DNA of 39,815 bases, from contig JADHXD010000030.1 of NCBI GenBank assembly GCA_016783145.1, positions 1 to 39,815 of the forward strand, in the 5' to 3' direction. The notes beneath the pieces were generated by a model. The model ran no database searches and was not told where the DNA came from. It saw only the letters and a program-made list of their open reading frames with translations. Both the position numbers and the translations under genes were made by a program. The stretch comes from Anaerolineae bacterium. Its GTDB lineage: Bacteria; Chloroflexota; Anaerolineae; JAFGEY01. The first letter of the stretch is position 1. Every line of letters starts with the position of its first letter. Positions 1 through 39,815 of the stretch are shown piece by piece.

Positions 1-2256
1 TACCGGCTTGACGGGACTCAGGCACCTCGCGTCCAGATCATCATCGATGACTCGGCGGAGTCCACTGACGTCTTTACCAAGACGGGCGTCTGGGATGGAC
101 CCCCCGCAGGATACGAGGACTGGGGCACGACGTATCACTACGCTCTGACGACCATCGATCCAGACGGAGTCAAGAGCAGCGTCACCTGGCGCCCGGAGGT
201 GCCCCAAGCCGATCACTACAGTGTCTATGCGTGGATCGCGCCGCACGACCTGTTGAGCGACACGATCACATACACGGTTCAGCATGCAGGAGGCGTGACG
301 CCGGTCGCTGTGAACCCCACGGTCAGCGAGCCGGACTGGGTCAGTCTGGGCACCTATCTCCTGGAGGCCGGTGCAGGTCACTGCGTCACTCTGACGAACG
401 AGACGCGCTCAACTTGGGTCATTGCAGACGCGGTCAAGTTCGAGTCGATGAGCCCTTACAACGATGGCCGCCCGGCCACTCACGTTGACCTCGAGGGACA
501 GGACGGGATCATCTTGCTGAATGAATCGCCACGCAGGGCTCATCTGGCGGGAGTCACCCTCCTCGGTCCTCCAGGAGGCTATACCGGAACCGCCTATGCC
601 TATACCGCGGTCATCACTCCGACCAACGTCACCTCCACGGTCACCTACGCCTGGACACCTCCTCCTGCCACGGGGCAGGGAACGGCCGTAACATCCTATC
701 TGTGGGGCACGCCTGGCTCATACACGGTCACCGTCTCAGCGGTCGGCGAGTTTGCGGCGTTCATCGACAGCCGAGTAGTGAGCATTCAGGCCCTCCCAGC
801 CCCCGCCGCGAGTGGAGATGAGTACGAGGATGATGGTCTGTGCGCCCAGGCAGCAGTCATCCACGCGGATGAACGCTCCCAGGTCCATACGTTCCACACC
901 TACGGTGACGTGGACTGGGTTTCCGTGGCAGCGACGCCAGGTATCACATACGTGGTCCGCGCCCGTGTGCCTCCTGACTCGGCCGCAGACGTGGTGATGG
1001 AGGCTTTCGAAGCCTGCAGTGGGTCCCCCACTGCTAGCTCTCTGTATACCTTTACGTCGGATGCCAGGGTCGTCCTGACGCCCACTGGCGGCAGCTACTA
1101 CTTTGCCCTGCGCAACCTCACCCCTGCCGTCTACGGATCGCAGGTCGTCTACCACCTATCCGTCCGCAGCTTACCGGACCAGCCAGCGTCCGGTGCCTTG
1201 GTGCTGGTGGCGGGCCAATACGCAGACGACGATGCGCTGCAGCCCAACGTCCAGCACGTCACGGATGGTCTCTACCAGCTTGGGCGATCAAATGGCTGTA
1301 CTGCTGACCAGATATACTACCTGGGACAGGGCGAGGGTGCGATGAGTGTGAATGACAAGCCCAGTCGGAAGGCCCTGCAGTACGCCCTCACCGAGTGGGC
1401 CGTGGACAGGGTGGGCCCTGCCGGGCCTCTCACGCTGTACTTGGCGGGCCACGCAGGAGATGACCGGTTCTACCTCGACAGGAACTCTGGTGAGTGGGTC
1501 TCACCATCAGAGGTCGGGGCGTGGTTGGGGCAGCTAGGACAAGATGTAGCAGCGCAGATCATTGTGGACGCTCCACGTTCAGCAGGTTTCATCGACCCGC
1601 CAGACACAGCAGTGCAGGAGCATCGAGTGGTCATCGCCTCAACTGGCTCTGTATCAGCAGCCTATGCTTCAAGGCAGGGCCTTGCCTTCTCGGATGCGCT
1701 TCTGACTGCGCTGCGGCAAGGAATGAGTCTCGACATGTCCTTTGAAGAAGGCGCGTGGGCATTGCGGCAAACACACCCGGAACAGGCGCCCTCGTTGGAC
1801 GCAAATGGGAACGGGCTGTCGAATGAAGTTGAGGACGTGGAGCGAGCCACAGAGGCCAGACTGGGCTGCGTGGGTGGATGGGATCCGAGTCGATGGCCCC
1901 CACACATCGCGCAAGTACAGGTCTTGGAATGGGATGCGAACTCCCGCCAGCTCTGGGCGCAGGTGTGGGACGATTCGGGTATAGACAGAGTGTGGGCAGT
2001 GGTCCATCCACCACTGCGCCAGCCGCTCGATCCTGGCGAGCAGTTGATCCCCGAGCCAAGGGCGATAGCCTTGCAGCCAGGACACGGTGGTTGGTACGGT
2101 GCACTGAGCAGCCAGTTCAGTGAAGGCGGGGCCTACCGGGTAGTGTTCTATGCTCAGGACGATCAGGGCCTGCTTGCCCGTCCCGTAGCGGTCGTGGTGC
2201 AAGCAGGAGAGCGGTCACGTCTTCCCCTGATCCTCAAATCGTTCGCGGGGCGATAG
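1..2256 (+). CDS. Secreted multidomain protein with golvesin-like, PKD-like, PPC-like and degenerate C13 (caspase-like) peptidase domains (5' end cut by window)
   Basis: The frame is open from base 1, so the start lies outside the window; 751 residues are visible. In order I see a golvesin C-terminal-like carbohydrate/cell-wall-binding type domain (about residues 12-152: IIDDSAES, YSVYAWIAP, WVIADAVKFE), a PKD-like beta sandwich (about 180-262), a bacterial pre-peptidase C-terminal (PPC) type domain (about 275-385, opening DEYEDDGLCAQA and GDVDWVSVAA), then a C13/caspase-like fold (about 395-560) with the histidine of LAGHAGDD (H484). At the position where this family has its catalytic cysteine (IIEACYSG type) the sequence reads IIVDAPRSAGF, so Pro525 replaces Cys. 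After a DANGNG calcium-type loop the protein ends LPLILKSFAGR, a tail I associate with exported Chloroflexota proteins. Probably extracellular and proteolytically inactive. The next gene is convergent, 18 bases away, and no terminator is visible between them. Confidence 0.8.
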   Translation, partial: YRLDGTQAPRVQIIIDDSAESTDVFTKTGVWDGPPAGYEDWGTTYHYALTTIDPDGVKSSVTWRPEVPQADHYSVYAWIAPHDLLSDTITYTVQHAGGVTPVAVNPTVSEPDWVSLGTYLLEAGAGHCVTLTNETRSTWVIADAVKFESMSPYNDGRPATHVDLEGQDGIILLNESPRRAHLAGVTLLGPPGGYTGTAYAYTAVITPTNVTSTVTYAWTPPPATGQGTAVTSYLWGTPGSYTVTVSAVGEFAAFIDSRVVSIQALPAPAASGDEYEDDGLCAQAAVIHADERSQVHTFHTYGDVDWVSVAATPGITYVVRARVPPDSAADVVMEAFEACSGSPTASSLYTFTSDARVVLTPTGGSYYFALRNLTPAVYGSQVVYHLSVRSLPDQPASGALVLVAGQYADDDALQPNVQHVTDGLYQLGRSNGCTADQIYYLGQGEGAMSVNDKPSRKALQYALTEWAVDRVGPAGPLTLYLAGHAGDDRFYLDRNSGEWVSPSEVGAWLGQLGQDVAAQIIVDAPRSAGFIDPPDTAVQEHRVVIASTGSVSAAYASRQGLAFSDALLTALRQGMSLDMSFEEGAWALRQTHPEQAPSLDANGNGLSNEVEDVERATEARLGCVGGWDPSRWPPHIAQVQVLEWDANSRQLWAQVWDDSGIDRVWAVVHPPLRQPLDPGEQLIPEPRAIALQPGHGGWYGALSSQFSEGGAYRVVFYAQDDQGLLARPVAVVVQAGERSRLPLILKSFAGR

Positions 2257-2274
2257 ACCTGGACGATCCCGTCC

Positions 2275-2946
2275 CTATTCGACAGAGCGTGCGTACTGGA
2301 AGCCCATCGGCGCGCGAGACTGGCCCAGTACCAGCTTGGGATGCTGCGTGGCCTGCACGACCAGGTTCGGGTACGTATGCCGCAGGATCGATACCAGTCC
2401 TCCGGGCCGTATCATAGCTGTCTCGATGGTTTCCGAGTCGCCGATCGCTTGCAGGGTATAGGGTCGGCCGACATCTTGCCCATCGATCGTGGGCTCGCCG
2501 TGGTCGTCAACGGTCAACACCGAACTCAGCACCACCCGGCACCCGTTCAGAGCAATCGCTTCGGCTCCGGCATTGCGCAACTCGTTGATCAGATCCTGCA
2601 GATCCAGGGCACTCAACGAGCCGTCGATCACGAACTCGACCCCTGGACCGGATACCTCGACCATGCCATTGATCACACGGACTCGGTTCAGTTCTGCAAC
2701 CAGCTCCTCCAGCACTGTGCCTCGGTTCTCGTCCTCGTAGACTGACGTCTGTGCCCTGAGAGACTCGACCTCAGCTTGCAGTGCGAGGTTTGCGTCGATC
2801 AGCTCGCTCAGGAGGATCGCTTGGTCATCCTGGCCGAGCGTGAGCGTGCGCAGGCGCCGCTGAGCGCGTAGCTGGGCCACGATGAGTACGCCTGCTGCCA
2901 ACAACAGGAGCATCAGGCAAAGCTGAGAGACGGTGTTGCGCCTCAC
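2275..2946 (-). CDS. DUF881 family membrane protein (first of a tandem pair)
   Basis: A 223-residue protein with an N-terminal transmembrane helix (about residues 8-28), a coiled-coil stretch (about 30-80) and a C-terminal DUF881 domain (INGMVEVSGPGVEF, LRNAGAEAIALNG, PYTLQAIGD). DUF881 proteins (YlxW/YlxX type) are membrane-anchored, face outward and are often encoded near cell-division genes in Firmicutes and Actinobacteria; their molecular role is not settled. GTG start: an AGGAG site overlaps the stop codon of the upstream DUF881 gene (TAGGAG), which suggests translational coupling. Last gene of the three-gene minus-strand unit. No division genes are beside it here. Confidence 0.85.
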   Translation of the reverse strand: MRRNTVSQLCLMLLLLAAGVLIVAQLRAQRRLRTLTLGQDDQAILLSELIDANLALQAEVESLRAQTSVYEDENRGTVLEELVAELNRVRVINGMVEVSGPGVEFVIDGSLSALDLQDLINELRNAGAEAIALNGCRVVLSSVLTVDDHGEPTIDGQDVGRPYTLQAIGDSETIETAMIRPGGLVSILRHTYPNLVVQATQHPKLVLGQSRAPMGFQYARSVE

Positions 2947-2958
2947 GGTCTGCTTCTC

Positions 2959-3693
2959 CTAGCTTCCGGGCTGTGCGAACTGCTGGCGTAAGCTGCCTTG
3001 GTAGGCAGGGAGTGTCAACATGTCTGCACGTGTGAACTCCACGTGCAACCCTGCTCGCTTGCGTCGCGCCTTGAGCTCGGTCAAGTAGCCAGGGTTGCCA
3101 AGGTAGTCCTGCATCTGGGCGGGGTCGCCGATCGCACTGATCTCATAGGGAGGCGACAGACGTGTGTCATTCACCATGACCGTTGCACCCACGCAGTAGA
3201 TAGAAGTGCTGTTCACTATGCGCTCGCCGTTTACTGCGATGGCGTCAGCGCCAGACAGCCACAACACACTGATCGCATCACGCAGGTCATAGTCGTGGAT
3301 AAGCTGATCGCTCGTGCTTCCCCCCAGCGCAAGCTGGCTGTCATCCAAAGTCACCCGTATGCCCGGCCCACGGACATCTGAGAGACCCGCGTGTGCGCGC
3401 TGCAGAGCCAGCTTGGTCCGCAGCTCCCCCAGCATCTCTGCGTCGGCTACTGCCTCTTTCTGGCGGGAGTCGAGCTCCTCACGCAGGCGCCCCACCTCCC
3501 GTTTCAGCTCCGCCTGTGCGGACTCCAGTTGGCGCATCGTACGCAGAACCTGATCGGACGCGATGGGCCATCGCGCGGCATCCGCGGTCCACTGCAGGCT
3601 TACCAACACGCCCAGCACGAGCGCCGCGAGCAACATAACGACCTGTTTGGCTATCCACGCGGGAGGGCGCACGGCGAGCCTCCTCCTGGTCAT
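2959..3693 (-). CDS. DUF881 family membrane protein (second of a tandem pair)
   Basis: A 244-residue protein from the ATG at 3693 (MTRRRLAVRPP): basic N-terminus, one transmembrane helix (about 17-34), a long heptad-rich coiled coil (about 45-95), then the DUF881 core (LSDVRGPGIRVTLDD, LWLSGADAIAVNGERI, PPYEISAIGD). A longer GTG start at 3756 keeps the frame, but it would place a perfect hairpin (3710-3733) inside the coding region and adds residues unlike the family, so I prefer 3693; no strong Shine-Dalgarno is visible for either. It is a diverged paralogue of the following gene with the same architecture, suggesting the two may form a heteromeric complex in the membrane (inference). Confidence 0.82.
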   Translation of the reverse strand: MTRRRLAVRPPAWIAKQVVMLLAALVLGVLVSLQWTADAARWPIASDQVLRTMRQLESAQAELKREVGRLREELDSRQKEAVADAEMLGELRTKLALQRAHAGLSDVRGPGIRVTLDDSQLALGGSTSDQLIHDYDLRDAISVLWLSGADAIAVNGERIVNSTSIYCVGATVMVNDTRLSPPYEISAIGDPAQMQDYLGNPGYLTELKARRKRAGLHVEFTRADMLTLPAYQGSLRQQFAQPGS

Positions 3694-3709
3694 CGCTTGA
3701 CGGAAAGCA

Positions 3710-3733
3710 AAAATGCACCGCAGGGTGCATTTT
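3710..3733 (-). terminator. Perfect 10-bp hairpin with T-run in the leader of the second DUF881 gene
   Basis: AAAATGCACC (3710-3719) and GGTGCATTTT (3724-3733) are perfect inverted copies around a 4-base loop. Read on the minus strand the stem is followed by TTTTTGCTTT, as in a weak intrinsic terminator. It sits between the lipoprotein stop (3761) and the DUF881 start (3693), so it could attenuate transcription into the DUF881 pair or stabilise a processed 3' end of the lipoprotein mRNA. The stem is A/T-rich at its base and only moderately stable. Confidence 0.5.
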
Positions 3734-3760
3734 CGTCCACTTGACACGAGCGCCACAAAC

Positions 3761-4276
3761 TCACGGCTGAGTGATCAGTAGGTCATAGCTCTTTTGGTTG
3801 TCACCCAACCGTGTCTCCCCCAGCACAGGAACGGCCCGCACCCACAGCGTGTACTTGTAGCTGAAAGGGATCTCGGTATCCTCAAAGTGGATGATCTTGA
3901 TCTCTCCTGGAGCGATCGCCGCAATGCTTCCCTGCTTCTGGAGGTACACGGTCATGCCGTTGTCGGAGGAAAGCACCACTTCCACCGTCACATCCCGCTC
4001 GGTGTGGATGCCCGTGTTCTCGACGGCTACCAAGAGCGTGATCCCCTCTCCACGATTCTTCTGTGCGACGATCTCTTCGTATTCCAGGGGGGGATCAAAG
4101 TCCACGGCCAACACAGCCAGATCGTGCTCTTGAGCTCGATCCTCTCCCGTGGGAGTAGCTGGCTCTGGCATTGAAGGCGTGCGATCGATCACCTCGATGG
4201 TGACACATCCACTCAGAAGCAATGCTGCAAGTGACAAGATGACGAGAGGGGCGCCTCGAAGCCAATTCAGAGACAT
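3761..4276 (-). CDS. Lipoprotein with CARDB-like beta domain
   Basis: A 171-residue protein with a classic lipoprotein signal peptide (hydrophobic 10-22, lipobox LLSGC, Cys24), so it should be lipid-anchored on the outer face of the cytoplasmic membrane. A proline-rich linker follows, then one immunoglobulin-like domain of the CARDB type (DLAVLAVDFDPP, LLVAVENTGIHTERDVTVEV, LWVRAVPVLGETRLGDNQ), a fold common in Chloroflexota surface proteins. The start is set by AAGGAGG seven bases before the ATG. First gene of a minus-strand unit with two DUF881 proteins, under the promoter at 4349-4377. No enzymatic motif is visible. Confidence 0.78.
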   Translation of the reverse strand: MSLNWLRGAPLVILSLAALLLSGCVTIEVIDRTPSMPEPATPTGEDRAQEHDLAVLAVDFDPPLEYEEIVAQKNRGEGITLLVAVENTGIHTERDVTVEVVLSSDNGMTVYLQKQGSIAAIAPGEIKIIHFEDTEIPFSYKYTLWVRAVPVLGETRLGDNQKSYDLLITQP

Positions 4277-4348
4277 CAGACCCGCCTCCTTCTATAGATA
4301 GCAGGCACTCCTTGTCCATTCTCTGCCTGCCCTTCTCAGACTGGCCCA

Positions 4349-4377
4349 ATCATACTCCGATACCCTGCTTTTGTCAA
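4349..4377 (-). promoter_or_regulatory. SigmaA-type promoter for the lipoprotein-DUF881 unit
   Basis: On the minus strand TTGACA (4372-4377), a 17-base spacer, then TATGAT (4349-4354). This is a near-consensus housekeeping promoter about 73 bases upstream of the lipoprotein ATG, back to back with the plus-strand promoter at 4408-4436. Confidence 0.75.
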
Positions 4378-4407
4378 GCGCTCCGGTGTCCGAAAACCGT
4401 GTGTCTT

Positions 4408-4436
4408 TTGCCCCGTCTGACACATCGTGGTACAAT
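4408..4436 (+). promoter_or_regulatory. SigmaA-type promoter for the CoA-disulfide reductase gene
   Basis: TTGCCC (4408-4413), a 17-base spacer, then TACAAT (4431-4436), ending about 53 bases before the ATG at 4490. Divergent from the minus-strand promoter at 4349-4377; the two -35 boxes lie about 30 bases apart, so they could share a regulator or compete for polymerase. Confidence 0.65.
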
Positions 4437-4489
4437 GCGTGCGCGTGCGAACTGGGCACCCAAGATTACAGAAAGAACAAGTGTGCCGG

Positions 4490-6178
4490 ATGAAAGTGGT
4501 GATCGTTGGAGGAGTCGCCGGAGGAGCCAGCGTCGCAACGCGCTTGCGCCGGATGGATGAACGGGCAGAGATCATCGTGTTGGAACGGGGTCCCTACATC
4601 TCGTTCGCGAACTGCGGCCTGCCATACTACATCGGTGGGATCATCCTCAATCGGGACAGCCTGTTGATACAGACTCCCGCGGCATTGCGCGCCACGTTCA
4701 ATGTCGACGCGCGCGTGCACAGTGAGGTCATCGAGATCGACAGGGGCGCCAAGCAAGTCACGGTCCAAGACCTGGACACAGGTCACACGTACAAGGAGTC
4801 CTACGAGAAACTCGTGCTCTCCCCTGGTGCAGCGCCCTTTGTGCCGCCGGTGCCTGGCCACGACCTGCCTGGCGTCTTTGTCCTGCGCACGATACCCAAC
4901 ATGGACGCGATCAAGGCCTTTGTAGACGAGAGAGGCCCCAGCAAGGCTGTGGTCGTGGGCGGCGGCTTTATCGGTCTGGAGCTTGCCGAAAACCTGCACC
5001 GCCGCGGAACCCAGATCACGTTGGTCGAGATGATGAGCCAGGTGATGGCCCCCTTGGACTATGAGATGGCTGCCCTAGTGCACCAGCACTTGCGGGCCAA
5101 GGGCGTTCGGCTAGCACTGGGAGATGGATTGAGGGCGATATCATCGACCCCAGACGGCAGGCTGACCGTCACTCTGCAGAGTGGCCGGTGCGCGGACGCT
5201 GAGCTTGTGGCGCTTTCCATCGGCGTGCGACCGGAGAACAGGGTCGCACAGGCTGCCGGCCTGGAACTGGGCGTTCGCGGCACGCTGGCTACGAACGAGT
5301 ACCTGCAGACTTCTGATCCAGACATCTATGCCATCGGAGATGCCGCTCAGGTCAAGCACCTGGTTACAGGTCAGCCTGCCAACGTGCCGCTTGCTGGGCC
5401 TGCAAGCAAGCAAGGCCGCATGGTGGCGGATCACATCGTGGGCAAGCCAGTCAGCTATCGAGGCGCACAGGGCACGTCCATCGTCAAAGTGTTCGATCTC
5501 TCGGCCGCAAGCACCGGGTTGAACGAGCGCCAGTTGCGCCAGGCGGATATCCCGTGCCAGAGCGCGATCATCCACATTGCCAACCATGCTGGCTACTACC
5601 CGGGTGCTTCGCCGATGGCCTTCAAGTTGCTTTTCGACCCCCAGGGAGGCGGTCTTCTCGGAGCCCAAATCGTCGGCAAGGAGGGTGTGGACAAGCGCAT
5701 TGACGTCGTCGCTACCGCAATGCGTGCCGGTATGACGGTCTTTGACCTCGAGGAACTGGAGCTTGCTTACGCGCCCCCCTATGGCTCTGCCAGAGACCCG
5801 GTGAACGTGATCGGGTTCGTGGCCTCCAACATGCTTCGCGGGGACTCAAAGATGCTCTGCTGGGACAGTGTCAGTGAACTAGATCCAGCCAGGGATTTTG
5901 TGCTCGATGTGCGGAATCCGTCAGAACTGCTCGCTGGTGCCATCGAAGGGCAGGTTAACATCCCACTCAGGCAGTTGCGCCGAAGGCTCGACGAGCTCCC
6001 CAGAAACAAGCGGATTGTGGTCTACTGCCAAGTTGGTCAGCGTGCCTACTATGCCTATCGCATCCTGGTTCAGAGCGGCTTTGATGCGATCAACCTGAGC
6101 GGCGGATTCGGGACCTACTCGTGCGCTACGGGTCAACAGTCGAACTTTGACATCTTTGAGGAGAGCGACGGCGAATAG
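4490..6178 (+). CDS. cdr: CoA-disulfide reductase / NAD(P)H oxidoreductase with C-terminal rhodanese domain
   Basis: A 562-residue flavoprotein of the pyridine nucleotide-disulfide oxidoreductase family, in the fused CoADR-rhodanese form. The FAD dinucleotide motif is GGVAGG (7-12), the single redox cysteine lies in SFANCGLPYY (Cys42), and the NAD(P)H site is VVVGGGFIGLELAENL in the middle of the protein. The second FAD-contact segment reads IYAIGDAAQV. The last ~100 residues are a rhodanese domain with active loop CQVGQR (Cys513). Such fusions reduce CoA disulfide, CoA persulfides or polysulfide with NAD(P)H, in thiol redox homeostasis or sulfur metabolism; which substrate is used cannot be read here. 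Cytoplasmic. I start at 4490 because the fold begins MKVVIVGG; an in-frame GTG at 4427 lies inside the promoter -10 region. The MATE gene converges 4 bases after the stop. Confidence 0.9.
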   Translation: MKVVIVGGVAGGASVATRLRRMDERAEIIVLERGPYISFANCGLPYYIGGIILNRDSLLIQTPAALRATFNVDARVHSEVIEIDRGAKQVTVQDLDTGHTYKESYEKLVLSPGAAPFVPPVPGHDLPGVFVLRTIPNMDAIKAFVDERGPSKAVVVGGGFIGLELAENLHRRGTQITLVEMMSQVMAPLDYEMAALVHQHLRAKGVRLALGDGLRAISSTPDGRLTVTLQSGRCADAELVALSIGVRPENRVAQAAGLELGVRGTLATNEYLQTSDPDIYAIGDAAQVKHLVTGQPANVPLAGPASKQGRMVADHIVGKPVSYRGAQGTSIVKVFDLSAASTGLNERQLRQADIPCQSAIIHIANHAGYYPGASPMAFKLLFDPQGGGLLGAQIVGKEGVDKRIDVVATAMRAGMTVFDLEELELAYAPPYGSARDPVNVIGFVASNMLRGDSKMLCWDSVSELDPARDFVLDVRNPSELLAGAIEGQVNIPLRQLRRRLDELPRNKRIVVYCQVGQRAYYAYRILVQSGFDAINLSGGFGTYSCATGQQSNFDIFEESDGE

Positions 6179-6182
6179 AGCT

Positions 6183-7559
6183 TCACACCTCGATCGTTTT
6201 CCACTTACCGCGCTTGTACAGCACAAACATGATCAGCGAACGCATGCTCCAGTCCACAGCCGTCGCCAGCCAGACGCCCTTCAGTCCTCCATTGAGGACG
6301 ACTGCAAACAGATAGGTGATGGGCACACGGAAGAGGAACGTACCCGCTATCGTGACGATCATCGGGGTCCGGGTGTCTCCCGCGCCGCGCAGGCATCCGG
6401 ACAGGATCATGACCGAGCAGAGACCAAACAACTCCAAAGCCGAAATGCGAATGGCTGTAGTAGCCATGTTTGCTAGCTCTGGGTCTCGAACCCCAAAGAC
6501 GCGAACGATGGCAGGGCCAAAAAAGACGAATATCATGCCGAGAAAAGCCATCACGGCATTGCCCATCACCAGGGTGCGCCGGATACTTTGCTCAGCCACA
6601 TCCTCCTTTTCTGCACCCAGCGCCTGACCCACCAGGGCTGCGACAGCAGTCGCCATCCCCCAACCAGGCATGTAGGCCAGCGACTCGATCCGCAACGCGA
6701 CCTGGTGGGCGGCCAGGGCGATGGTGCCCAGAGACGCCAGGATGCGGGTAAAGAGCATGAAACCGAGGCGCGAGATAATGGTCTCGCCGATGTTCGGCAG
6801 CGAGATGCGGAGGATCCGCCAGATCAAGGACCACTCCCACCTGCGCAGGTGCGCCCAGCGCAGGTGGATGGCTGACTTGGGCCGGAAGAGAATGCCCAGG
6901 GCGATGATCCCACCCAAAGTACGGGCCGAACTCGTCGCAAGAGCCGCGCCCCGCAGCTCCAAGCGAGGGATTGGCCCGAGCCCAAAGATCAGTACATAGG
7001 CAGCGAGAACGTTCCACACATTCATCACACCGGTGATGTACATCGGTTTGCGCGTGTCGCCTGTTGCCCGCATCAGGCTGTTCGCGATGACGAGCGGAAA
7101 GCTGATGACCGATGTCGCCAGGAGGATACGGATGTACTCAACGCCGCGCAAGACGACATCGGGTTCGCCTCCCATGACCACCAGAAACCCTCTGGCGATC
7201 GGGATCAGGAGGGCCGTGAACACCAGGGCAACCAGCATGCTCAAAATCAGCGATTGGCCCGCGACCTGGCGTGCGGCCTCGAAGTCTTTCTGGCCCCAAT
7301 ACCGGGCCACCATGGCCGAGACACTGATAGAGATCGCCCGGAACAGACCGTCGGCTGCCCACATCAGTGTGCTGCTCAGGCCCACTGCAGCCAGAGAAGA
7401 CGGATCGTTTAGCCAACTGATCAAGATCGTGTCGACCATGTAGACCAGCGTCGTCAGCATGCTCTCCGTCACGGATGGAATCGCCAGCCGGAGTATCGTC
7501 CGGTTCAACCGGTCGAGGCGCAGATCGATGGTCTGAGGGTGTTGGGCAGCAATGGCCAA
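6183..7559 (-). CDS. MATE family multidrug efflux transporter
   Basis: A 458-residue polytopic membrane protein with about 12 helices in two homologous halves, typical of MATE (NorM/DinF-like) Na+ or H+ antiporters that export cationic drugs. Family hallmarks: an N-terminal half with MVDTILISWL and ARYWGQKDFEAARQVAGQS, and a C-terminal half with LVGQALGAEKEDVAEQS and GCLRGAGDTRTPM. The TTG start at 7559 is chosen because AAGGAG lies seven bases upstream; a longer TTG frame from 7616 has no ribosome site. It ends with a basic tail and converges on the CoA-disulfide reductase gene. Substrate unknown. Confidence 0.88.
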   Translation of the reverse strand: MAIAAQHPQTIDLRLDRLNRTILRLAIPSVTESMLTTLVYMVDTILISWLNDPSSLAAVGLSSTLMWAADGLFRAISISVSAMVARYWGQKDFEAARQVAGQSLILSMLVALVFTALLIPIARGFLVVMGGEPDVVLRGVEYIRILLATSVISFPLVIANSLMRATGDTRKPMYITGVMNVWNVLAAYVLIFGLGPIPRLELRGAALATSSARTLGGIIALGILFRPKSAIHLRWAHLRRWEWSLIWRILRISLPNIGETIISRLGFMLFTRILASLGTIALAAHQVALRIESLAYMPGWGMATAVAALVGQALGAEKEDVAEQSIRRTLVMGNAVMAFLGMIFVFFGPAIVRVFGVRDPELANMATTAIRISALELFGLCSVMILSGCLRGAGDTRTPMIVTIAGTFLFRVPITYLFAVVLNGGLKGVWLATAVDWSMRSLIMFVLYKRGKWKTIEV

Positions 7560-7599
7560 TGGTGGTCTCCTTGTTGCGACGATGCTTGGATGCCCGTGA

Positions 7600-7627
7600 G
7601 CGATAGAGCCGCACAAGACACTGCCAA
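7600..7627 (-). promoter_or_regulatory. Possible weak promoter for the MATE gene
   Basis: On the minus strand TTGGCA (7622-7627), a 16-base spacer, then TATCGC (7600-7605), about 40 bases before the TTG start. The -35 is good, the -10 poor. Confidence 0.35.
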
Positions 7628-7674
7628 GAAGCGTACGTGTGTAGATTAGGTGGCTTGCAGGTCCCAGCAGAGGT

Positions 7675-7692
7675 CTGACTGGGGCCAGTCAG
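7675..7692. other. Perfect inverted repeat between the small membrane protein and MATE genes
   Basis: CTGACTGG (7675-7682) and CCAGTCAG (7685-7692) form an 8-bp palindrome, likely a 7-bp stem with a 4-base loop. It lies about 80 bases past the stop of the small membrane protein and upstream of the possible MATE promoter. There is no T-run, so it may be an operator or a factor-dependent 3' end; function unknown. Confidence 0.4.
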
Positions 7693-7768
7693 CAGAGCGA
7701 TGGCGCTCACTGCGCGAGCAAGATCCTTGCTGGGCCTGCTGCGAGAGAGCCGCCCCTGGTCTCAGCAC

Positions 7769-8152
7769 CTATCGAGAAAGCATGTCGATCAGTGCCGCGG
7801 AGACCATGCATACCAGCCCAGTCGCGAACATGCGGAACACAAACGTGTAGCGCTTTGAGTTCGTCTGCATGTGTTCCGCGATGCGCGAGTGGGCGATCTG
7901 AGCATCTCCTGACGCGGTGAGGATACTCGGGGTGCCAAGCGTGCTATACGATCCCAGCGAAGCCCACACGCCAAAGCCCCCAACGACCACTGCGGCCATG
8001 CCAGCCCAGAACAGGCGTTCACTGTATGCCGCGAACGTGAACTCGCCTCTGAGCAAGAAGGATCCGCCAACGAGCAGAAACAGGCCCAAATCGACGAGCA
8101 GGACTGGCTTCAGAAACTTCCAGATTCCTGCAAAGACGCCTTCCTTTTTCAC
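7769..8152 (-). CDS. Small membrane protein of unknown function
   Basis: A 127-residue protein from the GTG at 8152, preceded at ideal distance by GGGGAGGAG; the frame stays open far upstream but that part overlaps the epimerase gene and is not protein-like. Three hydrophobic segments: about 12-32 (VLLVDLGLFLLVGGSFLL), 45-65 (LFWAGMAAVVVGGFGVWAS) and 100-122 (FVFRMFATGLVCMVSAALI). Between the second and third lies a soluble stretch with AQIAHSRIAEHM. I do not recognise the family. It follows the epimerase gene by 139 bases and may be co-transcribed with it. Confidence 0.65.
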   Translation of the reverse strand: MKKEGVFAGIWKFLKPVLLVDLGLFLLVGGSFLLRGEFTFAAYSERLFWAGMAAVVVGGFGVWASLGSYSTLGTPSILTASGDAQIAHSRIAEHMQTNSKRYTFVFRMFATGLVCMVSAALIDMLSR

Positions 8153-8229
8153 GATCTCCTCCCCAGGCGATGCGCGTACCCCTGTGGCTTTCTCCCTGTC
8201 TCCGGCGAATGGTCCTGGCCAATGCCCTC

Positions 8230-8257
8230 GCAGACGATCAAGGTAGCGATCGTCTGC
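8230..8257. other. Perfect 10-bp inverted repeat in the epimerase/membrane protein spacer
   Basis: GCAGACGATC (8230-8239) and GATCGTCTGC (8248-8257) flank an 8-base loop. It sits 35 bases past the epimerase stop on the minus strand. There is no T-run, so it may be an mRNA-stabilising 3' hairpin, a factor-dependent terminator or an operator. Confidence 0.45.
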
Positions 8258-8291
8258 ATGGCCGTCGCTGGGACTCCTTGGCGCTCGCCAT

Positions 8292-9494
8292 TCAAGTCGA
8301 CGCGGCGCGAGGACCTCTCTCGTCCCTGCTGAGGCCTTCGAACTGCTGCCAGCACAGGAAAAGCGCCCTTGGCACGTGGAAACATCCCTTCCACTTGCCC
8401 CCTTTGAGGTCGAGGAGGACCTCGCCGCACCTGTTGAGATAGCCGAACCACTCTCCGTAGACCGGGTCTGAGAACCTTGGCCAGGCATAGTCGTGCACCT
8501 TCTGGTACCAATCCCAGCACTCCTGTCGCCCTGTCAGCGCGTATCCCATCGACAGTGCTACCAGCGTTTCCAGGTGCACCCACCACAGCTTCTGGTCCCA
8601 CTCGAGCTGCAGAGGAGGTCGCCCTGCGACATCCATAAAGTAGTAGATACCGCCATACTCCTGATCCCATGCAAAACGTAGGGTATTCAGGACCACGTCG
8701 ATGGCTTGGCCGACGAGCTCCCAGGACTTTCGGCGGCGAGCGATGTCCATGATGAACCACATCGCCTCGATGCCGTGCCCGGGGATGAGGAGTCGTCCTT
8801 CAAAGCTGTCGACGGGCGATCCGTCGGGCGCGATGTTCTCGCGCATCAGGCCCAGTTCTTGGTCCAGGAAAACGTCCATGACCTCGTGTACGGTAGAGTC
8901 GACTGCTTGCTCCAGTTGATCGCTCTCGAACAGCCACTGCATCTCGAGCGACAGGTTGGCAAGGATCATCGGTATCGCGAGGGTCCTGAGCGGGCGCGTA
9001 CCCGGATAGGCCTTGTTGTATACGCCCTTGGGATTGTCCCTGCGCCGGAGTACATTGTGGTAGGACGCCAGGGCGACCTCTGCGGCCTGCTCATCGCCAG
9101 TGGCCAACCCACACTGGCTGAAGGCCATGGCCGCAAAGCAGTCCGAGAAGATGTTGTACGGTTGGACGAGCGGTTTGCCGCGCCGGTCGAGAGAGAAATA
9201 CCAGTTCCCATCGCAGTCTGTGCCGTGTTGGGTCAGAAAGCTCGCACCGTTCCTGGCGACCTGTAGCCAGGCATCTCGCTTCTCGCACCGGTTGTAGAGC
9301 ATCGAGAACGTCCACACCTGCCGCGCCTGGAGCCACGTGAACTTGTCTGTATCATACACACTGCCCATTCGGTCAAGGCAAGTAAAGTAGCCACCCTCCT
9401 CCCAGTCTACAGAATGCCTCTCCCAGAACGGGATCACATCCCCAAGTAGGGACTCTTGGTAGAGCTTTGCCAGATCAGAAAAGCGTTCGTTCAT
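8292..9494 (-). CDS. N-acylglucosamine 2-epimerase (AGE) family sugar epimerase/isomerase
   Basis: A 400-residue protein, the usual AGE-family length, forming an (alpha/alpha)6 barrel. Diagnostic segments: [11 protein letters not shown] near the N-terminus, [27 protein letters not shown] (the PGH-x-x-E motif) in the middle, [10 protein letters not shown], and the C-terminal [12 protein letters not shown] followed by [10 protein letters not shown], which carries the catalytic His. The family includes GlcNAc 2-epimerase, cellobiose 2-epimerase and aldose-ketose isomerases; the substrate cannot be assigned. Start at ATG 9494 with GGAGGAAGAG before it; the open frame beyond it does not resemble the family. 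Cytoplasmic carbohydrate metabolism. Probably transcribed from 9625-9654, possibly with the small membrane protein. Confidence 0.88.
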
Positions 9495-9624
9495 CCCAGC
9501 TCTTCCTCCAATCCGCTCAGCCCTCGAAGCGACCGGCGGTCCCGCCCGGCGGCGACCAGACCTGGCCCGCGGCTGTCCAGGCGACAACGAGACGCACAGA
9601 GTGTACCCTGCGCTCAACGAGAGC

Positions 9625-9654
9625 AGTGTACCACACGTGAGGCGATTCTGCCAA
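9625..9654 (-). promoter_or_regulatory. Promoter for the AGE-family epimerase gene
   Basis: On the minus strand TTGGCA (9649-9654), an 18-base spacer, then TACACT (9625-9630). It implies a leader of about 125 bases before the ATG at 9494. Confidence 0.5.
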
Positions 9655-9711
9655 TCTCCCTCTGTGCCAAAATGGGTGTACGGGATCGAAGCGGCGGGCT
9701 GTCTGCCGTAG

Positions 9712-9751
9712 GGGCACCTCCCGTCCCGTGCCAGGATGGCAAGGGGTGCCC
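9712..9751. other. Nested stem-loop element in the divergent intergenic region
   Basis: The outer arms GGGCACC (9712-9718) and GGTGCCC (9745-9751) enclose an inner hairpin TGCCA (9729-9733)/TGGCA (9737-9741) with a 3-base loop. It lies outside the predicted leaders of both flanking genes, so it would be transcribed only from a promoter I do not see, or act as DNA (operator). Could also be chance in G/C-rich sequence. Confidence 0.3.
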
Positions 9752-9818
9752 GGTGGTTCCCTTCCTCTACCCTCTGTGATCCTGATGAATCGCCCCGATC
9801 TCCCGGGGTAGGGCTGAA

Positions 9819-9847
9819 TTGCTCCACAGGGAAGAGTCGGGTACAAT
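9819..9847 (+). promoter_or_regulatory. Promoter for the DUF5591-lhr unit
   Basis: TTGCTC (9819-9824), a 17-base spacer, then TACAAT (9842-9847), about 100 bases before the GTG at 9948. The -10 is strong; only TTG of the -35 matches. Confidence 0.5.
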
Positions 9848-9947
9848 TCCGGTAGCCCCACGAGGGAGCATGGGTCAGGCCCTGTTGGTGCTCTGCCCGT
9901 TCCTCCCACGAGATCGACCCGTGCAGCGATCATGGACAGGAGAAAAA

Positions 9948-10949
9948 GTGGAACGAAACGAGGCGCGGTACAGGGTGGTCGCTGCCCTGCTTCAGGCTGG
10001 AGAGCCCCTAACACTGAGTGAGCTTGTACGGGTCAGTCAACTCACCCAGGCGGACCTTGCTCCCGTCCTGCGAGAGCTCGTGGCTGATGCCCAAGTCATC
10101 GAGGGCAAACTGCTTTCCTTCAAGTCGTCGCCTCAGTACTGCTGGGCGACTCGCTGGGAGCAGAAAGCTCAGCGTCGTACGGTGGGGTCCAGGCAGCAGC
10201 TTGAGGATGTCATCCGCTCGGCAGGAACCATTCCTCGCGCTCAGCTCGACGTTCACAGTGCTCCTGCGCAGGCATTCTACGAATATGTGATCGGCGAGTA
10301 TCGGCCGCCAGAGGACAAGCGGTTCCTGGTTTTCCTGCAGTGCTCTGTCAGGCGCCCCTTCTCCACCTCTCCATCCCATGCATCGATGCGCAGAGCCATC
10401 CGTGTCGCGACAAGGTCTGACCCGAGCCAGGACTTTGAGAGCTGCCCGGTGCATGTAGTCGTGCTGGCTAGCAAGATTGGGCCCGTGCCCTATGAACTGG
10501 AGGACATCTATCCAGCCAACGTCCGCGGGGGCGGAGTCAAGGGCTATACTGGCGAGCACTATGACCGCGTCAGGCCGGTGCTCGCCGAGCGGATGGCCCA
10601 GTACGTCGTTGTGCACCGAGGGAACTATGACCGGATTGCCGCCTTTGCCCAGGGCCGATACGGCGAAGTGATGGCTGCCGCCAGATCGATCGTCGCCAAG
10701 CGCTGTGCAGACCCCAGCCCTTTCGTGATCCTCCCACGGGAAGGCGGGGCAAGCATCGAGTCTATGGGCGAGTCCAAGCCGTGCACGTATTGGGCCAGGT
10801 ACTGGATTCAGTTATACCTCGAGATCGTGAGCTGGCTTGAGCCGGCCCAGCGACATGGCGCAGCCGCGCGCCTGCGCGCGCTCCACGTGCATCTCTCACC
10901 GCCCTCGCACGAGGAAGTGACGACCGGAGAGGGAGGAGAACAACCTTGA
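9948..10949 (+). CDS. DUF5591 domain protein (archaeosine-synthase-like) with N-terminal winged helix
   Basis: A 333-residue cytoplasmic protein starting at GTG 9948 with AGGAG five bases upstream. Residues 1-60 look like a winged helix (YRVVAALLQAGEPLTLSELV, LRELVADAQVIEGK). The middle and C-terminal parts match the domain of archaeal archaeosine synthase ArcS that handles preQ0-modified tRNA: LQCSVRRPFSTSPSH corresponds to the PCS-x-RKPYS-x-S-x-SH segment, and ASKIGPVPYELEDIYPA with HRGNYDRIAAF to its GVVP-x-ELE-x-x-YP block. Bacteria lack archaeosine, so the substrate is unknown; RNA or nucleobase chemistry is a guess from family. Its stop overlaps the next start (TTGA), so it is translationally coupled to the Lhr helicase. 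The domain name is from memory; the motif match is visible. Confidence 0.62.
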   Translation: MERNEARYRVVAALLQAGEPLTLSELVRVSQLTQADLAPVLRELVADAQVIEGKLLSFKSSPQYCWATRWEQKAQRRTVGSRQQLEDVIRSAGTIPRAQLDVHSAPAQAFYEYVIGEYRPPEDKRFLVFLQCSVRRPFSTSPSHASMRRAIRVATRSDPSQDFESCPVHVVVLASKIGPVPYELEDIYPANVRGGGVKGYTGEHYDRVRPVLAERMAQYVVVHRGNYDRIAAFAQGRYGEVMAAARSIVAKRCADPSPFVILPREGGASIESMGESKPCTYWARYWIQLYLEIVSWLEPAQRHGAAARLRALHVHLSPPSHEEVTTGEGGEQP

Positions 10950-13900
10950 CGGCCATCCCCCACGATGTCCAAGAGGAGTGTGATGTGAGGAGAGCTCCGA
11001 CAGGCCCCGACTTGGGGCTTCTGTTCGAGCCCTACGTCTGGGCATGGTTCAAGGCCAGGTACGGCGAGCCCAGCCCCGCACAGGCTGCCAGTTGGCCCAA
11101 GATCGCAGAGGGCAAGAACACACTGATCTTCTCCCCAACCGGATCGGGAAAGACGCTCGCCGCCTTTCTGTGGTGCATCAGCGATCTGTTCAACGTGGCA
11201 AGCCAGCAGGCGCTGGATGACGCCGTGTATGTGCTCTATGTCTCTCCCCTGAAAGCGCTCAACAACGATATCCAAAAGAACCTCGTCGAGCCGCTGGCCG
11301 AAATCGGTGTGTGCGCCCGGCGTGCAGGCGTACGTGTGCCGGACATACGATCTGCAGTCCGCACAGGAGATACAACCTCCAGTGAGCGTGCATCTATGGC
11401 TCGCCGCCCACCCCACATCCTGATCACGACACCCGAATCCCTGTTCATCATCCTCTCCACGCCCAAGTTTCGGTTGGCATTCCGCCAGGTGCGGTATGTC
11501 ATCGTGGACGAGATCCATGCCATTTCGAACAACAAGCGGGGCGTACACCTCTCGCTGTCCCTGGAGCGCCTTCAGCACCTGGTGGGTCGGGACTTTGTTC
11601 GGATCGGGCTGTCCGCGACACAGAGGCCATTGGAAGAGATCGCTAGATACCTGGTCGGCATGGAGAGCCCCAACACGCCTCGGGGATGCGAGATCGTGGA
11701 CACCGGAGCCAGAAAGGACCTGGACGTGCAGGTCCTTTCGCCCGTAGACAACCTGCTGGAGGCTCACTTTGACGCCATATGGGGGTCATCGTACGACGAG
11801 ATACTGACCCTGATCAAGGAGCACGATACCACGCTGGTATTTGCCAACAGCCGGTACAAGACGGAGCGCACAGCCCTCAGGTTGAACGAGCTCTCGGCTG
11901 GCGACCCGGTGGCTGTCGGTGCCCATCACGGCAGTATGTCCAGAGAAGTGCGCCTCGACATGGAGAACAAGCTCAAGCGTGGCCAACTGGACGCACTGAT
12001 CGCGACGGCGTCGCTTGAGCTTGGGATCGATGTGGGCAGCATCGATCTCGTCTGTCAGATCCAGTCTCCCAAGTCGGTGTCCACCGGCATGCAGCGTATC
12101 GGGAGGGCAGGACATCTGCTCGACGCAACGAGCAAGGGACGGCTGTTGGTCACCGATCGCGATGACCTGGTCGAATCCGTCGTGTTGGTGAAGGCGATCG
12201 TGGACGGAGAGATTGACTGCACCCGCATACCCACGAACTGTCTGGATGTCCTGGCTCAGCACATCGTGGGGGCCGTAGCTGCAGACAACTGGCACGTCGA
12301 CGATCTGTACGATCTGTGCCGTCGGTCCTACTGCTATCGAGATGTCGACCGTGCTGACTATGTTCGTGTGCTCAACATGTTGTCAGGCGACTATGAACTG
12401 GACATGGAGCGCGCGCCCTATCCCAAGATATCGTGGGACAGGGTCAACAACGTGCTGTACCCGGAGCGCGCTGCTCGGCTCATCGCCTTCCGTTCGAGCG
12501 GGACCATACCAGAGATCGAGGACTACCAGGTCTACTTTGAGAAGGCCAAGACCCAGGTGGGTCGCCTGGACGAAGGATTCGTGGAAAGGCTCCACACGGG
12601 TGATGTCTTTGTGCTGGGCAGTTCCTCCTGGCGCGTGGTCGGGTTCCAGCGCAACCGCGTGCTGGTCGAGGATGTCTATGGCCGCGCGCCAACGGTTCCG
12701 TTCTGGGGGGGCGATCGTGACTCGCGCACCTATGACCTTGGCGTGCTCGTGGGGCGATTCCGGCGGCATATGCAGGCGCGGATCGCAGATGGAGACCCCA
12801 TCGGCTGGCTCCAGGACACCTACTGCGTCGACGAAAAGGGGGCCCGTGCGGTATGCGAGTACTTTCGTGAGCAGCAATTGGTGGCTGGGGAGCTGCCATC
12901 CGACAGACTTGTGCTCATCGAGCGCTTCCGCGACGAACTGGGCCTGCAGCAAGTTGTGATCCATTCTCCCTTTGGCATCCGCGTGAACGACCCCTGGGCA
13001 ATGGCCCTCCGTCAGGCGATCGAGGAGGTCTACGGGTTTCGGCCCCAGACGGCGACGGTGGACGATGGTATTCTCATCACGGTGCCCACAGACGCGGAGA
13101 CGAACCTCGCGTCCGCGCTGGATGGCGCGCTCTTGGACCTTGTAACGCCTGGCTCGCTGTATGGACTGCTCGAACGAGCCCTCCGTGGCTCGCCGATCTT
13201 TGCCTCGCGGTTCAGACACAACGCGGTCCGTTCGCTGATGGTACTTCGCGAGTACCGTGGCAGAAGAAACCCGGTGTGGCTGCAGAGCCTGCGGTCGTTG
13301 GCGCTGCTAGATGCATGCCAGGACGACAGAGAGTACCCAGTCATTGTGGAGACCCTCCGCGAGTGCCTGCACGAATCGATGGATGTGCCCAACCTGGATA
13401 GGGTTCTCCGGGCGATAGAGTCGGGAGAGATCGAGACCAAGGTGCTCCAGAGCAGGGTCCCCTCGCCGTTCACACATAGTCTGCTGCTGCTGGGTCAGTA
13501 TGGAGACATGGGCGCCATCCCAACGCGAGAGCGGCGCAGCCGGTTGATGCACCTGCACCGCGAGATCCTCAGGCAGATCCTTGACAAGGAGACGCTGCGC
13601 AACCTTCTTGACGAGAAGGCAGTCGAATCCCTGAACGCTCAGCTCCAACGTACAGATCCTCAGCGCAAGGCTCGTGATGCGAACGAACTCGCCCGACTCC
13701 TCCTCGATCTCGGTGACTTGGTTGATCACGACGACGAAGAGATCTCGCTGCTGGATCGTGTAGACGGCGACGCAAAGGGCATGCTCGCCGATCTGGTGTC
13801 TGCTCACCGGGCGGTCTCTGTGCCCATCCCGACGGCAGAGACAAACCGCCAGCGATGGATCTCGACAGAGAACTACCCGCTCTATCGGGCCGCCTTTGGC

Positions 13901-16195
13901 CTGGACATCGGTCGAGACGAGGTGGACGAGCAGATCCTGTGCCACCTGACAGCACACGGACCTTTGCCCTCCTCTCGCATCGCGGAGTTGGTCGGCCTAC
14001 AGCGAGGCCACGCGCGGGAACGCATCGGGAAGCTGGTCAGCGGGTACAGCCTACTGCGGCTTCCTGGCGCGGAAGGCACCCTATACGCTGCCGCTCAGAC
14101 TTGGATACCGAGTCACATACGGGCAGGGTCTATGTCTCGCGCGGAAGCGCGGCTCCAGCTTGTCCTCAAGTATCTCAAAGGCCACGGGCCGATAACAAAG
14201 TACGAGGTGATGGAGCGATATGGGTTTCCCGATGGACAGGTCGAACGGTTGCTTGCGACCCTGCTCGAGCGTGGAAGAGTGGTCCGGGGTGAGTACGTGC
14301 CCACCAAGTCCCTTCCCCAGTGGTGTGACAGGGGCAATCTCGAGCAGATTCACCGTGCAACACTGAATCGGCTGCGCAGGGAGATGGAGCCCGCAACGCC
14401 CGTCGAGTATGCCGACTTTTTGGTTCGCTGGCAGCACGTGCACCCGGACACACAGCTCTCTGGACTGGATGGCCTGCGACAGGTCATCGGGCAGATCCAG
14501 GCCCAGGAGAACTACCAGATCGTGTACGAGAGGGACGTTCTCCCTACCCGTGTGACAGACTATGACCCCTCGATGCTGGATCGCCTGTGCTATGGTGGAG
14601 AGGTGTTCTGGAGACGCTTTGACTTTAGGAGGCTCAGGCGTGGCTTTATTGGCTTCTGCTTCCGCTCAGACAGGGATTGGGTCGTCACCGATCCCCAGGC
14701 GACCGAGATGACCCTGGACCAGTGGGACGATGACATTCCGGAGGCATGTCTCGCCGTGCGAAGCGATCTCCGGAGCAACGGCGCATGTTTCTTTGATGAC
14801 ATCATCCGGCGGACGCAGCTCGATTGGCGACTTGTCCTGCGAGCCATCTGGCACCTGGTGTGGACCGGGGAGGTGACGAACGACAGCTACGAGTCGATCC
14901 GGCACGCAGACATCGCCAGTGGGCTCTCAGCCTGCTACGATCTGGGCACCAAGCCCGGCCGGAAAGGGGTGACAAACGACTTCATTGTCAGGCACATGCT
15001 GGAACTCTGTCACCTCGATCCTCGCCTGGGCAGGTGGGCTCCTACTGAGAGGCTGCTCCCGACCCCCCTCGATCCTGAAGCGCAGAATGGCGCGGTGCTC
15101 CAGTGGGCGCGGCTGCTCCTCAGACGGCACGGGATAGTCTCTCGAGAGTCGGTCAAGCGAGAATCTGCCGCTCCGCAGTGGAAAGACCTGCGCCGAGCTC
15201 TGATCAGGCTAGAGTTGCTGGGTGAGGTGAGGAGAGGTTTCTTTGTCCAGGAACTCTCTGGAGAGCAGTACGCCTGGCCAGACGCTGTGGAGACCTTGCG
15301 TGAAGCAAAGCTGCGGCATCCAGACCTCGACGGCGAAGACGGGGAGGACGGCAGCGCGGACCCCGCCTCCGAGAAAACGGATGAGCCAATGATCTTGCTG
15401 AATGCCTGCGATCCGGCCAATGTCTTCGGCGCGCTCTTTGCGGCCACGAACCAGGCAGGCGAGCCGGTCCAGTTCGTGCGCGTGCCCCAGAAATACCTGG
15501 TCATTCAGGGCGGGCAGCCGATACTGCTCTACGAAGGGCGGGTCACGCTCTTTCGTGACCTGTCAGGGCCTCGCGTCGAGCAGGCTGTCAAGACGCTGAT
15601 CGCCGCTGTTGACCATCCATCCAAGGTGGCCCCCCATCGAGAGATCCACGTCCAAGACTGGAACGGTCACCCGATCGATGTGAGTCCAGCGCGGCACCTA
15701 CTGACGGTGCTGGGGTTTGTGCAGGCCAGCAGCCGGTGGAAAGGGTTTGTCTACGATGGCGTTCACCGGCCCAGTCTGGAGGCGATCGCGCAGGCCGCAC
15801 ACGACGTGCCCAAGTGGTTCGAGCACGTGGGAAAAGAAACCGCACCAGTGAGGTATGATGGGGAATGGATCATCTCCAGAGCCAGCACGCAGATCCGGGA
15901 CAAGGTGCGGCAGCTCTTGTCGTTCTTGGAGCGCGTTCTCCCCTCGGAGTGCAGGATCACGTACGGGCCACGACAGTTCACGGTTCGCTATCGCGGCTTC
16001 AGGTGCATGAGTCCCTATGTCCAGCAAAAGCAGATTTACTTGCAGATCACCCACAAGGGATGGACGCGCGGCATCCAGATCGGGCCCAATACGGATCTCG
16101 ACGCAGCACAGTTCGCTTCTGCCGTTCTCGAGAGGTTGCAGAAGGTCACGCGACAGATCGACCTGCTGCTGGACGCGGATCAACGCAGGGCCTAG
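10946..16195 (+). CDS. lhr: Giant Lhr-family superfamily 2 helicase
   Basis: A 1749-residue ATP-dependent 3'-5' DNA/RNA-unwinding helicase of the Lhr family. Motifs: SPTGSGKT (63-70), YVSPLKALNNDIQ (98-110), TTPESLFII (161-169), DEIH (188-191), SAT (223-225), LVFANSR (297-303), ASLELGID (355-362) and QRIGRAGH (383-390). The Lhr-specific winged helix and beta-barrel modules follow, then a long C-terminal region of repeated winged helices as in full-length bacterial Lhr (HGIVSRESVKRE, GEVRRGFFVQELSGEQYAWPDAVETL). It is some 200 residues longer than the ~1500-residue form I know. Lhr acts in DNA repair and perhaps RNA metabolism, and its C-terminal region resembles AlkZ-type glycosylase folds. 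TTG start at 10946, overlapping the previous stop by four bases, with GGGAGGAG upstream. No terminator is visible after the stop; the DUF6935-like gene converges. Confidence 0.93.
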   Translation: MTAIPHDVQEECDVRRAPTGPDLGLLFEPYVWAWFKARYGEPSPAQAASWPKIAEGKNTLIFSPTGSGKTLAAFLWCISDLFNVASQQALDDAVYVLYVSPLKALNNDIQKNLVEPLAEIGVCARRAGVRVPDIRSAVRTGDTTSSERASMARRPPHILITTPESLFIILSTPKFRLAFRQVRYVIVDEIHAISNNKRGVHLSLSLERLQHLVGRDFVRIGLSATQRPLEEIARYLVGMESPNTPRGCEIVDTGARKDLDVQVLSPVDNLLEAHFDAIWGSSYDEILTLIKEHDTTLVFANSRYKTERTALRLNELSAGDPVAVGAHHGSMSREVRLDMENKLKRGQLDALIATASLELGIDVGSIDLVCQIQSPKSVSTGMQRIGRAGHLLDATSKGRLLVTDRDDLVESVVLVKAIVDGEIDCTRIPTNCLDVLAQHIVGAVAADNWHVDDLYDLCRRSYCYRDVDRADYVRVLNMLSGDYELDMERAPYPKISWDRVNNVLYPERAARLIAFRSSGTIPEIEDYQVYFEKAKTQVGRLDEGFVERLHTGDVFVLGSSSWRVVGFQRNRVLVEDVYGRAPTVPFWGGDRDSRTYDLGVLVGRFRRHMQARIADGDPIGWLQDTYCVDEKGARAVCEYFREQQLVAGELPSDRLVLIERFRDELGLQQVVIHSPFGIRVNDPWAMALRQAIEEVYGFRPQTATVDDGILITVPTDAETNLASALDGALLDLVTPGSLYGLLERALRGSPIFASRFRHNAVRSLMVLREYRGRRNPVWLQSLRSLALLDACQDDREYPVIVETLRECLHESMDVPNLDRVLRAIESGEIETKVLQSRVPSPFTHSLLLLGQYGDMGAIPTRERRSRLMHLHREILRQILDKETLRNLLDEKAVESLNAQLQRTDPQRKARDANELARLLLDLGDLVDHDDEEISLLDRVDGDAKGMLADLVSAHRAVSVPIPTAETNRQRWISTENYPLYRAAFGLDIGRDEVDEQILCHLTAHGPLPSSRIAELVGLQRGHARERIGKLVSGYSLLRLPGAEGTLYAAAQTWIPSHIRAGSMSRAEARLQLVLKYLKGHGPITKYEVMERYGFPDGQVERLLATLLERGRVVRGEYVPTKSLPQWCDRGNLEQIHRATLNRLRREMEPATPVEYADFLVRWQHVHPDTQLSGLDGLRQVIGQIQAQENYQIVYERDVLPTRVTDYDPSMLDRLCYGGEVFWRRFDFRRLRRGFIGFCFRSDRDWVVTDPQATEMTLDQWDDDIPEACLAVRSDLRSNGACFFDDIIRRTQLDWRLVLRAIWHLVWTGEVTNDSYESIRHADIASGLSACYDLGTKPGRKGVTNDFIVRHMLELCHLDPRLGRWAPTERLLPTPLDPEAQNGAVLQWARLLLRRHGIVSRESVKRESAAPQWKDLRRALIRLELLGEVRRGFFVQELSGEQYAWPDAVETLREAKLRHPDLDGEDGEDGSADPASEKTDEPMILLNACDPANVFGALFAATNQAGEPVQFVRVPQKYLVIQGGQPILLYEGRVTLFRDLSGPRVEQAVKTLIAAVDHPSKVAPHREIHVQDWNGHPIDVSPARHLLTVLGFVQASSRWKGFVYDGVHRPSLEAIAQAAHDVPKWFEHVGKETAPVRYDGEWIISRASTQIRDKVRQLLSFLERVLPSECRITYGPRQFTVRYRGFRCMSPYVQQKQIYLQITHKGWTRGIQIGPNTDLDAAQFASAVLERLQKVTRQIDLLLDADQRRA

Positions 16196-16251
16196 TTCGT
16201 GCCCGCAGGTCGCCCTGTCACACCGTCCCACCTGGCGTTCACCCGCAGCGA

Positions 16252-16797
16252 CTACAGGTCATCCTCGGTGCTCCGTGCCGGAGCCTTGACGCCGGAGATC
16301 AGACTGCTCCACTCATGGGCCTTCCATATGCCGCGATCGTTTCTCTTGACTGTGACTGGCCTGGGGCTGGAAGCGCCGGAACACGAGACGAACAACTTGT
16401 ACGTGCCACTATCGGGATCGCCGCTGTATGGATTGTCCGAGAATGCCAGCACGTAGGGCAAAGCAGGCAGCACGTAGCCATTCTCAGGTGTAGCTCCATC
16501 GATGTACGACCTGGGGATGTGAGGTCCGGCCTTGATCTGCGTTTCTATCCTCTGCATCTCCCGACGGCGGAGCTGCCAGCCCCGATAGCCCGTGGTGCCT
16601 GCCTCCAGCCTGTCGCGATCCACGGCAATGGTCAGGCATTGAAGTCCGAGTTGCTCATCTGCCGCATACAGGAGTAGGGCAGCCACCATGGCGGCAGCTC
16701 CGCCCTGCGGTGTCGTGGCGATCTGGTCGCGCAGAGTGATGAATTCCTCGGCGGACTGCGGCAGTTGGCCGATCTGGACGTGTTCCGGCAATACCAT
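16252..16797 (-). CDS. DUF6935-like conserved protein
   Basis: A 181-residue soluble protein without signal peptide. The pattern is one I recall as DUF6935 (name not certain): an N-terminal TTPQGGAAAMVAALLLY helix, then PRSYIDGATPENGYVLP, YVLAFSDNPYS, YKLFVSCSGASSPRPVTVKRND and WKAHEWSSLISGV. Members are short, found in scattered bacteria, and without assigned function. The start is fixed by AGGAGG before ATG 16797. It has its own promoter (16839-16867) and lies at the end of the minus-strand GNAT-UvrA unit, converging on lhr. Confidence 0.68.
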   Translation of the reverse strand: MVLPEHVQIGQLPQSAEEFITLRDQIATTPQGGAAAMVAALLLYAADEQLGLQCLTIAVDRDRLEAGTTGYRGWQLRRREMQRIETQIKAGPHIPRSYIDGATPENGYVLPALPYVLAFSDNPYSGDPDSGTYKLFVSCSGASSPRPVTVKRNDRGIWKAHEWSSLISGVKAPARSTEDDL

Positions 16798-16838
16798 GCT
16801 TTTCCTCCTGCAGGTGTGTGGGCTGCGAACCTGGTTCC

Positions 16839-16867
16839 AGTATATACCGGTGAGTGCCAGGAGGCAA
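16839..16867 (-). promoter_or_regulatory. Promoter for the DUF6935-like gene
   Basis: On the minus strand TTGCCT (16862-16867), a 17-base spacer, then TATACT (16839-16844). It starts just after the stop of the 47-codon permease fragment and lies about 42 bases before the ATG. Confidence 0.6.
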
Positions 16868-16884
16868 ATCTCCTGGAACGGGAG

Positions 16885-17028
16885 CTACCTGGCGTGCCGC
16901 ACCAAGTCATGGTCAGGTCTCGAAACCTCCGAATTGCGGATCATCCTCATGCCCAGGTAGGCAGAGAAGACGATCAAGACATAGATCAGAGCGATGAAGA
17001 GCAGGCGACGCCCGATGAACCGAATCAT
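16885..17028 (-). pseudogene. 47-codon N-terminal remnant of an OppB/DppB-type ABC permease
   Basis: The ATG overlaps the stop of the threonine-synthase-like gene (ATGA). The product begins MIRFIGRRLLFIALIYVLIV, the basic-plus-helix start typical of dipeptide/oligopeptide ABC permeases (M-x-RFI-x-RRLL), continues FSAYLGMRMIRNSE, and stops at TAG after residue 47, where a permease would run on for some 300 residues. What follows is an ordinary promoter and the next gene, with no permease sequence I can see in any frame. Either a truncated pseudogene or a small single-span membrane protein kept for its own sake. The coupling and good hydrophobic composition argue that it may be translated. Confidence 0.5.
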
Positions 17029-18137
17029 ATTGCCAACATCTTTTCCGTTGCTTTCAGCCCGTGGCCGGTCAGCACAGACACGATAACCTCATCGCTCTGA
17101 AGTCGCCGCACGTATTTCGAAACCCCTGCGGTCGCTGCAGCAGACGTCGGCTCGATGTAGAATCCCTTCCTGCACATCTGGGTAAGCGATGCTTTGATCT
17201 CTCCCTCACTCACGCTCACGAAATGCCCTCCGCTGTCCCGCACGGCCCGCAGGATCTGCCCCCCTCGGATCGGACTGGTGATCGCGATCCCTTCTGCAAG
17301 GGTATCTCGGGCTGGGATCTCCGGCAAGCTGTCCAGCTTCCCCCGGAACGCTGCGGCCAAGGGAGCACACGCTTCGGCTTGAACCGCGATCAGCTTGGGC
17401 ACCGAGCTCACGATCCCGGCCCCCATCAGCTCTGTGAACCCGAGATATGCGCCCAGCAGCAGGGTGCCGTTGCCTACAGGCAGGATGACTGTGTCAGGAG
17501 ATCTCCACCCCAGTTGCTCGCACACCTCAAAAGCGAACGTCTTGGTCCCGTGAAGGAAAAACGGGTTCCAGGAATGGCTGGCATAGTAGGTGCCCTGTGC
17601 AGCCTCCAGAGCGGCGAGTGCGGTGTCCTGTCGCTCGCCCGGTACCAGGTTCAGGGTCGCCCCATACCGGCGGATCTGTGCCAGCTTGGCGGCTGCGGTA
17701 TGCTCAGGGACATAGATGGCGCACTCGATGCCCGCCACCGCGCTGTAGGCGGCAACCGCGCAGCCCGCATTCCCAGACGAGTCCTCGACGACCCTCTGGA
17801 TGCCCAGTTCCTTGGCTTTGCTCATCAGCACCGACGCGCCGCGGTCCTTGTAGGAACCAGTCGGGAACAGGTGGTCCTGCTTCATCCATACCGGCACACC
17901 GTCAAAGGACACCCGGAGGAGGGGCGTATACCCCTCGTCCAAGGTGACCACATTCGCATCATCGCTGATGGGGATCGCTTCCCTGTAGCGCCACATCGTC
18001 GGTTTGCGCTCAGCGATTTTGTCCAGTGCGAAGACGGGGGCGAACTCGACGTCCAGGAGGTAGCCACAGTCGCACCTCCACCGTGGATCGCACAGAGGGA
18101 ACGCTGACCCGCACTTCCCGCATATGAGCTGGTCCAT
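17025..18137 (-). CDS. Threonine-synthase-like PLP enzyme with N-terminal zinc ribbon
   Basis: A 370-residue fold-type II pyridoxal-phosphate enzyme. The N-terminal CGKC (6-9) and CDCG (22-25) pairs form a zinc ribbon seen in archaeal-type threonine synthases. The PLP lysine is in GSYKDRG (Lys97); DSSGNAG binds the substrate carboxylate, VGNGTLLLG is the phosphate-binding loop region, and TSAAATAG sits near the C-terminus. The usual reaction is O-phospho-L-homoserine to L-threonine; related enzymes of this clade deaminate threonine or use other phospho-amino acids, so the substrate is probable, not proven. Placed 18 bases after the RidA-type gene; RidA proteins remove reactive enamine/imine products of PLP dehydratases, which fits the pairing. 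Overlaps the next reading frame by four bases. Confidence 0.82.
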   Translation of the reverse strand: MDQLICGKCGSAFPLCDPRWRCDCGYLLDVEFAPVFALDKIAERKPTMWRYREAIPISDDANVVTLDEGYTPLLRVSFDGVPVWMKQDHLFPTGSYKDRGASVLMSKAKELGIQRVVEDSSGNAGCAVAAYSAVAGIECAIYVPEHTAAAKLAQIRRYGATLNLVPGERQDTALAALEAAQGTYYASHSWNPFFLHGTKTFAFEVCEQLGWRSPDTVILPVGNGTLLLGAYLGFTELMGAGIVSSVPKLIAVQAEACAPLAAAFRGKLDSLPEIPARDTLAEGIAITSPIRGGQILRAVRDSGGHFVSVSEGEIKASLTQMCRKGFYIEPTSAAATAGVSKYVRRLQSDEVIVSVLTGHGLKATEKMLAI

Positions 18138-18155
18138 TCTCGTTCGCGCCCCTCT

Positions 18156-18542
18156 CTACCGGCTCTCTTTGAGTGCCGCGACCGCCTCGATCTCAACCTG
18201 AAAGCCATAGTGCAGTTCTCTGGTCGGGACAACGGCACGTGCCGGACGATGGTCCCCAAAGAACCTGGCATAGACAGCGTTCACGCGCTCCCACAGCCGG
18301 ATGTCCGAGACATAGACAGTCGTCTTGAGCACGCTGCGGATGCTGCTGCCCGCCGCATCCAGGATCGCCGCTACGTTCTGAAGTGCCTGCTCTGTCTGCT
18401 CCTCAATGGACCCCAGGCGCCTCTCTCCGCTCTGTGGGTCTATCGCCAACTGCCCAGAGACATAGACCGTACGGTCGTGGACGATCGCTTGCGCATAGTG
18501 GCCCGCAGGCCGCGGGGCATTGGGTGTAGATACCTCGAACAC
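18156..18542 (-). CDS. RidA/YjgF family enamine/imine deaminase
   Basis: A 128-residue protein, standard RidA length, with AGHYAQAIVHDRTVYVSGQLAID, EQTEQALQNVAAILDAAGSS and a C-terminal PARAVVPTREL...VEIEAVA block; the arginine of PAR is the substrate-carboxylate ligand. Members are cytosolic trimers that hydrolyse 2-aminoacrylate and related enamines. I start at GTG 18542 because GAGGAGG lies six bases upstream; a GTG ten codons earlier would bury that site. It sits between the cyclase-like and threonine-synthase-like genes in the same operon. Confidence 0.85.
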   Translation of the reverse strand: MFEVSTPNAPRPAGHYAQAIVHDRTVYVSGQLAIDPQSGERRLGSIEEQTEQALQNVAAILDAAGSSIRSVLKTTVYVSDIRLWERVNAVYARFFGDHRPARAVVPTRELHYGFQVEIEAVAALKESR

Positions 18543-18587
18543 GTGTATCCTCCTCAACTGAGCTTCAGACACGAGAGGCGAACTGGA

Positions 18588-19631
18588 TCAGAATCGCCTC
18601 TCCCTCTTTGGGTAGGGCTGGAACGGCGTACGCGGTTCGGTGCTCAGCCAGTCTCCGCTCTTGTCCAGTCGGTGCAGAGAGCGCAACAGGTCCACCGTCA
18701 CCCAGCGACTGGCCTGCGGCCGGGTGCCGTATTCCCACAGCCCGTATGGGCCCTGTGTCCCCATCACAAACGCGACCAGATCCGCCACTCTCTCATCCTC
18801 CAGAGTAGCCCCGACCCGCCAGCACAGATCCAGCACCAACGCCAGGTCAAACCGCGCGTAGAAGGTGAGAAAACCACGTGCAGGCTCTGCCCCGACCAGC
18901 CGAGCGACCTCGAACCCAAGGGATCGTGTCTCGCGTGTTTCCCGTCCAAGCAGCAGGTCAAGCGCACGGCGTGCCTCGGGGCCTTGCTGCCGTGCTGGAT
19001 GCAGCGCCAGACAGACCAGGCTGCCTGTGGTATTGGACCGGCATCCCCATCGCGAGTGCGCCAGGCGGCGATAACCGGCAACATAGCCATAGACACCGGA
19101 GGAGAGCCCGGTTGGCCAGGCGCCATCTGCAAGCCGCTGCCCGAGCAGCCATCGGTAGGCCCGCTCTGCCCGCTGATCCTCTGCATAGCCGCACGCTGCC
19201 AGCGCCCGCAAGGGGATCGCTGTCTGCAAGGGGATCATCGAATACCCCTCGCCATCGTCCCCTGCCTCATCGCTGCCAGGGATCGGCCAGGCGCCGTCCT
19301 CCTCCTGCCGTGAGAAAACGTACTCGGCACCACGCTGCACAGCAGCGTTGCCCGTCCCCAATCCAAGATGCCCCAGCCGCATGAGCGCCAGACAGGTCAC
19401 CCGCAGTGGGCCACCCTGCCAGGTGACGTTGTCCGCCCGCCATGACCCGTCCGGGTCCTGCCGCCTGAGCAGCTCGGCGACAAGCGGATCCTGATCCCGG
19501 AGGGCAAGCAGCTCTTGGACCTCTGGATCGGACTCTGGCCGCTGGAGCAGTTCCCGCAACACGAGTAAGCGCAGGCAAGGAGAAGGGTCTGCCAGCAGCA
19601 GCGGCAGTCGAGCACGGGATACCTGCGTCAC
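18588..19631 (-). CDS. Squalene/prenyl-cyclase-like alpha-alpha barrel protein
   Basis: A 347-residue protein made of paired helices with QW-like repeats: LLRRQDPDGSWRADN, VFSRQEEDGAWPIPG, LLGQRLADGAWPTG and VMGTQGPYGLWEYG. This is the half-barrel of the prenyltransferase/squalene oxidase repeat family. It is about half the length of a full squalene-hopene cyclase and shows no DXDD protonation motif, so an enzymatic cyclase role is doubtful; stand-alone members are common in Chloroflexota with unknown substrates. The GTG start overlaps the tandem UvrA stop (GTGA), indicating tight coupling. No signal peptide. Confidence 0.72.
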   Translation of the reverse strand: MTQVSRARLPLLLADPSPCLRLLVLRELLQRPESDPEVQELLALRDQDPLVAELLRRQDPDGSWRADNVTWQGGPLRVTCLALMRLGHLGLGTGNAAVQRGAEYVFSRQEEDGAWPIPGSDEAGDDGEGYSMIPLQTAIPLRALAACGYAEDQRAERAYRWLLGQRLADGAWPTGLSSGVYGYVAGYRRLAHSRWGCRSNTTGSLVCLALHPARQQGPEARRALDLLLGRETRETRSLGFEVARLVGAEPARGFLTFYARFDLALVLDLCWRVGATLEDERVADLVAFVMGTQGPYGLWEYGTRPQASRWVTVDLLRSLHRLDKSGDWLSTEPRTPFQPYPKRERRF

Positions 19632-22600
19632 CGCGCCGCCTCCAGCAAGCTTCTCAGGTACGGCCCTGTGGGCGTGTCTCCCGCAGCAACCACTTCCGGA
19701 GGGCCTGCTGCGATGACTCGCCCTCCATCCGGTCCACCTCCTGGACCCAATTCAATGAGCCAATCGCACGCTGCGAGCACGTGTGGGTGGTGCTCGATCA
19801 CGATCACCGTGTTTCGTTCAGCCGGGCTCCGCCCTTCCTTGACCAGTCTCTGCATCACGCCTATCAGCCGCGCCACATCCTCCAGGTGTTGGCCCACCGT
19901 TGGCTCGTCCAGGATGTAGAGCGTCTGGGGGGACGTGCGCCTGCACAGCTCTTTGACGATCTTTAGTCGCTGAACTTCACCTCCGGAGAGAGCATATCCC
20001 GGCTGTCGGAGGACCAAGTACCCCAGTCCGACCTCGCGCGCGGTTGCCAGAGGACGGGCAAGCCTGTCCTCATCGCCAAACAGATCGTAGGCCTGGTCTA
20101 GCGTCAGAGAAAAGGCGTCGGGCAGAGCCACTCCCTGCAAGCTGACCTCCCAAGCCTCGGGGCGATATCCCGTGCCACGGCAGGCCTCGCACACGTTGTG
20201 GACCTGCGGCAGGAACCCCATATCGATGCTGATCGAACCGCTGCCACGACAGACCGAGCAGTGCAGTCCCAGCCGATCCGCATCCAGGCCCAACGCTTGT
20301 GCGTCCTCGCCACGAGCATAGAGGGCGTGCAGCGGCCCGCGCAGCGAGAGATAGCTGGCCGGGCTGTGCACGCCTCGCTTGGCTTGATCGACAAGGACCA
20401 CGCGTGCTGGCGCGCCTTCGATCGCCTGGTGCGCTCCGGGCTCGATCTCTTCATAGGCCACCGAGGTTGTCTGCTTCTCGGGCGCCAGTGCCCGCCCCAA
20501 CGTATCGATCAGCAGTGTGCTCTTGCCGGAACCAGACACCCCACACACACCGACCAGCACGCCCAGTGGGAACTGGACGTCTATGCCACAAAGGTTGTTG
20601 GCCCTGGCTCCTCGGACCATCATCCAGTCTTGTGGGTCGCGGCGCGGGCCAATCGCGAGCCGTCTTTCACCGCGCAGCCAGCGAGCCGTCACCGTGTCGG
20701 CGGCTGCGACCTCCTCAGGCGTACCCTGGGCCACGATCTGGCCTCCGGAGACACCCGCTCCCGGCCCCATATCGACAAGATGGTCCGCGGCGCGAATCAC
20801 CTCAGGATCGTGCTCAACCACAATGACCGTGTTCCCCTCGCTGCACAGTTCACCCAGCACCGCCACCAGGGCATCGACCTCAGAGGGATGCAGTCCGCGC
20901 GTCGGTTCGTCCAGCAGCACGGTCAGCGAGGTGAGGCCGCTGCCCAGCAGCCCAGCCAGGGTGATCCTCTGCGCTTCCCCGGCAGAAAAGCTGGCTGCCG
21001 GTCGGTTCAGGTGCAGATATCCCAGGCCTACCCGCAGCAGGAAACGCAGCCGCCTGAGCAGAGTACGCAGGTTTGCCTCCACCAGGGCCGGGACACGATC
21101 CCTCAGACCCTCCAGTACCTGATTCAGGCGCGACAGAGGCATCTCGCTCAAGCCAAGCATCTCAAACCCGTTCAGCGTCACAGACGCATACTCGGCGCGC
21201 AGTCCGGCCCCTTGACAGTCTGGGCATACCAGCGTGTCCGTATACGTCCCACCCACGTCCCAGTCACCGATCCACCCGTAAAAGCCAGGGAACTTGCTCA
21301 CCCTGGTATGTGTACGTCCAGCACGGCTGTGGAAAACCATGCGCATCGACTCAGGATCACCGAACAGAAATGCGTGCTGAGCCTCGGGGGACATCTCGCG
21401 CCACGGTGTGGTCGCCGGGTCAAAGCCGTACCGCTCCCCCAAGGCAAGCACTTCATAGTAGCCGCCGTTGAATGGCTGGCACAGGTAACCCTTGGGGAAA
21501 AACCCTGGCGAGTACATCGCGCCACCGCACAGCGGATCTTCGGGACGAATGATCAGCTTGTCCGGGTTGGGCTTGCGCAGGGTCCCCACGCCATTGCACG
21601 TCAGGCAGGCAGCCGCATAGTGGCTCGGGTTGAAATGTCGAGGCTGAGCCAGTGCTGCGGTCGCCTGGCACTCAGGACAGCGCCACTCGTCAGGGCCGCG
21701 CGTCATCATCGCTCCACATTCCTGGCAGCGCCGCTCGCCGACCCAGGCCATCAATGCCGCCAGGTGATAGGAGAGCTCTGTCACCGTGCCCACGCTGGAA
21801 CGCCGCGCATGCATGCGCCGGCCCGGAATGACGGTGACAGCGACTCCCAGCCCACTCACCGACGCCACAGGCGCTTCTGGGCCTTCCCTGGTGCCTTGCC
21901 GTTCGTATATGGAGAGACTCTCCAGAAACCGCCGCCTGGCCTCGGCCTCCAGCACGTCGGACACCAGGCAGGACTTGCCTGAACCGGATACACCGGTGAC
22001 CACGGTCAGCATCCCTTTTGGAAAGTCGACGTCCACTTCCCGCAGGTTGTGTGCGCGCGCGCCGCGAATAGAGATCTGCGCCTTCTGAGCCATCGGCTCT
22101 CGGGACTGCGCGGCAAGGGGCTGGATCTGAGCCTCTTCACGCAGTGCTTGCCCGGTGATCGAGCCTGCCTCCCGGAGCAGCCCATCCGGCGGCCCTGCGT
22201 ACAACACGTGTCCTCCTGCAGGACCCGCACCGGGACCCAGATCGATCACCCAGTCCGCAGCACGGATGACGTCGGCATTGTGCTCCACAACGATGACCGT
22301 GGCCCCAGTGCGCACAAGGCGGTCCAGCACCTTCAGAAGCCCAGCCACATCTTGTGGGTGCAGTCCTGTCGACGGCTCGTCCAGGATCAACATGCTCTCT
22401 GTCAGGGAGCGCTTCCCGAGGAACTTGGCCAGTTTGACGCGCTGCGCCTCCCCTCCGGAGAGCGTGGGCGAAGGCTGCCCAAGATGGAGATAGCCAAGAC
22501 CGATGTCGACCATAGCCCGCAGAAGCCGCCGTGCAGTCCGCCGGCTCCGATCCGACAGCCTCGCATCCTCTGTCAGCAAAGAGGCAGCCTCTGCGATGCT

Positions 22601-24517
22601 CAGATCGTAGAAATCGGCGATGGAAAGAAGGCGGTCACCATACGCCACTCGCGCGCTGAGCACCTCATCGGAGAATCGCTGTCCCTCGCAATCCGCGCAA
22701 GGGATCCAGGTCGAAGGCAGATAGCGCATCTGCACCTCAACTGCGCCGATCCCCTTACACGTCGGGCAGGCACCTTCCGGACGGTTGAAAGAAAAGTGCG
22801 AGGGAGACAGGTCGGTAGCGGCGGCAAAGCTATCCCGGATGATGTCGGAGAGCTTGGTGTAGGTAGCCGGGTTTGAGCGCGGATTACGGCCGATGGGTGA
22901 CTGGTCGACCATCACAGGCTTGAGCACCTGTCCTTGGACCGCTTGGCAGCCGACCGGCTCACCCGCGACCAGCGAGGCCGCCAACACATCCTCCACGAAC
23001 GTGCTCTTGCCCGACCCGGACACCCCTGTGATCACGGTCAGGCGACCGAGAGGAAGGCGGATATCGACATTCTGCAGATTGCGAAGGCTCGCCCCCCGAA
23101 CCACCAGGAAGCGATCTGCTCTGGGTCGGCCCTGAGGGATCTGTACGCGCTCCCGCAGGCTAAAGTATCGTCCGGTGGCGGTGTTGGCACGCCAGAGCTC
23201 GGCGGGAGTGCCGCCAAACACCACCCGGCCGCCCTGCCTTCCAGCTCCGGGGCCGAGATCGATGGCCCAGTCTGCGGCGGCGGCAGCCACACGATCGTGC
23301 TCGATGTACACGACAGGACCCGGCAGGTCGCGGAAAGCGGGAAGCAATCGGGCCACGTCCGCGGGATGCTGGCCGATCGTGGGCTCATCCAGGATGTGCA
23401 GCAGGTCTTCGAGCCGGCTCGTTAGTGCAACGGCCAGTCGAACGCGCTGCGATTCGCCGCGTGACAGTGTCGGCGAGGGCCGGTTCAGAGAGACGTACCC
23501 CAGGCCCACGCGATCCAGGGCGTCGAGCCGGCGTCCGATCTCGCTCAGCAGGCGTGTGGCTGTCGCGGGGAGACCAGTGTCTGCAAAGAGAGTGCGCGCA
23601 TCCTCTACTGGCTGCGCCAACAGCTCCGGCAGACGCAGCCCACCCCAGCGGACAGACGCTGCCTGTGGATGCAGGCCCGTCTCGCCACACTCAGCGCAGC
23701 CGGCGCCGCCACAGCGCGGACACGGAGTGTGAAAATGTACGGGTTCGAGATCCCCAAACCAGGCCCCACAGGCCGCGCAGACCGGTGCGCGGGAGAGGGT
23801 TTGCTCCTCCCCATCGTCGCGCCGCAGGGCAACCGCGCTCGCGCCAAGAGACCACGCCGCGCGTACCGTCTCCCGGATCTGGCCCACCGGTCGCGCGCCT
23901 GCCAGATGCGCGAGCTCAACCTCCAGATCGTGCTTCGCGGTCGGGTCCAGAGGATCGCCACGCCAGGTCTGTCCGTTCACGCGCAGCCGCGCCAAGCCAA
24001 ACTCCCGAGCCAGCAATTCGAGCAGCGACCGGTGGCTGCCCTGAGCACCGCAGAGCAGGGGAGCGCAGATCACCAGGCCGCCCTGCTCGGCCCAGGCGGC
24101 CGCTCGCTCAACGATCTCATCCTCGGTGAATACGGACAGCCGCTTCCCACAGCGTGAGCAGCGCCTCTCCCCAAAGCGCGCGTAGAGCAAGCGCAAGAAG
24201 GGATGCAGGCCCGAAGCCGTTGCCAGCGTCGAGGCGGGGTTGCGGTTGAGCAGGTTTTGACCTACGGCCACCGCTGGCCCGAGACCCACGATCGAGTCCA
24301 CCTTGGCCGGGGAGAGCCGCAGGCTGCTGGAGCCAACGGCAAAGATCTCCAGGAAACGTCGACGCGCTTCTTGATACAGCGTGTCAAAGACGAGGGATGT
24401 CTTGCCCGATCCGGAAACACCTGTGACGACGGTCAGGCCATCGCCAAACTTGACATCGATCCCCTGCAAGTTGTGCTCGCGGGCACCCTGGATCTGGATT
24501 CTCACTTGGACGCTCAC
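19628..24517 (-). CDS. Tandem (double-length) UvrA-like ABC ATPase with four nucleotide-binding domains
   Basis: A 1629-residue chain made of two consecutive UvrA protomers (about 1-800 and 811-1629), where UvrA is normally ~950 residues and dimeric. Four Walker A motifs GVSGSGK lie near 33, 498, 842 and 1326; four signature motifs at 351 (LSRGESQR), 686 (LSGGEAQR), 1177 (FSAGEAQR) and 1510 (LSGGEVQR); four Walker B DEP motifs at 377, 713, 1203 and 1537. The canonical DNA-contact zinc modules are present in both halves (Cys584/587/607/610 and 1420/1423/1443/1446). Half one keeps a region like the UvrB-binding domain (128-240) but lacks the insertion domain; half two shows the reverse. UvrA finds DNA lesions for excision repair; double and UvrB-less paralogues have been tied to tolerance of DNA-binding drugs. 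GTG start; 15 bases after the GNAT gene. Confidence 0.93.
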   Translation of the reverse strand: MSVQVRIQIQGAREHNLQGIDVKFGDGLTVVTGVSGSGKTSLVFDTLYQEARRRFLEIFAVGSSSLRLSPAKVDSIVGLGPAVAVGQNLLNRNPASTLATASGLHPFLRLLYARFGERRCSRCGKRLSVFTEDEIVERAAAWAEQGGLVICAPLLCGAQGSHRSLLELLAREFGLARLRVNGQTWRGDPLDPTAKHDLEVELAHLAGARPVGQIRETVRAAWSLGASAVALRRDDGEEQTLSRAPVCAACGAWFGDLEPVHFHTPCPRCGGAGCAECGETGLHPQAASVRWGGLRLPELLAQPVEDARTLFADTGLPATATRLLSEIGRRLDALDRVGLGYVSLNRPSPTLSRGESQRVRLAVALTSRLEDLLHILDEPTIGQHPADVARLLPAFRDLPGPVVYIEHDRVAAAAADWAIDLGPGAGRQGGRVVFGGTPAELWRANTATGRYFSLRERVQIPQGRPRADRFLVVRGASLRNLQNVDIRLPLGRLTVITGVSGSGKSTFVEDVLAASLVAGEPVGCQAVQGQVLKPVMVDQSPIGRNPRSNPATYTKLSDIIRDSFAAATDLSPSHFSFNRPEGACPTCKGIGAVEVQMRYLPSTWIPCADCEGQRFSDEVLSARVAYGDRLLSIADFYDLSIAEAASLLTEDARLSDRSRRTARRLLRAMVDIGLGYLHLGQPSPTLSGGEAQRVKLAKFLGKRSLTESMLILDEPSTGLHPQDVAGLLKVLDRLVRTGATVIVVEHNADVIRAADWVIDLGPGAGPAGGHVLYAGPPDGLLREAGSITGQALREEAQIQPLAAQSREPMAQKAQISIRGARAHNLREVDVDFPKGMLTVVTGVSGSGKSCLVSDVLEAEARRRFLESLSIYERQGTREGPEAPVASVSGLGVAVTVIPGRRMHARRSSVGTVTELSYHLAALMAWVGERRCQECGAMMTRGPDEWRCPECQATAALAQPRHFNPSHYAAACLTCNGVGTLRKPNPDKLIIRPEDPLCGGAMYSPGFFPKGYLCQPFNGGYYEVLALGERYGFDPATTPWREMSPEAQHAFLFGDPESMRMVFHSRAGRTHTRVSKFPGFYGWIGDWDVGGTYTDTLVCPDCQGAGLRAEYASVTLNGFEMLGLSEMPLSRLNQVLEGLRDRVPALVEANLRTLLRRLRFLLRVGLGYLHLNRPAASFSAGEAQRITLAGLLGSGLTSLTVLLDEPTRGLHPSEVDALVAVLGELCSEGNTVIVVEHDPEVIRAADHLVDMGPGAGVSGGQIVAQGTPEEVAAADTVTARWLRGERRLAIGPRRDPQDWMMVRGARANNLCGIDVQFPLGVLVGVCGVSGSGKSTLLIDTLGRALAPEKQTTSVAYEEIEPGAHQAIEGAPARVVLVDQAKRGVHSPASYLSLRGPLHALYARGEDAQALGLDADRLGLHCSVCRGSGSISIDMGFLPQVHNVCEACRGTGYRPEAWEVSLQGVALPDAFSLTLDQAYDLFGDEDRLARPLATAREVGLGYLVLRQPGYALSGGEVQRLKIVKELCRRTSPQTLYILDEPTVGQHLEDVARLIGVMQRLVKEGRSPAERNTVIVIEHHPHVLAACDWLIELGPGGGPDGGRVIAAGPPEVVAAGDTPTGPYLRSLLEAAR

Positions 24518-24532
24518 ACCTGACTCTGCCTG

Positions 24533-25045
24533 TCACGTTGAGGTTGGCACGTTGTCGGAACTCACAAGGGAGAGCTCCAGGTACGTCGCCCCGGCAATCG
24601 GATTGTATCGATAGGGCGCGATCTCTGCAAAGCCCATGGACGCGTACAGCACCCGCGCCGCTTCCATGGATGGAACGGTGTCCAACCGCATTCGCAGGTA
24701 CCCACTCCCCTTTGCTTCTCTCACGACCGCATGGGTCAGCGCTCGACCCATCCCCGAGCCTCGAAGCGGAGGGCGAACGTAAAGTCTCTTCATCTCACAG
24801 GCTTTGCCATCCAACGCCCTCAGCGCAACGCATCCCGCCGGTTGGCCCTCGTGCAGAGCAAGCAGCAGCGCTCCGCCGGGTGGAGCGTACTCGCCAGGAA
24901 GATGCGCCAGCTCTCGCTCAAAGTCCTGGGAGCCCAGGTCAAAGCCCAACGAGCTGGCATATTCCGCCAAGAGCACGCGCACCAGACTCAGATGCCGGGC
25001 GCCTTCAGCGTGGACGATCTGGAAGCTTATCTCCGAGCGAACCAA
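24533..25045 (-). CDS. GNAT family N-acetyltransferase
   Basis: A 170-residue acetyl-CoA-dependent acetyltransferase. The core shows GGALLLALHEGQPAGCVALRAL (beta strands), EMKRLYVRPPLRGSGMGRAL (strand 4 and the R-x-x-G-x-G/A acetyl-CoA loop), LRMRLDT and AARVLYASMGFAEIAPYRYNP. The substrate is unknown; close relatives act on small molecules or protein N-termini. The TTG start at 25045 is preferred because GGGGAGG precedes it at normal spacing; longer in-frame ATG starts exist up to 25102. First gene after the strong promoter at 25145-25173 and 15 bases ahead of the tandem UvrA, so the two are surely co-expressed. Confidence 0.8.
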   Translation of the reverse strand: MVRSEISFQIVHAEGARHLSLVRVLLAEYASSLGFDLGSQDFERELAHLPGEYAPPGGALLLALHEGQPAGCVALRALDGKACEMKRLYVRPPLRGSGMGRALTHAVVREAKGSGYLRMRLDTVPSMEAARVLYASMGFAEIAPYRYNPIAGATYLELSLVSSDNVPTST

Positions 25046-25144
25046 CGAGACCTCCCCGGAACGCGGTCTCGACTGCGGTGGCCCGCGTCGCATCGGGTAC
25101 AAGCAGGAAATAGGCTCGGAACAGAAAGCGGCAGGACCGGTGCA

Positions 25145-25173
25145 ATTGTACGTTGACAGGCGAGAAATGTCAA
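25145..25173 (-). promoter_or_regulatory. Strong sigmaA-type promoter of the GNAT-UvrA operon
   Basis: On the minus strand TTGACA (25168-25173), exactly 17 bases, then TACAAT (25145-25150). It gives a leader of about 90 bases before the TTG start at 25045. It begins just after the terminator of the upstream membrane-protein gene, so this unit is transcriptionally insulated. Confidence 0.8.
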
Positions 25174-25197
25174 GGACTTACAGTCCGCCCGGCTGCA

Positions 25198-25247
25198 TGC
25201 AAAAAGGCCTGGATTCCCAGAGCCTCGCACGGGGAGTCCAGGCCTTT
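25198..25247 (-). terminator. Intrinsic terminator after the four-repeat membrane protein gene
   Basis: The arms at 25203-25218 and 25232-25247 pair over 16 positions with a single G-U, around a 13-base loop. On the minus strand the stem is followed by TTTTT. It lies 33 bases after the stop at 25281. The A-run/T-run symmetry would also let it work weakly on the plus strand. Confidence 0.88.
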
Positions 25248-25280
25248 CCTGATGGGCAGGCAGAGGGCGCGGCTGAGCCT

Positions 25281-26066
25281 CTACTCCCGGGCAGCCTGCG
25301 CTGCGGAGGTGTGCCGGAGCAAGCTCCATCCCAGCAGGAGCACCCCAACAAAGATAAGGGTCCCCGGACCCAGCAGTTTAACCAGCCACATCCATCTCAA
25401 GATCATCTTCCCGGACGTGATGGCAGTCATCCCGACGACCCCGAGCCCCGCCAGGCCGCACAGGATAAAGCCGGGCAGCAGAAGCCCATTCCGCCTCTTC
25501 CTGGCGCCGATGACCAGCAGTGCAAGCCCGACGGCGAGGGGTTCGACGGTCCACAACACGGCCCACGCGTTCCACAGGCCAGTCACGGCGCAGAACTGAA
25601 GCACAGCGCCGTTCAGGCCGAGGACAGCGGCCGGGATCAGCAGCCAGATCGCACGCATATGAACCGCGGCCAGGACAAAGCCAGTGGCCAGAGACAGGAC
25701 CTCCAGCGGCCAGAGCCACCGCCAGGCACCCCACCAGTCCAGGACGCTGGCAAAGAGCAGGATGCCCCCGGTGGTCAGGACCGGCATGCCGGGGATCAGC
25801 AGCCCACCCAATCCGCGACGGTCACGGTACAGGAAGGGCGGCAGCACAAAGCACAGTCCAGCGCAGACCACGAGCAGAGGCCACCACCTCCAGATCGCGA
25901 ATACGCCCCATACGCTCACCCCAAACATGGGCAGGACAAAGGTCACTGCCATCGAAAAGGCACCCCACAGGATCAGCGCCGTACCCACCAGGATGCTCGC
26001 CCGCTTGTCCACGTTGTCGTCCCTCCCTCCAGAGATGCGTCCCATCGAACTCGATAGTCCAAGCAT
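25281..26066 (-). CDS. Four-repeat polytopic membrane protein sharing its module with the neighbouring kinase
   Basis: A 261-residue membrane protein from ATG 26066 (GAGGAG six bases upstream). I see about four copies of a ~50-residue unit, at about 26-75, 89-135, 142-187 and 196-245. Each follows the pattern L-I/L-P-G, a helix, a W-x-x-W turn, an LWPLE-type motif and a second helix (RWLWPLEVLSL, AVLWTVEPLAVG, RWMWLVKLLGPG). Residues 140-175 match residues 424-459 of the adjacent kinase at 22 of 36 positions. No catalytic motif and no signal peptide. It may be a membrane partner or paralogous sensor of the kinase. Followed by a strong terminator. Confidence 0.75.
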   Translation of the reverse strand: MLGLSSSMGRISGGRDDNVDKRASILVGTALILWGAFSMAVTFVLPMFGVSVWGVFAIWRWWPLLVVCAGLCFVLPPFLYRDRRGLGGLLIPGMPVLTTGGILLFASVLDWWGAWRWLWPLEVLSLATGFVLAAVHMRAIWLLIPAAVLGLNGAVLQFCAVTGLWNAWAVLWTVEPLAVGLALLVIGARKRRNGLLLPGFILCGLAGLGVVGMTAITSGKMILRWMWLVKLLGPGTLIFVGVLLLGWSLLRHTSAAQAARE

Positions 26067-26187
26067 AGCATACTCCTCGCTGTGCTGCCTATTCACTGGC
26101 TATCGGGAGACCATCGAAGCCACATCAATTCGGCGCCGAGCCCAGTGAGTAGCCACAGCCCACGTGCCACTCGCCACGCCGTACGGT

Positions 26188-27729
26188 TCAGCCAAACACG
26201 GACCTCGCCAGAGACGCAAGGATAACCAGGAGACACCAGATAGCAGACATCAGACCGATGACGCAACCGAGTGGACGGCTCACCTGGCGGGACAGGGCCC
26301 TTCGTCTTGCCAGCCAGATCGTCAGCCAGATGGACCCCGGCACGAGAAGCAGCTCGAGCGGCCACAGGTATGCCCAGTGGTGCCAGTTGCCGGTCACGGC
26401 ACAGTACGCGAATATCACGCCGTTTCCCAGCAAGATAGCGGCTGGGATCAGCAGCCAGATAGAGGATGTGGCGTAAAGGATCACGCCCAGCCCCATGCTG
26501 ACGGCAAGCATCTCGGTTGGCCACCCTCGCTTCAAGATCCCCCACCGGCCGCTTATGCCACCCAGCCACACCATCGCCAGGTTGCAGATAATCACCAATA
26601 CCACCGCAGCGACGACCGAACTCCCGGTGTTCAGCGCTGGCCAGGTCAGCCGTGGCTGGGGTGGGGTCTCCGGATGGTCGGGAGGTTTCCCCTCGTCTGC
26701 CGCTCGATGCTCCGCTGCCAGAAGCCGAGCTGGTATGGCGTCCGTGTCATCTCCGGCAAGACGTGGGTCCGAGAACTTGGCCCTGTCCGCTCCGGACAAG
26801 ACAGCAACCGAACCCGGTCCTGAACTGCGCGTCGCATCATCTACATCCAGCCAGGGCGGTCGGGAGACGTGCGCCGGCAGCTCTATCCCTGCCTCATCTA
26901 CTGCCTGACGCAGTGCCAGGCTCATTTCTTCTGCGCCTTGATAGCGATCCTCCGGGCGCTTTGCCACGCATTTGGCAACGAGCCTTTCGACAGCGGCAGG
27001 AATAGTTGGGTTGACCTCTCTGGGCAAGGGCAAAGGATCGTGCAGATGCTTCATCAGGACCGCCAGCGGGGTGTCCGCATCAAAGGGAGTGCTCTGGGTA
27101 AGCATTTCATAGAACACGATGCCCAGCGAGTAGATATCGCTGCGCGGATCGCACCGCCCCTCCAGTCCCTGCTCCGGCGCGATGTAGTTCAGTGTACCCA
27201 TCAAGGCGCCGGCGACAGTGTGACGGGTGCCGCCGATGATTTGAGCGATGCCAAAGTCAACCAGGACGGCCTGACCGCGCTTGGTGAGCATGATGTTGGC
27301 TGGCTTGATATCGCGGTGGATCATCCCCTCTCCGTGTGCATAGCCTAGCCCGTCGAGGACGTCGAGCACGATGCGTGCGACATCCCCGAGCGGCATATGC
27401 TCGTCGCGAGCCCGGTAGCTGTTCAGACGTGCCCTGAGCGTATCGCCCTCGAGAAGTTCGGTCACCATGTAGAAGGTGCCTTCCCACACGTCAAAGTCAA
27501 AGACCCGGATGATGCTTGCGTGACATAGTCCAGCGACTGCCTTTGCCTCGCGCTGGAAACGGGCCAGGAACTCGTCTTCTTCCGCCAGATCGGGACGCAG
27601 CACCTTGATCGCTACGTACCGATCTAGCTGCGGATGGTATGCTCGATATACCTGAGCCATTCCCCCACGACCTAGAGGCTCCAGCACCTGGTACCTGCCG
27701 AGTTCCTTGCCCTGCAATGAAGCAAGCAT
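26188..27729 (-). CDS. Membrane-anchored Hanks-type Ser/Thr protein kinase
   Basis: A 513-residue kinase from ATG 27729. The catalytic domain (about 13-275) has the glycine loop GRGGMAQV (20-27), the ATP lysine in VAIKVL (Lys42), HRDIKPAN (138-145), DFG (158-160), activation segment GTLNYIAPEQ and SDIYSLG, so all key residues are present. A proline/acid-rich juxtamembrane linker runs to about 365, followed by about five transmembrane helices (370-510) and no extracellular PASTA or other binding domain. The membrane part carries two copies of the W-W/LWPLE repeat found in the next gene. Upstream in-frame start codons at 27834 add a non-conserved basic stretch and are not preferred. Sits between an FHA/winged-helix regulator and its membrane paralogue; these three likely form one signalling unit (inference). 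Confidence 0.92.
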   Translation of the reverse strand: MLASLQGKELGRYQVLEPLGRGGMAQVYRAYHPQLDRYVAIKVLRPDLAEEDEFLARFQREAKAVAGLCHASIIRVFDFDVWEGTFYMVTELLEGDTLRARLNSYRARDEHMPLGDVARIVLDVLDGLGYAHGEGMIHRDIKPANIMLTKRGQAVLVDFGIAQIIGGTRHTVAGALMGTLNYIAPEQGLEGRCDPRSDIYSLGIVFYEMLTQSTPFDADTPLAVLMKHLHDPLPLPREVNPTIPAAVERLVAKCVAKRPEDRYQGAEEMSLALRQAVDEAGIELPAHVSRPPWLDVDDATRSSGPGSVAVLSGADRAKFSDPRLAGDDTDAIPARLLAAEHRAADEGKPPDHPETPPQPRLTWPALNTGSSVVAAVVLVIICNLAMVWLGGISGRWGILKRGWPTEMLAVSMGLGVILYATSSIWLLIPAAILLGNGVIFAYCAVTGNWHHWAYLWPLELLLVPGSIWLTIWLARRRALSRQVSRPLGCVIGLMSAIWCLLVILASLARSVFG

Positions 27730-27926
27730 CGTACCTTTCTTCCTCACTTGCGCTTGGGGTCCATCAACCCACCCTCTGCGTCTGCTGGAAATGCTGCGCG
27801 CGCGATGCCAGGCACGCGGGAGCATCCCGTGCATAGAATACCACAGTCTGGATAGAGCTACCTATCTGGCGGCTAACAGTCGGCCACACGGTTCGGGTCT
27901 GTGGAGAGAGACCTTGAGTTCCGCCA

Positions 27927-28541
27927 CTAGCCGCGGGACAGAAGCTTGTAGCCCAATCCCCGCATGGTCAGCAGGAGTTGAGGGCTGGCGGGATCGAGCT
28001 CCAGCTTGGCGCGCAGGCGGCGCACCAGGTTCTCCACCTGGTAGTCATAGACGCTGTCGCTGTACTCGGGCCAAACAGCCGAGCCGATGTCGTCCTTTGA
28101 GCACACCTGTCCGCGGTTTGCGTGAAGGTGAGCGAGCAGTGCGACCTCTTTTGATGAGAGGGCGACCACGCGCCGGTCCACGCGCACAACGCCAGCGGCC
28201 ACATCCACCTCAAGATCGGGAAAAGGGGTATCACGGAAGGTAATGTCGGGGTCGTGAAAGACCAGCGTGACGTCGCCCACGGTGATCCGATCCTGGTCGC
28301 GCAGTTCCACGGGGGTCAGGATTCGCTCGTCGTTGAGGTAGGTGCCGTTTGTACTATCCAGGTCCTCCAGGATCACACGCCACCCCTCCCGACGCACGCG
28401 GGCGTGTTCGCGGGAAACGCGCTTGCTGGTGACCACGATGTCGCTTTCGAGCGCGCGACCCATGATCACAGTATCGCCGGTCAAAAGATGCTCTCGCCCC
28501 GTCGGATCGGTCAGAAAGGGGGCGGGCTCAGTTTGGGCCAT
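27927..28541 (-). CDS. FHA domain / OmpR-type winged-helix transcriptional regulator
   Basis: A 204-residue protein from ATG 28541 (GGAGG six bases upstream). Residues 12-98 are a forkhead-associated domain with the phosphothreonine-binding core: GR (28-29), SREH (43-46) and STNGT (63-67). Residues 108-203 are a transcriptional-regulator winged helix (LSSKEVALLAHLHANRGQVCSKDDI, YDYQVENLVRRLRAKLE, LLTMRGLGYKL) as in OmpR/PhoB, but with no receiver domain. It should bind DNA and be controlled by binding a phosphorylated threonine, either on itself (the linker has Thr101 and Thr105) or on a partner. The adjacent Ser/Thr kinase is the obvious source. Own promoter at 28582-28610. Confidence 0.9.
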   Translation of the reverse strand: MAQTEPAPFLTDPTGREHLLTGDTVIMGRALESDIVVTSKRVSREHARVRREGWRVILEDLDSTNGTYLNDERILTPVELRDQDRITVGDVTLVFHDPDITFRDTPFPDLEVDVAAGVVRVDRRVVALSSKEVALLAHLHANRGQVCSKDDIGSAVWPEYSDSVYDYQVENLVRRLRAKLELDPASPQLLLTMRGLGYKLLSRG

Positions 28542-28581
28542 CGCATACCTCCGGCTCTGGCGGTGCACAGCTACCGCAACA

Positions 28582-28610
28582 AGTCTACACCGGCCATCCA
28601 ACTGTGTCAA
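28582..28610 (-). promoter_or_regulatory. SigmaA-type promoter of the FHA regulator (and perhaps the kinase)
   Basis: On the minus strand TTGACA (28605-28610), a 17-base spacer, then TAGACT (28582-28587), about 40 bases before the ATG at 28541. It separates the signalling genes from the DNA-repair run upstream. Confidence 0.7.
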
Positions 28611-28639
28611 GCCAGTTCGCCCAGTTCGCGCTGATCTCC

Positions 28640-30364
28640 CTATGCTCCCCTGCTGCGTGCCCACGCCAGCAGCCGCTCCAAACTCCAGGCATTGACGACA
28701 TCGTCCGCGGTCGCCCACCCTCGCCGCGCGGTTGCCAGCCCAAAGATCAAGTGATCCAGATCTCGAACGTCGTGAGCGTCCGAGTTGATAGCCAGCTTTA
28801 CGCCCAGTTCCACCGCCCGGGCAACGTGGACATCGGACAGATCCAGGCGGTCAGGATGCGCGTTGATCTCGAGTGCCGTGCCCGTCTCGGCCGCAGCACG
28901 CAGAACGGCCTCCATGTCCAGGTCTGCTCCCTCCCGCCTGCCGAGCAGGCGTCCTGTGGGATGGGCGATGACATCGACGTGGGGGTTGCGGATCGCTGAG
29001 AGCAGCCGCCGAGTGGTACGCTCTCGCCCGGTGCGAAGACCGGTATGGAGGGATGCGACGACAATGTCCAGACCAGCCAGCACCTCGTCAGGGTAGTCCA
29101 GCGTTCCGTCCGCGCGGATCTCGACCTCGATTCCCGCCAGGACACGTACCCCGCTGCAGCCAGCGTTCACGGCGTCGATCTCGGCCCGTTGTTCTTGCAG
29201 CTCCTCTTCCCTCAATCCTCCCGCCACTGCCATTCCGTAGCTGTGGTCGGTGATCAGGATGTAGTGCAGTCCTCGGGCGCGTGCAGCCTCTGCCATCTGC
29301 GCCACGGACTGGTGTCCGTCAGAGAAGGTGGTGTGCATCTGCAAGTCACCCTGAATGTCCGCGTATTCGATCAGAGGGGGAAGCCGCCCTTCCCGCGCGG
29401 CCTCGATCTCCCCGCGGCCCTCCCGCAGCTCAGGAGGAATGAACGGCAGGCCCAGGTGACGGTACACCAGCTTCTCGTCAGCGCATAGCACCTCAGTACC
29501 ATCCTCCCGCACGAGGGCACGCTTGCTCAGACGGTATCCCTGCTGCTGTGCGACTATCCCCAGTGCAGCGTTGTGTGCCTGGCTGCCGGTGAGATACTGC
29601 AGCGCCGTGCCCCACCGCTCAGGTTCCACAATGTGTAGGCCCAGCTCGAGTCCCCCAGAAGAGCGGATGGCAGTCGTGATCCCGTCGTTGGCGAGCAGCT
29701 CGGATACGAGGGGGAGTCTGGCAAGGTGCTCAGTGACCAGCGCCGGGTCACGGGATGCCACCACCAGGCCTCCATCTGCCACGGTGTCCTGCATCCGGCG
29801 GAGGTCACCGATCGGGGCAGCCCTCTGGACGCCCTGAAGCCCCTCAAGACTGGCCAGTATCTCATAGGCTGAGTACCAGGCTGCTCCAAGCGGAGTCCTG
29901 CCAGTCCGACGGCGCAGGGACGCGATCCCTTCCAGTATCCTGGCTTCGGTGCGCGGTCCCATGCCCTGCAGCTGCTGCACAGTGCCAGCGCGAGCAGCGC
30001 TCTCCAGCTCGTCAATGCTGGTCACTCCCAGTTCCTTCCACACACGGCCGGCCGTCTTGGGCCCGACGTCTGGGACATCGAGCATCTCTACTACGCCAGG
30101 AGGAACCTGCTGCACAAGTCGCTCGTAGAAGCCCAACTTGCCTGTGGTCAGCATCTCTTCGATTTTGGCTGCGAGGACGTCGCCGATCCCCGGGAGATCC
30201 CCCAGCTTCCCCTCACGCCACTTGGCGGTGATGTCTCCCTCCAGGCCGTCAATGGTCTCTGCAGCGCGTCGGTAGGCGCGGACTCTGCGCTGACTCTCGC
30301 CCTGAATCCCCAGGATGTCCGCGATCTTGCGAAAGGTCCGAGCGATCTCCTGGTTTTCTACCAT
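28640..30364 (-). CDS. polX: Family X DNA polymerase / PHP domain protein with degenerate polymerase active site
   Basis: A 574-residue protein of bacterial PolX size and order. N-terminal 8-kDa-like and helix-hairpin-helix regions contain LPGIGDVLAAKIEEM (57-71), LDVPDVGPKTAGRVW (95-109) and LQGMGPRTEARILEG (132-146). The palm follows at about 155-310, then the PHP domain (336-572) with DLQMHTTFSDG, TDHS, GIEVEI, HPTGRLLGRR, EINAHPDR and SDAHDV, so the metal-site pattern is kept. In the palm the nucleotidyl-transfer motif GS-x-RR...GDIDIL reads GDLRRMQDTVADGGLV: the first Asp stays (D197), the second is Gly199, and the third (VDLR) is Gly242 in LELGLHIV. I infer nuclease/end-processing function without polymerisation. 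Last gene of the addBA run, 24 bases after the glycosylase gene. Confidence 0.88.
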   Translation of the reverse strand: MVENQEIARTFRKIADILGIQGESQRRVRAYRRAAETIDGLEGDITAKWREGKLGDLPGIGDVLAAKIEEMLTTGKLGFYERLVQQVPPGVVEMLDVPDVGPKTAGRVWKELGVTSIDELESAARAGTVQQLQGMGPRTEARILEGIASLRRRTGRTPLGAAWYSAYEILASLEGLQGVQRAAPIGDLRRMQDTVADGGLVVASRDPALVTEHLARLPLVSELLANDGITTAIRSSGGLELGLHIVEPERWGTALQYLTGSQAHNAALGIVAQQQGYRLSKRALVREDGTEVLCADEKLVYRHLGLPFIPPELREGRGEIEAAREGRLPPLIEYADIQGDLQMHTTFSDGHQSVAQMAEAARARGLHYILITDHSYGMAVAGGLREEELQEQRAEIDAVNAGCSGVRVLAGIEVEIRADGTLDYPDEVLAGLDIVVASLHTGLRTGRERTTRRLLSAIRNPHVDVIAHPTGRLLGRREGADLDMEAVLRAAAETGTALEINAHPDRLDLSDVHVARAVELGVKLAINSDAHDVRDLDHLIFGLATARRGWATADDVVNAWSLERLLAWARSRGA

Positions 30365-30388
30365 CCTTCTGCTCTCTCCTGTCTCCCC

Positions 30389-31012
30389 TCACGACGGGGA
30401 GATCCCCAGGCACTGCCACAGCCGCGAAAGATGCGCCAGGGCCTGAGCAACGCGTTCCCGGTTCGCTGGCTGGTTGAGCCACAGGTTGGCTCCGCTCGGG
30501 TGGGGAAGAGGCACAATCCACTGCCCGTCTTCGCCCGGCAGCGCCTTGCCCACGACCTCGACCAACGGCACTGCTCCCAGGAAACGACGGATCGCCAGTC
30601 CGCCGACGGGAAGGATGATCTTTGGGCGCACGAGCGCCAGCTCCTGGTCGAGGAACGGCGCGCACAGCTTCTGTTCAGATCGCTTGGGCACCCGGTCCCC
30701 TTTGCCGCCACGACCTCGCCCCGGATAGCACTTTGTGATCGCGGTCATGTACTGGGTCGCGCGGAACTCGATCTCCTGCCATCCGGTCTCGGCCAGCCAT
30801 TCGAACAGCCGGCGGCCCGACGACCCATTGAAGGGCCGGCCGGCCTCTACCTCGGTGATGCCAGGAGCTTGCCCAACGACCATCACCTCCGCAGTCGCCA
30901 CGCCAGAGAACACCGCACCTGGCGTGATGAGATGCCCCTCCTCCAAACAGCGCAGGCAGGCACGCATCTGGCGGTGGAGAGCGGCAAGTGAGTCACGCTC
31001 TTCCATGGGCAC
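30389..31012 (-). CDS. Fe-S uracil-DNA glycosylase superfamily protein
   Basis: A 207-residue protein of the family 4/5-type UDG fold. Motif 1 is VGQAPGITE (46-54) followed by RPFNGSSGRRLF (59-70); the late motif is LPHPSGANLW (169-178). Four cysteines (19, 22, 95, 117) have the spacing expected for the [4Fe-4S] cluster of these enzymes (CLRC near the N-terminus, TKCYP, KLCAP). It should excise uracil or related deaminated bases from DNA, the first step of base excision. Start GTG 31012, overlapping the aminopeptidase gene by 20 bases; ATG 31006 is an equal alternative. It lies directly before the PolX gene, whose family acts later in the same pathway. Confidence 0.82.
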   Translation of the reverse strand: MPMEERDSLAALHRQMRACLRCLEEGHLITPGAVFSGVATAEVMVVGQAPGITEVEAGRPFNGSSGRRLFEWLAETGWQEIEFRATQYMTAITKCYPGRGRGGKGDRVPKRSEQKLCAPFLDQELALVRPKIILPVGGLAIRRFLGAVPLVEVVGKALPGEDGQWIVPLPHPSGANLWLNQPANRERVAQALAHLSRLWQCLGISPS

Positions 31013-32048
31013 TCAAGTACGCGATGAGAAGGCGGGTGACGTTGACCACAGAGCTCGCGTGGGTGATTTCGTAGCCATGTGAGTTCTCCCGCGGATAGCC
31101 AAAGCAGACGGTCTTTCCCGCCAGGCCTGCTTCCCGCACGCGTCCCGCATCCGATCCCGCAGCCGCGTACAGGCATGGCTGCGCCCCGAAGCCCAGTTCA
31201 CTTGCCAGGCGCAGCAGTCTATCGCACTCGGCCTTGGTGTGATAGGCTTTCTCTCGGTACCACACGACCGGGCGTGCATCCAGGGTCACTGGCAGACCGT
31301 GTGCGACCGGAGAGGTGTCCAGAGCCACGCAGATATCGGGCCTGATCAATCGGGCTGCCCGCACCGCGCCCAACATACCGACCTCCTCACCGTGCGCCGC
31401 CACAAAGTACAGATCAGGCCGGGTCTCCTTGGCCGGTACATCGCGCCTTGCCATCTCCCTCAGCGCATAGACGAGCGAAACCAAGCCCATCCGATCATCG
31501 AGGGTGAACGAAGCGATATAGTCTCCCAGATGCTGGATCTGCTTTCGCTCACGAGAGACGACCGCGCGGCTTCCAACGTGCACGCCCTGCGCTTCCAGCC
31601 CTGCGCGGCTCTGCCCGGTGAACACCGTCACCAGATCCCAGGTCAGTGCTCGACTACGATCAAGCTCAGGCACGGGTCCTGTCGTTGTGTGCACAGAGCC
31701 GACAGACAGGATGCCTCGCACGATGCTGCCATCGTCGGCGATCACGTCCACAGGACCCTCTCCATACTTCCAGGGCCTCGAGCCGCCGCAGTTCTCCACT
31801 CGCAGGCTGCCGTCTCCTGCCACCTCGGTAACGATCATCCCGATCTCGTCTTTGTGGGCGCAGACCATCACTTTCGGCCCGCCGCCAGGCAGGTGGGCAC
31901 ACACATTCGTGGCATCGTCCTGCCAGACCTCTGCCCCGGTCTCTGCAAACTCGCGCAGAATCACGGCATCGATCTCTCCTTCCTGGCCGGCCGGCGAATG
32001 ACAGGCGATCAGCTCAGACAACAACACAATCATCTCGTCGCGATCCAT
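30993..32048 (-). CDS. M42 family aminopeptidase (glutamyl aminopeptidase / endoglucanase-M-like)
   Basis: A 351-residue metallopeptidase of the tetrahedral-aminopeptidase clan. Metal and catalytic residues are all in place: AHKDEIG (His65 region), TLDDRMG (bridging Asp), HGEEVG (general-base Glu and ligand Glu), ALDTSP (Asp ligand) and the late ENSHGYEI (His ligand). Members form cytosolic dodecamers that trim peptides; older annotations as cellulase are unreliable. The start is fixed by AAGGAGGG before ATG 32048. It lies 12 bases after addA, an odd partner for repair genes; it may simply share the operon. Confidence 0.88.
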   Translation of the reverse strand: MDRDEMIVLLSELIACHSPAGQEGEIDAVILREFAETGAEVWQDDATNVCAHLPGGGPKVMVCAHKDEIGMIVTEVAGDGSLRVENCGGSRPWKYGEGPVDVIADDGSIVRGILSVGSVHTTTGPVPELDRSRALTWDLVTVFTGQSRAGLEAQGVHVGSRAVVSRERKQIQHLGDYIASFTLDDRMGLVSLVYALREMARRDVPAKETRPDLYFVAAHGEEVGMLGAVRAARLIRPDICVALDTSPVAHGLPVTLDARPVVWYREKAYHTKAECDRLLRLASELGFGAQPCLYAAAGSDAGRVREAGLAGKTVCFGYPRENSHGYEITHASSVVNVTRLLIAYLSAHGRA

Positions 32049-32060
32049 GTGACCCTCCTT

Positions 32061-35000
32061 TCACGACGCACCATCGATTCGATGGACGTGTACTTGCCCG
32101 GCATAGTTGAGCAAACACAGCACTGCCTGAACGCGCTGATCCAGAAGCCGCTCCGCCGCCGCGACGTAGCGTCGCGATTGGGCCACATAGTCCTGATCTG
32201 CGAGCAGCCTTGACAGATCTGCCGGATCCCTCACCGCATCGGTCTTGAATTCCACGATCGTCCACACTCCCTGTCGCTGATAGAGCGCATCGATGATCCC
32301 GTTCTCCAGGCGTCCCTCCATCTGTAGGCTGTAGGGTACCTCGTGCAACCGCCGATCCGCTGCGACCATCTCAAAGCAGAGCGGATGGACGTGAAAGCGC
32401 GTCAGAAGCGCCTCGCTCTGACGGACAGCATCGGCAAGCTGGCGAGGATCGGTCAGACCGTATCCCCGGGCCCGCGCGCGGGCCCAGCGCTCAAAACCGC
32501 CGCGCTGGGTAGACTGCTCAGTGGGGAAACGCCAGGCTGCGAGCGCCTCGTGCACCACGGAGCCGACTACCCATGCAGGCGCTCTGGGTCGCCTGACAGC
32601 CGGCACCACTCGCCACACGCGTTGTGGCGGGGGCCGCTCCTGATCGGAGACCTTTTGGTCCACAAGCTCCACCTCCAAAGCCACAGGCTCCAGCAGAGCA
32701 GGAGGAAGCTGAACCATCGGCTTCTCTTTCGCCAAAGCCGGCGCATCCGCCTGGCCTTGGGCAGACCTCACCCATTCGGGCTCATAGATCGCACAGGAGA
32801 CCGGCGTTGAGCCTATGCATCCATTCAGGCGGTTGACCCCTGCCCCTTCGTTGTGGTACTCGAGCCCGGGGCAGCCCAGATCCAGGCCCCCATCATCCAC
32901 GAGCTTCCCTAGCCATCTCCCCAGTTGGCCCGGTCGACCGTCCTGCCTGAGGCGAATGTACCCGCTCAAGATCAGTTTCTCCCGAGCCCGAGTTGCCGCC
33001 ACATAGAAGAGCCGGTCTTGCTCGGCGGCGTCCTGATCGCTGTCACGCGCCTGACCTACCCTGTAGATCGCCGACGCTGCGCGCCGCTGGCCTCCATGCA
33101 GCGAATCATCCGCCTTCAGCGGCGGTAGGATGCCCAACTGGGGATCGATCAGCACGGAGCTTCGGCTCCCGCTGCCATAGGTCAAATCGCCTATGACCAC
33201 CACGGGGAACTCTAGCCCTTTGGCTGCGTGGATGCTCATGATCTGCAGCGCGCCCTCCGCAGTAGTGCGCGCTTCTCCCTCGTGCGCCCCACCTGTGCGT
33301 AGCCTGCGCACGTAGTCTAGGAACTCGCCAACGCTCACGATGCCACTGGCATTGGCATCGGCCAGGAGCTTTCTCACATTGCGCGCGCCTCGTGACTGCC
33401 CTGCCTGGATCAGCGCAGCGCAGTAGTCGGTCTCATCCAGGAATGCCTTCAACAGGGAGGCCACCGAGATACGCCCAGCTTGCTGTTGCATGTGCTCGAC
33501 GATGGAGACCGCCCGCGCGATCCGCGGCTGTTCCTCCTCTGGCCAAGTGCCGATATCCGCCCAACGCAGGATGCTCCATAGGGAGGTGCCAGTCTTCGCT
33601 GTGTCGCGATGTCGGCAGATCTGATAGAGTGTCGCATCCGAGAGCCCCAAGGCTGGCGATCGCAGTAGCCCAACCAAAGCTACATCGTCTGTGGGATCGG
33701 CGAACACCTGCAGGGCGTTCAGCAGGTCGCGGATCTCCGGTCGGCCGTAGAATCCACGTCCAGCCACGGTCAGGAAAGGTACGCCGGCCTTCTCCAGCGC
33801 ATCTTCGTAGGCGGCAAAGGACGAGGACGCGCGACACAGAATGGCGATGTCCCCGTACTCTAGAGGGCGGGCTTGCCCATCTACTACGACCTGGACCTCC
33901 TTCGCCCCTACCATGGACTCGATCCGCGCCGCAAGGGCGTCCGCTGCGCGCACGAGGGCTCCGCCCGTCTTGGACCCGACGGTCAGGTGCATCTCGATGT
34001 GAGGAGCCACAAAGCCCGGACCAGGGTCCTCGCGATGATGCAGCAGAGGCGCAAAGGGTTCCAGCCAGGGCCGATCTAGGTCTTGTTCCTCCCCCAGCAC
34101 GGGACGCAAGAGATCGTTCAGTCCCGCGATCAGATCACGGTGAGCGCGATACGAGGTCGCCAACTGTGAGTCGGTCCCGCCTTCTCGCGCGATCCGGCTT
34201 CGCTCGCTCCGGAACACGGCCACGTCGGCGCCCCGGAAACGATAGATCGACTGCTTGGCATCGCCGACGATGAACAGCTTTCCGCCATCCCCGTTCAGCA
34301 ACCTGACCAGGTCTCGTTGCCGGCTATTCGTGTCCTGGAACTCGTCCACCAGGATCGCCCGGACCTCTTGCTGCCACCTGGTCTGTACTGAGCGATCGCG
34401 TTCCAGCAAGGCGAGCGCGCTGTGCTCCAGGTCATCAAAGTCCTGGACCTGAAGCCTCTGCTTCAGCCGAACATAGGCCGCTGTGCCCTGCCTGAAAAGC
34501 CGACACAGTGCGGGTGTCGCGTCTGCCAGCCGCATATCCAGGGATAGATCGATCCCGTCACCCACAAGATCGCTCAGGCTCGCATCGTACAAGACCTGCA
34601 GTTCCTTGATGGCCACCTTGGGTTCGGCCGGCTTCCAGTTCCTGGCCTGACCCACCTGCTTCATTTCGCTGCGCAGGGCAGCCAGCCGCCGAGAGACTGC
34701 CGCTGTGTCATCGACCCGGAGAGCGGCCTCGATTTCATTCCAGAGAGCGAGCAAGCGGCGCAGTGGACCAGCCAGACGGTCTCCTGCAGCCTCCGCGCGG
34801 TCGATCGCTCCCTCGGCTCGAAGCTCCAGCAACTCAGCAAACCGCGCTCGAACTGCCTTGTGGCCCACAAAGCTCAGGATGGGAGCGACCAGGACCGGTC
34901 TCCACACGGGCCACGGCTGCTCAGGTACCTGCGAAAGGCATTGGGCAACCTCCAGCCGCCGCCGCATGAGCTCTTCGAGGACCTGTCTCAGGACGACTTC

Positions 35001-35519
35001 TCCCAGGAGGGCAAAGAGCTGGACCGCCCCAGCATCTTCTGCAGCCCAGGATATCGCTTCATCGATCGCCTGGTTGCGGAGGACGGTGGCCTGTCCCTCA
35101 TCAAGGACCTCAAAGTGTGGGTCCAGCCCAGCCTCCGCCGGATGGGCACGGAGCATCTCTGCGCACAAACTGTGGATCGTGCCGATACGCGCTGCATCTA
35201 GCTTGCCGTACAGATCCTGCCACCTCTGCCGTTCGCTCACCTGAAGGTCGGCCCGCTCCAGATAGCGGCGGATCTCATCGCGCACCCGGTTCCGCATCTC
35301 TCGGGCAGCCTTGTGCGTGAACGTGATCGCAACAACAGACCGCAGAGGCAGGCCTTCCGCCAGCAGCGACAGGTATCGCGCCACCAGTGTCCGTGTCTTG
35401 CCCGTCCCCGCACCGGCGGTCACCACGACATCCTGCCCTCTCTGCAGGATAGCCGGCCACTGCTCAGCACTGGGAGACATCTGCACGACGATCGGATGGG
35501 GACTTGTTGGGCGCGTCAC
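32061..35519 (-). CDS. addA: AddA-type ATP-dependent helicase/nuclease subunit A
   Basis: A 1152-residue UvrD/RecB-like superfamily 1 helicase with C-terminal nuclease. Helicase motifs: TAGAGTGKT (34-42), AITFTHKAAREM, LVDEFQDTNSRQRDL, GDAKQSIYRFRGAD, MSIHAAKGLEFPVV and FYVAATRAREKLIL. The PD-(D/E)XK nuclease is at the C-terminus: GIIDALY (Asp1077) and EFKTD (Glu1090, Lys1092). With AddB it resects double-strand DNA ends to load RecA, stopping at Chi-like sites. GTG start three bases after addB with GGAGGG ahead of it. Somewhat shorter than B. subtilis AddA (~1230) but complete. Confidence 0.93.
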   Translation of the reverse strand: MTRPTSPHPIVVQMSPSAEQWPAILQRGQDVVVTAGAGTGKTRTLVARYLSLLAEGLPLRSVVAITFTHKAAREMRNRVRDEIRRYLERADLQVSERQRWQDLYGKLDAARIGTIHSLCAEMLRAHPAEAGLDPHFEVLDEGQATVLRNQAIDEAISWAAEDAGAVQLFALLGEVVLRQVLEELMRRRLEVAQCLSQVPEQPWPVWRPVLVAPILSFVGHKAVRARFAELLELRAEGAIDRAEAAGDRLAGPLRRLLALWNEIEAALRVDDTAAVSRRLAALRSEMKQVGQARNWKPAEPKVAIKELQVLYDASLSDLVGDGIDLSLDMRLADATPALCRLFRQGTAAYVRLKQRLQVQDFDDLEHSALALLERDRSVQTRWQQEVRAILVDEFQDTNSRQRDLVRLLNGDGGKLFIVGDAKQSIYRFRGADVAVFRSERSRIAREGGTDSQLATSYRAHRDLIAGLNDLLRPVLGEEQDLDRPWLEPFAPLLHHREDPGPGFVAPHIEMHLTVGSKTGGALVRAADALAARIESMVGAKEVQVVVDGQARPLEYGDIAILCRASSSFAAYEDALEKAGVPFLTVAGRGFYGRPEIRDLLNALQVFADPTDDVALVGLLRSPALGLSDATLYQICRHRDTAKTGTSLWSILRWADIGTWPEEEQPRIARAVSIVEHMQQQAGRISVASLLKAFLDETDYCAALIQAGQSRGARNVRKLLADANASGIVSVGEFLDYVRRLRTGGAHEGEARTTAEGALQIMSIHAAKGLEFPVVVIGDLTYGSGSRSSVLIDPQLGILPPLKADDSLHGGQRRAASAIYRVGQARDSDQDAAEQDRLFYVAATRAREKLILSGYIRLRQDGRPGQLGRWLGKLVDDGGLDLGCPGLEYHNEGAGVNRLNGCIGSTPVSCAIYEPEWVRSAQGQADAPALAKEKPMVQLPPALLEPVALEVELVDQKVSDQERPPPQRVWRVVPAVRRPRAPAWVVGSVVHEALAAWRFPTEQSTQRGGFERWARARARGYGLTDPRQLADAVRQSEALLTRFHVHPLCFEMVAADRRLHEVPYSLQMEGRLENGIIDALYQRQGVWTIVEFKTDAVRDPADLSRLLADQDYVAQSRRYVAAAERLLDQRVQAVLCLLNYAGQVHVHRIDGAS

Positions 35520-35522
35520 GGT

Positions 35523-38500
35523 CTACCCTCCATAGCCAGACCGGTATTGCCAACAGAAGCCTGCGGCAGGGCAGTAGCCAGGACAGCCGCTCTCAGGGAC
35601 AGAAGGTATGAAACGCCCGGCGCGTGCTCCGCACACAGCCTGCAGGGCACTGTCCTTTGCAGTCTCCATCGCTCCCGCTGCTCCGCCGTCGAACGTGCTG
35701 AGCCTGAAGGAGCTCGCCTCAGCGTGGCGCACGTGCCAGTAGAATCCGTCCTCGGGTTCCCCTAGCTCCAGCGCGTCTCGAGCCGCCAAGGCATAGAGTG
35801 GCAGTTGCAGCTTCTTTCCCTGTGCCACCTGCTGAGCGGTGTAGGCGGAGGGGCTGCTGGTCTTATAGTCGATGATCCGCAGGCGACCATCTGGCTTTCG
35901 ATCGATTCGGTCGATCAGACCACGAAGGCGGAACTGCTGATCTCGGTGGCTCACGAGCAGAGGAGCCGCACCCCTGAGGCCGAAGATTGCCTCGTACTGA
36001 TGAGGAACAAAGTCACCTTGTTCGCCCGCCAGTGCTTGCAGCGAGCGACTCACGTTGTGGGTGATCTCGGCGCGCGTCTGCGCCCACCATGCGGTCTCCC
36101 TGAACCCTTCCTGCTGTGGTGCGCCGTCGAGGATCTGTTCGGACACAGACGGCAGCGCTGCCAGAAGCTGCTCCACGTCGGCAGGGTCGCGCACAGCAGC
36201 CGACTGGTACACCTCTTCTAGAATGCGATGGTAGATGTTGCCCAATTGGCGTGAAGCCAACCCCTCGACAGGCTCCTCCCGCGATTCCAGGCCCAGCGCA
36301 TGCTGGATGAAAAACAGAAAAGGACAAGTCTGGTAGCTTTCCAGGCGACTGGGACTCCAAACATGATCGGGGCCGAATCGACACGCAAGGGCATCCGCCA
36401 CATCGCTCAGGTCTCCATCGTAGACACTTCCCGGGGCGCGTTCCTGGCGCTGCAGCAGGACCCGAGTCGCCAGGTCCAGGGCGAGCCGGCGGAATGGATT
36501 GGCCTGATCGGCCCACTCGCAGACGGTGTCAAAGCCGGGGTGGACGGCCAGGCTTTCCATCAACTCAGGCCAGGAAGAGGCATACGTGGGGTCGGGAACA
36601 CTCTCTCCACTCAACCTCACCGGACGTGCATCCACCAGCCTCCTTACTTCCTCCCAGAACGGCGATGCCTGCCACAGAGCACCATTGTCCGCCAGTCGGG
36701 GACGCGTGAGAAGCAAGCGCTCTGAGGGACGGGTGATCGCCTCGTAAAAGAACTCGGCTTCTGCACTCTCGACTGAGGGCTCCAGCCTCAGCCCGAATTC
36801 CTCGCGGAGGCGTTGCCGGTCGGCATCGCGTAGGAAGGCATCTTCTCTCAGCGTCGCTGGGAACTCTCCCTCCGCCATGCCAAGTACCGCGACTGCCCGG
36901 AAGGACACCCCGCGGGCGCCGGCCACTTCGACCACGGCAATCTCGTCCCTGTCCGCACGGACCGGCATGCGATACGTCGAGGCGTCAACCGCGCCGACCA
37001 GCTCCCCAAAGAAGCGCGCATAGTCCGCGGCGGGCGTCCCCAGTGCCTCTTCGGCCCAGACCAGGCCGCGCAAGCCATCCTTGAGGGCTCGGAGTGCAGC
37101 CAGGTCGCGCTGCTCAACCTCTCCTCCAGCGCTCCTGACTCGATCCACGATGCGCAGGGATGTGGTCTCTGCGTCTCCATCCGCACGAGCCAGCAGGCGT
37201 GAGTGCCCCAGTCCCACGTCAGAGCCGATGAGGGTCTCCAACCAGCGAACAAAGTCTCGATGGGCGCACTCACCCGATGGTGGCACCAGTCTGCGCACAA
37301 AGCGGTGGAACATCCCCCGAAGACGCTCTGCCTCGGACCCCACGAGCACGCCCTCTGCCGGGCCTCGTTCTTCATCGTACGCAGCGCTGGATCTGTGCCC
37401 AGGCTCCGGTCCGGCCTCCCCCTGACCTGCGTCCCCCTGGTCAGGGGCGCACGTGTCACGGAATGCCTCCTCCCACTGGGCCATTCCGCCGATGACCCGG
37501 CCTGCACGAGCCAGTGCATCCAGCCTATCCGCGTCCTCTGGCACGATGCCGATAGGCTCTGCGGCTCCCTCGTCAGGCAGGGCCGACCAGTCAAAGTAAG
37601 GGGACCGCCAGGCCTCGATCACCAGCCGGCGAGGCAGGGATGGCGATGGATCATCCTCTGCGCCTGGCAGTGCGAGCCGCAGCAGGTCCAGGATGGACGC
37701 GACCGCCGGGTTGCTTCGCAGGGGCAAGCCGTCGACCAAGCGCAGGGGCAGACCGAACTCGGCAGCAGTCTGTACGATGAAAGGGCGATAGGGCGTGATA
37801 GAACGAGCAAGAAGAGCCACCTCGCCAGGGCGCATCTCATCCAGTACGAGGCGGGCCTTCAGCCATCGCAGTGCAGCGCGCACCTCTCCTGCTCGGTCGG
37901 GCGCTTCGATCAGTTCGACAGAGGTTCCCGCTTCGACGCGGGATGCGGCGCTGTTGAGGAGGTTTACCTCCAGATGAGCCAGCGCGGGAGCACGGAAAGA
38001 CGTTCGTTCTGGCAGAGGGGCTGCCCGCACCCTCAGAACGCGCTCCAGTTCTACACGTGTGTTGGAGAAGCGCCTGTGGACCAGCGGTCTCTCACTGCCG
38101 CCGCCATCGCCCGTCGCGGTGACGATCACTTCCCCCACACGGCAGGCCAAGACCTGCAGCAACGCCAACTGCACCGGTGTGTAGTCGCCGAACCCGTCCA
38201 CAACCAGGAGCGGCCACTGGCGCCCGACGTCCAATGCCCGCTCCGTCAGTGACTCTACTGCGAGCCATCCCATTCCTGCCCGGTCAGCCCAACCCTGCGC
38301 CTGAACGCGGCCCTGGTAGGTCTGATACAGCCACGCCAACTCCTGCAGTCGAGGTTCGCCTCCCATACTGCGCACGGCATCAGCAAAGACTTCTGGCCAG
38401 ACGCGTGCAGCTTTCAGCTCACCGATCAGTCGCTGCAGCACCTGGACAAAGCCAGGGCGGTCGGTGAGCGGTGCATAGTGTACCAGCGCCAGGTCCCCCA

Positions 38501-38783
38501 CGATCGCACGCATCAGCCGGTACTGCACCGGCTCGCTCAGCTCGGTGTACACCTCGCCAGCCAGGCTCAGGCATTCCGCGTACAACTGATCAAAAGTCAG
38601 CACACGCACACCGATGCTGCCACCGGCTTGCGCAAGCCGGCGACGCCAGGCACGCGCCTGAAGAGGGTCAGGAACAATGACGCGAGGGATCTCACTCAAG
38701 CCGCGCGCCGCACTACGGGCCAGCTCGAGCACATAGGCAGTCTTTCCCGCTCCAGCCGGGGCGACATACAGGGAGGCGACCAT
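35523..38783 (-). CDS. addB: AddB-type nuclease subunit with Fe-S cluster
   Basis: A 1086-residue partner of AddA. The N-terminal helicase-like fold has an intact Walker A (APAGAGKT, 8-15), followed by degenerate helicase motifs. The C-terminal nuclease shows GLIDRID (Asp958) and IIDYKTS (Asp972, Lys974). The iron-sulfur staple of AddB is complete: Cys820 in YQTCPFLFF, then Cys1067, Cys1071 and Cys1077 in CPGYCPAAGFC at the extreme C-terminus. A low-complexity acidic insert lies near residue 455. ATG start with GAGGAG six bases upstream. Order addB-addA is the usual one. Confidence 0.92.
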   Translation of the reverse strand: MVASLYVAPAGAGKTAYVLELARSAARGLSEIPRVIVPDPLQARAWRRRLAQAGGSIGVRVLTFDQLYAECLSLAGEVYTELSEPVQYRLMRAIVGDLALVHYAPLTDRPGFVQVLQRLIGELKAARVWPEVFADAVRSMGGEPRLQELAWLYQTYQGRVQAQGWADRAGMGWLAVESLTERALDVGRQWPLLVVDGFGDYTPVQLALLQVLACRVGEVIVTATGDGGGSERPLVHRRFSNTRVELERVLRVRAAPLPERTSFRAPALAHLEVNLLNSAASRVEAGTSVELIEAPDRAGEVRAALRWLKARLVLDEMRPGEVALLARSITPYRPFIVQTAAEFGLPLRLVDGLPLRSNPAVASILDLLRLALPGAEDDPSPSLPRRLVIEAWRSPYFDWSALPDEGAAEPIGIVPEDADRLDALARAGRVIGGMAQWEEAFRDTCAPDQGDAGQGEAGPEPGHRSSAAYDEERGPAEGVLVGSEAERLRGMFHRFVRRLVPPSGECAHRDFVRWLETLIGSDVGLGHSRLLARADGDAETTSLRIVDRVRSAGGEVEQRDLAALRALKDGLRGLVWAEEALGTPAADYARFFGELVGAVDASTYRMPVRADRDEIAVVEVAGARGVSFRAVAVLGMAEGEFPATLREDAFLRDADRQRLREEFGLRLEPSVESAEAEFFYEAITRPSERLLLTRPRLADNGALWQASPFWEEVRRLVDARPVRLSGESVPDPTYASSWPELMESLAVHPGFDTVCEWADQANPFRRLALDLATRVLLQRQERAPGSVYDGDLSDVADALACRFGPDHVWSPSRLESYQTCPFLFFIQHALGLESREEPVEGLASRQLGNIYHRILEEVYQSAAVRDPADVEQLLAALPSVSEQILDGAPQQEGFRETAWWAQTRAEITHNVSRSLQALAGEQGDFVPHQYEAIFGLRGAAPLLVSHRDQQFRLRGLIDRIDRKPDGRLRIIDYKTSSPSAYTAQQVAQGKKLQLPLYALAARDALELGEPEDGFYWHVRHAEASSFRLSTFDGGAAGAMETAKDSALQAVCGARAGRFIPSVPESGCPGYCPAAGFCWQYRSGYGG

Positions 38784-38807
38784 CAGAGACTCCTCATCGC
38801 CTGATCT

Positions 38808-39815
38808 TTACCTGGCCCGAACCCAAATCGGACTTGACCACGCGCGCTGACCGTTCCTTTGCTCGACGCGGACTCTGTAGTGAGTCTCGTGGTCAAGCGG
38901 CTCGTCATCCACAAACTCAAGGGTCGCCGTGTAGCCGGACTCGGGGATGACGCGGTGCAGCTTTGCCTTGCAGGCGAGCTGATAGTACACGTCCCCCCGC
39001 TTCGCCTCTGGCGGCTCAACGCCCGTTGTCTCCTGCACCCTGCGCACGCAGTCCTCGCGATACCACAGCAGGCGGCTGCGTTCAGCACAGGCTCTCACCG
39101 TGTCGCGCTCTTCCAGACCGTTGAGGCGTAGAACCAGCTCGGCGTCTGGATCGGCGTCAAACTCAAAGAGAGTGGCTCCCTGCCAGGGCCGGCCCACGTA
39201 CGCCTGGCGGCTGACCATGGAAAAGCGCGCTGTCTCCCCGGCAAGCTCGGGCACGCCCTGGTCGCGTGTCACCCAGCAGGGCTCCCATCCCAACATCCGG
39301 CCTCCCCCTACTGAGAGGGTGCCCTCCCAATGTGGGTCAGCAAGGGGGATGTCGCCAGGACGCGGTCCCCAACCTGCCTCCACACGCACTTTGAAGCGGG
39401 CTCTCTTTCCCGGGGGCGGCAGGTCCCACGTGCCCTGGTGGCAGTGCGTAGCCAGCACGCGACCTTCCCGCAGGATCTCGATCCGGTCAAGGGCATCTGA
39501 ACCCCGGACGCTGACGTGGATCTGACGCCTGGAGGTGTGCGTGAGGATGCTTCCCATCGGGTCTCCATTGCAGGTGAAAGCAAGCTCGATCCGATCGCCT
39601 GTGACTCCATAGACCCGTCGCTTGAGGAAGGCATCCCACAGGCTCTCGCGCGTCAGTTCCGGAGCCAGACAAGCCGTAAGGCCCTGCCCCCAGTGTCCGG
39701 GCATGTTGGTCCAATTGTCTGGTGAGCAGACCGCCCCAAGATGCAGGCCCGTGTCGAGCGCTTCCTGATACGTCCCACCGCCGACCCCGGGCCCCATATG
39801 CGAGTTGTGCCGCAG
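38808..39815 (-). CDS. DUF3604/PHP-like protein, C-terminal part (5' end beyond window)
   Basis: The frame runs through the window edge, so the start is missing; about 335 residues are visible. The first residues (HNSHMGPGVGG) look like the end of a PHP-type metal-binding barrel, followed by LGAVCSPDNWTNMPGH, APELTRESLWDAFLKRRVYGVTGDRIELAF and a beta-sandwich tail with a DALDRIEILREG segment. This is the C-terminal layout of DUF3604-type proteins, putative PHP metallohydrolases. The remaining region (LFEFDADPDAELVLRLNG, RVRVEQRNGQRAWSSPIWV) is beta-rich. Only 24 bases separate it from addB, so it may lead the repair operon. Function unknown. Confidence 0.62.
   Translation of the reverse strand: MRHNSHMGPGVGGGTYQEALDTGLHLGAVCSPDNWTNMPGHWGQGLTACLAPELTRESLWDAFLKRRVYGVTGDRIELAFTCNGDPMGSILTHTSRRQIHVSVRGSDALDRIEILREGRVLATHCHQGTWDLPPPGKRARFKVRVEAGWGPRPGDIPLADPHWEGTLSVGGGRMLGWEPCWVTRDQGVPELAGETARFSMVSRQAYVGRPWQGATLFEFDADPDAELVLRLNGLEERDTVRACAERSRLLWYREDCVRRVQETTGVEPPEAKRGDVYYQLACKAKLHRVIPESGYTATLEFVDDEPLDHETHYRVRVEQRNGQRAWSSPIWVRAR

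Follow-up and report, generated by a model that had tools for sequence, protein, structure and literature searches.

A Ser/Thr kinase and a small LiaF-like protein of Anaerolineae share a membrane hairpin repeat and may belong to a Lia-like signalling unit

To our knowledge, the inputs of bacterial membrane Ser/Thr kinases are mostly unknown, and few of these kinases have a dedicated transcription factor. Here the question is what could serve as input to one such kinase, encoded in a window (the whole stretch of DNA analysed) of 39,815 nucleotides from an Anaerolineae bacterium. The kinase gene (26188-27729, minus strand; 513 aa) is next to a gene for a small membrane protein (25281-26066, minus strand; 261 aa). 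An earlier note on this DNA had claimed that the two proteins share a membrane repeat and that the repeat is the likely input of the kinase. Elsewhere, the window encodes an Lhr-type large helicase-related protein of 1749 aa (10946-16195, plus strand) and a UvrA-like protein of 1629 aa (19628-24517, minus strand), ~1.7x the usual UvrA length, apparently two fused UvrA-type halves with several ABC-type ATPase segments. An AddA-like (UvrD helicase) gene adjoins an AddB-like (PD-(D/E)XK) gene at 32061-38783 (minus strand).

We found that the kinase is intact and ends in the membrane. Its catalytic domain (residues 13-264; 26938-27693, minus strand; PF00069, 3.3e-48) has all the catalytic residues, which are invariant, as are T168 and T171 of the activation loop. 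The domain is most like the PASTA kinase group (340 bits against NF033483, for which the cut-off is 450), and the protein had no match to PASTA repeats. The transmembrane region (residues 368-512; pLDDT ~90) reaches the C-terminus and there is no extracytoplasmic domain. That is, the kinase has no extracellular sensor, as the earlier note had said, and the membrane region is the only candidate input region. This region consists of two hairpins, unit 1 (residues 371-422; 26464-26619, minus strand) and unit 2 (residues 424-477; 26299-26460, minus strand; identified by alignment and profile-profile comparison), plus one extra helix. In the predicted structure, residues 368-512 form paired helices with Trp-bearing turns, as in the small protein, and W403 and W449 are invariant in 23/23 kinases.

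The small protein is made of the same repeat unit, a hairpin of two helices whose outer tip is rich in Trp. It has eight predicted transmembrane helices, that is four hairpins, and no soluble domain; in the predicted structure (mean pLDDT 84) the helices are paired and joined by a short turn that bears Trp. In 35 of 36 orthologues Lys and Arg lie inside; Trp is almost confined to the outer hairpin tips (mean 7.8 vs 0.3). Residues W62-P63, W115, W119-P120, W165, W168 and W172 are invariant in the 36 orthologues. The W-x-x-W and LWPLE signatures described earlier are thus real, with invariant Trp and Pro positions in these orthologues and in the 23 kinases.

We compared the units by profile-profile alignment. 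Unit 1 (residues 18-84; 25815-26015, minus strand) is the unit nearest to LiaF-TM (95.5% to LiaF-TM half 1; reversed control 1.5%). Unit 2 (residues 85-137; 25656-25814, minus strand) matched unit 3 at 97.8% and kinase units 1 and 2 at 95.8% and 97.8%; kinase unit 1 matched units 2 and 3 at 95-96%. Unit 3 (residues 138-192; 25491-25655, minus strand) is nearest to the kinase copy, matching kinase unit 2 at 99.0%. The two kinase units matched each other at 94.8%, and units 1 and 2 of the small protein matched each other at 72%. Reversed controls of the unit 2-unit 3, unit 3-kinase unit 2, kinase unit 1-kinase unit 2 and unit 1-unit 2 comparisons were all below 1%. Unit 4 (residues 193-255; 25302-25490, minus strand) is divergent: it is a hairpin in the predicted structure, and its profile match to LiaF-TM half 2 is weak (44%). 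The repeat counts proposed earlier, about four and about two, therefore stand as three mutually similar hairpins plus a divergent one in the small protein, and two plus one helix in the kinase.

The similarity between the two proteins exceeds that of controls that keep composition and hydropathy. By direct count, 22 of 36 residues are identical between small-protein residues 140-175 and kinase residues 424-459, in agreement with the earlier count, and the ungapped match spans 68 residues (112-179 of the small protein, 396-463 of the kinase). The local alignment score was 176, and the maximum of 1000 shuffles, done within 5-residue windows so as to keep the hydropathy pattern, was 153 (z 6.7). 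The internal repeat of the small protein scored 96 at a spacing of 53 (shuffle maximum 70, n=200). The internal repeat of the kinase was not significant from the single sequence (p ~0.03-0.07). At the level of families, the kinase membrane region matched the small-protein family over its whole length (hhalign, 99.3%, E 5e-20; reversed control <= 0.1%).

The locus has a third component that was missing from the earlier two-gene picture. Directly upstream of the kinase gene, and on the same strand, is a gene for a transcription factor with an FHA domain and an OmpR-type winged helix (FHA-wHTH; 27927-28541, minus strand; 204 aa; FHA 6.5e-21, Trans_reg_C 1.4e-17). Its best PDB match is EmbR. The FHA site is intact: the phosphothreonine-reader residues (G-R, S-x-x-H, N-G, N) are all present, and R29, S43, H46, N65 and N70 are invariant in 21/21 proteins.

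The three genes occur together. The order FHA-wHTH, kinase, small protein, on one strand, was found in 33 loci (counting the window), one of them in a chromosome-level genome (CP070811.1, L088). Where the host is named, it is an uncultured Anaerolineae or another Chloroflexota bin. Kinase orthologues are present in 25 of 396 genomes of the class. Orthologues of the small protein are present in 24 of these 25 and in no other of the 396; one genome (G293) has kept the kinase without the small protein. The partnership pointed out in the earlier note is thus conserved. We also searched the 396 genomes with a profile of the repeat for fusions to other proteins, as the note had suggested. Among the matches listed, the fusions were the kinases of this module and one fusion of a paralogue to Toastrack; the rest were standalone proteins. 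In 301 genomes of the phylum outside the class, the profile found weak paralogues only. A search of the plasmid collection gave no match.

Spacing within the set varies. The intergenic gaps have medians of ~160 and ~140 nt. Members are separated by other genes in roughly one in four of the loci checked; these include genes for Toastrack, FtsX/MacB-type permease, ABC ATPase and STAS proteins. MacB/FtsX-type permease insertions are found at L042 7926-11066 (with an ABC ATPase) and L041 7432-10251 (with a STAS protein). In the window, a sigma70-like promoter, TTGACA-N17-TAGACT (28582-28610, minus strand), precedes the FHA gene, and about ten relatives are similar upstream. A TTGACA-N17-GTAGACT-like site before the FHA gene recurs across distant genomes (the window, L037, L040, L042, L044, L045, L049, L055, L106, L108 and L109). 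An intrinsic-terminator-like hairpin with a T tract (25202-25249, minus strand; -33.1 kcal/mol, z -3.3) follows the small-protein gene. We found no promoter-like sites between the three genes of the window. Looking upstream of the FHA gene for an operator made of direct repeats gave nothing consistent. We think it probable that the three genes act as a single signalling unit.

What kind of domain is the hairpin? The small protein of the window had no Pfam or NCBIfam match in a single-sequence scan and is below the curated Pfam cut-off for LiaI-LiaF-TM (PF18917 / PF22570); in a search of its own genome it reached 13.7 bits against PF18917, at unit 1. Of 24 orthologues, 14 matched PF18917 (LiaI-LiaF-like_TM1) and 5 matched PF22570 (LiaF-TM), and no other family was found below E 0.2. 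These matches are weak, up to 24.6 bits (curated cut-off 27) among the matches listed. A PDB sequence search with the small-protein family profile found nothing, and a fold search of the small protein against the PDB gave no match better than E 0.75. We then compared the small-protein family to LiaF-TM of Chloroflexota, using an alignment of proteins drawn by PF22570, mostly from other classes of the phylum. The match was 95.3% (hhalign, E 6e-9; reversed controls <= 0.1%). The halves of LiaF-TM also repeat each other (95.2% by profile-profile comparison), and the repeated two-helix hairpins typical of LiaI-LiaF-TM are present in the small protein according to predicted structure and topology. 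The direct match of the kinase membrane region to LiaF-TM was only 3% (P 0.005), and the region is therefore placed by way of the small protein. Based on these profile comparisons, the hairpin unit is a divergent branch of the LiaI-LiaF-TM superfamily, which has already been described as an envelope-stress sensory domain (PMC11237479). The C-terminal Toastrack (DUF2154-type) domain of LiaF is absent; the small protein ends at its eighth helix and a short tail.

Toastrack is the usual partner of LiaI-LiaF-TM (PMC11237479), and in 8 loci (L038, L039, L040, L043, L044, L047, L061 and L103) a Toastrack (DUF2807) gene is part of the cluster or adjoins it (E 1e-45, with DUF4097 matches as well). In other Chloroflexota genomes, a LiaF-like Toastrack gene comes right after a standalone paralogue of the small protein (L170-L173 and L177). 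Toastrack is lacking from the locus in the window, and DUF2807 from its genome. This genome also encodes an ordinary LiaF-like protein of 305 aa (G000:C82 37080-37997; L180 4079-4996). Genome G389 has a second small-protein orthologue at L038 4436-6056, with a Toastrack gene after it; that contig lacks a kinase gene. At L039 2501-3295, L061 4437-5225 and L103 3927-4715, the Toastrack gene lies between the genes for the FHA factor and the kinase. The Toastrack proteins of L039 and L061 have a lipobox-like N-terminus; a location outside the cell would not match the intracellular one that PMC11237479 proposes for Toastrack.

We looked for a site in the kinase that the FHA domain could recognize. 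The linker between the catalytic domain and the membrane region (~296-359) is predicted to be disordered and is poorly conserved apart from a few positions. Among these are S312 and T329, which are invariant in 23/23 and in 28/28 kinases (partly overlapping sets). T329 (codon 26743-26745, minus strand) is part of an acidic FA..DTD motif, and the segment has pLDDT < 50. With an FHA partner encoded alongside, the invariance of T329 within this disordered, acidic motif makes the residue a candidate for docking of the FHA domain, once phosphorylated. The linker may instead be a mere spacer, with T329 conserved for another reason.

The three-gene set resembles Lia systems (PMC11237479) in several ways. 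The hairpins are akin by profile, a membrane accessory gene is beside genes for a membrane kinase and a winged-helix/HTH regulator, and Toastrack and ABC genes are in or beside some clusters. In contrast to Lia systems, the kinase is a Ser/Thr kinase and not a histidine kinase, the regulator is an FHA-wHTH protein and not a receiver-domain protein, and the small protein has eight transmembrane helices and no Toastrack, with hairpins inside the kinase as well. A LiaFSR-type histidine kinase and response regulator are not encoded alongside, the neighbours being the Hanks-type kinase and FHA-wHTH. Two defining features of LiaFSR fail here, and the set is therefore not a LiaFSR member. A LiaI-LiaF-TM-type segment on a kinase, with an adjoining HTH regulator, is also described from actinobacteria (PMC11237479), but there it is a histidine kinase that is fused to PspC as well and the regulator is REC-HTH; the set here pairs a Hanks-type kinase, which lacks PspC, with FHA-wHTH.

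The output side resembles PknH-EmbR of Mycobacterium tuberculosis (PMC4601284), in which a membrane Ser/Thr kinase is also paired with a factor that has FHA and an OmpR-type winged helix. EmbR has the order wHTH-BTAD-FHA, whereas the order here is FHA-wHTH without BTAD, and PknH has an extracellular sensor domain that is lacking in this kinase. Like PknB and StkP (PASTA kinases), the kinase has a long juxtamembrane linker in addition to a similar kinase domain. Docking of an FHA protein on such a linker is known for PknB: the phosphorylated juxtamembrane segment binds FhaA, as cited in PMC12077195. Unlike PknB and StkP, the kinase here has no PASTA and has a polytopic membrane region rather than a single helix.

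The reading that we favour is a Lia-like system of three components, with the Ser/Thr kinase and FHA-wHTH taking the place of histidine kinase and response regulator, and the LiaF-like protein as a restraint. We consider it probable. In a healthy envelope, the small protein and the kinase would associate through their homologous hairpins. LiaF inhibits LiaRS (PMC7191749), and from this we infer that the LiaF-like protein would keep the kinase inactive. Disturbance of the envelope or membrane would be sensed at the Trp-rich tips and release the kinase, which would autophosphorylate on its activation loop and on juxtamembrane T329. Phospho-T329 would recruit the FHA domain of the winged-helix factor, and the factor would then be phosphorylated or otherwise switched, altering transcription of its target genes, as EmbR does with PknH. 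The full version, that is an envelope-stress system in which both the histidine kinase and the response regulator have been completely replaced, with both the pairing of homologous LiaF-type hairpins and docking of FHA-wHTH on a phosphorylated juxtamembrane Thr, we put forward more tentatively.

It is also possible that the pathway is the same but that the LiaF-like protein acts positively, as a co-sensor or an assembly platform that clusters and thereby activates the kinases under stress. Anatomy and synteny fit either sign of regulation, and four hairpins in the small protein vs two in the kinase is what a scaffold could have. However, LiaF, the best-studied relative of the hairpin unit, is an inhibitor, and we regard an activating role as unlikely. 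We give slightly less credence to the notion that the kinase hairpins are a mere anchor duplicated from the neighbour, with two proteins that do not interact and a small protein that has a separate function in the envelope. The genome with a kinase alone, the L038 contig with a small protein alone beside a Toastrack gene, and the other genes that intervene in several loci are consistent with it. An anchor, however, would not require the invariant Trp and Pro pattern or co-retention in all but one of the genomes with the kinase, and the order kept in 33 loci speaks for joint function. Both regions are hydrophobic and Trp-rich, and the kinase repeat was not significant on its own, but we reject chance or general hydrophobicity in unrelated proteins, since shuffles that preserve local hydropathy never attained the observed score and reversed profiles gave almost nothing where the true ones gave 99.3% and 95.3%.

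By profile the hairpin belongs to a known sensor family, an outcome that the earlier note had named as refuting, and to that extent the earlier statement that no such sensor had been described does not hold. It may still hold for the fusion: a LiaF-type hairpin joined to a Ser/Thr kinase with FHA-wHTH output was absent from the literature searched, which covered few subscription papers. In a 2024 survey of PSP and Lia envelope-stress systems, the outputs of LiaI-LiaF-TM are two-component systems and HAAS-PadR, and the words 'serine' and 'FHA' are absent from its text (PMC11237479). The three-gene unit offers candidates for an input (the LiaF-type hairpins), an inhibitor, a phospho-docking site (T329) and an output. 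If the proposal is true, a Ser/Thr kinase with FHA-wHTH would be an added type of output for LiaI-LiaF-TM. It also offers a testable rule, that homologous membrane repeats may serve in recognition between partners.
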